From Rhodopseudomonas sp. BR0M22 (GTDB lineage Bacteria > Pseudomonadota > Alphaproteobacteria > Rhizobiales > Xanthobacteraceae): a DNA stretch of 54,378 nucleotides. Under the pieces are notes generated by a model. That model searched no databases. It was not told the origin of the DNA and saw nothing but the letters and a program-made list of their open reading frames with translations. A program made the translations under genes and the position numbers. The DNA lies in NCBI RefSeq assembly GCF_010907035.1, contig NZ_QUMK01000035.1, forward strand, positions 1-54,378, in the 5' to 3' direction. Below, in pieces: positions 1 to 54,378 of this stretch; position 1 is the stretch's first letter, and each line of letters starts with the position of its first letter.

Positions 1-1
1 C

Positions 2-109
2 AGAAAGCATGTCGAACGCCTCAACAACACTCCGCGCAAATGCCTGGACTTCAGAACGCCCGCCGAGGCATTCTCCAAACTCAAATCAACCGTTGCACTT
101 CAACCGTGA
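2..109 (+). mobile_element. IS30-family transposase, 3' end (partial)
   Basis: The open frame runs in from the window edge and ends at TGA 107-109. Its residues (VERLNNTPRKCLDFRTPAEAF) are the typical C-terminus of IS30-family transposases. Only the last 35 codons are present. The same peptide is encoded at the right end of the window on the minus strand. Positions 1-117 match the reverse complement of 54144-54260 with one difference (T at 10, C in the right copy), so these are two distinct copies. The element's end must lie at or just before 117, where the match stops. Confidence 0.85.
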
Positions 110-117
110 ATCCATCC

Positions 118-340
118 CTCACCCCAGCGGCCTCTGCCGCCACCTTCACCGCAACGGGCGATCCACTCCGCAACACCGACCAGCTTCGCCGATCACCCGG
201 TGCTCGACATACGCCGACCGGCACAAAAGCCGCCGAGTCTCCAACTGCAGCTAGATGAAAGGTCAGTGGCAGGTCAGTCCCTCCCCATCTGGCCGGACTA
301 TAACTCCAACTGCAGGAAAAACTCAGCGGCAGGTCAGAGG
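118..340 (+). mobile_element. Probable IS3-family remnant (transposase C-terminus and element end)
   Basis: From 118 a frame ending at TGA 256-258 reads LTPAASAATFTATGDPLRN, then QLRRSP and a TAAR end. I recognise this as resembling the C-terminus of IS3-family OrfB transposases of rhizobia. Behind it are two imperfect direct copies of a motif beginning TCCAACTGCAG and ending GGCAGGTCAG (about 239-277 and 305-337), which resembles the terminal region of such elements. The IS30 end abuts this frame directly, which suggests IS30 inserted into the older IS3 copy. The family call is from memory of the motif and is moderately uncertain. Confidence 0.5.
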
Positions 341-486
341 TCAGGCAATTGAAGGTTCAGTCTCACTGCAGCGTAACCGCTGAGGCTCTGACTGTGGCTC
401 GGTCAACATTCAGTGGAAGCTCAAATCCAACAGGAGCGAGAACATCCGGAGCCGCCGCGAACGGACTCAGCTTCTAGCTGTCTTTG

Positions 487-503
487 GCAAATGCTGTATT
501 TGC
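487..503. terminator. Small hairpin downstream of the ECF sigma gene
   Basis: GCAAAT and ATTTGC form a 6-bp inverted repeat around a 5-nt loop, about 75 bp beyond the stop of the minus-strand sigma factor gene. It has no clear T-run, so it is only a weak terminator candidate. The rest of 341-577 holds no convincing gene. Confidence 0.2.
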
Positions 504-577
504 GAGCAACATCGATCGTGCGTCTTAGCCGTACCGATGATCAATCGCGGCAGGAGCGCTCTGAACGGGCGCGAGAG

Positions 578-1078
578 TTAAATAGTCTCACGCCGTTGCC
601 GCCAAGTCCGGCAGAATTCGAGAGCGGAGATCATCTCCTTCTCCACGGTCGAGACAGAGATGTTCAGGCTGCGCGCGATCTGCGGATAGGTCATGCCGTC
701 GACCTTGCTCAGCAAAAAGATCCGCTGGGTGCGCACCGGCAACGTCTGCAGCGCACGTAGCAGCGCGTCGAGATCCAGCCGGCTCGCCACCGCATCTTCG
801 GGGTCCACCACGCCGGTCTGCAACTGCTCCGACGAAACATTGCTGGCATAAGAGGCGCGGACGCGTTCTGCCCGGATCGTGTCGCAAGCGAGATTGCGCG
901 CGGTCGTGACGACGAGTCCGACGTCCCGTTCGGTCACCTTGCGATTCATCAACTTGATGAACGTCTCGTGGACGACGTCTTCCGCAGTATGCGCATTGCC
1001 GGTGATGCGACGCACCATCCGTTTGAGCTGGCCCTGCTCCGCTCCAAATATACTGAGCAGTTCTGTCGCAGACGACAT
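578..1078 (-). CDS. FecI-like ECF sigma factor (siderophore-responsive)
   Basis: This 166-aa protein has the two-domain layout of ECF sigma factors. Region 2 carries the HTAEDVVHETFIKLMNRK segment. Region 4 carries LPVRTQRIFLLSKVDGMTYPQIARSL followed by the recognition helix around ISVSTVEKEMISALEFCR, typical of the FecI group. In this family the sigma factor is controlled by an inner-membrane FecR and an outer-membrane receptor with an N-terminal signalling domain. Both are present here (12029-13018 and 13117-15348), but about 11 kb away, past the biosynthesis operon. The start at 1078 has GGGGAT just upstream. In-frame starts at 1099 and 1237 would lengthen the protein with residues outside the family's usual length. 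The gene is divergent from asbA. Confidence 0.85.
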   Translation of the reverse strand: MSSATELLSIFGAEQGQLKRMVRRITGNAHTAEDVVHETFIKLMNRKVTERDVGLVVTTARNLACDTIRAERVRASYASNVSSEQLQTGVVDPEDAVASRLDLDALLRALQTLPVRTQRIFLLSKVDGMTYPQIARSLNISVSTVEKEMISALEFCRTWRQRRETI

Positions 1079-1353
1079 GAGATCCCCATCGTAGCGCATC
1101 AGCCCCGACCGAACGCCAAGCGTCCGAAGTAACCACCGAGACGATCGCGACGAAATTCGAAGCTCGGAGGCATTACCGCCGGTCATTCTTCTAACCGCAT
1201 TCCTCGCGGATCTGTCAACGCCGCCCGGTCTTTGCAATCGATGATTGGTTGAATTCTAAACAATGCACCCGGCTACGATTACGGGGTTGGGCGCTGTCGA
1301 CCGTTGAACCCATACGGCCCAGCAAGTCGGGCCGCTATGCGGAAGACATACCG

Positions 1354-3135
1354 ATGCCCGAATCCATGCGCGAGATCGCCGAACGCGCTACGTTCCAAAG
1401 CTTTGCCAATTGCTACCGGCGCGAAATCGACCCCGGAATGCCCTGTCAGGAACGGCCGGGGTGCGGGGATCGGCGGACCTACGTCGAGTGGTCCTGTCCG
1501 ATGTCGGCTGCGACATTACGCGCCGAAATCGAACGGGAGTCGCTGTGCGGTCCGCTCCGCTTCGGGCGCGTCTTCATTTGCCGAGCACCGGAAAATGCCT
1601 GGCATGAGATCGCACCGCTGCGCGCGCTCTATCTGATGGTGCAGGAATGCTATTCTGGAATCGGCGCCGCACGGACGAAAACGCTGCGCAATGAGGAGGT
1701 AGAGCTGCTTGGCCGCGTACTCGCGAGCTATCAGTGCATTGCCGAAAGCCTGCAGCGGTCATCCGGGGAGGCAGGCCGAACCTTCCTCGACGGCGAACAG
1801 AGCCTGATATTCGGGCATTGGCTGCACCCGACGCCGAAGAGTCGGCAAGGCATGACCGATTGGCAGAAGCCTGCTTATGCGCCGGAGCATCATGGCCGAT
1901 TTCCGCTCACATACTTCGCCGTCGACGCTGCGTTGTTACGTCACGGTGGTACCGAAGACATTTCCGTCTCTGACATTATCGAGACACTCCTCCCGGTGGC
2001 CGATCGCCCGACCTTGCGTCCCGGCGAAGCCCTTCTGCCCCTCCATCCGCTGCAGGCAGAAGCCGTGATGCTCGATCCCGACATCGCCGACCTCGCCAGG
2101 CAAGGCCGGCTTCGCCGCCTCGGTTCGTTCGGGGCGGAGTTCTCGCCGACGTCCTCGGTCCGCACGCTGTACAGCCCGGAGATTCCGTGGATGCTGAAAT
2201 TCTCCCTGCCGGTACGGATCACCAATTCCTTGCGGATCAATCGGATGCCCGAACTCGAGGCCGGGGTCGCAATGTCGCGGTTGTTTGCGCGCACCGATTT
2301 CCTGGCGCGCCATCCTTGCTTCCGCCTGATCCGCGATCCAGCCTACCTGACGCTCGCGCTTCCCGGCCGCACCGAGAGTGGGTTCGAAGTCATCTTCCGC
2401 GAGAATCCATTCACAGCGGGCAACGAGAGCAAGGGCATCACGATCGCGGCCCTGACCGCCGATCCTCCGCCTTGCGCGCGCTCACGGCTCGACCTGTTGG
2501 TGCGCGACCATGCTGCGCAGCAAGGCGTGCCAGTGGCGAGCGCTGCCCGGCAATGGTTCTCGGCCTATCTCGATTGCGCGCTGGACCCGCTCGTCAAGCT
2601 CTATGACGAACTGGGCGTGGCCTTGGAAGCGCATCAGCAGAACGTCCTGCTCGACGTCTCGGCCGGGCTGCCGACCGCGTCCTATTATCGGGACAATCAG
2701 GGCTTCTACCTGTCCAATGCCCATCGCGATCGGCTGGTCGCGCTGGTGCCGGACACCGCCGAGATCGGCGGCTTGTATTTTGACGATCGCGTGATCCAGG
2801 AGCGCTTTGCCTATTACCTAATCGTCAATCAGCTCTGCTCGGTGATCGCCCGCATGGGGCAGGATCGACTGATCGACGAAGAAGCATTGCTGATTATGTT
2901 GCGCGATCGCCTCAACGATTTGGCGCACGAACTCGGCGGCGTCGGACGCGACTTCGCCATCGGCATTGTCGAGCGTCCGACTGTTGCCGCGAAGGCCAAT
3001 CTGCTGACACGGATGTTCGACATCGACGAGCTGGAGGCCGAGGACGGCCGCGCGATCTATGTGCAGTTGGCAAATCCGCTGTTCGGCAATCGCCGTCCGG
3101 CGCGACGGGGAGAAGCTCGTGTCGCTTCCCGGTGA
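1354..3135 (+). CDS. asbA: NIS siderophore synthetase, AsbA-like (IucA/IucC family)
   Basis: This 593-aa protein is an NRPS-independent siderophore synthetase. It shows the family motifs LLPLHPLQ, SPTSSVRTL, KFSLPVRITNSLRIN (ATP/citrate site) and EAHQQN in the C-terminal FhuF-like half. In the petrobactin pathway AsbA adenylates citrate and couples it to a polyamine (spermidine in Bacillus); the same role is inferred here from the full asb gene set downstream. The start at 1354 (MPESMREIAE) is preferred because GGAAG lies 8 nt upstream. An in-frame ATG at 1249 would add 35 residues without homology-like character. The upstream region contains TTCTAAAC at 1254-1261, which resembles half of an Irr-type iron box, but no convincing full Fur or Irr site is visible. 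The 3' end overlaps asbB. Confidence 0.88.
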   Translation: MPESMREIAERATFQSFANCYRREIDPGMPCQERPGCGDRRTYVEWSCPMSAATLRAEIERESLCGPLRFGRVFICRAPENAWHEIAPLRALYLMVQECYSGIGAARTKTLRNEEVELLGRVLASYQCIAESLQRSSGEAGRTFLDGEQSLIFGHWLHPTPKSRQGMTDWQKPAYAPEHHGRFPLTYFAVDAALLRHGGTEDISVSDIIETLLPVADRPTLRPGEALLPLHPLQAEAVMLDPDIADLARQGRLRRLGSFGAEFSPTSSVRTLYSPEIPWMLKFSLPVRITNSLRINRMPELEAGVAMSRLFARTDFLARHPCFRLIRDPAYLTLALPGRTESGFEVIFRENPFTAGNESKGITIAALTADPPPCARSRLDLLVRDHAAQQGVPVASAARQWFSAYLDCALDPLVKLYDELGVALEAHQQNVLLDVSAGLPTASYYRDNQGFYLSNAHRDRLVALVPDTAEIGGLYFDDRVIQERFAYYLIVNQLCSVIARMGQDRLIDEEALLIMLRDRLNDLAHELGGVGRDFAIGIVERPTVAAKANLLTRMFDIDELEAEDGRAIYVQLANPLFGNRRPARRGEARVASR

Positions 3136-4852
3136 CATCCCTGCCCGACCGGATGAGCGGATCGTGCGCCAGCTCATTGCCGCGGCGTTGTACGAAAATC
3201 TGTTCGGTCCTTTAGCATCGGCGGCCGCCCCGGCGCGGCCCTTCGAGTGGCGCAGTGGCAGGCAAGCCTGGCGAGCGCGCGGCCGCCTCGGCGCGTTCGG
3301 CCGGCCTCGCCTCGAGCCGGGAACGGTCGAGTGCCGAACCGGCAGCGCGTGGCGTCCGGCGTCGATCGGCGATGCGGTTGCGGCCCTTCCCGGTGGCTCG
3401 CGTGAGCGAGCGCGGCTCGCTCAGGAACTCGGTCAGACCGAGGCACTGGTGCGTTGGAATCGGCTCCATGCTCCGCGCCGCGACCGGCGACTGATGTCGT
3501 TCTCCGCACTCGACGCTGCAATCGACGAAGGGCACCCCTACCATCCCTGCTTCAAGTCGCGCACCGGTTTCGATGAGCACGACCACCGTTGTTACGGCCC
3601 CGAAGCCGGTGGCTCGTTCCAATTGGTCTGGCTCGCGGTCACCCGGGATCTCATCCATCTGTCATTGCCAGACGCCGAAGAGACGTTCTGGCAGCGTGAA
3701 CTCGGCGGCCTCGGACTCGCAGAGATCAAAGCGCGCGCGACTGCCCTCGGCCTCGAACACGGACGTTTCGGCCTGATGCCGATCCATCCATGGCAATGGC
3801 ATGATCTGTCGGCCGATCGGCTGCGTCCCCTGCTCGAGTCCGGCCGAATTCACCATCTCGGAGTCGCCGGTGACGCCTATCGCGCCAGCCAATCCGTTCG
3901 GACGCTCAGTAACGCTCAGAGCCCATGCCGGAGCAGCGTGAAGCTGTCGCTCGGCATCGTCAACACTTCGACTCGCCGCAACATCGAGGCGCATTCGGTC
4001 GCGACCGCCCCACTGCTGTCGCGTTGGCTCGACGCAGTTCTCGACGGCGACCCGCTGTTCAAAACCCGCTATCGGCTCGACATCGTCCGCGAATTTGCCG
4101 GCGCGATCGTCGATCGGGATGGTCCACTCGGGGGAGACGTCGCGGCGATCTGGCGGGAGAGCGTCGAGAGTAAGCTTGCGGATGGCGAGCGCGCAGTACC
4201 GCTCAATACGCTGATGGCGATCGAAGCAGATGGCCTGCCCTTCATCGATCCGTGGCTGCAGCGCTACGGCATCAAGCCATGGCTCGACCGATTGATCGAC
4301 GTCGCAGTGCTGCCGGTGTGGCGGCTGCTCGTCGTCCATGGCATCGCCACCGAAGCGCACGGCCAAAACATGGTGCTGGTCCACCGCGACGGCTGGCCCG
4401 AACGTCTGATCCTGCGCGACTTCCACGACAGTCTGGAGTTCGTGCCGGACTTCCTCGCCGATCCCAATCTGGCGCCGGATTTTCCAGCGCTCGATCCTCG
4501 TTATCGTCGCGCGCTGCCGAACCAGTACTATTGGATGGAACGGCCGGAGGACCTGCGCGATCTGTTCGTCGACTGCCTGTTCGTGTTCAATCTATCCGAG
4601 ATCTCGCATCTGGTGGAGAGCTTCTACGGCCTCAGCGAGGGGGCTTTCTGGCATCGGGTGTCGTTGCGTCTGGCCGCCGACATCGCCGAACACGGCCTCG
4701 GTGAGCGCGTCGCCCGTCTCGGCTTCGGCACACCTGAGATCGTGATCGAAAGCCTGCTCGCCCGAAAGCTCGGCCTGCCGGGCGACGCTCTCCAACACAA
4801 AGTCCCAAATCCACTTGCGGCCGTCGCGCCGATCGCACGGGAGTACGCATGA
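3119..4852 (+). CDS. asbB: NIS siderophore synthetase, AsbB-like
   Basis: This is a second IucA/IucC-family synthetase of 577 aa, with LMPIHPWQW, QSVRTLSNAQSP, SSVKLSLGIVNTSTRRN and EAHGQNMVLVHRDGW followed by LRDFHDSLEF. AsbB-type enzymes perform the second condensation on the citrate-polyamine intermediate in petrobactin assembly. The GTG at 3119 is preferred: GGGGAGAAG precedes it, and it overlaps the end of asbA by 17 bp, implying translational coupling. The open frame reaches back to 3059 without ribosome-binding sequence. The next gene starts within its stop (ATGA). Confidence 0.88.
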   Translation: MSLPGDIPARPDERIVRQLIAAALYENLFGPLASAAAPARPFEWRSGRQAWRARGRLGAFGRPRLEPGTVECRTGSAWRPASIGDAVAALPGGSRERARLAQELGQTEALVRWNRLHAPRRDRRLMSFSALDAAIDEGHPYHPCFKSRTGFDEHDHRCYGPEAGGSFQLVWLAVTRDLIHLSLPDAEETFWQRELGGLGLAEIKARATALGLEHGRFGLMPIHPWQWHDLSADRLRPLLESGRIHHLGVAGDAYRASQSVRTLSNAQSPCRSSVKLSLGIVNTSTRRNIEAHSVATAPLLSRWLDAVLDGDPLFKTRYRLDIVREFAGAIVDRDGPLGGDVAAIWRESVESKLADGERAVPLNTLMAIEADGLPFIDPWLQRYGIKPWLDRLIDVAVLPVWRLLVVHGIATEAHGQNMVLVHRDGWPERLILRDFHDSLEFVPDFLADPNLAPDFPALDPRYRRALPNQYYWMERPEDLRDLFVDCLFVFNLSEISHLVESFYGLSEGAFWHRVSLRLAADIAEHGLGERVARLGFGTPEIVIESLLARKLGLPGDALQHKVPNPLAAVAPIAREYA

Positions 4853-6117
4853 TTCAGGTCGGCGACAAATTCTACGATCAGGCCCTGCTGCAGGCGATGG
4901 GCGCTCGCGCCGCTGAGGCAGTCGGCCTCAATGACCGGTCCAAGCTGAGCATTGCAGTCTGCCTGTCCGATCCGGCAGAATTCCTGGCGCTGCTGCTCGC
5001 CATCCGCGATGCCGGCGCCAGCGTGCTGCCGATCCATCCGTCGACGCCGCGTGCTGCAGCGCGCCGGCTGGCAATCGACCTCGGCTGCCACCGGCTGGTG
5101 ACAGATGGGCTCGCCATCGAGGATCTCGGCGGCGAAGGTCCCGGTCCCGGCGGGCTGATGCAGACCACATCCGGCACCACTGGCGAACCGAAGCGGGTCG
5201 CCCGCAGTTGGGCTGAGATCGATCGCGAGATCGATAGCTATGTGACGACCTTCACCGCCCCGCAGGACATGACGCCGCTGATCGCATGTCCGATCACGCA
5301 TTCCTACGGACTGATCTGCGGCGTTCTGATCGGGCTCCGCCGCGGCCAGATTCCGCACATTCTCGGCACGGCCAATCCAAAATATCTCATCGCTCGCCTG
5401 CGCCAGACCAACCGGCCGCTACTGTATTCATCGCCCGCCATGCTCCACACCATCGCCCGCCTGCTGCCCGCAGGCGAGACGATCCATGCTGCGATGACGT
5501 CCGGCACCCTGCTGCCAGACCAATGGCTGATGACGATCCGAGCCCGGACGACGCATCTGTTTCAGCAATATGGCTGCTCGGAAGCCGGATGCGTGGCGAT
5601 CAACCCGAACCTGGCCGCATCGGGCGACATGGGCTTGCCGCTGCCCCATCTACGGGTCGAGGCCGGAGATGCTCGTCAGCCGCGGGAGATCGTGGTCCAC
5701 GTCGGCGACCGCGAAATCCGGACGGCCGACCTCGGCTACACCAAGGACGATGGCACATTGGTGTTCGTCGGTCGCCTCGACGACACCATCAACGTCTCTG
5801 GCCTCAACGTCTATCCAAAGGAGGTCGAGGACGTGGTGATGGCGATGCCGGGTGTGACCGACGCGGTCGTATTCCGACGTCTGGATTCTCTCGCGGGCGA
5901 GCGGGTCGCTGTGGCATTCAGCGCGGACCGCAGCATTGCGCCGGCGGAGCTGCGCGACTGGTGTATCAAGAACCTGGCTCCCCATCAGGTCCCCATGGAG
6001 ACGGTGCGCCTACCCCGGCTGCCACGGCAGGCGAACGGCAAGATCAACCGGCGAGAGATCGCCGCCTTGCATGCCGAAGGACGCCTCGCGTTTTTGGCAG
6101 AGGAGACCGCCGCGTGA
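4849..6117 (+). CDS. asbC: 3,4-dihydroxybenzoate adenylation enzyme, AsbC-like
   Basis: This 422-aa ANL-superfamily adenylating enzyme has the AMP-binding P-loop (QTTSGTTGEPKRVARS, about residues 104-119), the A5-like motif YGCSEAG, the hinge region DDTINVSGLNVYPKEVE, and the C-terminal catalytic lysine in RQANGKINRREI. It is shorter than free-standing CoA ligases (about 520 aa), as is AsbC. AsbC activates 3,4-dihydroxybenzoate and loads it on the AsbD carrier protein. It overlaps asbB by ATGA, and its TGA overlaps the GTG start of the asbD-asbE fusion (GTGA), so the three are translationally coupled. Confidence 0.88.
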   Translation: MIQVGDKFYDQALLQAMGARAAEAVGLNDRSKLSIAVCLSDPAEFLALLLAIRDAGASVLPIHPSTPRAAARRLAIDLGCHRLVTDGLAIEDLGGEGPGPGGLMQTTSGTTGEPKRVARSWAEIDREIDSYVTTFTAPQDMTPLIACPITHSYGLICGVLIGLRRGQIPHILGTANPKYLIARLRQTNRPLLYSSPAMLHTIARLLPAGETIHAAMTSGTLLPDQWLMTIRARTTHLFQQYGCSEAGCVAINPNLAASGDMGLPLPHLRVEAGDARQPREIVVHVGDREIRTADLGYTKDDGTLVFVGRLDDTINVSGLNVYPKEVEDVVMAMPGVTDAVVFRRLDSLAGERVAVAFSADRSIAPAELRDWCIKNLAPHQVPMETVRLPRLPRQANGKINRREIAALHAEGRLAFLAEETAA

Positions 6118-7424
6118 CTCGCGAGCAGATTACGGCCGCGATCCGCCAAGTGCTTGCCGAGCGGTTAAACAACCAGCATCTCGACGGCTTTGGCCCAAAA
6201 TCACGGCTGAATGCCGACCTCTATCTCGACTCGGTATTGATGCTGGACCTGCTTTTGCATCTGGAGCTCGATCACGGCATCCCCGTCCCCGAAGCGGCCG
6301 TCGCAGCGACGGCGATCGAGACAGTGAGCGATCTGGTGGAGTTGTTAGCCGGTTCTTCCCCGGCTACCTCGAGCGCCAGTGATACCGCAGTCGCGGACTC
6401 TCCTGACGTCCATGCCGACGTCTATCCGGACATCAAAGTGCATTGCGTCGTGTCGTGTCTCTGCGACGCTGTGAAGGCCGCCGGCCTCGATCATCGCCCG
6501 ATGTATTTCGGTCTTTGGGACGCCGACTTCGCCGTCTCGGACAAGCTTCAACTGCGCTATCACAGCGATCAGATCAGCCACGGCTTCTTCTGCCAATGGT
6601 TCGAGCGACTCTACGGCGTGCATGTCACCGAATGGTACGATCACTCGGCACCCAAACATGCCAATCTCGACAGGCTGATGGCTTTGGTCGCCGCCCGACA
6701 GCCGCCCGAAAGCGTGATGGTGATGTTGGACATGTTCCATCTGCCGGAGCGGGAGAACAAGTTCAACCAGAACCCATTTCCGCACTATCTGATGGTCGAA
6801 GCGACGGAGGATCCGGAGATCTGGCAGATTCGCGATCCCGACTTCCGCTGGGAGGGACCGATCGCAAAAGACCGTATCCTCAACGCCGTCGCTCAGCCGA
6901 GCGTCGCCGGCGGTTACGTATTCGATCGCCGCTCGATACGGCTGCCAACCGCCGCCGACATCGGCGACTATTTTCTGGCGTGCTTCATATCCGACGACAA
7001 TCCGCTGATCCGCCGCATCCGCGAAGTCGTCGATGCCCATCTCGGCTGCCGCGACGGCCTGCGCCTTCAGGCGCTCGGCGATGCGGTACGTGAGCTTCCC
7101 GTGCTGTCGATCCGGAAATGGGCTTACGAGCACGGCTTCGCCTTCTTCTGGCGCGAACTGGAGTTGCCGAACGACGCATTCCTGACGTGGTGCGACCGGA
7201 TCGAAGAGCTCGCGCTCGGCCTCCCGGCGTTGCATCTGAAGATCCTGCGGTTGGCCCAGACCGAGGATCGCGCCTGCGCCGCCGACATCAATCAGGCGCT
7301 GGATCACCTGGATGCTCTGGAGACCGCGATCAAGGCCAAGCTGCACGAGGTCTTCATCGCCTGGTGCGCCCTAAAAGGTCTGACCCAGGCGATGCCCCGT
7401 GAACGCCGTGTCGGTGCGCGGTGA
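6114..7424 (+). CDS. Fused aryl carrier protein and condensing protein (AsbD-AsbE fusion)
   Basis: This 436-aa protein joins two functions that are separate genes in Bacillus. Residues 1 to about 80 are an acyl/aryl carrier domain, with the phosphopantetheine-accepting serine at Ser40 in LYLDSVLML. A low-complexity linker rich in Ser/Ala/Asp (about residues 81-100) leads to an AsbE-like region (about 105-430; DUF6005 by recollection) with features such as MYFGLWDADFAVSD, SHGFFCQWFERLYG and WAYEHGFAFFWRELEL. AsbE transfers 3,4-dihydroxybenzoate from the carrier to the polyamine. The open frame extends upstream to 5286, but that part is a shadow of asbC. The GTG at 6114 overlaps the asbC stop and gives a carrier domain of normal length. 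No stop or frameshift lies between the two domains. Confidence 0.85.
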   Translation: MTREQITAAIRQVLAERLNNQHLDGFGPKSRLNADLYLDSVLMLDLLLHLELDHGIPVPEAAVAATAIETVSDLVELLAGSSPATSSASDTAVADSPDVHADVYPDIKVHCVVSCLCDAVKAAGLDHRPMYFGLWDADFAVSDKLQLRYHSDQISHGFFCQWFERLYGVHVTEWYDHSAPKHANLDRLMALVAARQPPESVMVMLDMFHLPERENKFNQNPFPHYLMVEATEDPEIWQIRDPDFRWEGPIAKDRILNAVAQPSVAGGYVFDRRSIRLPTAADIGDYFLACFISDDNPLIRRIREVVDAHLGCRDGLRLQALGDAVRELPVLSIRKWAYEHGFAFFWRELELPNDAFLTWCDRIEELALGLPALHLKILRLAQTEDRACAADINQALDHLDALETAIKAKLHEVFIAWCALKGLTQAMPRERRVGAR

Positions 7425-8341
7425 TGAAACTCTCGGTCTGCACCATCACGTTCCGCCATCACCTGCTCTGCTTCAGCGAGATCGTGGAGTGGGCACAACG
7501 CAACGGCTTCGACGGTGTCGAACTGTGGGGCGCTCACGCGCGCGGCTTGATGCGGACGCACCCGGAATACGGTGCAGACTGGATTCGCAGTTGCGGTCTG
7601 TCGGTGCCGATGCTGAGCGATTACCTGCCGACAGACGGCGACTTTGCTGACATTCGCCACCGGACCATCCAGCTCTGCCGGATCGCACAGCATTGGTCGG
7701 CGCCAAAGATCCGCACCTTCGCCGGTAACAGGCCAAGTGCCGCACTTTCGCGCGACGAGCGCAGAGCCCTGGCCCGCCGGATCGGCGAGATTGCCGGCAT
7801 CGTCCAAGATCACGGCATCCGCCTGCTGGTCGAAACACACCCGAACACGCTGGCAGACAGTGTCGAGTCGACGCTGTGCCTGTTGGCCGATGCGGATCAC
7901 CCAGGCCTCGGTATCAATTTCGATGCTTTGCATGTCTGGGAAGCAGGCGATGATCCGGTCCTGGCGCGCCGGACGCTCGCCGAATTCATCGGGCACTATC
8001 ATCTCAAGAACGTTCGATCGCGCGCCGAGCTCGGTGTGTTCGCCCCTGAGAACGTCTATTCCGCAGCCGGTTGCCGTGACGGCATGGTGCCATTGTTCGA
8101 CGGCGCGATGGACTACGATAGCTTCCTTTCGGCCTTGGCGGGCGAGACCGATGCGGAAGCGTCGCTCGAATGGTTCGGTCACGATTGCTTCGAAACCCTG
8201 GCCCGGGATCGGCTAGCCATACTCGCCCGCTCGATATCGACGAGAGGCCGCCGCGGCTCGGCGGCCACGCAGCAGGCGCGGCGGGCAGTGTCGCGTGCCG
8301 CCGGGCACGTCGCCTCTTCAAAAGGACCTTCATGTATTTGA
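7424..8341 (+). CDS. asbF: 3-dehydroshikimate dehydratase, AsbF-like
   Basis: This 305-aa TIM-barrel protein of the xylose-isomerase/AP-endonuclease-2 superfamily starts MKLSVCTITFRHHLL. Candidate metal ligands are the Glu in LLVETHPNT, the Asp and His in GINFDALHVWE, the His in GHYHLKNV and the Glu in ASLEWFGHD, spaced as in AsbF. AsbF converts 3-dehydroshikimate to 3,4-dihydroxybenzoate, supplying the catechol for the siderophore. The ATG at 7424 overlaps the preceding stop (TGATG); a GTG at 7421 is also possible. The last 30 residues are a basic Arg/Ser/Ala tail beyond the usual length, and the gene end overlaps the next gene by 10 bp. Confidence 0.88.
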   Translation: MKLSVCTITFRHHLLCFSEIVEWAQRNGFDGVELWGAHARGLMRTHPEYGADWIRSCGLSVPMLSDYLPTDGDFADIRHRTIQLCRIAQHWSAPKIRTFAGNRPSAALSRDERRALARRIGEIAGIVQDHGIRLLVETHPNTLADSVESTLCLLADADHPGLGINFDALHVWEAGDDPVLARRTLAEFIGHYHLKNVRSRAELGVFAPENVYSAAGCRDGMVPLFDGAMDYDSFLSALAGETDAEASLEWFGHDCFETLARDRLAILARSISTRGRRGSAATQQARRAVSRAAGHVASSKGPSCI

Positions 8342-9237
8342 TCCGTATGATCGCCATGCTCGCCGCGTTTGCTCTGCCTGCGCTGGCCTCCGCGGAAACC
8401 ATCGAGATCCAGACCGCCCAAGGTATGGTCAGAGTGCAGGCCAAACCGTCTCGCGTCGCCGTCTTCGACATGGCGGCGCTCGACACGCTCGACCTGCTCG
8501 GCGTCAAGGCCGCCGGCGTACCGGATCGGGTATTCCTGCCCGAACTGAAATCAGCCGCTGCCGCCGGCGAGGTCGTCGGCACGCTGTTTGAACCTAATCT
8601 CGAAGCCCTTAGCGCGCTCGATCCGGATCTGATCATTCTCGGTGGTCGTTCATCGCCCAAGGCAAAGTTCACTTCGCGTATCGCCCCCACGATCGACATG
8701 ACGATCGACGGACAGGAACTGGTCCGGGATGCAGAAGCCCGGCTTCAGGCCTACGGCCGGCTGTTCGGCCGCGAGCAGACCGCCGAGCAAGAAAAGCAGA
8801 AGTTCAACGCGGCAATCGTCGCGGCACGCGATGCGGCCAAGGGTAAAGGACGCGCGCTGATCGTGATGACCAACGGGCCGAAGATCTCCGCCTTTGGCCT
8901 CGGATCGCGGTTCGGCTGGATTCACAGCACGCTCCAGATCGAGCCGGCGGTAACCACCATGGCCCCCTCGATCCACGGCGAAGCGGTCTCCTTCGAGTTC
9001 GTCCGCAAGGCCGATCCGGACTGGCTGATCGTGGTCGATCGCGCGATGGCGATCGGGGCCGGCGACAATCAAGCGCGAGCCACGCTCGACAACCAGCTGG
9101 TGCGTGACACCAAGGCCTGGAAGAGCGGACGCGTGATCTATCTTCCCTCCGCCGATCTCTACATCGCCGGCGGTGGCATCCAGGCGATGACCCGCGTTCT
9201 GGCGGCTCTCACCCGCGGCTTCTCGGAGCCGCGATGA
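8332..9237 (+). CDS. Periplasmic siderophore-binding protein, FatB/FpuA-like
   Basis: This 301-aa protein has a signal peptide (MYLIRMIAMLAAFALPALASA) and a helical-backbone substrate-binding fold: VAVFDMAALDTLDLLGVKAAGVP, LSALDPDLIILGGR and a C-terminal DWLIVVDRA. Such proteins deliver petrobactin- or 3,4-catecholate-type ferric complexes to FecCD permeases. The ATG at 8332 has AGGA 6 nt upstream and overlaps the asbF end, whereas the frame upstream of it is a shadow of asbF. There is no lipobox cysteine after the signal peptide, so it should be a soluble periplasmic protein. It overlaps the permease gene by ATGA. Confidence 0.88.
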   Translation: MYLIRMIAMLAAFALPALASAETIEIQTAQGMVRVQAKPSRVAVFDMAALDTLDLLGVKAAGVPDRVFLPELKSAAAAGEVVGTLFEPNLEALSALDPDLIILGGRSSPKAKFTSRIAPTIDMTIDGQELVRDAEARLQAYGRLFGREQTAEQEKQKFNAAIVAARDAAKGKGRALIVMTNGPKISAFGLGSRFGWIHSTLQIEPAVTTMAPSIHGEAVSFEFVRKADPDWLIVVDRAMAIGAGDNQARATLDNQLVRDTKAWKSGRVIYLPSADLYIAGGGIQAMTRVLAALTRGFSEPR

Positions 9238-10211
9238 TCGCAGTCGAGCGAGCCGCTTCGCGCTCCGCCGGGACGACCGCGCTGCTGGCGCTGGTCGCCC
9301 TGTTCGCCGTCAGCATCTTCGTCGGCGTCGGCGATGTCGCGCCGCGCGACGTGTTGACCAATCCGGATACGCTTTATCTCGTCGCCGCGAGCCGGCTGCC
9401 ACGCACGCTGGCCGCCGTTCTGACCGGTGCCGGCCTCGCGATTGCCGGTCTGGTGATGCAGACGCTGGCTCGCAACCGGTTCGTCGAGCCGACCACGGCG
9501 GGGACCGGCCAGAGCGCCGCGCTCGGCATCCTGTTGGTGGCGCTGTTGCTCCCTTCGGCCTCGATCGCCACCAAGACACTGGTCGCGAGCCTGACCGCCC
9601 TCGCCGGCACATCGCTGTTCCTGGCGATCGCCCATCGGCTGCCGCCGACGCAGCCGTTTCTGGTGCCGCTGTTCGGGCTGGTCTACGGCGGCGTGGTCGG
9701 CGCCGCCGTTACCTTCGTCGCCTGGCACACCGATCTGCTGCAGTTCATCGAGATCTGGACCAACGGCGAGTTCTCCGGCGTGCTGCGCGGTCGCTACGAA
9801 CTCCTGTGGGTCTCGGCCGCTGTCCTCGCCGTAACCTGGGCGTTCGCCGACCGCCTCACTTTGATGTCGCTCGGACGCGACGTCAGTGTCGGGCTGGGGC
9901 TGGACTATGCCCGCATGATGCAAATCGGGCTGCTGATCATCTCGATCGTCACCGCGCTGACCGTGGTGATCGTCGGGATGATCCCGTTCGTGGGTCTCGT
10001 GGTTCCCAACATGGTCTCGCGGCTGATCGGCGACAATATGCGATCGCTGATCCCCTGGGTCGCGGGGAGCGGCGCCGCGCTGGTGCTCGCCTGCGACATC
10101 ATCGGCCGGCTGCTGCACTTCCCCTACGAGATCCCCGTCGGCACCGTGCTGGGCGTCGTCGGCGCAGCGTCATTCCTGTGGCTTCTATTGCGCCGTCCGT
10201 CCCATGCGTAA
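9234..10211 (+). CDS. Iron-siderophore ABC permease, FecCD family (FatD/YclN-like)
   Basis: This 325-aa polytopic membrane protein has the FecCD hallmarks: SRLPRTLAAVLTGAGLAIAGLVMQTLARN near the N-terminus, NGEFSGVLRG in the middle, and the coupling region with GMIPFVGLVVPNMVSRLIGDNMR. Eight or more hydrophobic segments are visible. It forms the inner-membrane channel with the next permease and the ATPase at 11151. Its start overlaps the binding-protein stop and its end overlaps the next gene by 8 bp, so the transporter is co-expressed with siderophore synthesis. Confidence 0.88.
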   Translation: MIAVERAASRSAGTTALLALVALFAVSIFVGVGDVAPRDVLTNPDTLYLVAASRLPRTLAAVLTGAGLAIAGLVMQTLARNRFVEPTTAGTGQSAALGILLVALLLPSASIATKTLVASLTALAGTSLFLAIAHRLPPTQPFLVPLFGLVYGGVVGAAVTFVAWHTDLLQFIEIWTNGEFSGVLRGRYELLWVSAAVLAVTWAFADRLTLMSLGRDVSVGLGLDYARMMQIGLLIISIVTALTVVIVGMIPFVGLVVPNMVSRLIGDNMRSLIPWVAGSGAALVLACDIIGRLLHFPYEIPVGTVLGVVGAASFLWLLLRRPSHA

Positions 10212-11154
10212 CAGATCGACGATCGTCCTGGCCTCGCTTGGCGTGGTCGCGCTCGCTTGCATCGCAGCCTACATGACGGTCGGGCTGCGTGGAAACGTCT
10301 GGTTCGCGCTCGAACTGCGCGCCGTCCGCCTGGCTGCGCTGATCGTAGTTGCGGTCTCGATCGCAGTCTCGACGGTGGTGTTTCAGACGGTGACGACCAA
10401 CCGGATCCTGACGCCGTCGATCATGGGACTCGACGCGCTCTACGTGTTCAGCCAGTCGCTGCTGGTCTTCGCCATCGGCGGGCTTGGTTTCGCGGTGCTG
10501 GACCCGCGGCTCAAGTTCGCCGGCGAGGCCACCGTGATGGTGATCCTCGCGGCGCTGCTGTTTCTGCCGCTGCTGAAGGCCCGCATGGACCTGATCCTGA
10601 TGCTGCTCACCGGCGTCACCGTCGGCGTGCTGTTCCGCAGCCTGTCGTCGCTGCTCGCCCGGCTGATCGATCCCAACGACTTCGTGGTGCTGCAGGGCGC
10701 CAGCTACGCCAATTTCAGCAAGATCCACGGCGAGCTTCTGATCGCCGCCTGCGCGCTGACGCTGGTCGGCATCGCCATCGTCTGGCGGATGCGCCACGTC
10801 CTCGACGTATTGGCGCTCGGCCGCGATGTCTCGACCGGCCTTGGCCTGGAATGGCCGCGCGTCGTTGCGGGCATGATTATGCTGGTCGCAGCGCTGGTCG
10901 CGGTCTCGACCGCGCTCGTCGGGCCGGTGGCGTTCTTCGGCCTGCTGGTCGTCGCCCTCGGCGAACGGCTGATCGATACGCGGCGCCACGCGATCCTGCT
11001 TCCGGCCGCGGCGCTGGTCGCCGTGATCGTGCTGGTCGGCGGCCAAACGATCCTGCAGCATGTTCTCGGCGGCGCCTCAACACTTGGCGTCGTCATCGAG
11101 TTCGTCGGCGGTCTGGTGTTCCTCGTAATGCTTCTGCACGGAGTCCGGCGATGA
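10204..11154 (+). CDS. Iron-siderophore ABC permease, FecCD family (FatC/YclO-like)
   Basis: This second FecCD permease (316 aa) shows RLAALIVVAVSIAVSTVVFQTVTTNRILTPSIMGLDALYV near the N-terminus, a mid-protein GASYANFSKIHGE segment and the GPVAFFGLLVVALGERLI coupling loop. The substitution of the usual G-x-Q segment by VVFQT is typical of the FatC/YclO branch for petrobactin-like ligands. It partners with the preceding permease. Its stop overlaps the ATPase start (ATGA). Confidence 0.87.
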   Translation: MRNRSTIVLASLGVVALACIAAYMTVGLRGNVWFALELRAVRLAALIVVAVSIAVSTVVFQTVTTNRILTPSIMGLDALYVFSQSLLVFAIGGLGFAVLDPRLKFAGEATVMVILAALLFLPLLKARMDLILMLLTGVTVGVLFRSLSSLLARLIDPNDFVVLQGASYANFSKIHGELLIAACALTLVGIAIVWRMRHVLDVLALGRDVSTGLGLEWPRVVAGMIMLVAALVAVSTALVGPVAFFGLLVVALGERLIDTRRHAILLPAAALVAVIVLVGGQTILQHVLGGASTLGVVIEFVGGLVFLVMLLHGVRR

Positions 11155-11909
11155 TCGTCGTGAACAACGTCTCGCTCGCCCATCAGGGCGCGCCGATCCT
11201 CCAAGACATCAATCTGGAAATCCCGGAGACCGGCGTCACCGCGTTGATCGGGCCGAACGGAGCCGGCAAATCGAGCCTGTTATCGCTGATCGCCCGGCTT
11301 CAGCCATTGCAGCAAGGCACCATCACGGTTGACGGCTTGACCGTCGGCGCGACGCCGAGCCGCATACTCGCCCGCACGCTCGCGATCCTGCGGCAGGATC
11401 CGGCGATTGCCAGCCGGCTGCGCGTGCGTGAGCTGGTCGCCTTCGGCCGGTTCCCGCACAATGGCGGCCGCATCACCGACGAAGATCGGGCACTGACCCA
11501 GGCCGCGCTCGAACGCTTCGATCTGACGTCATTCGCCGACCGCTTCATCGACACGCTGTCCGGCGGACAGCGGCAACTCGTATTGGTGGCGATGACGTTC
11601 TGTCAGGGCACGCGATGGTTGCTGCTGGATGAGCCGCTCAACAATCTCGACATGTTTTATGCCCGCGAGCTGATGCGCGCCCTCCGCGAGATCGCCGACA
11701 GCGAACGGCGGGCCATCGTGATCGTTTTGCACGATATCAATCAGGCGGTGACTTACGCCGATTACATCGTCGCCCTGAAGCACGGCGCGGTGGTCGCGAA
11801 CGGCCCTCCGGCGCTGATCGCAAACACAACCAGCTTGCAGCGGATCTTCGGCTATGAGATGCCGGTCGAAAGCTATCACGGCAAGCCGATCGTTCTGAAC
11901 CACTTATGA
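11151..11909 (+). CDS. Iron-siderophore ABC transporter ATPase (FatE/YclP-like)
   Basis: This 252-aa ABC ATPase has Walker A (GPNGAGKSS), a Q-loop at AILRQDPAI, the signature LSGGQRQL, Walker B (WLLLDEPLNNLD) and the switch histidine in VLHDINQA. It energises uptake through the two permeases. The start at 11151 overlaps the permease stop; the longer open frame upstream is a shadow. It is the last gene of the tightly overlapping biosynthesis-uptake operon, followed by a 119-bp gap before fecR. Confidence 0.88.
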   Translation: MIVVNNVSLAHQGAPILQDINLEIPETGVTALIGPNGAGKSSLLSLIARLQPLQQGTITVDGLTVGATPSRILARTLAILRQDPAIASRLRVRELVAFGRFPHNGGRITDEDRALTQAALERFDLTSFADRFIDTLSGGQRQLVLVAMTFCQGTRWLLLDEPLNNLDMFYARELMRALREIADSERRAIVIVLHDINQAVTYADYIVALKHGAVVANGPPALIANTTSLQRIFGYEMPVESYHGKPIVLNHL

Positions 11910-12028
11910 AGTCTTGATGCATTGAAACACGGCATCCTACGATCCCACGCGAGAATGCGGCGACGGCCGCGCGTTGGAGACGCGCGACCTCGATCATGCC
12001 CCCGCACAGCGCGAGAGATGGCGTGGAG

Positions 12029-13018
12029 ATGAACACCGCATCGAATGACGACGACCGTCAGCGGGCGCTCCCGGAGGCGACCGAGTGGTTCGTCCGCCTC
12101 AACAATCCGCTCGTATCGGACGAGACCCGCCGCGCTTACCAGATCTGGCTCGCGTCGGATGCCGCGCATCCTGCGGCGATGCACGAAGTCTCGGAGCTCT
12201 GGGGTGCGCTCGATCAGCCGGCGGCGCAGCTCGCCGCTTCCGGATGGCACCGCGACGCACCGGCGCCAGTCCCGACTCCGCGCCCTCGCCAGCCAGCAAA
12301 AATCGACGTGAAGTTCGCCGCCGCTTCGGCGGTGGTGGCGCTGGTGGCGGCGATCTTCATGTGGCGTGATCCCGGCCTCATCGACCGGGCCTTTGCAGAT
12401 GCGGCCACGCGCCCTGGTGAACGGCGCGACGTGCGCCTCGCCGATGGCTCGTTGGCGGTGCTCGACGGCGACACGGCGCTGAACAGCGACATGGCGGGCG
12501 GTCGCCGCGTCGTGACCCTGCTGCGCGGCCGCGCTTGGTTCGACGTCGTTGCCGACTCCGCACGTCCTTTCACCGTCCACGCTGGACAGGTGGACGTTCA
12601 GGTTCGCGGCACCGCCTTCGAAGTCGATCGCGATGCTGCGGCGGTGACTGTCGAGCACGGCCGGGTCGCTGTCTCAGACCCTCAGACGACAGATCTCCAA
12701 GTCGATCTGACCGATTGGCAACGGGTCGCGTTCCAGAACGGGCGCCTGGGCACGCCAACCGCGATCGAACCGGACCAGGCTTTCGCGTGGCGGCGCGGCC
12801 TGATCATCGTCGACCGCGCACCACTGTCGCAGGTCGTCAAAGAACTCGACAAGATGGCGCCCGGTCACGTGCTGATCGTCGATCGGCAACTCGAAAGGAC
12901 GACGCTGTCCGGTACTTTTCGCGCCGACGATCGGGAGTCGGTGCTGGAGGCGCTGCGCGCCACCCTTGGCGTGCGTACCCTGTCGGTGCCCGGCGTGGCC
13001 ACGCTGATCTACCGGTAA
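12029..13018 (+). CDS. FecR-like anti-sigma/sigma-regulator
   Basis: This 329-aa protein has the FecR layout: an N-terminal cytoplasmic domain (ATEWFVRLNNPLVSDETRRAYQIWL, with HPAAMHEVSELW), one transmembrane helix (about residues 97-112, AAASAVVALVAAIFMW), then the periplasmic FecR domain (RRDVRLADGSLAVLDGDTALN ... GRAWFDV ... VQVRGTAFEV). The C-terminus (PLSQVVKELDKMAPGHVLI) is an STN-like segment contacting the receptor. It should relay ligand occupancy of the receptor to the ECF sigma factor encoded at 578-1078. I prefer ATG 12029 with GAGAGA about 10 nt upstream; an ATG at 11996 lacks a ribosome-binding site. The TonB receptor gene follows after 98 bp. Confidence 0.85.
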   Translation: MNTASNDDDRQRALPEATEWFVRLNNPLVSDETRRAYQIWLASDAAHPAAMHEVSELWGALDQPAAQLAASGWHRDAPAPVPTPRPRQPAKIDVKFAAASAVVALVAAIFMWRDPGLIDRAFADAATRPGERRDVRLADGSLAVLDGDTALNSDMAGGRRVVTLLRGRAWFDVVADSARPFTVHAGQVDVQVRGTAFEVDRDAAAVTVEHGRVAVSDPQTTDLQVDLTDWQRVAFQNGRLGTPTAIEPDQAFAWRRGLIIVDRAPLSQVVKELDKMAPGHVLIVDRQLERTTLSGTFRADDRESVLEALRATLGVRTLSVPGVATLIYR

Positions 13019-13116
13019 TGCTTCTCAGTATTTTTACGGGTTTTGCCTCGCACGCACGTTGATCAGCGAGGGCTCTGAACGCGTACCCCTCGACCGTCGT
13101 GGGGGACGTCAAGACC

Positions 13117-15348
13117 ATGCGAAGATTTGCCAGTGTCGCCGGATCGAGGTGCGGGACCTCCCTCTGTGCGTTGGCACTTCTCGTGACCGCGTCCGAAGCC
13201 CGGCCGCAAGCGGACGCGACGTTCGACTTCCGGATCGAGCCCAAGCCGCGCCTGTCGGCGCTGGCCGACTTCACGACGACAACAGGTATTCAGGTCGTTC
13301 GGCTCGGCGAAGGCGCAATCAGTGGTGCCTCACCCGCCGTCAGCGGCCGCCTCGCCGCCGAGACCGCGCTGCGCGAGATTCTCGCTGGGTCGAACCTCGC
13401 CTATCGCTTCACCGGCCCCCGCACCGTCACCATCGAGTCGGCGCCCGACGCCGCCATCGCGCTCGAAACAATCAGTGTGACTGAGGTCAGCATCGGGCGC
13501 GGCGGCATCAGCGAAATCGATATCACCAGCGCCGATATCGAACGCCGAAATGCGACCGACCTGAGAGGCGTGTTCCGCGGCGAACCAAGCATCGTGGTCG
13601 GATCATCCTTGCCGATGTCCCAGAAGCTCTATGTCCAGGGCATTGAGGAAACCAATCTGGCGATCTCGATCGACGGCTCACGCCAAAACAACAAGGTATT
13701 CCACCACAACGCCACCACGATGATCGACCCCAGCTTGCTCAGGGCGGTCCGCGTCGATGCCGGTGTGGCACCAGCCGATGCCGGCCCCGGCGCGCTCGGC
13801 GGCGCGATTGCTTACTTCACCAAGGACGCACGAGACTTCCTCTCCGCGGACGGTTTCGGGGGCTCGATTAAGTCGACGTTCAATTTCAACGGCAACGTCT
13901 CGACCACCAACCTCACCAGCTACAGCCGCCAGGGCGAATTCGAGGCGCTCGGCTCGTTCACTTACGGCAAAGGCAGCGAGTTTCGAGCCGGTAACGGCGA
14001 ACAGGTGCTCGGCAGCGCCACCAATGTCTTGAGCGGGCTCGGTAAGCTCGCCTATCAGAACGCCGACGGACATCGCTTGTCCATCAGCCACGAGCAGATC
14101 CGCGACAACGCCATCCGGCCGTTCCGCGCCAATGCGGTGCAGATCTACGGCCCCCAGACGACGCCGCCCGTCCGCCCCTACAAGCTCGACCGGCAGAACA
14201 CCGTCGTCAGCTACTCTAATGTCTCTCCGGAGGGGTGGTGGAATCCGAATGTCGTGCTTGGCTACAACCGCACTCAGGTCGCGGTCGATCAGTACGCCGG
14301 CGCCACGCCTGAGACCTACAGCTACACCAGCGAAGGCGTCACCGACAGTCTCAACGGGAAGCTGGAGAACAAGTTCGCGCTGCCGATCGGCGACATCGTT
14401 GCCGGCATCGATTTCTATCGCGACCGCGCCCGATCGATCGAACGGACTTACCGAACTGCCGAGACCGCCAACAATGTCGGCGCCTACGCACAGGCCCGCC
14501 TGACATTCCTGGACAACGCCAAGCTGTCGTTCGGGCTACGCGGCGACCATCAGCAGTTCGGCGGCATCAACGGCTTCCGCTCCAGCGACCAGGGCTTGAG
14601 CAGCAACGTATCGGGCGACTACGCCCTGACCAGTCACCTGACCGCGAAAGCAGGTTACTCCAACGTCTGGGCCGGCGTTCCGCTTGCAGAAAACTACGTC
14701 CAGAACCCGGCCTGGAACTACGGCACCGGACCGCGTTCGGTCACCTCGGACAACGCCACCGCCGGCCTGGTGGCGCACTTTACGAGCTTCCGGATCGAGG
14801 GCGGCGTATTCCGGACTCGAATCCGGGATGCCCGCGTCCCACTGTGGGGCGCCGACATGGCGCTGCGCGCCTTCGATGTGCAGAGCGAGGGCTTCCACGT
14901 CGCCGGCGCCTACTCTTGGGACGCTGGCTCTGTTCGCCTGCAGTTCGTTCGCACCGACGCGACGATCAACGGCAGGCCCGCCGACAGCTACCTCGGCAAG
15001 TACCTGACCGCTCCGATCGGCGACATCCTGACGGTCCAGGTCGCGCACAGCTTCGCGTCATCGAGCCTGACGATCGGCGGTGATGTGGAGATCGCTTTCG
15101 AGGACGACAGCCTGCTGAACCCTTTCACCGGGATCGGACGGCTCGACGGCTACGAGGTCGTCAACGTCTTTGCCGAACACCATCCGTTCGCCCTGCCCTC
15201 GCTCACGCTGCGCGGCGAGGTTCGCAATCTGTTGAACCAGACCTATGCGGCACGCGGCACCTACGGCCTCGAATACGGCAGCGGCGTCGTGCGGCCACTC
15301 TATGACCCAGGCCGCTCCTACCTCGTCAGCGCCAAGCTGACGTTCTAG
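13117..15348 (+). CDS. TonB-dependent siderophore receptor with signalling (STN) domain
   Basis: This 743-aa outer-membrane receptor has a signal peptide, a secretin/TonB short N-terminal signalling domain (about residues 30-105, FDFRIEPKPRLSALADFTTTTGIQV), a plug (RNATDLRGVFRGEPSIVVG, LYVQGIEETNLAISIDG, DAGPGALGGAIAY), and a beta-barrel ending in the aromatic KLTF. The STN domain marks it as a transducer that talks to FecR, which is encoded immediately upstream. It is the likely sensor and importer of the ferric petrobactin-type siderophore. ATG 13117 has GGGGA upstream; a GTG at 13099 is an alternative. Confidence 0.87.
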   Translation: MRRFASVAGSRCGTSLCALALLVTASEARPQADATFDFRIEPKPRLSALADFTTTTGIQVVRLGEGAISGASPAVSGRLAAETALREILAGSNLAYRFTGPRTVTIESAPDAAIALETISVTEVSIGRGGISEIDITSADIERRNATDLRGVFRGEPSIVVGSSLPMSQKLYVQGIEETNLAISIDGSRQNNKVFHHNATTMIDPSLLRAVRVDAGVAPADAGPGALGGAIAYFTKDARDFLSADGFGGSIKSTFNFNGNVSTTNLTSYSRQGEFEALGSFTYGKGSEFRAGNGEQVLGSATNVLSGLGKLAYQNADGHRLSISHEQIRDNAIRPFRANAVQIYGPQTTPPVRPYKLDRQNTVVSYSNVSPEGWWNPNVVLGYNRTQVAVDQYAGATPETYSYTSEGVTDSLNGKLENKFALPIGDIVAGIDFYRDRARSIERTYRTAETANNVGAYAQARLTFLDNAKLSFGLRGDHQQFGGINGFRSSDQGLSSNVSGDYALTSHLTAKAGYSNVWAGVPLAENYVQNPAWNYGTGPRSVTSDNATAGLVAHFTSFRIEGGVFRTRIRDARVPLWGADMALRAFDVQSEGFHVAGAYSWDAGSVRLQFVRTDATINGRPADSYLGKYLTAPIGDILTVQVAHSFASSSLTIGGDVEIAFEDDSLLNPFTGIGRLDGYEVVNVFAEHHPFALPSLTLRGEVRNLLNQTYAARGTYGLEYGSGVVRPLYDPGRSYLVSAKLTF

Positions 15349-15360
15349 CAGGCCCGCGCC

Positions 15361-15858
15361 ATGGACAACGACATGCATGTGATCATTCGAGCGATGCGCC
15401 GGGAAGATACCGCCGACATCTACGACATCGTCAATCAACACGCCTTTCGGTTCTGGACTCTCGCCCTTCCCTTCGAGTCGTTCGAAACCATCGCCAAATG
15501 GCTGGAGCCGCAGTCCCCGCGCGACCTGCACTACTCGGCCGAGCTGGATGGACGCATCATCGGAGCGTCAGCCTTGCGCCCGTTTTACGGGCGCCGCGCC
15601 CACGCAGCGGAATTCTGGATCGGCGTTCACGAAGACTACGCGCGCATCGGCGTCGGCTCGAAGCTGCTCGCCGCGATGATCGACACCGCCGACAACTGGC
15701 TGAACATCAAACGGCTGGAGATGACGGTGTTCACCGACAATGTCGCAGCGTTGGCGCTGTACGCGAAGTTCGGTTTCACGATCGAGGGCACCCACAAGGC
15801 CGCCAGCTTTAGAGACGGTGAGTTCGTCGACGCCCATTGCATGGCGCGGCTGCGATGA
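15361..15858 (+). CDS. GNAT-family N-acetyltransferase
   Basis: This 165-aa GNAT protein has the acetyl-CoA pyrophosphate-binding motif RIGVGSKLLAAMI (about residues 97-109, R-x-x-G-x-G/A pattern) and the C-terminal signature VFTDNVAALALYAKFGFTIEGTHKAAS of YhhY/RimJ-like amine acetylases. It lies only 12 bp after the signalling receptor and before the second receptor, inside the iron gene block. R. palustris makes petrobactin variants called rhodopetrobactins (literature recollection). Acetylation of a siderophore amine is therefore a reasonable but unproven role. ATG 15361 has a weak ribosome-binding site; ATG 15373 is an alternative. Confidence 0.85.
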   Translation: MDNDMHVIIRAMRREDTADIYDIVNQHAFRFWTLALPFESFETIAKWLEPQSPRDLHYSAELDGRIIGASALRPFYGRRAHAAEFWIGVHEDYARIGVGSKLLAAMIDTADNWLNIKRLEMTVFTDNVAALALYAKFGFTIEGTHKAASFRDGEFVDAHCMARLR

Positions 15859-16008
15859 ACCGCCGCTCCCTCCCTCGCATGCGGCCTCGACCCGCTGCTC
15901 AACGCGGCAGCGAAACCTGGCCCCAGATCACAGCTGATCGCCCGCAAGCTTCCGCGGCGCGACGATAGCCCTCCACGACATTCCACAAAGAACATCTCGG
16001 AGATATTG

Positions 16009-18312
16009 ATGAGAAAGAAAGTTGGTCAGGTCGCTCTGGTCGTTTCCGGCTTCGGCGTGATGCCGCTTGCCGATGGCGCCTTGGCGCAAACGTCGTCGGC
16101 GCGCTCGACGAACCTGCCTCCGATCGAGATCCTCGAACCGCAAGCGCGTCAGCGCGCAGCGAGCCGGCCTGCGAGCACTGCCGCCAATCCGCGCCGGGTG
16201 GCATCCCGTCCTCGCGCGCGGCAAGCCGACGCGCCCCCGTCAGTCTTCCCCACCCCCGGGGTGCCGCAGACCGGAACGGTCGGACAGCCGCCGGTCCCCT
16301 ATGCCGGTGGCCAGGTTGCCAGCGGTGCGCGCCTCGGCCTGCTCGGCAACACCTCGATCTTCTCGGCGCCGTTCAACATCACCAGCTTCACCTCCAAACT
16401 GATGGAGGATCAGCAGGCACGGAGCATCGCAGACGTCGTGTCGAACGATCCGTCGGTTCGCAACGACGCCCCCCCGTTCAGCGAGCGCGACTCGTTCTTC
16501 ATCCGCGGCTTTTCGGTGACCAACCTCGACACCGCCTATGACGGGCTGTTCTATCTGGCCAATCCGCGGCGGAGCTTCCTCGAGGGCATCGAGCGGGTCG
16601 AAATCCTCAAAGGCCCGAGCGCGCTGCTCAGCGGCGGCACCGCCCGCGTCGGCGGCACCATCAACCTGATCCCGAAGCGGGCCGGCGACGAACCGCTGAC
16701 GCGCCTGACGACCGGCTGGATGAGCGACTCTCAGTTCTGGAACCACATCGATGTCGGTCGCCGTTTCGGCGACTTCAAGGAATGGGGCGTTCGCTTCAAC
16801 GGCTCCTACCGCAATGGCGATACGCCGCTGGAGCTCAATTCGGTCGAGGTCGGCGTCGCCTCGCTCGGCCTCGATTATCGCAGCGAAGACTTCCGCGCCT
16901 CGCTGGATCTCAACAGCTCGGTCCAGCACATCAATGCCCCAACGTCGCTGTTCAACTCGGCGGTGCCGAACATCGTCATCCCACCCGCACCGAACGGCCG
17001 CATCAACACCGCGAGCAAGGACGAGTACATCGACAGCCGCTACAAGATGATCGCTGGCCGCGCCGAATACGACATTCTGCCGGACACCACGCTGTATCTT
17101 GCCGGTGGCGGCAGCATCTACAATGAAGATTTTCTCACCTCGTCCTACCGGATCACCAATTACAACGGGACGGCGACCAACACGCTCGCAATCCAGCCGC
17201 AGGAGCTGCAGGGCTATACGGGCGAGATCGGGCTGCGGTCGAAATTCAGGACCGGCGTGATCGGCCACCAGCTCAACATCTCGGCAGTGGAGGCCAACAA
17301 CGAGCTGTATCGCGGCGGAACGCTCGGCTTTAAGTCGTACAGTTACGCGACCAACATCTACAATCCGGTCCGCCCATTGCCCGGGGCTTTTCAGACCAGC
17401 GGATTCGCGCAGTCCGACGACCGGCCGCTGCTGTCGCGGCTGACCGCTCGCAGCGTCGCGGTCTCCGACACGCTTTCATTGTTCAACGACCGGCTGCTTC
17501 TGACCCTCGGCGGCCGTTGGCAGGACATCGCACTCGCCGGCTTCGTCACCGCGGCTGGGCCCACGCAGGGCACCCGCTCGTCCTACTATAACGAAGCTCG
17601 CTTCAGCCCCGCCGTCGGCGCCGTGATCCGTGCGACGGACGAGCTGTCGATCTACGCAAACTACATCGAATCGCTCGACGCCGGACCGACGTCGCGAAAC
17701 TCCGACACGGTGTTTCCGCCAATGGTCAGCAAGCAACAAGAGGTCGGCGCCAAGTATGATTTCGGCTTCGTGGCGCTGACGGCCTCACTGTTCCAGATCG
17801 AGCAGCCCAGTGCCTACACCGACCCCACCACCAACATCCTCTCGGTCGACGGGCTGCAGCGCAACCGCGGTGCCGAATTCAACGTCTTCGGCGAACCGTT
17901 CAAGGGGTTCCGGCTGCTTGGCGGCATCGCCCTGATTGATGCCAAACTGGTATCGACGATCGGCGGCCGCTACAACGGCAACGACGTGCCCGGCGTGCCG
18001 ACCACCTCGCTGACCCTTTACGGCGAATACGATCTGCCGGCCTGGATGGCTCCGGGCGTCACCCTCACCGGCCGCGTCATCCACACGGCTGATGTATTCT
18101 ACGATCAGGCGAACACCCAGACCGTGTCCGATTGGACGCGGGTCGACCTCGGCGCCCGCTACACGTTCACGGCTCCGAACGGAAAACCCGCCGTGCTGCG
18201 CGCCACCATCGAGAACGTCGCAGATACCGCCTATTATCTGTCGGCTGCGCGCGGCTATCTGGCCGTCGGCGCGCCTCGCACCTACATGGTGTCGGCGACC
18301 TTCAACTTCTGA
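16009..18312 (+). CDS. TonB-dependent siderophore receptor (FhuA/FpvA type, no STN domain)
   Basis: This 767-aa receptor has a signal peptide cleaved near ADGALAQ, then an Ala/Arg/Pro-rich linker of about 70 residues (about 35-105). The plug has SIADVVSNDPSVRN, FFIRGFSV, LEGIERVEILKGPSALLSG and GGTINLIPKRA. The barrel ends in VSATFNF with a C-terminal Phe. It lacks an N-terminal signalling domain, so it should import but not signal. The start at ATG 16009 has GGAG 6 nt upstream. A strong hairpin terminator follows the gene. It may import a related or foreign siderophore, or share the load with the first receptor. Confidence 0.88.
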   Translation: MRKKVGQVALVVSGFGVMPLADGALAQTSSARSTNLPPIEILEPQARQRAASRPASTAANPRRVASRPRARQADAPPSVFPTPGVPQTGTVGQPPVPYAGGQVASGARLGLLGNTSIFSAPFNITSFTSKLMEDQQARSIADVVSNDPSVRNDAPPFSERDSFFIRGFSVTNLDTAYDGLFYLANPRRSFLEGIERVEILKGPSALLSGGTARVGGTINLIPKRAGDEPLTRLTTGWMSDSQFWNHIDVGRRFGDFKEWGVRFNGSYRNGDTPLELNSVEVGVASLGLDYRSEDFRASLDLNSSVQHINAPTSLFNSAVPNIVIPPAPNGRINTASKDEYIDSRYKMIAGRAEYDILPDTTLYLAGGGSIYNEDFLTSSYRITNYNGTATNTLAIQPQELQGYTGEIGLRSKFRTGVIGHQLNISAVEANNELYRGGTLGFKSYSYATNIYNPVRPLPGAFQTSGFAQSDDRPLLSRLTARSVAVSDTLSLFNDRLLLTLGGRWQDIALAGFVTAAGPTQGTRSSYYNEARFSPAVGAVIRATDELSIYANYIESLDAGPTSRNSDTVFPPMVSKQQEVGAKYDFGFVALTASLFQIEQPSAYTDPTTNILSVDGLQRNRGAEFNVFGEPFKGFRLLGGIALIDAKLVSTIGGRYNGNDVPGVPTTSLTLYGEYDLPAWMAPGVTLTGRVIHTADVFYDQANTQTVSDWTRVDLGARYTFTAPNGKPAVLRATIENVADTAYYLSAARGYLAVGAPRTYMVSATFNF

Positions 18313-18361
18313 TCGCCGATCGTGCGGCGCGCGGTTCAGCGACGCCGTGCAAACAAAACGA

Positions 18362-18393
18362 AACGGCTCAGGCAGCGCCCCGCCTGAGCCGTT
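18362..18393 (+). terminator. Hairpin after the second TonB receptor
   Basis: A perfect 12-bp inverted repeat (AACGGCTCAGGC at 18362-18373 and its complement at 18382-18393) encloses an 8-nt loop, 50 bp after the receptor stop. No U-run follows (CATCAATCAATC), so termination is likely but may be partial, allowing read-through to the small gene 28 bp downstream. Confidence 0.65.
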
Positions 18394-18421
18394 CATCAAT
18401 CAATCAACATCGAGATCGTGC

Positions 18422-18724
18422 ATGAACTCATCCCCGACCTCCGGCTCACAAACGACCCACGCCTCCGTGCCGACGGTCCACGCCAGCCGCTATCTTCAGC
18501 AACTCTGCAAGCACTGGTCGCATAAATTCGAAACCGAGTTCGATTTGAGCCAGGGCCGGATTTCTTTGCCGCTGGGAGAGGCTCGGCTGACCGCCACGTC
18601 CGACGCTTTGATGATCGATCTGACCGCGACCAATGCGGCCAACATGACCACCTTCCAGGAGGTCGTCGTGAGCCATATCGAACGCTTCGCATTTCGCGAA
18701 CAGCTGTGCTTCGTCTGGGAGTAA
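18422..18724 (+). CDS. DUF2218-family small protein
   Basis: This 100-aa soluble protein has the DUF2218 hallmarks (family name from recollection): HASRYLQQLCKHWSHKFETEF near the N-terminus and VVVSHIERFAFREQLCFVWE at the C-terminus. No biochemical function is established for the family. It has no signal peptide. Conserved Cys and His occur at QLCKHWSHKF. Members are often found beside TonB-receptor and siderophore genes, and here it closes the iron block behind a hairpin. The longer frame upstream overlaps the receptor and is not preferred. Confidence 0.75.
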   Translation: MNSSPTSGSQTTHASVPTVHASRYLQQLCKHWSHKFETEFDLSQGRISLPLGEARLTATSDALMIDLTATNAANMTTFQEVVVSHIERFAFREQLCFVWE

Positions 18725-19129
18725 GGAGCTACTTGTCAGCCAACGATACAACCGCGTGTAGGTCGACATAGAGGAGACGTTCTGTTCGGCAACGGCGGGG
18801 TAAGCCTCGAGGGTCTCGGTGAAAGTCTCGCTTATCGCTCAGAGAATGTTGTTCGCGAGCAGAAATACGAGTCCTGGGGTGGCTCGCTCGGAACGGCTCC
18901 GACGCCCGCCCCAGAACGCCCGGATCTGAACGATACCGCCGAGACCTCCGAGTTCAGCGCTGACCGCAACCGCAGCGCAATTCCCGAGCCGTGCAGCGAC
19001 GCCGCCGGCCACGCGAGCAGCGGCACCGATGCCAGCCGCCAGCCGTCGATGACGGAGCATAGACGCTCAATCCACCCTGAGATTGCCTGAGAGTATCCGT
19101 ACTGGCCCGCTCAGCCGCTTCAGTTGCAC
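18725..19129. other. 405-bp gap without a recognised gene
   Basis: No recognised gene lies here. The reading frame of the DUF2218 gene continues after its TAA without another stop to about 19091, with GC-rich third positions, but it has no start codon or ribosome-binding site until a late ATG. Two short minus-strand frames (18832-19026 and 18839-19060) are Ala/Gly/Arg-rich and not recognisable. This could be decayed coding sequence or chance in GC-rich DNA. Confidence 0.4.
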
Positions 19130-19738
19130 TCACCCCTCGCCCGGAGCTGGGCTGGTGAACCCATAAAGAAACAGGTCGACGACCGTGTCGGCGAATTCGG
19201 TCGGGCTCAGTCCACGGGCTGGATCGAACCAAGTGTGACTGAAGTTCAGAATCCCGAACAGCATCATGGTGTAGACCGTCTTGGTCCGCTTCACGATCTT
19301 GCGCCGGCTGTCCAATCGGATCAGAAGTTCCGAAACGATCTCGACGATCTGCCGCTCCAACGCTCTGATCGACGTCTGCTCGGCCTCGCTGAGAAAGGCC
19401 ATATCGTTCAGGATGAGACGCTGCTCGTTAGGAGAACGCGCGTTGAGCTCGACGATCGCGCGGATCGCGGCACGAAACTGAGCAAGCGTGTCCGTCTCGG
19501 CTGCGATCGCGTCCTCGACGTCCGCGATCATGCGCCGGACGTGGGCATCGAGGATGGCGAACAGGATCGCTTCCTTGGACTGGAAGTAATGATAGAGCGC
19601 TCCACGGGACAACCGGCAGGCGTCCGCGAGCTCGGCGATCGAGGCCCGCATGTAGCTCTGCCGGGCAAATAGTTCGCAAGCGACGGTCAGAATCCCATTC
19701 TGGATGTCGTCGTAGTTTTCTGAGCGGGTCCGCGCCAT
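19130..19738 (-). CDS. TetR-family transcriptional regulator (TetR1)
   Basis: This 202-aa regulator has an N-terminal TetR DNA-binding domain (residues about 10-56; the helix-turn-helix lies around SIAELADACRLSRGALYHYFQSKEAI) and a variable ligand-binding C-terminal half. Its first residues (MARTRSENYDD) closely resemble those of the other TetR at 24940-25608 (MPRVRADNYDD), so the two are probably related. It heads the catabolic island, and its own promoter carries an inverted repeat at 19755-19773. The inducer is unknown; an acyl-CoA or pathway acid is the family-based guess. Confidence 0.88.
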   Translation of the reverse strand: MARTRSENYDDIQNGILTVACELFARQSYMRASIAELADACRLSRGALYHYFQSKEAILFAILDAHVRRMIADVEDAIAAETDTLAQFRAAIRAIVELNARSPNEQRLILNDMAFLSEAEQTSIRALERQIVEIVSELLIRLDSRRKIVKRTKTVYTMMLFGILNFSHTWFDPARGLSPTEFADTVVDLFLYGFTSPAPGEG

Positions 19739-19754
19739 TACAGCCTTTCGAGCC

Positions 19755-19773
19755 GTCCGACCGCGAGTCGGAC
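19755..19773. promoter_or_regulatory. Inverted repeat upstream of TetR1 (candidate autoregulatory operator)
   Basis: GTCCGAC (19755-19761) and GTCGGAC (19767-19773) are perfect complements across a 5-nt spacer, 17 bp upstream of the TetR1 start. The inner CCGAC/GTCGG core is shared with the five 24-bp operators of the island, but the spacing between cores is 5 rather than 2 nt. It is therefore either a site for a different regulator or a divergent version. Confidence 0.5.
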
Positions 19774-19926
19774 CGGTTGTCTGTTTGCGCCTCCGTTACT
19801 GCCCAGACGCGGCCGGTGCAATCATTTATCGAACGGCCGACCGGATTAGGGAGGCATTCGAACCGCCCTGCCCGAAGCCCATGCGGAAGCAGACAGACGA
19901 AACCTGAGGCGCGCACGAACGCCGGC

Positions 19927-21114
19927 TTACAGACCACGGAAATGAGGACGACGTTTACTGGCGAAGGCCACCACACCTTCCTGTGCGTCACCGGTTCGGG
20001 CCGAAACGACGATGGTCTCACATTCCTCGCCGAGTTGCTCCGTCAGCCCGGTTTCAAAGGATTGGCGGAGCAGCCGGCGCATCGCGCCGTAAGCTTTGGT
20101 CGGACCAGCCGCGAGCTTTCTGGCGATCCCATAGGCTTCGTCTTCCACCTCGCCATCGGCCACAACCCGGGTGACGATGCCGTATGCGAGGGCTTCATCG
20201 GCGGTCAGGCGGCGGTTCAGCAGAAAGAGTTCCTGAGCCCGGCGCATGCCGACCATCCGCGGCAGAAACCAGGTGTTGCCGCCGTCAGAAGTCAGGCCGA
20301 GCGCGGCGTAGCCGAGCGCGAACCGAGAATCGTGGGCTGCGACCACGATGTCGGCGGCGTAAAGAAGGCCCAAGCCTCCCCCTGCCGCCGCCCCCCGAAC
20401 GGCTGCGATCACAGGCGCATCGAAGCCCGTCAGCCTCTCGATGGCGAGATGATATCCGTCGATCATTGAGCGCAAACGGGCGGGCAGTTCGGCCGGCTCG
20501 GTGCCGGCGAACAATGCGACGTCGCCGCCGACAGTGAAGTTGGCTCCCGACCCTGCGATCACGATTGCGCGCACGCCGCTGGCGTCCGCAATCGCCTTCA
20601 CGGCCGCATTCAATTCGGACGCCATCGCTTCATTGATGGCGTTGCCTTGTTCTGGCCGGTTCAGCCGAAGCGTGGCGATGCCTTCCACGATATCGAGCCG
20701 CACCACGCCCGTCGTCGGGCCGGCTGCGTCACGCCAACGCGCGGTGTCGGTGAATTGCTGGAGCGCGCTGATCCGCTCACCGTCGAATGTCAGGATGTGC
20801 GCAAAGGCAGCGTCGAGCGCTCCACCGTTTCGGCTACGCCCGCGATAACGGCCAGTTGCCAGCAAACGATCGTCGCCGATCTCGAGGAAATTGTCCGGCT
20901 CGGCCCGAGCATCGAAATGCCTTGCGATTCCGCCCCAGCCGTTGCGACGCATCGCGGCCGCGCCGTCGTGCTTGCCGCCGACCTGGAACGGCATGCCTTC
21001 TGCGATCTCTCCGACAAAATCTGGATGCAGAATCCGGTCGAGATGCTCGCGGTCTCCGGCAGACAAAGCGTCGTACAACGAGCGCGCCAGATCCGCTCGA
21101 CTCCTTGGTTGCAT
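19927..21114 (-). CDS. SnoaL-like domain fused to enoyl-CoA hydratase/isomerase
   Basis: This 395-aa protein combines two folds. Residues 1 to about 126 look like a SnoaL/NTF2-like alpha+beta barrel (ARSLYDALSAGDREHLDRILHPDF, ending HILTFDGERISALQQFTD). Residues about 137-395 are a crotonase: the GANFTVGGDVALF oxyanion-hole strand, GAAAGGGLGLLYAADIV, then a segment ending in SDGGNTWFLPRMVG. In the crotonase half an Asp sits where many hydratases have the second Glu, as in PaaG-like members. AGGAGGTG just upstream of the ATG supports this start, so the N-terminal domain is genuinely translated. It is 77 bp downstream of the CoA ligase gene on the same strand, and the pair is probably one transcript. 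Confidence 0.85.
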   Translation of the reverse strand: MQPRSRADLARSLYDALSAGDREHLDRILHPDFVGEIAEGMPFQVGGKHDGAAAMRRNGWGGIARHFDARAEPDNFLEIGDDRLLATGRYRGRSRNGGALDAAFAHILTFDGERISALQQFTDTARWRDAAGPTTGVVRLDIVEGIATLRLNRPEQGNAINEAMASELNAAVKAIADASGVRAIVIAGSGANFTVGGDVALFAGTEPAELPARLRSMIDGYHLAIERLTGFDAPVIAAVRGAAAGGGLGLLYAADIVVAAHDSRFALGYAALGLTSDGGNTWFLPRMVGMRRAQELFLLNRRLTADEALAYGIVTRVVADGEVEDEAYGIARKLAAGPTKAYGAMRRLLRQSFETGLTEQLGEECETIVVSARTGDAQEGVVAFASKRRPHFRGL

Positions 21115-21191
21115 GGGTGCACCTCCTAACGGGACGAATGCGGTCTTAATTGCCAGTCACGGACGGCCGCTGTTGCGGCCGCCACGCTCCA

Positions 21192-22757
21192 TCAACCAAC
21201 GGCGCGCTCGCGTACGGCCCAGTACGGCCCACGCAACTCGTGCTTGAGCAGCTTACCAGCCGCCGACACCGGCAATGCGTCGCGGAATTCGACGCTCGCC
21301 GGACACTTGTAGCCGGCGATGTACTTGCGGCAATGGTCGCGCAGCTCGGCTGATGTCGCCTCGGCGCCTGTGCGAAGGACGACGACGGCATGGACTTGCT
21401 CGCCCCACCGCGCGCTCGGAATGCCGATCACTGCGCAACTCGCGATCGCGGGATGCCGCGCCAACGCGTTCTCCACCTCCGCGGAGTAGACATTCTCGCC
21501 TCCGGAAACGATCATGTCCTTCAGCCGGTCCACGATGAACAAGAAACCTTCGGGATCGACGTAGCCCATGTCGCCAGAGCGCAGCCACCCGTTGCGAAAG
21601 GCGTCCGTCGTTTCCTGCTCTCGATTCCAATAGCCGGTCATGACGCCGATGCCGCGAGCGACGATCTCGCCCACCGCTCCGACTTGGTTCTCCGCGCCGT
21701 CGAGATCCTGGATCTGCATCTCGATGCCCCACGCCGGTCTCCCGGCCGACCGCAGACGGGCCTTGTCGGCGGGATCGTCCGAGCGATGGCAATGAGGCGG
21801 CAGGATCGTGTACGGCCCTCCTGTCTCGGTCATGCCGTAACCCTGGTAGAAGTCGACCTGTGGCAGCGCCTTCAACAGCCGCCCAAGAAGCTCTTCATTG
21901 ATCGGCGACGCGCCGTACACGATCTTTCGCAGGCTGCCGAGGTCGAACTCGCCGAACTCGGGATGTTCGATCAGCCGCTGCAGCATCGTCGGCACCAGCA
22001 GTGTGAACGTCGCCCGCTCCGTCGTGATCGCCCGCAACACCTGCGCGGGCTCGAACGCCTCTACGTAGACGGTTCTGCAACCTCGCACCAATGCTCGGAT
22101 CAGGATACACATCCCGGCTTGGTGAAAGATCGGCGCAACGGCGAGCACGACCTCGTCGGAACCGTAAGCCACGTCGAGCAGATTACAGATCGCGTTCCCG
22201 AGCAGCGCGTTGTGGCTCAGCATGACGCCTTTCGGAAACCCCGTGGTGCCGCCCGTGTAAAACACGCCGGCGAGATCATCGCCTCCGCGCCGTGCATCTC
22301 CCACCGGCCGGGCTTCCCGCATCAATTGCTCAGCGTGCAGCACGCCTTCGGGCGCGATACCGTCGCCGAAGTAAACGATCGTCTTCAGCGACCTGCTGAG
22401 CGCCCGAAGGTCGTCGCACCACGATAGGAAATGATCATCGACGAGCAAGATGTTGGTGTCGCAATCGTCGAGAGAAAAGGCGACTTCGGCCGCGCTCCAG
22501 CGGGTATTCGCCGGATTGAGCGCACCGCCGCCCCACCAGACGCCGAGCATGTACTCCAGATAGCGATCCGAATTCAGCGCGAGCATCGCAACGCGGTCGC
22601 CCGGCGCCATGCCGATCTGTTGGAGGACCGCGGCGAGCCGCGCAGTCCGATCCGCAAGTTCCCGCCATGTTCGACGCCGATCGCCGAAGATCGTCCCCAC
22701 GGCGTCGGGCGCGCATCGGATCTGACGATGCAGTCCATCGGTCAAGTTGAGTTTCAC
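21192..22757 (-). CDS. Acyl/aryl-CoA synthetase (AMP-forming)
   Basis: This 521-aa ANL-family ligase has the P-loop FYTGGTTGFPKGVMLSH, the A5 motif GYGMTETGGP, WLRSGDMGYVDPEG, the hinge DRLKDMIVSGGENVYSAEVE and the C-terminal catalytic lysine in VSAAGKLLKHEL. It should activate a carboxylic acid to its CoA thioester as the entry step of this catabolic island; the substrate cannot be read from sequence. The GTG at 22757 is preferred because GAGGGAGA lies about 9 nt upstream. A GTG at 22784 is in frame but has no ribosome-binding sequence. A perfect 24-bp palindrome lies 88 bp upstream. Confidence 0.88.
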   Translation of the reverse strand: MKLNLTDGLHRQIRCAPDAVGTIFGDRRRTWRELADRTARLAAVLQQIGMAPGDRVAMLALNSDRYLEYMLGVWWGGGALNPANTRWSAAEVAFSLDDCDTNILLVDDHFLSWCDDLRALSRSLKTIVYFGDGIAPEGVLHAEQLMREARPVGDARRGGDDLAGVFYTGGTTGFPKGVMLSHNALLGNAICNLLDVAYGSDEVVLAVAPIFHQAGMCILIRALVRGCRTVYVEAFEPAQVLRAITTERATFTLLVPTMLQRLIEHPEFGEFDLGSLRKIVYGASPINEELLGRLLKALPQVDFYQGYGMTETGGPYTILPPHCHRSDDPADKARLRSAGRPAWGIEMQIQDLDGAENQVGAVGEIVARGIGVMTGYWNREQETTDAFRNGWLRSGDMGYVDPEGFLFIVDRLKDMIVSGGENVYSAEVENALARHPAIASCAVIGIPSARWGEQVHAVVVLRTGAEATSAELRDHCRKYIAGYKCPASVEFRDALPVSAAGKLLKHELRGPYWAVRERAVG

Positions 22758-22844
22758 CTGGTCGTTCTCCCTCGATTCGATCACGCGAATTCCGAGCTTG
22801 GTGCCTCGGCGCGGCGATCATTGGCCCTCTTAACGGGGCACATC

Positions 22845-22868
22845 ATTAGACCGACGCGTCGGTCTAAT
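22845..22868. promoter_or_regulatory. TetR-type operator 1 (perfect palindrome)
   Basis: The two 12-bp halves ATTAGACCGACG (22845-22856) and CGTCGGTCTAAT (22857-22868) are exact reverse complements. The site sits 88 bp upstream of the CoA ligase start. It is the most perfect of five related sites in the island. Confidence 0.8.
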
Positions 22869-23003
22869 TCCTGGCCGCGGTTTCCGTCCTGTCGGCCTGC
22901 AAGCCGCGGCTTAATTGTCGCGCATTCCGACCGGTCGCACCGCGTTCAATTTCGCGGATTCCCCACCCGTCGCGATCATCGGACGCGAGAACCGACGTTG
23001 CGA

Positions 23004-23561
23004 TCAGATCAGGAACGAGATCGTATAGATCGGCTTGTTGTTATTGACGAGGACGACCTTCTTGAACGCCATCTTCAACATTCCATTCTGTCGTCGCAGT
23101 CGATAGCAACAGCGCGCCGCCCACATCGTGTCGCCACGCAGATTGGTTTCGAAGATCTGACTGTTGCATGCGACCCCGATGTCCTCGCCTTCGGACTGCA
23201 ACAATTCGATATTTCCGATGATACGTGCGAGCTGTGACGGTGGTGTCTGCGAATGACGTCGGCCGGTCTTCAACTGGCGGACACGCAATGCGATACGCGA
23301 TCGGTTGTCGTAGATCAGCGACATCTCGCGCTCCGGATCTGTATCGGCGCCGTTGGCCGGCACCCAATACACCGCGTCGTCAGTCCACAGGGCCTCCCAC
23401 GCATCGTACTCGTGAGTGTCCTGCAGGTGCGCTTCGCGATAGAGAAACTGACTCACCCGATGATGGAGATCGGCGTCGACCTTGTCGGCGTAGCTCAGAT
23501 CCCGGCCGCTCCACTGCTTCAGGATGTCCTGTGCAGGGCGTTCGCTCGTCTCGGCATCCAT
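23004..23561 (-). CDS. Rieske ring-hydroxylating oxygenase, beta subunit
   Basis: This 185-aa protein has the small-subunit fold of aromatic-ring dioxygenases: RVSQFLYREAHLQDTHEYDAWEALWTDDAVYWVPA near the N-terminus and a C-terminal strand ending KPIYTISFLI. Beta subunits are structural and help shape substrate specificity. Its ATG is the last base group of the alpha-subunit stop region (1-nt overlap), so the two are translationally coupled. No ferredoxin or reductase gene lies nearby, so the electron-transfer partner must be encoded elsewhere. Confidence 0.88.
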   Translation of the reverse strand: MDAETSERPAQDILKQWSGRDLSYADKVDADLHHRVSQFLYREAHLQDTHEYDAWEALWTDDAVYWVPANGADTDPEREMSLIYDNRSRIALRVRQLKTGRRHSQTPPSQLARIIGNIELLQSEGEDIGVACNSQIFETNLRGDTMWAARCCYRLRRQNGMLKMAFKKVVLVNNNKPIYTISFLI

Positions 23562-24817
23562 CAGCAGGCCTCCATCAGCGTGCGGTAGTGCTTCCAGATT
23601 TCACGTGACGGCAGATCGTCGGTCGAATGTCCGACGACGAATCCGTCGTCGTCGCGCCGCTCGCGATGCTCGCCCCGCTTCAGATAGAGATATTCGGGCG
23701 AACGGATCTCCAGCCCTCGCTGATTCCGTTCGTACATCTCGGTATCGTCCGCGAGCAGGAATCCCGCCGGGCCGACCGATCCCATCGTCTGCTGCCTGAG
23801 CCGCCGGTTGATCTCCGGCGAATCCTTGAACTGGATCGCAGTGACGTGCTGGATCGACTCCACGGCCGACACCGGTTGAATGACGAATATCTGGATCTCG
23901 GCGATGAACAGATTAGGAAAGATCATGACGTGTGGCATTCCATCGATCATGATCTGCCGGGCGCGTTTGTCGCCATAGGCGGACTTCATCTGCGCGGTGT
24001 ATTCCGGCAGCTTCTCGGCCGTCGTGCCGAACCAGCTCATCGGCTGATCGCGGCGGCGGAATTCCGGCCGCGGGTCGACCTCGGTGTGGCCATTTCCAAA
24101 GCCGCGCGTGACAGCGACAGCGTCGTTGCCATACAGGCTGCCGATGGCACTGTCTGCGACCGAGAAAATCGAAGAGTGCACGAATGCCGGATGATAGCCG
24201 TCGCACTCGTTCTCCAGGATGAACTTCCAATTGGCTCGCGCGCGATGACGCAGGAAGCCGGCACTGAGATCCAGCTCGCCGGTCGGTGAGTTTTCGCAGG
24301 CTTGATCGAGCGTTCGGCGCGCACCGCCGAGATGCTCTTCGAGCGACGGTCCGTCTTGCGCCATCGAGGCGAAGACGAAGCCGCGGTAACTTGCCACGCG
24401 CGGCACCTTCGCCAGACCGAGGCCCGACTTGTCGGTTCCGGCATATCCTTCTGGGAAGGCGTAGTTCATCAGCTTGCCGTCGTTCGCGAATGTCCACGAA
24501 TGATATGGGCAGGTGAACGACTTGCGATTTCCTTTGTCCTGCACACACACCGCATTGCCACGATGAGGACAGCGATTGAGAAGGAGATTGATCTCGCCGT
24601 GCTGATTGCGAACCATCAGGACGGGCATCGGTCCGATCGACTTGGTAACGAAGTCGTTGAGGTTGGGCACCTCGCTGTCATGCCCGACGTAGACCCAGGT
24701 CTTGAACCAGATCTTCTCCAGTTCCTCCTTGAAGATCGTGGCGTCGGAATAGAGAGAGCCATGGACCATTCCTGGCCGAATGAGCTTCTCCCAAGGGCTG
24801 TGCAGACCAACTTCCAC
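23561..24817 (-). CDS. Rieske ring-hydroxylating oxygenase, alpha subunit
   Basis: This 418-aa oxygenase component has a Rieske [2Fe-2S] site with Cys83, His85, Cys103 and His106 (CPHRG ... CPYHSW) and the mononuclear-iron ligands His209 and His214 near Asp206 in NECDGYHPAFVH. It belongs to the group that attacks aromatic acids or related rings; the substrate is unknown. The GTG start has GGGAGAAG upstream. Operator 2 lies 24 bp upstream of the start. With its beta subunit it forms a two-gene unit on the minus strand. Confidence 0.9.
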   Translation of the reverse strand: MEVGLHSPWEKLIRPGMVHGSLYSDATIFKEELEKIWFKTWVYVGHDSEVPNLNDFVTKSIGPMPVLMVRNQHGEINLLLNRCPHRGNAVCVQDKGNRKSFTCPYHSWTFANDGKLMNYAFPEGYAGTDKSGLGLAKVPRVASYRGFVFASMAQDGPSLEEHLGGARRTLDQACENSPTGELDLSAGFLRHRARANWKFILENECDGYHPAFVHSSIFSVADSAIGSLYGNDAVAVTRGFGNGHTEVDPRPEFRRRDQPMSWFGTTAEKLPEYTAQMKSAYGDKRARQIMIDGMPHVMIFPNLFIAEIQIFVIQPVSAVESIQHVTAIQFKDSPEINRRLRQQTMGSVGPAGFLLADDTEMYERNQRGLEIRSPEYLYLKRGEHRERRDDDGFVVGHSTDDLPSREIWKHYRTLMEAC

Positions 24818-24840
24818 CGGCGCTTCTCCCGTCTCTTCTT

Positions 24841-24864
24841 TATAATCCGGACAGTCGGTCTATA
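24841..24864. promoter_or_regulatory. TetR-type operator 2
   Basis: The right half AGTCGGTCTATA (24853-24864) matches the island consensus exactly. The left half TATAATCCGGAC (24841-24852) is degenerate. It lies 24 bp upstream of the Rieske alpha-subunit start, where a bound repressor would block transcription or initiation. Confidence 0.65.
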
Positions 24865-24939
24865 AATAGAATGCAAACAATTGTCAATCGCGAGCGTGAC
24901 AGCAACGGTCGCAACCGGCGCTCTAAGCAGCAGCGGAGA

Positions 24940-25608
24940 TCAAGTTCGAGATAGTTTGTGAGCACGCGCCTTGTGGCCGCGCGGCGCCCGTCCCTCGTCC
25001 TCCGGCGACCGCCCCTCCGACGTCTCGGCCAGAAAGCCGCCGAGATAGAGCCGCGCAATCCGGTCGCAAAGCTCACGAGGCTTCATCTTTCCCGCCGGCC
25101 GATACCAGAGATCGGTCCAGTTCAGCATTCCGATCAACAGCATTGCGTAGGGTGCATAAACCTCGTCTGGCAAGCCAGGATTGACGTCGCGAAGCAATCC
25201 GCCCAGCGTTCGCCTCACCTTTCGTTCCAGCCGCAAGACCTGCGCGCGCTTTTCAGTGGGCAGGAACTTGGCATCATTCATGGCGCTCACATGACGCTGA
25301 CGCGATTGCGCCGATTTCGTCACGAATACGTCGATGAAGCGCTGAAGCTGTTCATCCGGAGCTCGGCTTTCGGTCAGCGCCTGATCGATCTCGGCGAGAA
25401 GACGCTCGAGATGATCGATCAGCAGCGCGAGTAGCAGATCATCCTTGGTGGGGAAGTAGTGGTACAGCATCGACTTGGTTGCGCCACATAGTTTCGCGAC
25501 ATCCTGCAGCTTGGCGCTCGGGTAGCCGACCTTCGCGAACAGAGCCGCGGCACTGTCGAGAATCGCTCGGTACTTGTCATCGTAGTTGTCGGCTCGAACG
25601 CGTGGCAT
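24940..25608 (-). CDS. TetR-family transcriptional regulator (TetR2)
   Basis: This 222-aa regulator has an N-terminal DNA-binding domain (about residues 10-57; the helix-turn-helix is in LQDVAKLCGATKSMLYHYFPTKDDL) and a longer helical C-terminal domain with a basic, Arg/Lys-rich tail. It resembles TetR1 at both the start and the body (LLIGMLNWTDLWYRPAGKMKP versus LFGILNFSHTWFDPARGLSP). It is divergent from the MBL-fold gene, with operator 3 between them, so it is the best candidate for the repressor that binds all five sites. The start at 25608 (MPRVRADNYDD) is preferred over 25632 by family length and a purine-rich site upstream. Confidence 0.87.
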   Translation of the reverse strand: MPRVRADNYDDKYRAILDSAAALFAKVGYPSAKLQDVAKLCGATKSMLYHYFPTKDDLLLALLIDHLERLLAEIDQALTESRAPDEQLQRFIDVFVTKSAQSRQRHVSAMNDAKFLPTEKRAQVLRLERKVRRTLGGLLRDVNPGLPDEVYAPYAMLLIGMLNWTDLWYRPAGKMKPRELCDRIARLYLGGFLAETSEGRSPEDEGRAPRGHKARAHKLSRT

Positions 25609-25704
25609 TCCTGCCCCCTCTTGCATTTGCAATCGCAGCTTGCGGTCCGGAGCGCGTCATCTGGTGCATCGGTGAGCGCGCACCAGCGCGGCTGAACGCG
25701 TTGA

Positions 25705-25728
25705 CATAAACCGTCCCGTCGGTCTTAT
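25705..25728. promoter_or_regulatory. TetR-type operator 3 (divergent promoter)
   Basis: The right half CGTCGGTCTTAT (25717-25728) fits the island consensus and the left half CATAAACCGTCC (25705-25716) is weaker. It lies between TetR2 (97 bp away, minus) and the MBL-fold gene (about 190 bp away, plus). TTGACA overlaps its left edge at 25701-25706 and could be a -35 element for the plus-strand promoter. The rest of the 310-bp gap shows nothing else recognisable. Confidence 0.6.
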
Positions 25729-25918
25729 ATTTTGCCACAGATCAAACATGCGGGCCACTTGTCCGAATGGACGCGACATTGTCCTGCCGCGCAATCGGTG
25801 CACGAGCCAATGCCGGCGCGCCGTCAGGCGGATTTCTGATCTGCGCCACCGGCACGAAGATCGACGATCGTTCGAAACACTGAATGATCGTGGACCGAGC
25901 AAACACGGAAGGACGATG

Positions 25919-26974
25919 ATGCAGCCCGACACCGCCGCGCCTGCTCCGGCCCACTTGGACTTTCCCTTTCCCCAGCCGCCGCAGTTTGGCGAGGTGACAG
26001 AGGTGCGTCCCGGCCTGCTCTGGCTACGTCTGCCGCTGCCGTTCCAGCTCGATCATGTGAACATCTACCTGATCCGAGATGCGGACGGCTGGGCCATCCT
26101 CGACACCGGTTTATCGGCGGACGAGGCACTCGCAGTCTGGGACGGCTATTTCGGCGGCGCATTGCGCGGATTCAAAATCACGCGGATCGTGGTCACACAC
26201 CACCATCCAGACCATATCGGCCTTGCGGGATGGCTGTGCAAACGCTTTCAAGCGCCGCTCCTCACCAGCCTGTCGAGCTATATGAGCTGCCGGGTGATCT
26301 CGCTCGACCCGCAGGCTTTCGAATCGCCGGCGAACCGGCTGTTCTATGAGAGTCACGGTATGGACGACGATGCTGCGCGCATCGTCAGCACGCAGGGCCA
26401 CGAGTACTTACGACAAGTGGGCCCTTTGCCCGACACGTTTCTGCGCCTGGTGATGGGGGATATGCTGACGCTCGGCGACAGAAGCTTTCGCGTGCTCACC
26501 GGCGACGGTCATTCGGCCGAGCAAGTCATGCTTTACTGCGAGAAGGACCGGCTGCTGTTCGTCGCGGATCAAGTGCTGGAGCGGATTTCGCCGAACGTCG
26601 CCGTCTGGGCCGGAGAGCCGGACGGCGATCCTCTCGGGCACTTCCTGCGCAGCCTCCGTCTGCTGGCGAGCCAGATCCCCAACGATGTCCTCGTACTTCC
26701 CGGACACCGGCGACCGTTCTACGGTCTCCATCAGCGCGCGCAGGAGTTGGTGGACCATCACGAGAACCGCTGCCGCATTCTGGCCGAAGCGTGCAGCGCC
26801 CATCAGCATTCGATTGCGGAGCTCGTTCCGCTGCTGTTCAGCCGTCCGCTGGACCCCCACCAAATGGGGTTCGCGTTCGCCGAGACGCTCGCACATGCCA
26901 ATCGGCTGGTGCGACGCGGGATTCTCGACGTCGTATCACGACAGGATCGCTACGTCTTCACCGCCAGGCGCTGA
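25919..26974 (+). CDS. Metallo-beta-lactamase-fold hydrolase
   Basis: This 351-aa MBL-fold protein has the metal motif H94-x-H96-x-D98-H99 (VTHHHPDHIG), an earlier WAILDTGL strand, a later GDGHSAEQ, and the VLVLPGHRRPF histidine that completes the site. A C-terminal winged-helix-like region ending RRGILDVVSRQDRYVF is as in LACTB2-like MBL proteins. Such enzymes hydrolyse thioesters, lactones or phosphodiesters; in this CoA-thioester context a thioesterase-like role is possible. Two tandem ATGs (25916 and 25919) follow AAGGA, and the second has the better spacing. Its 3' end overlaps the convergent FAD oxidoreductase gene by 25 bp. Confidence 0.85.
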   Translation: MQPDTAAPAPAHLDFPFPQPPQFGEVTEVRPGLLWLRLPLPFQLDHVNIYLIRDADGWAILDTGLSADEALAVWDGYFGGALRGFKITRIVVTHHHPDHIGLAGWLCKRFQAPLLTSLSSYMSCRVISLDPQAFESPANRLFYESHGMDDDAARIVSTQGHEYLRQVGPLPDTFLRLVMGDMLTLGDRSFRVLTGDGHSAEQVMLYCEKDRLLFVADQVLERISPNVAVWAGEPDGDPLGHFLRSLRLLASQIPNDVLVLPGHRRPFYGLHQRAQELVDHHENRCRILAEACSAHQHSIAELVPLLFSRPLDPHQMGFAFAETLAHANRLVRRGILDVVSRQDRYVFTARR

Positions 26975-28305
26975 CCGCCAACCGATCGGGATGCGACCTC
27001 GGTAGCGGCAAGTTCGGCCAACGCCTTGTTTGCAGCCTCACGGCCCGTGAAGGCACAGGCCTGCGTGCCGCCGTCGCCATAGTCTTTCACCGCGTCGCCT
27101 ACATGCCAGAGATTTGCCAGCGGGGTGTCTTGCGACAAGTCGAACCCGGCGCAGGACCGCTGTGCCGGCCACTCGCCCTTCATGACACGGACCGACAGCA
27201 TCTTGGCATCTACGAATGCCGGAAACAGGTCGCGGAGATCGGCCAGTGACGCATCGATTTCAGACTGATCGTCGAAATCGCCGATTGCCGGCCGCGGAAC
27301 GGCGTAGGCGACGTACTGATACCAGCCTGCCGGGGCGAGTTCGGGACAGGTCGCGGTCAATTCGCCCATGTTGCACAGCCGCCGGGTCTTTCCGAAGGTC
27401 ACCAGACCGGGCACGTCGAGTAGACGCTCGCGCGTGGCAAAGTTGATGACGATGTTGGCGGCCGGCTTCGGCTGCGCCTTGGCCTGATCGATATAGGCCG
27501 TCCCCATCGCATCGGCGCCCGGCAGACAGGCCGTTGCTGCTGGACCGATATTGCTGATCACGACGCCGGGCTCAACTCGAACGGTCGAGCCCGCGCGCTC
27601 GATCGTCACCGCGACGACCCGGCCGCTGCGCACCTCGAGGCCGGTGACCGCCGCTCCGGTCCACACGTCGCCGCCGCGGCTTCGGATGCCCTCCGCCAAG
27701 TCGTTCCACAAGCCTACTGTGCCCCGTGGGCAGAATCCGAAACGTTTGAACGCTCCCTTCACCGCGAAATAAGTGAGAAAGGCGCGCGCCGGCAGTTCGT
27801 CCGCGTTGACGGCGAAGATGGCAGCGCAAAGGTTGCGGAAGATCGCATGTACCGTGGCATTGGATGTGTATTGCTCGAGCCACTGCTTGGTCGTCAGCTT
27901 GGCTTCAGGCAGATCGCCGGCGCGGGCGTCGGAGAATTTCGCCCCGATCTTCGCGGCTTGCTTGGTGAACGTGCCCAGCAGCATTCCCCAACCGCCTTTG
28001 GCGACGTTGATGACCTTGCCGTCGATGAGGAACACCGTGGCAGGATTGGGTTCACGAATATCCAGAGGGACGCCAAGCAGATCGAATGTCTCCTCGAAGA
28101 CTCCGCCTCGCTCGATCGCAATCGCGCCGACATTGACGATGTGCCCGTCGATGACTTCGCTCGAGGCGCGGCCTCCCAGGCGGTCTAAACGTTCGGCAAC
28201 CAGCACCGATTTGCCCGCAGCGACCAGGCGCGCTGCAGCCGTCAGGCCGCCGGCGCCGGCGCCGATCACGAGAGCATCGAAATGCAGAGCTGATGTATCA
28301 CTCAA
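26950..28305 (-). CDS. FAD-dependent oxidoreductase, phytoene desaturase-like
   Basis: This 451-aa flavoprotein has an N-terminal dinucleotide-binding motif (DALVIGAGAGGLTAAARL, then VLVAERLDRLGGRASS) and a C-terminal FAD motif (LANLWHVGDAVKDYGDGGTQACAFTGREAA). It belongs to the COG1233-type amine-oxidase/phytoene-desaturase superfamily. No carotenoid genes are near, so desaturation or oxidation of a pathway intermediate is more likely. A TTG start at 28305 has AGGAGG 6 nt upstream. It is the last gene of a four-gene minus-strand unit (enoyl-CoA hydratase, SDR, esterase, this gene) whose promoter region holds operator 4. Confidence 0.85.
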   Translation of the reverse strand: MSDTSALHFDALVIGAGAGGLTAAARLVAAGKSVLVAERLDRLGGRASSEVIDGHIVNVGAIAIERGGVFEETFDLLGVPLDIREPNPATVFLIDGKVINVAKGGWGMLLGTFTKQAAKIGAKFSDARAGDLPEAKLTTKQWLEQYTSNATVHAIFRNLCAAIFAVNADELPARAFLTYFAVKGAFKRFGFCPRGTVGLWNDLAEGIRSRGGDVWTGAAVTGLEVRSGRVVAVTIERAGSTVRVEPGVVISNIGPAATACLPGADAMGTAYIDQAKAQPKPAANIVINFATRERLLDVPGLVTFGKTRRLCNMGELTATCPELAPAGWYQYVAYAVPRPAIGDFDDQSEIDASLADLRDLFPAFVDAKMLSVRVMKGEWPAQRSCAGFDLSQDTPLANLWHVGDAVKDYGDGGTQACAFTGREAANKALAELAATEVASRSVGGQRLAVKT

Positions 28306-28351
28306 GTGAGCCTCCTGGCTGTCTTGGCCATATGGTCAGGTGCGGCCGCCA

Positions 28352-29278
28352 TCATTCGATCTTCGCGGCCGAGCCGAGATGCGCTGCGATGAAGCGGCCG
28401 CCGGCAGCGATCGCCTCTTCCGCTTGAGGCAGATCGCGGGCGAATTGCTGAAACACATGAATCATTCCCGGCCAGATTTCGAATTGCACCGGCACTCCCT
28501 CGGCCTGCGCCAACGCCGCAAAATCGACCGTGTCGCTGACCAGCGTTTCGCGTTCGCCGACCTGAAGCAGCATCGGCGGCAATCTGCTGAGGAGTTCGCG
28601 AGGCGCCCGTAACGGCGACCATCTGGGATCATCGGTCGCGCCATCCGGCCCGAGCGCGCCTTGCGCCATCGCCTGGATGAGATGGCGCTGATGAATCGGA
28701 TCGAGCTCAGCGCGCTCGGCGTAGCTCACGCCCGACGCGGTCAAATCGGTCCATGCCGACATCAGATAGGCGGCTGCGGGCCGCGGCTTTCCATCCTTCA
28801 GTCGAGACAGGATCGCTGAAACCGCAAGGCCGCCCCCCGCAGAGTCGCCTGCTACGGCCGTCTGCGTGGCGGCGAAGCCGGTCTGCTCCAGCCAATCCAG
28901 CACCGCCACGGCATCATCGATCGCCGCGGGCAACGGATGTTCGGGCGCCAACCTATAGTCGATCCCGATCACCTGCACGCCGGCCGCGGTCGCAAGCCGC
29001 GCCATCAGGTCACGGTGCGACGCCACGGAGCCGACCCGATAGCCGCCGCCGTGGAGATAGACGATGACGGCGTCAGCTCGTTGTCGTGCAGGCCTGATCC
29101 AGTGACACGGCACGCCGCCTGCGTCGACCGGCTCGACCTCTGCATCGATCTCGACATCGAACAGAGCATCCCAATCCGCGCGCATCTGCGAAACTGGAGT
29201 ATCTCGGCGCCACCGCGAGTACACCCGGCGGATCCTGGCGACAACCGCATCGACCGAGTCCTGCGTCACGCGCCGCAT
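28352..29278 (-). CDS. Alpha/beta-hydrolase, hormone-sensitive-lipase family esterase
   Basis: This 308-aa esterase has the HSL-family oxyanion motif HGGGYRVGS, the nucleophile elbow GDSAGGGLA (catalytic Ser), LVSDTVDFA near the catalytic Asp, and the C-terminal His in GMIHVFQQF. It should hydrolyse an ester or lactone, perhaps releasing the acid that the CoA ligase activates. It overlaps the end of the SDR gene by 13 bp, showing tight operon packing. An in-frame GTG 9 nt into the gene is an alternative start. Confidence 0.88.
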   Translation of the reverse strand: MRRVTQDSVDAVVARIRRVYSRWRRDTPVSQMRADWDALFDVEIDAEVEPVDAGGVPCHWIRPARQRADAVIVYLHGGGYRVGSVASHRDLMARLATAAGVQVIGIDYRLAPEHPLPAAIDDAVAVLDWLEQTGFAATQTAVAGDSAGGGLAVSAILSRLKDGKPRPAAAYLMSAWTDLTASGVSYAERAELDPIHQRHLIQAMAQGALGPDGATDDPRWSPLRAPRELLSRLPPMLLQVGERETLVSDTVDFAALAQAEGVPVQFEIWPGMIHVFQQFARDLPQAEEAIAAGGRFIAAHLGSAAKIE

Positions 29279-30000
29279 CCCATGCCGCCGGAGACGCCGA
29301 GCGCTTCGCCGGTGATGTAGCCTGCCCTTTCAGACGCTAGAAAAGCGATGGCGGCGGCGACTTCATCGGGCGAGCCGAGACGGTCCAGCAGCGTCGCGGA
29401 GGTCATCGCCCCCATCAGTTTGTCGCCCCCTTCGGAAACCGCACGCCGAAGCAGCGGCGTGTCGATCGGACCAGGCGTCACGACATTGGCCGTCACCCCC
29501 ATCGCGCCACTCTCCCGGGCGATCGACCGCGTGAAGGCGATCACTCCGCCCTTCGCCGCGGCGTAAACCGCCCCGCCACGCGATCCGAGGCGACCGGCCT
29601 CCGACGCCACGTTGATGATGCGGCCGTAGCGGCGCTCCTGCATCGACGGCAGCACAGCATGCGTCGTGTTGAGCACCGCGATCAGGTTTACGGCGATCAG
29701 CTTGGCCCACTCCTGCGGGCTGGTTCGCGTGAAGAAGGCGTGCTGATCGACGCCCGCGCTGTTGACCAGAATGTCGAACGGTCCGCGGGTCGCGATGGTC
29801 TCGCGGACCGCCGCGTAGTTCGTCAGATCGGCCGTCAGAAAGCAGGCACCGATCTCTTCGGCCACGCGCCGGCCACCGCTCTGATCAAGGTCGACGATCG
29901 TCACCGCGACGCCATCCGCCGCCAAGTGCGACGCCGCGGCGGCACCGATGCCACTTGCGCCGCCCGCCACTAGTGCGTGTCGCTTGGTCTGCACCGTCAT
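29266..30000 (-). CDS. Short-chain dehydrogenase/reductase
   Basis: This 244-aa classical SDR has the cofactor loop GGASGIGAA (an AGG variant of TGxxxGIG), the structural motif NSAG, the catalytic YAAAK with the upstream Ser (NVASEAG), and the C-terminal GYITGEALGVSGGMG. An Asp after strand 2 (VTIVDLDQSGG) suggests NAD rather than NADP. It probably oxidises a hydroxyacyl intermediate after the hydratase step. It begins 3 bp after the enoyl-CoA hydratase stop. Confidence 0.9.
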   Translation of the reverse strand: MTVQTKRHALVAGGASGIGAAAASHLAADGVAVTIVDLDQSGGRRVAEEIGACFLTADLTNYAAVRETIATRGPFDILVNSAGVDQHAFFTRTSPQEWAKLIAVNLIAVLNTTHAVLPSMQERRYGRIINVASEAGRLGSRGGAVYAAAKGGVIAFTRSIARESGAMGVTANVVTPGPIDTPLLRRAVSEGGDKLMGAMTSATLLDRLGSPDEVAAAIAFLASERAGYITGEALGVSGGMGCGA

Positions 30001-30003
30001 CGT

Positions 30004-30840
30004 TCAGCGTCCGGTGAACTTCGGGCTGCGCTTTTCGATCACGGCCGAGAGACCTTCACGAGCATCGGCCATCCCGGACAGCACTTCCTGAGCTTGGTTT
30101 TCCTCCGGCATGGCAGCTTCGACGCCTTCTCCAAGACCATTCCAGAGCAAGCGTTTCGTGTTCGCCAGCGCAGCCGGGGCACCGCCGGCAAGCGTGCGCG
30201 CCAAGGCCCATGCCTGATCGAGCAACTCGGCATCCGGCACGACGCGCGTGATCAAGCCGATGTCACGGGCCTGTGGCGCATCGAGCACCGGATTGAGCAT
30301 CAGGATCTCCATCGCGCGCCGGAAGCCGACGAGCTGCGTCAGCGTCACCGTCACGCCGGCGTCCGGAACCATCGCAACCCGCGTCGCGCCGGCGATGAAT
30401 TTTGCGGACTCGGCGGCCACGACGAAATCGGATGCACATACCAGCCCCATGCCTCCGCCGCCTGCAGCGTATCCCTGCACGGCAGTCACGACCGGCGCCT
30501 TCAGACGGATCAAGCTACTTGCAACCATGCCGAGATAAGCCGTCGCCACTCGAATGTAGGCAGGCAATTCCGTGCCCTTGGCGAGGAAGGTGTGAACGTC
30601 GCCGCCCGCGCAGAAATTAGCGCCCTCGCCCGTCAGCAGAACGACGCGCACACGGTCGTCGCCATGGAGCAGCATGATCGTCTGATGAAGCGCAGTGAGC
30701 AGCTCGATGTTCAGCCCGTTGGCGGATTCGGGTCGGTTCAACCGGACATGGGCAACGCCGTCGGGATGGAGCTCCGCTGTGACTGGTCCCGTGGCGACCA
30801 GCAGCGATGTGGCGACCGTCGTCTCGTGTTCGGTCTGCAT
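30004..30840 (-). CDS. Enoyl-CoA hydratase/isomerase (crotonase family)
   Basis: This 278-aa crotonase has HVRLNRPESANGLN, the oxyanion-hole strand GEGANFCAGGDVHTF, GYAAGGGGMGLVCASDFVVA and VAMVPDAGVTVTLTQLVGFRRA. As in the fused hydratase at 19927, the second catalytic Glu position is Asp (VPDAG), so an isomerase or another crotonase reaction is possible. ATG 30840 is preferred because GGGAGGAG lies directly upstream; the frame also opens at 30870. It is the first gene of the four-gene unit behind operator 4. Confidence 0.87.
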   Translation of the reverse strand: MQTEHETTVATSLLVATGPVTAELHPDGVAHVRLNRPESANGLNIELLTALHQTIMLLHGDDRVRVVLLTGEGANFCAGGDVHTFLAKGTELPAYIRVATAYLGMVASSLIRLKAPVVTAVQGYAAGGGGMGLVCASDFVVAAESAKFIAGATRVAMVPDAGVTVTLTQLVGFRRAMEILMLNPVLDAPQARDIGLITRVVPDAELLDQAWALARTLAGGAPAALANTKRLLWNGLGEGVEAAMPEENQAQEVLSGMADAREGLSAVIEKRSPKFTGR

Positions 30841-30922
30841 CGGCTCCTCCCTTTTCAGCATTGTCGCCACTCTTGTGAGTGGTCGTCGCGGCAGTGGTCA
30901 CACCAGATCCGCGCCATCAATA

Positions 30923-30946
30923 AATAGACCGACCAGTCGGATTATG
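30923..30946. promoter_or_regulatory. TetR-type operator 4
   Basis: The left half AATAGACCGACC (30923-30934) is near-consensus and the right half AGTCGGATTATG (30935-30946) matches in its core. It lies 83 bp upstream of the enoyl-CoA hydratase start, the head of the hydratase-SDR-esterase-FAD oxidoreductase unit. Confidence 0.7.
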
Positions 30947-31003
30947 TCAATCGCAACCGCGGTTGCGCCGACGATCACAACCGGCGCAGCAGAACACGAC
31001 GGA

Positions 31004-32158
31004 TCACATCCGCTTGGCGACCTCCTCGAGCATGACCTCGGTCGCGCCGCCGCCGATCGTCAAAATCCGCGCGTCACGCACCATCCGCTCGATCGGAGTT
31101 CCTGACATGTAGCCGATGCCACCGTGAAGCTGCAGGCAAGTGTGCACCACTTCCTGCAGCGTCTCGCCGGCAAGCGCCTTCAACATGGAGACTTCGCGGA
31201 CGACGTCCTGCCCGTCGTCGATCATCGTCGCGCATTGGTAGGTGAGAGCCCGGACACCGGCGGCCTTCGCAGCCACCCAAGCCATCTTGTTGCGAACCAC
31301 CGGTTGATCCCAAAGCGACTTCCCGAACGCCTTTCGTTGACGAAGATAGTCCAACGTGAGTTGGATCGCCTTCGCACAGGCGCCCGAGACGAGCCCGCCG
31401 ATCACGAGGCGCTCGTTCTGGAACGTGCCCATAATGTAGTAGAAGCCCTTGCCCTCTTCGCCCAGAAGCGCGTCCTCGGGGACCAGCATGTCCTGAAAAA
31501 ACAGTTCCGCCGTGTCGGAGCTGAGCCAGCCGTGCTTCCGCAACTTTCCGGATACCGACAGCCCTTTCGTGCCGCGCTCCACGACGAACAAAGAGATGCC
31601 GCGCGCGCCCGCCGCATCCGGATCGGTACGCGCTGCGACGATGTAAATGTCGCCGAGAACGCCGTTGGTAATGAAAGTCTTCGACCCGTTGATCAACCAC
31701 CCGCCATCGACCCGCGTCGCACGGGTCTTGAGGCCGGCAACGTCGGAGCCGGCATGCGGCTCGGTCACGCAGATGACACCGACCTTTTCACCGGCACAGG
31801 CTGGCGGGAGATAGCGCTCCTTCTGCTGTTCGCTGCCGCGATACGCGATGTGCGAGATCGACATGTCCGAATGCACCGTCAACGCGCTCGCGACTCCGCC
31901 GAACGACGAGCGAGACAGCTCCTCCGCCAAAATCACGGACGACAATGCCCCCATGCCGCCGCCGCCATATTCGGTCGGATGCCGCATCCCGAGAAAGCCG
32001 AGCTTTCCCATCTCACGAAAGATCTCGCGCGGAATCTCGCCGGCCTCTTCCCACGACTGAGCCACCGGCGAAATCCGCTCGTCCACATACCGGCGGAGCT
32101 GAGCTCTCACGAGCGCCAGATCCCCTTCCGGCAAAGCTGGCTCGGCGAATTCGAACAT
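31004..32158 (-). CDS. Acyl-CoA dehydrogenase
   Basis: This 384-aa acyl-CoA dehydrogenase has the FAD/substrate signatures VICVTEPHAGSDVAGLKTRA and QLHGGIGYM, and the catalytic-region segment RMVRDARILTIGGGATEVM. Its role would be alpha,beta-desaturation of the CoA-activated substrate, feeding the hydratases. ATG 32158 (MFEFAEPALP) is preferred: GGGAGA lies 8 nt upstream, whereas ATG 32173 has no ribosome-binding site. Operator 5 lies about 33 bp upstream. It is a single-gene unit. Confidence 0.9.
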   Translation of the reverse strand: MFEFAEPALPEGDLALVRAQLRRYVDERISPVAQSWEEAGEIPREIFREMGKLGFLGMRHPTEYGGGGMGALSSVILAEELSRSSFGGVASALTVHSDMSISHIAYRGSEQQKERYLPPACAGEKVGVICVTEPHAGSDVAGLKTRATRVDGGWLINGSKTFITNGVLGDIYIVAARTDPDAAGARGISLFVVERGTKGLSVSGKLRKHGWLSSDTAELFFQDMLVPEDALLGEEGKGFYYIMGTFQNERLVIGGLVSGACAKAIQLTLDYLRQRKAFGKSLWDQPVVRNKMAWVAAKAAGVRALTYQCATMIDDGQDVVREVSMLKALAGETLQEVVHTCLQLHGGIGYMSGTPIERMVRDARILTIGGGATEVMLEEVAKRM

Positions 32159-32190
32159 CTTGCGGTCTCCCATGCGCGATCGGCCGAATT

Positions 32191-32214
32191 AATAGACCGA
32201 CGAGTCGGTTTATA
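32191..32214. promoter_or_regulatory. TetR-type operator 5
   Basis: AATAGACCGACG (32191-32202) and AGTCGGTTTATA (32203-32214) form a strong imperfect palindrome 33 bp upstream of the acyl-CoA dehydrogenase start. It shares the CCGAC-NN-GTCGG core and A/T-rich flanks with the other four sites. Confidence 0.75.
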
Positions 32215-32267
32215 TTTTAGGCAGACACGCGACGCAATGACAATGAGCTGCTGAGGGTTTGGAGGGC

Positions 32268-32540
32268 TCACGGAATCTCCGCCGGAGCCAAACGATAGCC
32301 CCCCAAGGCGAAGGCCAACGTCCAAACGCTGGCCGCAATGGCCAGCACCATGCTTTTTCGGAAGCGAACGAGATCGTCCAAAAGAGGGCCAACCTCGACT
32401 GCATACCCGACGTTCTCGGACAGCTCGCGGCCACGCCCGAGCTCGTCTGCATCGAGGAAGAGAGCGGTGACATCCACCGCGTCGCCGACGTTGACAATGG
32501 CTACGGCGACCGCTTCTCGGTGTTCTGCGGCGCCCACCAT
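32268..32540 (-). CDS. Small hypothetical protein with C-terminal membrane segment (doubtful)
   Basis: From ATG 32540 the frame gives a 90-aa product with a soluble N-terminal part and a hydrophobic segment (MVLAIAASVWTLAFALGGY) near the C-terminus. No family is recognised and the ribosome-binding site is weak. The opposite strand (32259-32561) also has a GC3-rich open frame, so the coding strand is uncertain. The remainder of the gap 32174-32886 holds operator 5 and intergenic repeats. Confidence 0.3.
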   Translation of the reverse strand: MVGAAEHREAVAVAIVNVGDAVDVTALFLDADELGRGRELSENVGYAVEVGPLLDDLVRFRKSMVLAIAASVWTLAFALGGYRLAPAEIP

Positions 32541-32601
32541 CTCAAGCGTTGCATTGATTGACGGAAGCGAACTTGGCCCTTGCCACGGGTCCAAAAGTCA
32601 T

Positions 32602-32642
32602 CATCCTGATGAGCCCGACAAAGCCGGGCGTGTCGAAGGATG
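32602..32642. repeat. Intergenic palindromic repeat unit A
   Basis: The stretch begins CATCCTGATGAG and ends GTGTCGAAGGATG. It resembles the dispersed Bradyrhizobium/Rhodopseudomonas hairpin that runs from CATCCTGAGGAG to CGAAGGATG (pattern recalled, not searched). It can fold with GCCCG/CGGGC in the middle. Confidence 0.55.
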
Positions 32643-32666
32643 AGGGGGCCGCATCACCTGCGGCGC

Positions 32667-32705
32667 GTGGTTCAAGACGGCGCTGTGCGCCTCCTCACCA
32701 TGAGG
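32667..32705. repeat. Intergenic palindromic repeat unit B
   Basis: The stretch contains GGTTCAAGACGGCG and TGCGCCTCCTCACCATGAGG. It looks like a degenerate copy of the companion dispersed element of these genomes (GGTTCGAGACG to CTCCTCACCATGAGG). Together with unit A it occupies most of the spacer before tgt. Confidence 0.5.
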
Positions 32706-32886
32706 CAGCACCTGTTGCGAGCCCCCAGGCACGGCCCCGATGCCATCAAGCGCAGGACTTCTCTAACCCTGGGAAACTCAGCGCTGGGCATTAACCGCCG
32801 GGTGTCGGGAATGACCGACGCAGGGCCCGATGAATGCGTGCGGCTGTTCAAAAGGCCGCAGCTTAAGCGCTGCGGCAACCTGTCCG

Positions 32887-34023
32887 TTACGCCCGCGCCG
32901 CGATGTCGCCCCGCTCCCACCCGGCGCGGGTGCTGAGCCTGAACTCTTCGAACTGACCCGCGGCGATCGCGGCGCGGATGTCGCGCATCAACCGTTGATA
33001 GTAAGCGGTATTGATCTCCGACAGCAGCATTGCGCCAAGGGTTTCGCTCGACTTCACCAGATGATGCAGATAGGCTCGCGAGTAGTTGCGGGTCGACGGC
33101 CAGTCGCTCTCTTCGTCGAGCGGCCGCGGATCGTCGGCATGCTTGGCGTTGCGCAGGTTGATCGGGCCGTATTGCGTGAACGCCAGGCCGTGGCGACCAT
33201 TGCGGGTCGGCATCACGCAGTCGAACATGTCGATGCCGCGCGCCACCGCTTCCAGAATATCCTCGGGCGTGCCGACGCCCATCAGATAGCGCGGCCGGTC
33301 CGTTGGCAGGATCGGCGCCGCCTCCTCGATCATCTCCAGCATCACCTCCTGCGGTTCGCCGACCGCAAGGCCGCCGATCGCATAGCCGTGGAAGCCGATG
33401 TCGATCAATCCCCGCGCCGAGGCGTGGCGAAGCGCAGGCACGTCGCCGCCCTGCACGATGCCGAACAGCATGTAGCCGTCCGGCGCGGTCTCGAACGCGC
33501 GCTTGCAGCGCTCGGCCCAGCGCAGCGACAACTGCATCGCCCGTTCGATGTCGGCGTGGTCCGCCGGCAGCCGCACGCATTCGTCGAGCTGCATCGCGAT
33601 GTCGGAGCCGAGCAGACGCTGCACCTCGATCGCGCGTTCCGGCGACAATTCGATCGCTGCGCCGTCGATGTGCGAGCGGAACGTCACCGCCTGTTCGTTG
33701 ACCTTGCGCAGCTGCGCCAGCGACATCACCTGGAAGCCGCCGGAGTCGGTCAGCATCGGGCCGTTCCATGTGGTGAAGCGCTGCAAGCCGCCAAGCGCCG
33801 CGATCCGCTCGGCGCCGGGCCGCAGCATCAGGTGATAGGTGTTGCCGAGCACAATATCTGCGCCGGCGTCGCGGACTTCGCGCCAGTGCAGGCCCTTCAT
33901 GGCGCCTGCGGTGCCGACCGGCATGAAGGCCGGGGTGCGAACGACGCCATGCGGCGTGGTGAGCCGGCCGGTGCGCGCGGCGCCGTCGGTCCCGAGCAGT
34001 TCGAAGTGATTGGGCACGGTCAT
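32887..34023 (-). CDS. tgt: tRNA-guanine transglycosylase, zinc ligands replaced
   Basis: This 378-aa protein is a bacterial-type TGT, exchanging guanine-34 for preQ1 in queuosine biosynthesis. The catalytic Asp93 (DSGGFQ), FGIVQGG, and the nucleophile Asp268 ([14 protein letters not shown]) are present. The usual structural zinc site (C-x-C-x2-C-x25-H) is not: the aligned positions read Ser306, Trp308, Thr311 ([15 protein letters not shown]) and Ile337 (LLSEIN). Everything around this site is well conserved, so this looks like adaptation rather than decay. It overlaps queA by 4 bp (ATGA), the expected partner gene. Confidence 0.92.
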
Positions 34024-35102
34024 GGGGTGATGTCGTTCCGGAACAGCAGGCTGGCGTCGCCGTAGGAGTAGAACCGATAACCGGTCCGAATGGCGTGGGC
34101 GTAGGCCGCCTGCATGGTGTCGAGGCCGCAGAACGCCGACACCAGCATGAACAGCGTCGACCGCGGCAGGTGGAAATTGGTCATCAGCACGTCGACGGCA
34201 CGGAAGCGATAGCCCGGCGTGATGAAGATGGAGGTCTCGTCGGCGAACGGCGCGATGCGGCCGTCATCGCGCGCCGCACTTTCCAACAAGCGCAGCGAGG
34301 TAGTCCCGACTGCAACGATCCGGCCTCCCGCCGCACGCGCTGCGTTCAGCGCATCCGCGGTGCCGGAGCTGATCGTGCCCCATTCGGCGTGCATGCGATG
34401 CTCGCTGGTGTCCTCGGCCTTCACCGGCAGGAACGTCCCCGCCCCGACATGCAGCGTGATCCGGTGCAGCCCGACGCCCCGCGCAGCCAGCGCAGCTTCG
34501 AGATCGGCGGTGAAATGCAGCCCCGCGGTCGGCGCCGCGACAGCTCCCTCATTGGCGGCGAACATCGTCTGATAATCGGCGACGTCCTGCGAGTCGGGCG
34601 CGCGCTTGGAGGCGATGTAGGGCGGCAGCGGCGTGGCGCCGATCTCCGCGATCGCCTGGTCGAGCACCGGGCCGTGGAACGAGAACGCGAGCGTGATCTC
34701 GCCGGCCTCGCCCTTGGCTTCGACGGTCGCGTCGAGATGACCGAGCAGACAGACCCGGCCGTCGTGACCGAAGCGCACGACATCGCCCGGCAGCAGCTTC
34801 TTGGCGGGTTTGACCAGCGCCTGCCAGCGCCCGCCGTCGAGCCGTTTGATCAGCGTCGCTTCGATCTTCGGCTCAGGGCCGCGGCCGATCCGGCGGCCAA
34901 TCAGATGCGCTGCGATCACCCGGGTGTCATTGACCACGAGTTGATCGCCGGGCGCCAGCAGCGACGGCAGATCGCGCACAATCCGATCCTCGAGCGGCGC
35001 ACCCGGGCGCACCACCAGCATCCGCGCGGCATCGCGCGGGCTCACCGGCCGCAGTGCGATGTTCTCGGCAGGCAGATCGAAGTCGAACAGATCGGTGCGC
35101 AT
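34020..35102 (-). CDS. queA: S-adenosylmethionine:tRNA ribosyltransferase-isomerase
   Basis: This 360-aa enzyme adds the epoxycyclopentane ring in queuosine biosynthesis from SAM. It starts [19 protein letters not shown], the family's standard N-terminus, with [34 protein letters not shown] and [18 protein letters not shown]. The frame remains open to 35180, but the extra 26 residues are translation of an intergenic palindromic repeat and should not be included. It is co-transcribed with tgt. Confidence 0.95.
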
Positions 35103-35111
35103 ACGGTACCC

Positions 35112-35183
35112 GTCATCGCCGGACTTGATCCGGCGATCCATCCTCTTCGAAAGATGGATGCCCGGGTCAAGCCCGGGCATGAC
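35112..35183. repeat. Dispersed intergenic palindrome upstream of queA
   Basis: It contains two nested inverted repeats: GTCATCGCCGGA with GATCCGGCGATC, and GCCCGGGTCAAGCCCGGGC, linked by CCATC ... GATGG. This is the common alphaproteobacterial repeat usually read as GTCATGCCCGGGCTTGACCCGGGC (recalled pattern). It sits between queA and the cyclophilin gene and accounts for the false N-terminal extension of queA. Confidence 0.75.
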
Positions 35184-35231
35184 ACCTTCATTGTAGTGAT
35201 GTCAGCCTTAGTTGGCTGACGCGAGCGACGC

Positions 35232-35696
35232 TTAGGCAGCGTCGGCCGCGATGGTCGCCTTGACGATCTTGTCCGGATCCTTGACCGGCTCGCCGCGCTT
35301 GATCTTGTCGACGTTCTCCATGCCTTCGATCACCTTGCCCCAGACAGTGTACTGCTTGTCCAGGAAGCGGGCGTCGTCGAAGCAGATGAAGAACTGGCTG
35401 TCGCCAGAGTCCGGATTGGCGGCGCGGGCCATCGAGGCGGTGCCGCGGACGTGCGGCTCGGCGTTGAACTCGGCCTTCAGCTTCGTGCCGGACCCGCCCA
35501 TGCCGGTGCCCTGCGGGCAGCCGGTCTGCGCCATGAAGCCTTCGATCACGCGGTGGAACACGATGCCGTCGTAGAAGCCATCGCGCACCAGCTCCTTGAT
35601 CCGGGCGACGTGGTTCGGCGCCAGATCCGGGCGCATCTCGATCTTCACGGTGCCCTGGGTGGTCTCGAGGATCAGGATGTTGTCGTTATCAGCCAT
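35232..35696 (-). CDS. Cytoplasmic peptidyl-prolyl cis-trans isomerase (cyclophilin)
   Basis: This 154-aa cyclophilin has no signal peptide, with the conserved core FYDGIVFHRVIEGFMAQTG, FNAEPHVRGTASMARA and DSGDSQFFICFDDARFLDKQYTVWGKV. It catalyses proline isomerisation in protein folding. The start at 35696 (MADNDNILILETTQG) fits the family; the frame extends upstream to 35807 through the end of the neighbouring gene. It overlaps the exported-protein gene by 25 bp, so the two are likely co-transcribed with the second cyclophilin. Confidence 0.93.
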   Translation of the reverse strand: MADNDNILILETTQGTVKIEMRPDLAPNHVARIKELVRDGFYDGIVFHRVIEGFMAQTGCPQGTGMGGSGTKLKAEFNAEPHVRGTASMARAANPDSGDSQFFICFDDARFLDKQYTVWGKVIEGMENVDKIKRGEPVKDPDKIVKATIAADAA

Positions 35697-36115
35697 GCTC
35701 TCTTCTCTGTTGCTCTGGGACTTTGCCTGCGGTCGTCGAACCGCAGCGTGAACGGACGTCCGGCGACGGCGCCCCCCATCGAGGGCGTGAACGGCAGCGG
35801 CGTGCACCGCTGCAGCGTCTCCATCACCGCGACGCGATAGGCCAGGCTGTCGTCCCGGCCGGCCTCCGGGCTTTCAAAGGTGATCCGCGGCTTGCCGAGG
35901 ATCTCGCCATCGCGCTTGAAGCTGACCTTCACCGTGATCTGCCTTCCGGGATCACCGGCCGGCAGATGCGGCGGACGCCAGCATTGCTTCAACGCCGAAA
36001 ACAATGCGTTGAGATTTTCGATCGGCGCTTTCTGTGCCAACGAGGGGCGATCGGTGACACCGATCGCTACGGCGACCAACGCTACCGCAACGGCACTCCG
36101 CCGGCGCGGCAGCAT
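35672..36115 (-). CDS. Exported protein with TolA/TonB C-terminal-like domain
   Basis: This 147-aa protein has a signal peptide (cleavage near SLAQ) and then one domain resembling the C-terminal TolA/TonB fold: ALKQCWRPPHLPAGDPGRQITVKVSFKRDGEILGKPRI, then VMETLQRCTPLPFTP. The pair Cys45 and Cys104 probably forms a disulfide, as in TolA-C. It lacks the membrane anchor and long helix of TolA, so it is not a complete energy transducer. It lies between two cyclophilin genes (9 bp after one, overlapping the other), suggesting an envelope-folding or envelope-stability context. The function is unassigned. Confidence 0.8.
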   Translation of the reverse strand: MLPRRRSAVAVALVAVAIGVTDRPSLAQKAPIENLNALFSALKQCWRPPHLPAGDPGRQITVKVSFKRDGEILGKPRITFESPEAGRDDSLAYRVAVMETLQRCTPLPFTPSMGGAVAGRPFTLRFDDRRQSPRATEKRAWLITTTS

Positions 36116-36124
36116 TGAGGTCGA

Positions 36125-36688
36125 TTATTTGACGTCGGAGGCAACCTGGACCTTCACCATCTTGTCCGGATCGGTCACCGCGCCGCCGGGCGAGGTCGGA
36201 GAGGCCTTCTTCAGTTTGTCGACCACATCCATGCCGGACACGACATTGCCGATCACGGTGTACTGACCGTTCAGGCTCGGGCCGTCGGCGAACATGATGA
36301 AGAACTGCGAGTTGGCGCTGTCGACGCTGTCGCCGCGCCGGGCCATGCCGACGACCCCGCGGGTGAACGGCACGTTGGAGAATTCCTGCTTCAGGTTCGG
36401 GTACTTTGAACCGCCGGTGCCGTTGAAGTTCTGGCCGTCGCCGGTCTGCGCCATGAAGCCGCCCATCACGCGGTGGAACGGCACGTTGTTGTAGAATCCT
36501 TCGCGGGCGAGCTGCTTCAGCCGCTCGGCGTGCTTGGGCGCAATGTCGGCACGCAGCGCGATCACGATACGGCCCTTGGTGGTGTCGATGACGAGCGCGT
36601 TCTGCTTGTCGAGATTGGCGGGAAGCGGCTGCGCCAGCGCCGGCAGCGCGAACAGCAGCGCTGCGAAGATGCCGATCAGACGGGTCAT
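36125..36688 (-). CDS. Periplasmic peptidyl-prolyl cis-trans isomerase (cyclophilin)
   Basis: This 187-aa cyclophilin carries a signal peptide (MTRLIGIFAALLFALPALAQ), so it acts in the periplasm. The core is FYNNVPFHRVMGGFMAQTGDGQ and SANSQFFIMFADGPSLNGQYTVIGNV. ATG 36688 has GGAG 5 nt upstream; the open frame starts at 36727 without support. It is the envelope counterpart of the cytoplasmic enzyme at 35232. Confidence 0.93.
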   Translation of the reverse strand: MTRLIGIFAALLFALPALAQPLPANLDKQNALVIDTTKGRIVIALRADIAPKHAERLKQLAREGFYNNVPFHRVMGGFMAQTGDGQNFNGTGGSKYPNLKQEFSNVPFTRGVVGMARRGDSVDSANSQFFIMFADGPSLNGQYTVIGNVVSGMDVVDKLKKASPTSPGGAVTDPDKMVKVQVASDVK

Positions 36689-36713
36689 GTAAACTCCGGG
36701 TCGGTTAAGCCGG

Positions 36714-37214
36714 CTAGCCGGCGGCAAACTTGGATGTCAGGGCGGCAGCAACTTCAGCCGGAACGAAGGCCGAGACGTCGCCGCCCATCTTCGCGATCTG
36801 CCGCACCAGTGTGGCGGTGATCGGGCGCACGCCGACTGAAGCCGGCAGGAAGACGGTATGGATTGCCGGCGCCATGGTCTCGTTCATGCCGGCGATCTGC
36901 ATTTCGTAGTCGAGATCGGTGCCATCGCGGAGACCACGGATCATGAGGGTGGCGCCCACCTTCTCGGCCGCGGTCACCGTGAGATTGTCGTAGGTGGTGC
37001 AGCCGAACTCGCAGCCGGCCGCCTTGGCGACTGGGCCGAACACCCGTTCGACCATCGCGAGGCGCTCCTCGGTGGTGAACAACGGCGTTTTGCCGGGGTG
37101 GATGCCGATCGCCACGACGAGCTTGTCGCACAGCGCCACGGCGTGGCGGACGACGTCGAGATGGCCATTGGTGACGGGATCGAATGAACCCGGATAAAGC
37201 GCGATGCGTGACAT
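36714..37214 (-). CDS. coaD: Phosphopantetheine adenylyltransferase
   Basis: This 166-aa enzyme transfers AMP to 4'-phosphopantetheine in CoA biosynthesis. It has the nucleotidyltransferase motif [16 protein letters not shown], the [20 protein letters not shown] segment, and the C-terminal [23 protein letters not shown], where ISST-like motifs are usual in this position. Length and start fit the family exactly. It is upstream of the periplasmic cyclophilin on the same strand. Confidence 0.96.
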
Positions 37215-37550
37215 TCGGCCCGTCTAGCGCGGCGCGCCGGATGGAGCAAGCGGCGGTGGTTCCTTCAAAACCGCGCCGAAGCGGCCGATTTATTTCGCGC
37301 TGCGAACCGAACCGGATCGCAGGTTCGCGCGTCTTCTGAATGGTAACGCGAGGCGACTGAAAACACTCACGTTTTTACCGGATTGTTTCGTGTGGCCGAA
37401 AGCCAAGAAACAAAAGCAAGGCGCATGAAACCTGAATTGCGCTGCGAAGAAGACGTTCTGAAACGGGCGCTGGTTAGACCAGCCTCATTGGGAAGCGACA
37501 AAGCAATCCAGGCCGAAACGGCCGGACATCGAAAAACAGGGGACACCGCC
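37215..37550. other. 336-bp spacer between coaD and a small exported-protein gene
   Basis: The spacer is comparatively A/T-rich around 37340-37400 and must hold the divergent promoters for coaD (minus) and the small gene (plus). I see no RNA gene, repeat or recognisable operator. An open frame from 37383 runs into the small gene but lacks coding character. Confidence 0.4.
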
Positions 37551-37808
37551 ATGATCAAGGCTCTTTCCGTGATCGCAATCGCCGCCTTCGCGGCTGCGGC
37601 CGTCACTATTCTTCCGGGCTTTGCCCCTCAGGTCGAGGCCAGCGTTCCCCAGGCTCTGGCCAAGGGTGACCGGCTCGACATCCGCCCGCTTGGAACCGCC
37701 TGCTCGGAGCAGGCTTGGCCGAATTTCGAACCGTCCTGCCTGCGCAACGCCAATTCCAGCCACGCGCCGATCGGTCAGGCCCGGTTGGTGACCGCGGAAC
37801 GCAATTAA
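37551..37808 (+). CDS. Small exported protein of unknown function
   Basis: This 85-aa protein has a signal peptide (MIKALSVIAIAAFAAAAVTI, cleavage near QVEA) and a short mature part with two cysteines (Cys51 and Cys63) in LGTACSEQAWPNFEPSCLRN, likely a single disulfide loop. AGGGGA lies 8 nt upstream of the ATG. A strong terminator follows, so it is a monocistronic unit. No function is recognised; the highly regular signal and Cys spacing argue that it is real. Confidence 0.75.
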   Translation: MIKALSVIAIAAFAAAAVTILPGFAPQVEASVPQALAKGDRLDIRPLGTACSEQAWPNFEPSCLRNANSSHAPIGQARLVTAERN

Positions 37809-37873
37809 GGTTTTGGCGTTATCCAGACGCTAGGTTCAAGCAAAGCGCTTCCCTCCAAGGGCGCTCTGTACCG

Positions 37874-37904
37874 AAGACCCCCGAGTTGCCCCCTCGGGGG
37901 TCTT
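37874..37904 (+). terminator. Strong rho-independent terminator
   Basis: A perfect 12-bp stem (AAGACCCCCGAG at 37874-37885 with its complement at 37893-37904) surrounds a 7-nt loop, and the right arm runs into TCTTTCGATT. It lies 66 bp after the small exported-protein gene. Confidence 0.85.
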
Positions 37905-37973
37905 TCGATTCTGGGGCCAGCCATCGCGAGATGCGTTGGATCACCATCATGGAACCGGTAGCATGGTCACGCG

Positions 37974-38867
37974 ATGCAATGGTCCGAACAAGTTATCGAT
38001 TGGCGCGCCGATGGTCGGCTGGTGCAGCTCGGCGTAACCCGGTGCGGATCCGGGCCGCCCCTGTTGCTGCTGCCCGCACTCAGTTCGATTTCGACCCGTC
38101 GCGAAATGCGTGCCCTTCAAAGTCGGCTCGGTGCGCATTTTTCAACCACGTCGATCGACTGGCCCGGCTTCGGCGATCTGCCGCGTCCGAAGGTGGACTG
38201 GCGCCCAGCTCTCTACGCTGAATTTCTGCAGTTCGTGCTGACTTCAGTCACGAAGCCCGACGTCACCGTGGCCGCAGGACACGCTGCGGGTTACGCGCTG
38301 GCACAAGCTGCCGATCGTCCAGGCTCGCTCGGCCGCCTCGGCCTGCTGGCGCCGACCTGGCGCGGGCCGCTGCCGACCATGGCCGGCAAACGAATGCCGC
38401 TGTTCGGCAGGCTGGCCAAGGCCGTAGACCTGCCGGTCGCAGGCGCTGCGTTCTATGGGCTCAACGTCAACCGGCCGGTGATCGGCATGATGGCGCGCGG
38501 ACATGTCTACGTCGATCCGGCATGGCTCACCGGCGAAAGGATGGCGGATAAGCGCCGGGTCACCGAAGCTCGCGGTGCACGCCATGCGTCGTTCCGCTTC
38601 GTCACCGGCGAGCTCGACTTGTTCACGACGCGCGACGATTACCTGGCCGCCGCACGGCGCGTACCAGGAAAGATCCTGCTGCTGTATGGCGAGGCCACTC
38701 CGCGCAAATCGAAGGCCGAGATGGCCGCTCTTGCGACGCTGGACAACGTCAGCACCACCGTGCTGACGCGAGGTAAGCTGTCGTTCTACGAGGAATTTCC
38801 CGACGACACCGCGAAGGCGCTGCTGAGCGCCCTCGCCTCGCGTGAGCTTAGCGGCAAAGCGGACTAA
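37974..38867 (+). CDS. Alpha/beta-hydrolase-fold protein lacking the catalytic Ser and His
   Basis: This 297-aa protein has the fold landmarks of alpha/beta-hydrolases ([48 protein letters not shown]). The nucleophile elbow reads GHAAG, with Ala104 where Ser is expected. The C-terminal segment reads [12 protein letters not shown], without the usual catalytic His before EExP. It is therefore probably not a conventional hydrolase and may bind rather than cleave a ligand. It converges on gyrA, overlapping its stop by 4 bp. Confidence 0.75.
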
Positions 38868-41605
38868 ACGCCGTTGCCGTTCTCGCCGTCGTCGGTCTCC
38901 GGGATGCGCTCGACCGAAACGACCTTCTCGTCGTCTGCGGTGTCGAACACGATCACGCCCTGGGTCGAGCGGCCGGCGACCCGGATGCCTTCGACCGGGC
39001 AACGGATGAGCTGACCATTGTCGGTCACCAGCATGATCTGGTCGGAATCCTCGACCGGGAACGACGCCACCAGCTTGCCGTTGCGGCCGTTCACCGACAT
39101 CGCCACGATGCCTTTGCCGCCGCGCCCGGTGGTGCGGTACTCGAACGACGAGGTCCGCTTGCCGTAGCCGTTCTCCGAGATCGTCAGCACGAACTGCTCC
39201 GACGCCGACATCTCGGCGTAACGCTCCTGAGACAGCGCCGCAGACGTATCGCCCTCCTCGGCCTCGACCTCGGGTGCCTCGATCGGCTCGTTCTCTTCGC
39301 CGGTCGCGGCGCGGCGAATCGCACCGGACTGCTTCAGATAGGTCGAGCGCTCCGCAGGCGTCGCTTCGAAGTGACGCAAAATGCAGAGCGAGATCACCTT
39401 GTCGCCCGAAGACAACGCGATACCGCGCACGCCCATCGATGTGCGACCGCTGAACACGCGGACATCCGGCACCGGGAAGCGGATGCACTGGCCGCCGGCG
39501 GCGGTCAGCAGCACGTCGTCGCGCTCGGTGCAGATCTGCACGTCGACGATCGCCTCGCCGGCGTCGAGCTTCATCGCGATGATGCCGGAACGGCGCACGT
39601 CGACGAAATCAGACAGCTTGTTGCGGCGGACGTTGCCGCCGGTGGTGGCGAACATCACGTCGAGTTCGCTCCAGGAGGCTTCGTCCTCGGGCAGCGGCAT
39701 GATCGTGGTGATGCGCTCGCCCTGCTCGAGGGGAAGAATGTTGATCAGCGCCTTGCCGCGGCCGTTCGGCGGCGCCAGCGGCAGCCGCCAGACCTTCTCC
39801 TTGTAAACTTGGCCGCGTGACGAGAAGAACAGAACCGGCGTGTGGGTCGAGGCGACGAACAGCCGGCTGACGAAATCCTCGTCACGGGTCGCCATGCCGG
39901 ACCGGCCCTTGCCGCCGCGGCGCTGCGCCCGGTAGGTCGACAGCGGCACCCGCTTGATGTAGCCGGCGTGCGACACGGTCACCACCATGTCCTCGCGCTG
40001 GATCAGGTCTTCGTCTTCGACCTCGCCTTCCTGCTCGACGATCTCGGTCCGTCGCGGCGTTGCGAACTCGGCCTTGACCTCGCCGAGCTCGGTCTTGACG
40101 ATCGTCTGCACCCGCGCCCGCGAGCGCAGGATTTCCAGATAGTCGGCGATTTCGACCGCGAGCTTGTCGAGCTCTTCGGAAATCTCGTCGCGTCCCAGCG
40201 CGGTGAGGCGCTGCAGCCGCAGATCGAGGATCGCCTTGGCCTGCTCGAACGACAGCCTCGCGGTGCCGTCCGGGTTGAGCTTGTGGCGCGGATCGTCGAT
40301 CAGCGTGATCATTGCCGCGACATCGGCCGCCGGCCAGTCGCGCGACATCAGGGTTTCTCGCGCCGTGTTCGGATCGGGCGAGTTACGGATCACACGAATG
40401 ATTTCGTCAATATTCGCCACCGCGATCGCGAGGCCGACCAAAATATGGGCGCGGTCGCGCGCCTTGTTGAGCAGGAATTTGGTGCGGCGGGTGACGACCT
40501 GTTCACGGAACGCGACGAAGACCGTCAGCAGATCCTTGAGGTTCATCAATTGCGGCCGGCCGCCTTCCAGCGCCACCATGTTGGCGCCGAAATTGGTCTG
40601 CAGCGGCGTGAACTTGTAGAGCTGATTGAGCACCACTTCCGGCACGGCGTCGCGGCGCAGCTCGATCACCACGCGGAAGCCGTCGCGGTCGGACTCGTCG
40701 CGCAGGTCGGAGATGCCCTCGATCTTCTTCTCGCGCACCAGCTCGGCGATGCGCTCGACCATCGTGGCCTTGTTCACCTGATACGGAATCTCGGTGACGA
40801 TGATCGCTTCGCGGTCCTTGCGGACGGTCTCGATCTCGACCTTGCCACGCATCACGATCGAACCGCGGCCGGTCTGATAAGCGGAGCGAATGCCGGCGCG
40901 GCCGAGAATGATGCCGCCGGTCGGGAAGTCCGGACCCGGCACGATCTTGTTGAGGTCGTCGATCGACAGCGCCGGATCGTCGATCAGCGCGACACAGGCG
41001 TCGATCACCTCGCCGAGATTGTGCGGCGGGATGTTGGTGGCCATGCCGACCGCGATGCCGCCGGCGCCGTTCACCAAAAGGTTCGGGAATTTGGCAGGAA
41101 GAACCTGCGGCTCCCGTTCCGAATTGTCGTAGTTCGGCTGGAAGTCGACGGTGTCCTTGTCGATATCGTCGAGCAGCGTCTGCGCGATCTTGGTCAGGCG
41201 GGATTCGGTGTACCGCATCGCCGCCGGCATATCGCCGTCGACCGAACCGAAATTGCCCTGACCGTCGATCAGCGGCACCCGCATCGAGAAGTCTTGCGCC
41301 ATGCGCACCAGCGCGTCGTACACCGACTGGTCGCCGTGCGGGTGATACTTACCGATAACGTCGCCGACGGTTCGCGCCGACTTGCGATACGGCTTGTTCC
41401 ACTCGAAACCGTTCTCGTACATGCCGTAGAGAATACGGCGATGCACCGGTTTCAACCCGTCGCGCGCATCCGGCAGCGCTCGCGCCACGATCACGCTCAT
41501 CGCGTAATCGAGATAGCTGCGCTTCATCTCGTCGAGAATGGATACGGGGCGAATATCCGAGGGCGCCTGCGGCTCCCCGGGCTTCTCGTCGTCTTTGTCG
41601 GACAA
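38864..41605 (-). CDS. gyrA: DNA gyrase subunit A
   Basis: This 913-aa subunit is the DNA-cleaving half of gyrase. It has [33 protein letters not shown], the quinolone region [20 protein letters not shown], the active-site Tyr in [11 protein letters not shown], and six C-terminal beta-pinwheel repeats including the GyrA box ([10 protein letters not shown]). The position equivalent to E. coli Ser83 is Gln; Asp87 is kept. A TTG start at 41605 ([10 protein letters not shown]) gives the family length. The frame extends to 41791 through sequence without gyrase character. An acidic insertion of about 40 residues lies in the C-terminal domain ([14 protein letters not shown]). Confidence 0.95.
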
Positions 41606-41776
41606 GGGTGAATTCCGGTCAGAATCTGATCGGATTCGTATAGCGTATCGGGGTGTTGTGAACCACCCTTTCGGACGCTGTTTTCGAAGGTTTTTCCGCC
41701 CGTTTTTCCAAGGGCTTATGGGGAATTTTCGGAGCGCCCGAAAAGCCTTCGTGCAAGGTGTCGAAATCGGTGCCGG

Positions 41777-41797
41777 CGGCGCTCTTGGCAAGCGCCG
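41777..41797. terminator. Hairpin between hflX and gyrA
   Basis: CGGCGCT (41777-41783) and AGCGCCG (41791-41797) form a 7-bp perfect stem with a 7-nt loop, 11 bp beyond the hflX stop on the minus strand. No T-run follows, so it is a weak terminator candidate for the hfq-hflX transcript. The remaining spacer up to gyrA has no other recognisable feature. Confidence 0.3.
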
Positions 41798-41807
41798 ATT
41801 CGCGCCC

Positions 41808-43178
41808 TCAATCCGGCCGCGGCACGGCGCCGAAACGGTCGATCACGACGTCTCGCTTGTTGTCCTCGACCCGCACCGTCATGGCGTAACGACCGTCGAT
41901 CAGATCCTTTGCCAGCACCTCGGTGTTGCGATGTAGCCAGCTCACGCCCGCACCGTCCGCCGCATCAATCGACAAATCGAGCACGGTCCGGGTGGCCGCC
42001 AGACGCTGCTCGACCGCAAGCAGGAGGTCGTCGACTCCCTCGCCGCTGACCGCCGACACCAGCAGGCACGGGTGCTCCGCCGGCCGGCGGGCCGCGATGT
42101 TTTTCAACTCGTCACGCTGCTCGGGCTCGAACCGGTCGATCTTATTCCAGACCTCGACGACTCGCCCGCTCGCGACGTCGACGCCAAGCTGGCGCAGCAC
42201 GTTGTCGACGTCGTGCTGCTGGGCCTCCGCATCCTCGTGGCTGATGTCGCGAACGTGCAGGATCAGATCGGCTTCCAGCACCTCTTCCAGCGTCGCGCGG
42301 AACGCGGCGACGAGTTGCGTCGGCAGATTGGAAATGAAGCCGACCGTGTCGGACAGCATCGCTTTGCCGCCGTGAGGAAGCTGGATCGCGCGCAATGTCG
42401 GGTCGAGCGTCGCGAACAGCATATCGGCCGCCTGCACGTCGGCACGCGTCAACCGGTTGAACAGCGTCGACTTGCCGGCATTGGTGTAGCCGACCAACGC
42501 AACCACGCGATACGGCACGCGCTGCCGGCCGGCACGATGCAGCCGGCGCGTCGCCTGCACCTTCTTCAGCTCGGATTCGAGCTTGGTGATGCGTTCGCCG
42601 ATCAGCCGGCGGTCCGCCTCGATCTGAGTCTCGCCCGGACCACCCATGAATCCGAAGCCGCCACGCTGGCGTTCGAGATGGGTCCAGGACCGTACCAGGC
42701 GCGAGCGCTGATAGTTGAGATGTGCCAGCTCGACCTGGAGCGTGCCTTCGCGGGTCTTGGCGCGACGCCCGAAGATTTCCAGGATCAGCCCGGTGCGGTC
42801 GAGCACTTTGGCGTTCCAGGCCTTCTCCAGGTTGCGCTGCTGGATCGGCGACAGCGCGCAATCCATCACCACCAGATCGGCGCCATGTCCCGCAATCAGG
42901 CCGACGATCTCCTCGACCTTGCCTTTGCCGAGATAAGTCGCCGGGCGGATCTGGCTGATCGGGGTGAGCACCGCCTCGACGACATCGAGGTCGATCGCTC
43001 GTGCCAGACCAGCGGCTTCGTCCAGCCGTGCATCGCTGTTTCGAACGGCCGTTTCGGATGCGTCGGGATCGCCCCGGCGTCCACGCAAGTACGGACCGAC
43101 GACGATGACTCGCCCGGTCTCACCACCCTGCCCCGATCGCGGACGATCGGCGCTCCCGTCAAGGCTGCGCGGTTCCAA
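41808..43178 (-). CDS. hflX: Ribosome-associated GTPase HflX
   Basis: This 456-aa GTPase has the N-terminal HflX domain ([18 protein letters not shown]), the glycine-rich linker [22 protein letters not shown]1 ([12 protein letters not shown]), the G3 region [10 protein letters not shown] and G4 (WNKID). It rescues or splits stalled ribosomes. The TTG start lies 12 bp after the hfq stop with a GAGGCGG sequence upstream. The order hfq-hflX is standard. The C-terminus is about 30 residues longer than the E. coli protein. Confidence 0.95.
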
Positions 43179-43189
43179 TCAGGCCCGCC

Positions 43190-43438
43190 TCAAGCTGGCG
43201 AGTCCTCGCCGCTTTCAAACAACTGGATCGGCGCACCCGGCATGATCGTTGAGATCGCATGCTTGTAGACGAGCTGCGAATGACCGTCGCGCCGCAACAA
43301 AAGGCAAAAATTATCGAACCAGGTGACAATACCCTGCAACTTCACCCCGTTGACCAGGAAGATCGTCAGGGGAGTCTTCGTCTTGCGTACATGGTTGAGG
43401 AAAGTGTCTTGAAGGTTTTGTGCGCGGTCTGCCGCCAT
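43190..43438 (-). CDS. hfq: RNA chaperone Hfq
   Basis: This 82-aa Hfq has the Sm1 motif [22 protein letters not shown] and Sm2 with YKHAISTI; it ends with a very short acidic tail. It matches alphaproteobacterial NrfA/Hfq in length. It binds sRNAs and mRNAs and in this lineage is needed for nif/ntr-related post-transcriptional control. The 182-bp region upstream (to dat) is T/A-rich on the minus strand near 43439-43470 and probably holds its promoter. Confidence 0.97.
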
Positions 43439-43620
43439 TTTTTATCCCGCAATTGGTTTTGTCTTTTCTTGCCGGTGCGCGTCTCTCTGTTGGAGTTTCA
43501 CACCGGTTGCCGGCTCCTTCCGAGATCCCCCTCCAGAAGCCCACGATCCGATTAGAGGGTAGGCATGGCTTTTAAGCAAGCAACTAAAACCCGGAAGCCG
43601 CGCTCTCTGCCCCGCAAAAC

Positions 43621-44478
43621 TCAGGAAAACTCGGCAAACCGGTGAAACTGCTCTCTTAGACGTTTGACCAATGGGCCTGGCGCGCCGTCACCGATCGGCT
43701 GACCGTCGATCGCTACAACCGGCATCACGATCTGGCTGGACGCGGTGACGAACGCCTCGGCGGCACCGGCCGCTTCGGTCGGCGTGAACGGCCGTTCCTC
43801 GAACCGAACCTGGAGCGCTTCGAACGCATCGATCAGTACCGCCCGGGTCACGCCGGCCAGGATGCCGGAGTCGGCCGAGCGGGTCACCACCCGCCCCTCC
43901 TTGGTGACGATCCAGGCATTACTCGATGCGCCTTCGGTGACGAACCCGTCGCGATCCACGTACCACGCTTCGTAGGCGCCGGCGTCGCGAGCCGCTTGTT
44001 TGGCCAGCACGTTCGGGAGCAGCGCCGTCGACTTGATATCGACCCGTGGCCAGCGGTTTTCCGGCAGCGTGATCACCTTGATGCCACGGGCCGCGTTCGC
44101 CTCGCCCTTGGCCGGATCGAGACTGCGCGCCGTCACCACCACGGCCGGTTTCACCGGCTGAGTCGGGAAGCCGTGGTCGCGCCGGGCAACGCCACGGGAG
44201 ACCTGCAGATAGACGATGCCGTGCGTCACCCGGTTGCGCCGCACTACCTCGTGCATCACCACCGATAGCGCCGCCAGCGGCATCGGCTCGATAATCCGCA
44301 ATTCGCCCAGCGAACGCTGCAGCCTTGCCAAGTGCCGCGGCATATCGACCAGTCTGCCACCACGGACTTCGCAGACCTCATAGACGCCGTCAGCGAACTG
44401 ATAGCCGCGATCTTCGATATTCACGCTCGCATCGCGCATGTCGAGATAGCGGCCGTTGACATAGGCGATGCGCGACAT
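43621..44478 (-). CDS. dat: D-amino-acid aminotransferase (PLP fold type IV)
   Basis: This 285-aa enzyme of the BCAT/DAT family has YVNGRYLDMRDASVNIEDRGYQFADGVYEV, the PLP lysine in the IKSTALLPNVLAKQAARDAGAYEAWYVDRDGFVTEG region, and SGILAGVTR. It transfers amino groups between D-amino acids and 2-oxoacids. This gene between ntrX and hfq is the usual arrangement in related genomes. It is 39 bp from ntrX on the same strand. Confidence 0.9.
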   Translation of the reverse strand: MSRIAYVNGRYLDMRDASVNIEDRGYQFADGVYEVCEVRGGRLVDMPRHLARLQRSLGELRIIEPMPLAALSVVMHEVVRRNRVTHGIVYLQVSRGVARRDHGFPTQPVKPAVVVTARSLDPAKGEANAARGIKVITLPENRWPRVDIKSTALLPNVLAKQAARDAGAYEAWYVDRDGFVTEGASSNAWIVTKEGRVVTRSADSGILAGVTRAVLIDAFEALQVRFEERPFTPTEAAGAAEAFVTASSQIVMPVVAIDGQPIGDGAPGPLVKRLREQFHRFAEFS

Positions 44479-44517
44479 CGGTTGAATCCGGGTCTGAGAT
44501 CGGAACGGAAGGACGAT

Positions 44518-45885
44518 TTAGCCGACGCCGAGCGCCTTGAGCTTGCGATGCAGCGCCGAGCGCTCCATCCCGACGAATTCGGCGGTGCGCGAGATGTTGC
44601 CGGAGAACCGGCTGATCTGCGCGATCAGGTAGTCGCGCTCGAACGCCTCGCGGGCCTCGCGCAGCGGCAGTCCCATGATGTGCTCGCCGTTGTTGCCGGT
44701 CGGCATCGTCGGCACCATCGAGCCGACGTCTTGCGGCAGCATATCGGCGGTGATCACCGCATCCGGCCCACCGCCAGCAAGGATCATGAGCCGCTCGACG
44801 TTGTTGCGAAGCTGACGGACGTTGCCGGGCCAGACGTGCGATTGCAGCACCGCCATCGCGTCCTGCCCGATCTGCCGACGCGGCAGGCCCGTCGCCGCCG
44901 AGATCTGCTCCATGAAGTACTCGATCAGCTCCGGGATGTCGTCGCGGCGCTCGGACAGCGGCGGCACGCGGATCGGCACCACAGACAGCCGGTGATACAG
45001 ATCCTCACGGAACCTCCCGGCTGCGATCTCTTCTTCGAGGTTGCGCGCCGTCGAGGAGATGATGCGGACGTCGACATTGACCCTGGTGGTGCCGCCGCAG
45101 CGCTGGAAGGTCTGCTCGACCAGCACGCGCAAAATCTTGTTCTGGGTCTCGCGCGGCATGTCGGCGATTTCGTCGATGAACAGCGTACCGCCATGCGCTT
45201 CTTCGAGCGCACCGGCTTTGCGCGAATGCTCGCCGTTGGCTTCGACGCCGAACAGTTCGATTTCCATCTTCTCGGGCGTGATCGCCGCAGCGTTGATCAC
45301 AACGAACGGCCCCTCGGCGCGCGAGGACGAATTGTGCAGCGTCCGCGCCGCGAGCTCCTTGCCGGCGCCGGACGGCCCGACGATCAGGATGCGGCTGTTG
45401 GCCTTGGCGGCGCGATCGATGGTCTGCCGGAGCTGATTGATGCAGGCGGAGCGGCCGACCAGCGTCGACGCCGATGGCGCGAGCTGCTTCAGCTCGCGCA
45501 CTTCGCGCTTCAGCCGCGACGTTTCTAACGCGCGCGTCGCCACCAGAATCAGCCGGTCCGATTTGAACGGCTTCTCGATGAAGTCGTAGGCGCCGCGCTT
45601 GATCGCCGCGACCGCGGTTTCGATGTTGCCATGGCCGGAGATCATCACAACCGGCACGTCGGTGTGATCCTTCTTGATCTGCTCCAGCAACTGCAGACCG
45701 TCCAGCTTGCTGCCCTGCAGCCAGATGTCGAGGAAAACCAGATTGGGCCGCCGGTTGGCGATCTCGGCCAGCGCCGAATCGCTGTCACGCGCCGTGCGGG
45801 TGGAAAAGCCTTCGTCTTCGAGAATACCGGCAACGAGATCGCGGATATCCGCTTCATCGTCGACGATCAGAATGTCATTCGCCAT
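44518..45885 (-). CDS. ntrX: Nitrogen-responsive response regulator NtrX
   Basis: This 455-aa regulator has a receiver domain with phospho-acceptor Asp53 (LVFLDIW), a central AAA+ domain (Walker A VGPSGAGKELAA; FIDEIADMP) and a C-terminal Fis-type DNA-binding helix-turn-helix (ISRTAEFVGMERSALHRKLKAL). The sigma54-contacting GAFTGA loop is absent: the equivalent stretch is FGVEANGEHSRKAGALEEA. It is therefore unlikely to activate sigma54 promoters in the NtrC manner. It pairs with NtrY, whose stop lies 17 bp upstream. Confidence 0.95.
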   Translation of the reverse strand: MANDILIVDDEADIRDLVAGILEDEGFSTRTARDSDSALAEIANRRPNLVFLDIWLQGSKLDGLQLLEQIKKDHTDVPVVMISGHGNIETAVAAIKRGAYDFIEKPFKSDRLILVATRALETSRLKREVRELKQLAPSASTLVGRSACINQLRQTIDRAAKANSRILIVGPSGAGKELAARTLHNSSSRAEGPFVVINAAAITPEKMEIELFGVEANGEHSRKAGALEEAHGGTLFIDEIADMPRETQNKILRVLVEQTFQRCGGTTRVNVDVRIISSTARNLEEEIAAGRFREDLYHRLSVVPIRVPPLSERRDDIPELIEYFMEQISAATGLPRRQIGQDAMAVLQSHVWPGNVRQLRNNVERLMILAGGGPDAVITADMLPQDVGSMVPTMPTGNNGEHIMGLPLREAREAFERDYLIAQISRFSGNISRTAEFVGMERSALHRKLKALGVG

Positions 45886-45901
45886 GGTCGCGCCTGTCGC
45901 T

Positions 45902-48193
45902 TTAGCTGCCGCTGGCAGCCGCTATCCTTGGTTCGTTCTCGGCCTGCTGTTTTGGTTCACCCGATCCGGGAGGCGATGCCGGCTGACCGGACATCGAGAA
46001 TCGGAGGCGCATCCATGCACCACGCTGGCCAGGACGAACGTGGGATGCGTCGTTGAGTTCAATTCCGCCGCCGTGATCGACCAGCACGCGCCCGACAATC
46101 GCCAGACCGAGGCCGGTGCCTTTCTCACGCGTGGTGACGTAGGGCTCGAGCAGCCGCGAGCGGCTTTCTTTCGGTAGACCGATGCCATTGTCGATCACGT
46201 CGATGACAACGTCGTCGCCCTCGCGCGCCGCAACCACCTCGATCTTCCCCTTGCCGAGTTCCTCCTCCGGCACAGCCTCGATCGCTTCGGTGGCGTTCTT
46301 GATGATGTTGGTCAGCGCCTGCGAGATCAGGCGGCGGTCGAACCGGGCATGCAGCGGCTCGTCCTTGATCTCAGCCTCGATGTCGACATCGGGATGACCG
46401 ACCCGCATCAGGAACACCACCTGCCGCACGGTGTCGCCGACGTCCTCGCCCTCGATCACCGGCTTCGGCATCCGCGCAAAGCGCGAGAATTCATCGACCA
46501 TGCGCCGGATGTCGTCCACCTGGCGCACGATCGTATCGGTGCACTGCTCGAAGATGCTCTTGTCGTCGACGATGACCTTGCCGAACTTGCGCTTGATCCG
46601 CTCTGCGGAGAGCTGGATCGGCGTCAGCGGATTCTTGATCTCGTGCGCGATCCGGCGGGCAACGTCGCCCCAGGCCGAGGTGCGCTGCGCCGACACCAGC
46701 TCGGTGATGTCGTCCAGGGTGATGATGTAGCTGTCGCTGGTGTGTCCGGTCTGTTCGGCGGTGACGCGAACGTTGAGGATACGCTCGCGGCCGTCGCGGG
46801 TAATGGTGATCTGGCCCTGCACCAGCCGTTGCGCGCCTTCGCGCGCGTTCGCCATCATCTCATCGAGCTCTGGAATCACCTCGGACAGCGGATGACCGAG
46901 CGCCTCGGCCTCGGCATGCCCGATCAGCTTTTCGGCAGAACGGTTGAGGATGCCGATGCTGAGCGATCCGTCGACGCCGATGATGCCGGCGCTGGCCGAC
47001 GACAGCACCGCCTCGATGAATCGGCGGCGGCTGTCGATCAGCTCGCTGGCGCTCACCAGCTCGTCGCGCTGGGTGCGCAACTCCTGGGTCATCTTGTTGA
47101 AGGTCATGCCGAGCTGCGACAGGTCGCCCTCGGATTTCGAGACAGGCACCTGAACGTGCAGGTCGCCGGTCGAGACCAGATGCGCCGCGCCCATCAGACG
47201 GCGGATCGGTGCAACCAGCCAGTTGGCGAAATTCAGGCCGATCAGCACCGCCGACATCAGAACGGTCAGGGCGATCACCGTAAACATCAGCGCGAACGCG
47301 ACCTGGACGCCGAGCCGCCGGGCTTCGAGTTCGGAATACTCGGCGACACTGGCCTGGGTCTGACGCAACTGGGCCACGACATGCGGATCGAGGAATCGCG
47401 CGACATACAGGAAGGTGTCCTCGAACCCCTTCAGCCGGATCACGGCGGCAACGTAATTGGCCTCAATGAACACCGCGATCTGCGGTTCGGTGTCATCGAC
47501 ATTTTTCAGAAACTCGGGCGCCGGCACGTCGAAGTCGCGACGGAAGCCGTTTTGCGCCGCTTCCAGGATGTGGCGATCTTTGTCGATCAGCATCGCGCCC
47601 GGCAGATTGCGGGTGGCTGCGTCGTTGGTAAGGAACTCGCGGAAGGATTTGCGGTCGAGGTCGAACAGCGCGCGGGCATGCGAGATATCGCTGGCCATGC
47701 CGAGAATGTCGCCGCGGATCAACTGGCCGTGCTCATGCAGATAGGCATTGGCGACGATCAGCGAGTTCTGGATCACCGCCTTGGTCGGCCCGGAGAACAG
47801 CCGATCGAGACCGCGGTCGAGCGTGACGTTGGCGACGATCGAAACCAGAACCGCCGGCAGCACCGCGATGACCGAGAACAGGCTGACGATCTGGATGTGC
47901 AGCCGCGACGCTGCCCGGCCCCGCCGGCGGGCCTGGATCACCTTCCAGACCTCGCGCGCAATGATGGCCACCAGCAACAAAATCGTGGCGCCGTTGATCA
48001 GCAGGAAGGTGACGACGACTTCGCGACTCGGCGAGATCGGGGTCAGGCCGGTCAGAACGATGAACGTCAGAAAGGCCGACAGCAGCGCCACGCCGACCGC
48101 GATCGGCGCCAGCAGCTTGCGCCAAGTGCGCATCCGCGGCTCCGCGATCGACGGGTCGTCAACGGGTTGGGTCGACGTCTCTGCGCTGCTCAT
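45902..48193 (-). CDS. ntrY: Membrane sensor histidine kinase NtrY
   Basis: This 763-aa kinase has two N-terminal membrane helices (LLAPIAVGVALLSAFLTFIVL and a segment around LLINGATILLLVAII), a third around SLFSVIAVLPAVLVSI, a large periplasmic loop, a fourth helix before the HAMP region (FANWLVAPIRRLMGAAHL), a PAS domain, the phospho-acceptor His in [15 protein letters not shown], and the ATPase motifs DNGIGL and GTGLGLAIV. The start at 48193 (MSSAETSTQP) is preferred to the TTG at 48208. It signals nitrogen or redox status to NtrX. Confidence 0.95.
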   Translation of the reverse strand: MSSAETSTQPVDDPSIAEPRMRTWRKLLAPIAVGVALLSAFLTFIVLTGLTPISPSREVVVTFLLINGATILLLVAIIAREVWKVIQARRRGRAASRLHIQIVSLFSVIAVLPAVLVSIVANVTLDRGLDRLFSGPTKAVIQNSLIVANAYLHEHGQLIRGDILGMASDISHARALFDLDRKSFREFLTNDAATRNLPGAMLIDKDRHILEAAQNGFRRDFDVPAPEFLKNVDDTEPQIAVFIEANYVAAVIRLKGFEDTFLYVARFLDPHVVAQLRQTQASVAEYSELEARRLGVQVAFALMFTVIALTVLMSAVLIGLNFANWLVAPIRRLMGAAHLVSTGDLHVQVPVSKSEGDLSQLGMTFNKMTQELRTQRDELVSASELIDSRRRFIEAVLSSASAGIIGVDGSLSIGILNRSAEKLIGHAEAEALGHPLSEVIPELDEMMANAREGAQRLVQGQITITRDGRERILNVRVTAEQTGHTSDSYIITLDDITELVSAQRTSAWGDVARRIAHEIKNPLTPIQLSAERIKRKFGKVIVDDKSIFEQCTDTIVRQVDDIRRMVDEFSRFARMPKPVIEGEDVGDTVRQVVFLMRVGHPDVDIEAEIKDEPLHARFDRRLISQALTNIIKNATEAIEAVPEEELGKGKIEVVAAREGDDVVIDVIDNGIGLPKESRSRLLEPYVTTREKGTGLGLAIVGRVLVDHGGGIELNDASHVRPGQRGAWMRLRFSMSGQPASPPGSGEPKQQAENEPRIAAASGS

Positions 48194-48296
48194 TCCGGCA
48201 ATAATCAATGAATGCGAGCGGCAACTGCCGACGGCGGCAGGCCATGTGATGCATTCCTACAACAATGTTGCTCAATTGCGACAATATCGGGGCGCA

Positions 48297-48318
48297 ACGC
48301 CCGAGCAACCTCGGGCGT
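48297..48318. terminator. Hairpin between ntrC and ntrY
   Basis: ACGCCCGAG (48297-48305) and CTCGGGCGT (48310-48318) form a perfect 9-bp stem with a CAAC loop. It lies in the ntrC-ntrY spacer and could terminate or attenuate ntrBC transcription before ntrYX. There is no T-run on either strand. Confidence 0.4.
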
Positions 48319-48339
48319 GTCCACAGTCAATCTCGGAAA

Positions 48340-48357
48340 CGACAAAACCCTTTGTCG
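48340..48357. terminator. Small inverted repeat just after ntrC
   Basis: CGACAAA (48340-48346) and TTTGTCG (48351-48357) form a 7-bp stem with a 4-nt loop, about 8 bp beyond the ntrC stop on the minus strand, followed there by TTTCC. It is a weak intrinsic-terminator candidate, together with the stronger hairpin at 48297. Confidence 0.35.
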
Positions 48358-48364
48358 CCCCGTC

Positions 48365-49807
<1,443 letters not shown>

Positions 49808-49816
49808 TGGGAGTCC

Positions 49817-50989
49817 TCATCTTGCAGTCTGTGAGGCATCGGACGACGCCGGCGCGTCCTCGCCGTTCGGGGATTGAAGGGCCTTGGCGGTGTTGAACAT
49901 CGGCATCAGCACCCTGAAGGTGGTTTTGCGCGGCTGGGATTCGCACTCGATGATCCCGCCGTGATCGCCGACGATCTTCGCGACCAGCGCTAGGCCGAGG
50001 CCGGATCCGGACGGCTTGGTGGTGACGAACGGATCGAACAGATTCGGCAGCAGATCTTCGGGCACGCCCGGGCCGTTGTCCCGGACGCAGAATTCGAGCG
50101 GCAGCGACACCCGCGTCTTCTTGCCCGGCACCGACAACCGCACGCCCGGACGGAACGCCGTGGTCAGCTGGATTTCGGCGTCGGAGCCGAGATCGACCAC
50201 GGCCTCGGCCGCATTCTTCACCAGGTTGAGGAACACCTGGATCAGTTGATCCTGATTGGCGAGCACCGGCGGCAGCGACGGGTCGTAGTCCTCGATGAAC
50301 CGGATGTTGCGGGCAAAACCCGACTGCGCCAGCCGCTTCACATGATCGAGCACCGAATGGATGTTGACCGGACCGCGCGCCACCGGGCGGTCATCGCCGA
50401 ATACTTCCATCCGGTCGACCAACGTGACGATGCGATCGGCTTCGTCGCAGATCAGCCGGGTCAGCATACGATCCTCGGCGGAAGCCTGCTGTTCGAGGAG
50501 TTGCGCGGCTCCGCGGATGCCGGACAGCGGGTTCTTGATCTCGTGCGCCAGCATCGCGGCAAGTGCGATCACCGAGCGCGCCGCGCTGCGATGCGTGAGT
50601 TGGCGGTCCATCTTGTCGGCGATGGTGCGCTCCTGAAGCATCACCACGATATGGCCGGGCCGCTCGTTCAGCGGCGCGACGTGCAGATCGACCTGGCGGT
50701 CGGCGCCGATCCGCGGCGTGCCGAGATCGACCTTGTATTCGTTGACGGGCGAATGCCCAACCCGCACCTGCTCGATCAGCGCCAGGAGCGGACTGCCGAA
50801 CGGCACCAAATCGGTCAGTGACTGACGACGCAGCAATTGCGCTGAAATCTCGAAGAACGATTCCGCCGCCATGTTGGCATCGACGATCTTGCCGTCGGGA
50901 CCGACCAGCAGCACCGGATTCGGCAGCGCATTGAGAATCGCGTCGCTGTCGGTCGGCTGCGCCCGGCGCGGTTCGACGATGGCGTTCAT
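49817..50989 (-). CDS. ntrB: Nitrogen regulation sensor kinase NtrB
   Basis: This 390-aa soluble kinase has a PAS domain (about residues 15-125, [26 protein letters not shown]), the phospho-acceptor His149 in [22 protein letters not shown], the N-box [19 protein letters not shown] region, and [36 protein letters not shown] protein controls its kinase/phosphatase balance in related bacteria. It overlaps dusB by 4 bp. Confidence 0.96.
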
Positions 50990-52020
50990 GCGGCGGCCCT
51001 CCAGGCGAAATCATCGTAGGCAGCGGCGAGCGCGCCGTGCACGCGGGCCGGATTTTCTTCAGTCAGAATGGCGCCGCGCCAGCTTTTGAGTACTTCCGGC
51101 GAGGCGCCGGCAGTCAGGGCGGCGACTTCGAGCGACCAGCCGAGATGCTTGCGCGCGTGACGCAGCCCGATCTTGACGCCGTACAACGTCAGAATGTCGT
51201 CGTAGAGAGTGCGCAAGTAATCGCGCTGAACGGCGAGCGGCGGTTCGGCTTCGGCCAGGCCGGTGGTGAGCTGGCGGCCGACCTGCCCGGGCAGCCACGG
51301 CCGTCCCTGTGCGCCGCGCCCGATCATCACGGCGTCGGCGCCGGAGCGCGTCAGCGCTTCGACCGCGGTGGCGTGGCAGGTGATATCGCCGTTCACCACC
51401 AGTGGAATCGAGATCGCGTCCCGAACGGCGCGCACCGCGTCCCAATCGGCTTCGCCCTTGTAAAACTGCTGCCGGGTGCGGCCATGAACCGTAACGAGCT
51501 GAATGCCAGCATCCTGCGCACGCCGCGCCAGCTCCGGCGCATTGCGCGAGCGATCGTCCCAGCCAAGCCGCATCTTCAGCGTCACCGGCACCCGTACCGC
51601 GCCGATCGTCGCTTCGATCAGCGTCAGCGCATGATCGAGATCGCGCATCAGCGCGGAGCCGGATAGGCCGCCGGTCACATGCCGCGCCGGGCAACCCATG
51701 TTGATGTCGATGATGTCGGCGCCGCCGGCTTCTGCGATCCGGGCGCCCTCGGCCATCCAGCGCGCCTCGCAGCCGGCGAGCTGCACAACGTGCGGCCCCT
51801 GCCCGACCTTGTCGCAGCGACGCACCGACATGCGACGGCCGGCCACCAGATCTTCGCTGGCAGTCATCTCCGATACCACCAAACCGACGCCAAGCTCCGC
51901 GACTTGCCGACGGAACGGCGCATCGGTAATGCCTGTCATCGGCGCCAGAAACACCGGGTCAGGCACCGCAATATTGCCGATCCTCAAAGGCGGCGAACCT
52001 GTTACAGTCGGGCGCGTCAC
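50986..52020 (-). CDS. dusB: tRNA-dihydrouridine synthase DusB (NifR3)
   Basis: This 344-aa flavoenzyme has the family features [16 protein letters not shown], the [17 protein letters not shown] loop with its catalytic Cys, [25 protein letters not shown] and [13 protein letters not shown]. It reduces uridines in the tRNA D-loop. As nifR3 it is the usual first gene of the ntrBC operon in alphaproteobacteria; its stop overlaps the ntrB start (ATGA). Confidence 0.95.
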
Positions 52021-52260
52021 AAGTTGCTCATTCTATAGCCAGCTCAGTTGCAGGCCGGGCTTCGCTCAATGTTTAAGCATTGTAGATGATTGCCTACAGT
52101 TTAGCCAATCATATCTGACATGCAAGTGCATTGCAGCAATTGTCCCCGGACGCTCGCGGCTGCTGCGATGGAATCATGCTGCTTTCCTGGCTTGGCGTGG
52201 TAAGGGCTGAGAGCCGGCGCGGCCAGCGTTGGCTATCCCAATTCCGTATCAATTGATCCG
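52021..52260. promoter_or_regulatory. Divergent promoter region dusB/ispDF
   Basis: This 240-bp spacer between divergent genes is distinctly A/T-richer than its surroundings (about 52060-52150). It carries short inverted repeats (TGTAG...CTACA at 52081-52098 and TGCAA-GTGCA-TTGCA at 52121-52135). Promoters for the dusB-ntr operon (minus) and ispDF (plus) must lie here, but I cannot assign -35/-10 boxes with confidence. Confidence 0.45.
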
Positions 52261-53457
52261 ATGCCGAACTCACCACGTACTGCTGCCATCATCGTCGCCG
52301 CCGGTCGCGGCCTGCGCGCCGGCGCGGGAGGCCCCAAGCAATACCGCACCCTTGCAGGCCGTCCGGTCATCGCCCGGGCGATGGAGCCGTTCTGCGCCCA
52401 TCCGGGGATCTTGGCGGTACAGCCGGTGACGAATCCGGACGACACCGAGATGTTCAACTCGGCCGTCGCGGGCCTGAACTTCCGCCCGGCCGTCGGTGGC
52501 GGCGCAACTCGGCAGGCTTCCGTGCGGGCCGGCCTGGAGGCGCTGGCCGAGTTGAAGCCCGAGATCGTCCTGATCCACGACGCCGCGCGCTGCTTCGTCA
52601 CCCCCGATCTGATCTCGCGCGCAATTACCGCCGCCAGCGCTACCGGCGCGGCGCTGCCGGTCGTCGCAGTGACCGACACGATCAAGCAGGTCGACGCCAA
52701 TGGCGCGGTCGACGCGACGCCGGACCGGGCAGCGCTGCGAATCGCCCAGACCCCGCAGGCGTTCCGCTTCGACGTCATTCTCGACGCCCACCGCCGCGCC
52801 GCGCGTGACGGCCGGGACGATTTCACCGACGACGCCGCAATCGCCGAGTGGGCGGGATTGACGGTGTCGACCTTCGAGGGCGATGCTAACAACATGAAGA
52901 TGACCACCCCGGAAGATTTCGCGCGCGAGGAAAGCCGGCTGATGGCCGCGCTCGGCGATATCCGCACCGGCACCGGCTACGACGTGCATGCGTTCGGCGA
53001 AGGCGACCACGTCTGGCTGTGCGGCCTGAAGGTGCCGCACACCCGCGGCTTCCTGGCGCATTCCGATGGCGACGTCGGCCTGCATGCGCTGGTCGACGCG
53101 ATCCTCGGCGCGCTGGCGGACGGCGATATCGGTTCCCACTTCCCGCCGACCGACCCGCAGTGGAAGGGCGCGGCCTCGGACAAGTTCCTCAAATACGCGA
53201 TCGACCGCGTCACCGCGCGCGGCGGCCGCGTCGCCAATCTCGAAGTGACGATGATCTGCGAGCGGCCGAAGATCGGCCCGCTGCGCGACGCGATGCGTCA
53301 GCGCATCGCCGAGATCACCGGCGTGCCGGTGTCGCGCGTCGCGGTGAAGGCCACCACCAGCGAGAAGCTCGGCTTTACCGGCCGCGAGGAAGGGATCGCG
53401 GCGACCGCATCCGCCACCATCCGGCTGCCCTGGGGCGCCGACGGACTGGCCGGCTGA
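52261..53457 (+). CDS. ispDF: Bifunctional MEP cytidylyltransferase / MECDP synthase
   Basis: This 398-aa fusion performs two steps of the MEP isoprenoid pathway. The IspD half (about 1-235) has [21 protein letters not shown] and [11 protein letters not shown]. The IspF half (about 238-398) has [54 protein letters not shown] and [21 protein letters not shown]. Such IspDF fusions are normal in many alphaproteobacteria. cinA-type pncC begins 2 bp after its stop. Confidence 0.96.
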
Positions 53458-53459
53458 CG

Positions 53460-54080
53460 ATGAGCAGCAACGACGCCCGCGCCCTCGCCCGCTCGTTGCT
53501 CGACCTCTGCCGTTCGCGGAAGCTGATGATCGCGACCGCCGAGTCCTGCACCGGCGGTCTGGTCGCCGGTGCTCTGACCGACATCCCCGGCTCGTCCGAC
53601 GTGATCGACCGCGGCTTCGTTACCTATTCCAACGCCGCTAAGCATGACCTGCTCGGCGTCGAGAACGCCACGCTCACAACCTTCGGCGCCGTCAGCAAGG
53701 AAACCGCGATCGCCATGGCGGTCGGCGCGCTGGAGAACGCCGACGTCGATCTGGCGGTGTCGATCACCGGGATCGCCGGTCCCGGCGGCGCAACGCCCGG
53801 CAAGCCGGTCGGCCTGGTGCACTTCGCCGTGGCGGCGCGCGACGGGCGGATCTCGCATCGCGAGCAGCGTTTCGGCGCGATCGGCCGCAGCAACGTTCGC
53901 CAGCGCTCGGTCGTGGAAGCGCTGCGGATGCTGTTGGAATTGGCCCGCGGCCCGAAGCCGCCAGCCAAGGCCAAGCGCGAAGTCGCCACCGGCGTTCACA
54001 AACGCGTCGCCCGCTCCCCCCGCCGGGTCGCCGCCAAACGTCCGCAGCCGAAGCGGCCGGTGAAGCCGAAGAAGACTTAG
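53460..54080 (+). CDS. CinA C-terminal-type nicotinamide-nucleotide amidase
   Basis: This 206-aa protein is a stand-alone CinA C-terminal domain (PncC family): MIATAESCTGGLVAGALTDIPGSSDVIDRGFVTYSNAAK, then SITGIAGPGGATPGKPVGLVHFA. Members deamidate NMN for NAD salvage. A lysine/arginine/proline-rich tail of about 45 residues (from PKPPAKAKREVATG onward) extends beyond the domain and may bind nucleic acid or be disordered. It is probably co-transcribed with ispDF. Confidence 0.93.
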   Translation: MSSNDARALARSLLDLCRSRKLMIATAESCTGGLVAGALTDIPGSSDVIDRGFVTYSNAAKHDLLGVENATLTTFGAVSKETAIAMAVGALENADVDLAVSITGIAGPGGATPGKPVGLVHFAVAARDGRISHREQRFGAIGRSNVRQRSVVEALRMLLELARGPKPPAKAKREVATGVHKRVARSPRRVAAKRPQPKRPVKPKKT

Positions 54081-54127
54081 CGCGTTGAGACTACACGAGG
54101 CGGCCGTCATATCTCCATAGCCGTCAC

Positions 54128-54145
54128 CCTCCGCGAAAGCGGAGG
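54128..54145. repeat. Hairpin with GAAA tetraloop next to the right IS30 copy
   Basis: CCTCCGC and GCGGAGG form a 7-bp stem around GAAA. It lies 48 bp after the cinA-type gene and directly against the IS30 end. It resembles a dispersed rhizobial repeat and could also terminate the ispDF transcript or have served as the IS30 target. Confidence 0.5.
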
Positions 54146-54151
54146 ATGGAT

Positions 54152-54378
54152 TCACGGTTGAAGTGCAACGGTTGATTTGAGTTTGGAGAATGCCTCGGCG
54201 GGCGTTCTGAAGTCCAGGCATTTGCGCGGAGTGTTGTTGAGGCGTTCGACGTGCTTTCTGATGTCCGCCGTGGTGAGGTCGTCGAGATCCGTCTTGCGAG
54301 GTAACCAGCGTCGCAAGCGACCGATCGAGTTTTCAACGCCGCCTTTCTGCCAGGGGCTGTGAGGATCACGGAAGAAGG
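54152..54378 (-). mobile_element. IS30-family transposase, 3' part (partial, minus strand)
   Basis: The frame runs in from the window edge on the minus strand and ends at TGA 54154-54152. The 75 codons include DPHSPWQKGGVENSIGRL, with the third acidic residue (Glu in GVEN) of the DDE catalytic triad, and the same C-terminus as at positions 2-109. Both copies point into the window, so they form an inverted pair about 54 kb apart. Confidence 0.9.

Follow-up and report, generated by a model that had tools for sequence, protein, structure and literature searches.

Genes and repeated sites at the locus

The window analysed here is the whole stretch of 54,378 nucleotides from Rhodopseudomonas sp. 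BR0M22 (contig NZ_QUMK01000035.1). Within it we located five related 22-bp sequences, the putative operators S1 to S5, starting at 22846, 24842, 25706, 30924 and 32192, where the initial annotation had placed them; no strand is assigned to these sites. S1 (22846-22867) precedes a minus-strand unit that consists of an AMP-binding acyl-CoA ligase gene (21192-22784, likely GTG start at 22757), a gene for a SnoaL_2 and enoyl-CoA hydratase fusion protein (19927-21114) and, as its last gene, tetR1 (19130-19738), which encodes the second of two TetR_N plus TetR_C_24 regulators. S2 (24842-24863) lies before the minus-strand genes for the alpha (23561-24817) and beta (23004-23561) subunits of a Rieske ring-hydroxylating dioxygenase. 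S3 (25706-25727) is located between tetR2 on the minus strand (24940-25632, likely ATG at 25608) and a divergent plus-strand gene for an MBL-fold hydrolase (25748-26974), whose start is at 25748 or, with a better ribosome-binding site, at 25916/25919. S4 (30924-30945) precedes a minus-strand unit coding for an enoyl-CoA hydratase (30004-30870, likely ATG at 30840), an SDR dehydrogenase (29266-30000), an alpha/beta hydrolase of the hormone-sensitive-lipase type (28352-29278) and a FAD-dependent amine-oxidase/phytoene-desaturase-like oxidoreductase (26950-28305). S5 (32192-32213) lies before a minus-strand acyl-CoA dehydrogenase gene (31004-32173, likely ATG at 32158). The transcription units are those described in the initial annotation, each with an operator at its promoter. 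Calculated from the coordinates, the distances to the likely start codons are 88 bp (S1-ligase), 24 bp (S2-Rieske), 97 bp (S3-tetR2), 83 bp (S4-hydratase) and 33 bp (S5-dehydrogenase), and that from S3 to the MBL gene is 20 or 188 bp depending on the choice of start.

No NCBIfam equivalog cut-off was exceeded among the matches listed for ten window proteins (at most 25 families each), nor for the acyl-CoA dehydrogenase and the enoyl-CoA hydratase among matches with E ≤1e-60. The ligase passed the subfamily-level cut-off of PRK06187 (487.7 versus 476), and the Rieske alpha subunit had generic neighbours in the PDB. The substrate is probably a cyclic or aryl-alkanoic acid processed as its CoA ester.

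S1 is a perfect palindrome, TTAGACCGACGCGTCGGTCTAA, and is kept in the two same-genus relatives that carry the cluster. The description of all five sites as near-identical palindromes is too strong, as the sites other than S1 combine a WAGACCGAC half with a weaker second half. Among the 11 pairs of each 22-mer in the window, 11, 6, 6, 8 and 9 match in S1 to S5, respectively, and pairwise identity between the operators is 14-20 of 22. One half is near-invariant in the window, reading TAGACCGAC, or AAGACCGAC in the site at 25706.

When the operators were compared by eye with promoter elements in an alignment of relatives, four of the five (S2, S3 on the MBL side, S4 and S5) were found to overlap a -10 element or to fill a -35/-10 spacer, and the coinciding promoter elements are conserved. 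On the minus strand at S2 we read TTGACA-N17-TATAGA with the -10 element inside the left arm of the operator, a layout common to L034, L035, L036 and L055. On the plus strand S3 follows TTGACA and fills the spacer toward the MBL gene; S4 occupies the spacer of 17 or 18 nt between TTGACA and CTATTTA; the left arm of S5 contains the -10 element TATAAA, with TTGCGT 17 nt upstream. No clear -35/-10 pair was seen at S1. TTGACA-like hexamers peaked at offsets -5 (11 occurrences) and -3 (7), with a mean of 0.77 per offset. Overlap with the core promoter is the usual position of a repressor, and the arrangement at these four sites fits repression as the direction of control.

Confinement of the operator and its recurrence in relatives

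The strict core GACCGACNNGTCGGTC gave 20 matches in the window with up to three mismatches, against 6.9 expected, and missed S2 at that threshold. Searched over the whole genome with up to two mismatches it gave 140 matches per strand versus 89 for the reversed control. Since the A/T flanks hold much of the signal, the core was too loose, and we turned to the flanked pattern WAGACCGACNNGTCGGWYTAW instead. Allowing up to two mismatches, this pattern occurred only at S1-S5 in the genome of 5,293,090 bases, so the genome-wide spread that the initial annotation had named as speaking against a regulon was not seen. In leave-one-out matrix scoring the five sites reached 22.5-34.4, the rest of the window at most 7.6, and the shuffle maxima were 17.7-23.3 (100 dinucleotide shuffles per site). 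The score of S3 (22.7) was exceeded by at least one of its 100 shuffles, which by itself would allow chance or base composition as the source of the repeats; however, the joint exclusivity of the sites in the genome, the recurrence in 23 of 24 loci outside the matrix and the search of 14 genomes described below contradict this explanation, and we consider it negligible.

The repeated motif, a TetR2 ortholog and the Rieske alpha gene were present in the same three of 16 same-genus genomes. The TetR2 ortholog was 84-87% identical in the same-genus carriers, and the other 13 genomes gave, among the matches listed, only hits of at most 35%. Both same-genus relatives carrying the cluster contain all five operators. 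These carriers and loci L034 and L035 are not independent lines of evidence because they are the same two genomes (G215/G181, also G415/G416), as shown by matching contig numbers and site coordinates, and they were counted as two only.

The matrix derived from the window detected sites with a score of at least 20 in 23 of 24 TetR2-ortholog loci and in none of 66 control TetR loci, of which 39 were larger, AT-richer stretches (GC 0.47) and 27 were GC-matched but short (93 kb in total); at a score of at least 15 the controls gave two matches. At this lower threshold a site was found upstream of tetR2 in 20 of the 24 ortholog loci, as S3 is in the window, which is the arrangement of an autoregulated gene. 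Two of these 20 sites scored below 20 (L055, 16.4; L056, 19.1). The four loci with no upstream site at this threshold were L045, where the contig ends, and L046, L050 and L057, which have sites elsewhere in the locus. A broadened motif was present in all 14 genomes searched (L036's genome was left out), with 68 sites against none for the reversed pattern; the sites lay on one contig in 12 genomes, spanning at most 62 kb, and were spread over two or three contigs in the remaining two. Together with the five sites in the genome of BR0M22 itself, this distribution is that of a local regulon. A crude ORF caller placed nine of 69 sites inside ORFs, and these were retained in the site counts.

Recurring targets among the relatives are the Rieske unit, the ligase, the acyl-CoA dehydrogenase and tetR2. 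The operator and TetR2 orthologs occur together in both Alpha- and Betaproteobacteria, and its sequence is almost unchanged in Hydrogenophaga, Comamonas, Erythrobacter, Janthinobacterium and others. A search for a motif-bearing cluster in Actinobacteria yielded Rhodococcus PD630, which has a similar gene set (Rieske alpha 55.6%) and no operator (best matrix score 4.4). Of the Rieske alpha proteins in plasmid records (25 of 936 listed), the closest, from Sulfitobacter THAF37 (80%), was accompanied by only weak, altered operator matches scoring 18.0 and 13.6. At the sequence level there is strong support for the proposal that one TetR regulon spans the genes of both strands: the exclusivity in the genome, the five sites in both same-genus carriers and the co-occurrence with TetR2 orthologs.

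TetR2 as the proposed regulator

TetR2 contains TetR_C_24 (73.4 bits, gathering cut-off 26.4) and TetR_N (54.3 bits, cut-off 24), and both domains, as well as a fold match to TetR structures, place it in the TetR family. Its AlphaFold model is of moderate quality (mean pLDDT 78, pTM 0.69). It passed none of the NCBIfam equivalogs KstR, FadR, RutR and SACE_7040, the best being SACE_7040 with 67.2 versus 250 bits, while KstR gave 39.8 versus 280. We aligned 17 TetR2 orthologs, including that of the window and that of L045, which lacks a site, with two paralogs (left out were L038, L047, L050, L054, the L040 paralog, L037, L043, L049 and L051). Residues K53, S54 and Y57-F60 of the recognition helix were invariant in these 19 proteins. 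The sequence and fold neighbours of TetR2 (folds among the best 50 of 1104) include TetR proteins linked to acyl-CoA: PfmR, AibR (isovaleryl-CoA), KstR2 and FadR (stearoyl-CoA). DarR, which is nucleotide-bound in solved structures, is also near in fold (best 50 of 1104). By analogy with the acyl-CoA-linked neighbours, the inducer of TetR2 would likely be a CoA thioester.

The initial annotation had proposed TetR2 and/or TetR1 as the regulator. The first part is favoured by the upstream sites and the invariant helix, and we assign a probability of roughly 0.8 to the reading that S1-S5 all serve as operators for TetR2, a local repressor of the TetR family that also controls its own gene. TetR1 is probably not the main binder. 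It shares the Pfam families of TetR2, is encoded in the S1 unit and is found in exactly the same three of 16 same-genus genomes, and in Betaproteobacteria the motif seems to be common to TetR2-like paralogs as well; binding of the five sites by TetR1, alone or jointly with TetR2 in a two-input control, might be suspected on these grounds. However, its helix, SRGALYHYF, has R and G where all 19 aligned proteins have K and S, and a different palindrome of the GTCCGAC N5 GTCGGAC type (19753-19775) lies just upstream of tetR1. This palindrome is unique in the genome at up to one mismatch, is kept in L034/L035 and is a candidate for a TetR1 autoregulatory site or a 5'-UTR stem. Because the helix differs and another palindrome precedes tetR1, TetR2 is the likely regulator and TetR1 the less likely one. 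Moreover, the sites are present in L036-L057, although TetR1 was not the top tblastn query at any place there (the filter kept only the best-scoring query per place). We therefore regard a role of TetR1 at these sites as unlikely. In Betaproteobacteria the binder is ambiguous, since a TetR2 paralog of 40-46% identity often sits at an operator of its own.

Some TetR proteins activate transcription, FasR is named as an activator in NCBIfam, and S1 has no clear overlapping promoter. A locus-bound activator or dual regulator is nevertheless quite improbable given that S2, S4, S5 and, toward the MBL gene, S3 overlap -10 elements or fill -35/-10 spacers. Slightly less probable still is a broad regulon of the fatty-acid or branched-chain type, with a motif that is dense here by coincidence. 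PMC5343134 describes FadP and LiuQ as TetR proteins that control acyl-CoA metabolism in Betaproteobacteria, but it also gives the FadP regulon a mean of 17.9 genes per genome, and the clustering of the present motif in its own genome and, in 12 of the 14 genomes searched, on a single contig disfavours a regulon of this type.

The sequence shows the sites, their exclusivity, the promoter placement of four of the five and their conservation alongside TetR2; for a TetR2 repressor we infer binding, the repressive direction of control and the CoA-thioester ligand. When no substrate is available, TetR2 would cover the -10 elements at S2 and S5 or the -35/-10 spacers at S3 (toward the MBL gene) and S4, and its occupancy would keep the promoters of the cluster and of tetR2 itself off. 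Accumulation of a pathway CoA thioester produced by the ligase would then cause TetR2 to release the operators, and the ligase, Rieske dioxygenase, acyl-CoA dehydrogenase and hydratase would be produced jointly, together with the SDR dehydrogenase, esterase, FAD oxidoreductase and MBL hydrolase.

Related systems and significance of the operator

KstR2, the repressor of the late cholesterol pathway in Mycobacterium tuberculosis, is a fold neighbour of TetR2 (best 50 of 1104) with 21-22% identity in the fold alignment. It reportedly controls a local regulon of acyl-CoA catabolic genes and is released by a CoA thioester, with an operator unlike S1-S5. The present pathway differs in that it includes a Rieske alpha/beta unit, and its genes bear no mark of a steroid cluster. 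PfmR of Thermus thermophilus (3vpr), a TetR protein linked to acyl-CoA metabolism, and AibR (5k7h/5k7z), tied to isovaleryl-CoA by the title of its structure entry, are among the closest named TetR structures (best 50 of 1104), with 22-32% identity to TetR2 and different pathways. PMC4424350 describes MbdR of Azoarcus sp. CIB as a TetR repressor with several palindromic sites over the core promoters of an aromatic CoA-ester pathway, released by its first CoA intermediate, 3-methylbenzoyl-CoA. MbdR resembles the proposed system in these features and differs from it in its operator (ATACN10GTAT) and in the anaerobic pathway; a TAGACC string in that paper belongs to a primer. A literature string search (titles and abstract starts, figure logos being unsearchable) gave no paper on the present operator among the matches listed.

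Among the 25 plasmid records listed (of 936), the nearest Rieske alpha with a functional link (42.2%) is encoded on the ibuprofen plasmid pIBU218, beside genes for a beta subunit, an OB-fold protein and an AMP-binding protein. From this gene order and PMC9195938, it is taken to be ipfA, whose expression is stated there not to be regulated by ibuprofen. The Hydrogenophaga relative of the present cluster resembles the ipf cluster in having thiolase and OB-fold partners. An identity of 42.2% falls short of close orthology to IpfA and is too distant for a transfer of function, and the present substrate likely differs from ibuprofen.

The regulatory principle is ordinary local gene control and is well supported. 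More tentatively, and with the odds somewhat against it, the TetR2-operator pair may mark an aerobic pathway, widespread but undescribed, that first converts a cyclic or aryl-alkanoic acid to its CoA thioester and then attacks it with a Rieske dioxygenase. Betaproteobacteria would carry this pathway in superclusters reaching about 60 kb, and a few Rhodopseudomonas strains would have a compact form with five operators, all under one operator code. The operator serves as a reading key that marks the transcription units of the pathway here and in relatives, and since it does so across genera, much of the gene content of the pathway can be read from the DNA sequence by itself. TetR2 with one operator is a potential sensor for the inducing compound, and hence for the identity of the substrate.

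Operator sequences, exclusivity and promoter position

The initial annotation had described five near-identical palindromes. All five sites could be located and measured as 22-mers, namely S1 (22846-22867), S2 (24842-24863), S3 (25706-25727), S4 (30924-30945) and S5 (32192-32213), but only S1 is a perfect palindrome (symmetry 11/11). The symmetry of the others is 6/11 (S2 and S3), 8/11 (S4) and 9/11 (S5), and pairwise identity among the five is 14-20 of 22. In S2-S5 one half, WAGACCGAC, hardly varies, and the other is weaker. Since the asymmetric letters of S2 and S3 recur, altered at no more than one or two positions, in two same-genus carriers of the cluster, Rhodopseudomonas sp. AAP120 (L034) and R. 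palustris XCP (L035), the weak halves are not noise. The strong half is itself variable in relatives at a greater distance, AGTCCGAC being common there.

We scored each site with a leave-one-out matrix against 100 dinucleotide shuffles per site. The scores for S1 to S5 were 28.2, 22.5, 22.7, 31.7 and 34.4, the corresponding shuffle maxima 20.1, 17.7, 23.3, 18.2 and 17.7, and the best score in the rest of the window was 7.6. Given these shuffle maxima (17.7-23.3), chance can account for one weakest-grade site in a sequence of 54 kb, but not, within reason, for five of them at as many promoter regions. The motif is not common elsewhere in the genome, since a scan of all 5,293,090 bases (159 contigs) with the flanked pattern WAGACCGACNNGTCGGWYTAW at up to two mismatches detected S1-S5 and nothing else. 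At up to three mismatches there were 10 plus-strand and 8 minus-strand matches (reversed control, 4 and 2), nine of the 18 at S1-S5 and nine elsewhere.

As proposed, the sites lie near the starts of five transcription units, which we infer from gene order. The distance to the likely start codon is 88 bp for S1 (ligase, a fusion of SnoaL-like domain and enoyl-CoA hydratase, tetR1), 24 bp for S2 (Rieske alpha and beta), 83 bp for S4 (enoyl-CoA hydratase, SDR, esterase, FAD oxidoreductase) and 33 bp for S5 (acyl-CoA dehydrogenase). S3 lies 97 bp from the start of tetR2 and, depending on the start chosen, 20 or 188 bp from that of the divergent MBL-fold hydrolase gene. Promoter elements were judged by eye on an alignment with relatives. 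At S2 we observed TTGACA-N17-TATAGA with the -10 element forming the left arm of the operator, a layout common to L034, L035 and two further TetR2-ortholog loci, L036 (TATAAT) and L055 (TATAAA). S5 shows TTGCGT-N17-TATAAA with the -10 within the left arm, and the layout in L034 and L035 is similar. At S4, and at S3 in the direction of MBL, the operator shares its first base with TTGACA and takes up the spacer before an AT-rich -10; no clear -35/-10 elements were found by eye at S1. Among 69 sites read in both orientations (5 from the window and 64 from 23 relative loci, many of them related and not independent), TTGACA-like hexamers peaked at offsets -5 (11), -3 (7) and -27 (6), with a mean of 0.77 per offset. 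Such promoter-overlapping positions are where a repressor would sit.

TetR2 as the likely regulator and its probable ligand

A scan of named genomes with TetR2 (24940..25632, minus strand) returned 63 loci. In 24 of them (L034-L057) the protein matched is a TetR2 ortholog with 53-86% identity. Judged by title, these 24 come from Alpha- and Betaproteobacteria, with L038 labelled simply Proteobacteria. The matrix built from the window sites alone reached a score of 20 or more in 23 of the 24, the exception being L045, whose sequence begins at tetR2 itself. Among 39 loci whose TetRs are distant (L058-L096; 660,766 bases, GC 0.47), no site reached 20 and two reached 15; among 27 TetR loci from family and order relatives (L123-L149; 93,440 bases, GC 0.65), none reached even 15. 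In 20 of the 24 ortholog loci tetR2 is preceded within 400 bp by a site scoring 15 or more; two of these sites score below 20. Counterparts of all five sites are present in both L034 and L035. The repeated motif, the TetR2 ortholog, the Rieske alpha protein and TetR1 occur together in the same three of 16 same-genus genomes, and at the thresholds applied none of the four was detected in the remaining 13. Across the family, 15 of 391 genomes contained any match at up to one mismatch; beyond the three carriers these were 12 genomes with one match each, fewer than the approximately 21 genomes hit by the reversed control. The proposal of one TetR regulon over the five units is thus supported by operator sites exclusive to the locus and by their co-occurrence with TetR2 orthologs.

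The initial annotation had left the regulator as TetR2 and/or TetR1 (19130..19738, minus strand), a choice that can now be sharpened to TetR2. The recognition-helix residues K53, S54, Y57, H58, Y59 and F60 are invariant in 19 aligned TetR2-type proteins (17 orthologs and two paralogs), whereas in TetR1 K53 and S54 are replaced by R and G. Moreover, a different palindrome, CSGTCCGAC N5 GTCGGACSG, lies upstream of tetR1 (19753-19775) and is conserved in L034 and L035. Nowhere else in the genome does its pattern match with fewer than two mismatches, and at up to three mismatches the pattern is not over-represented (33 matches versus 62 in the control). This element is best read as a candidate own site of TetR1 or as a stem in the tetR1 leader.

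By sequence, the closest solved relatives of TetR2 are 3ccy and PfmR (3vpr), with KstR2 lower in the list. Fold matches of its AlphaFold model (mean pLDDT 78, pTM 0.69) include 3ccy, PfmR, BkaR, AibR with isovaleryl-CoA, KstR2, FadR with stearoyl-CoA and DarR, the last bound to nucleotides instead. Because of these neighbours a CoA thioester is the likely ligand of TetR2, as in MbdR, a TetR regulator with such a ligand (PMC4424350).

Operator-linked clusters and the pathway in relatives

The broadened pattern WTADWCCGWCNNGWCGGWHTAW, which at up to one mismatch recovers four of the five window sites, gave 68 sites at that threshold in 14 whole genomes (that of L036 not being among them) versus 0 for its reversed control. 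The sites fell on one contig in 12 of the 14 genomes, one of these with a single site, and on two and three contigs in the other two; the predicted operators are thus local, not scattered. Spans were up to 62 kb in a Janthinobacterium genome (L181-L184, G427) and 37 kb in one Hydrogenophaga genome (L178-L180, G420), the two genomes in which we read gene content across the entire span; here the same operators thread clusters with many acyl-CoA enzymes. In the Hydrogenophaga genome, predicted operators precede an acyl-CoA dehydrogenase gene (75%) paired with tetR2 (60%), a unit of ABC transporter and ligase, a TRAP transporter, a ferredoxin reductase adjoining a TetR2 paralog (44%), and a Rieske (66%)-enoyl-CoA hydratase (69%)-SDR (68%)-esterase (54%)-HMG-CoA-synthase-like-thiolase unit. 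One more precedes a short unit that includes an acyl-CoA thioesterase, and an FAD oxidoreductase (77%) lies in between. The occurrence of the same enzymes in this fuller cluster supports a real, shared pathway. In all, TetR2-like regulators number three and transporters two in the Hydrogenophaga cluster, where a protein resembling 2-methylfumaryl-CoA isomerase scored below the cut-off for that family.

Scanning the cluster ORFs of the window revealed neither a thiolase nor a ferredoxin gene, so that the pathway encoded there either lacks steps or draws on partners located elsewhere. The SnoaL-hydratase fusion is one 395-aa protein (19927-21114), conserved in L034, L035 and L055. Beside the cluster, 10204-18312 encodes a FecCD permease, FecR and two TonB-dependent receptors, the second 95% conserved in L035; no operator of the S1-S5 type was found in this stretch.

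Identities of the Rieske alpha protein are 80% with a Sulfitobacter plasmid protein, 64% with one from Variovorax SRS16 and 55.6% with one from Rhodococcus PD630. Among the best 25 of 936 records, the first functionally linked match (42.2%) lies on the ibuprofen plasmid pIBU218, and from gene order we infer that it is ipfA; IpfA acts on a CoA ester. The ipfA gene is described for the strain of this plasmid in PMC9195938. The Variovorax cluster also has predicted operator sites (scores 29.6, 21.5 and 19.3); a matrix scan detected none in the Rhodococcus cluster. The latter, on a Rhodococcus opacus PD630 plasmid, has a similar gene set alongside other TetRs, including the Rieske alpha, a hydratase that at 396 aa is close to the fusion protein in size, an OB-fold protein, a thiolase and an FAD oxidoreductase. 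The Sulfitobacter sp. THAF37 plasmid carries a homologous Rieske/hydratase/SDR cluster with its own TetR; its motifs, of AAGCCGGACNGTCGG type (scores 18.0 and 13.6), are altered relatives of S1-S5 and suggest that the operator has drifted.

Taken from sequence comparison, the results support a system of known kind, in which TetR2 would be a local, autoregulated repressor of an acyl-CoA pathway. Its interest comes from the operator code, which is sharp and transferable and marks a pathway with no substrate assigned.
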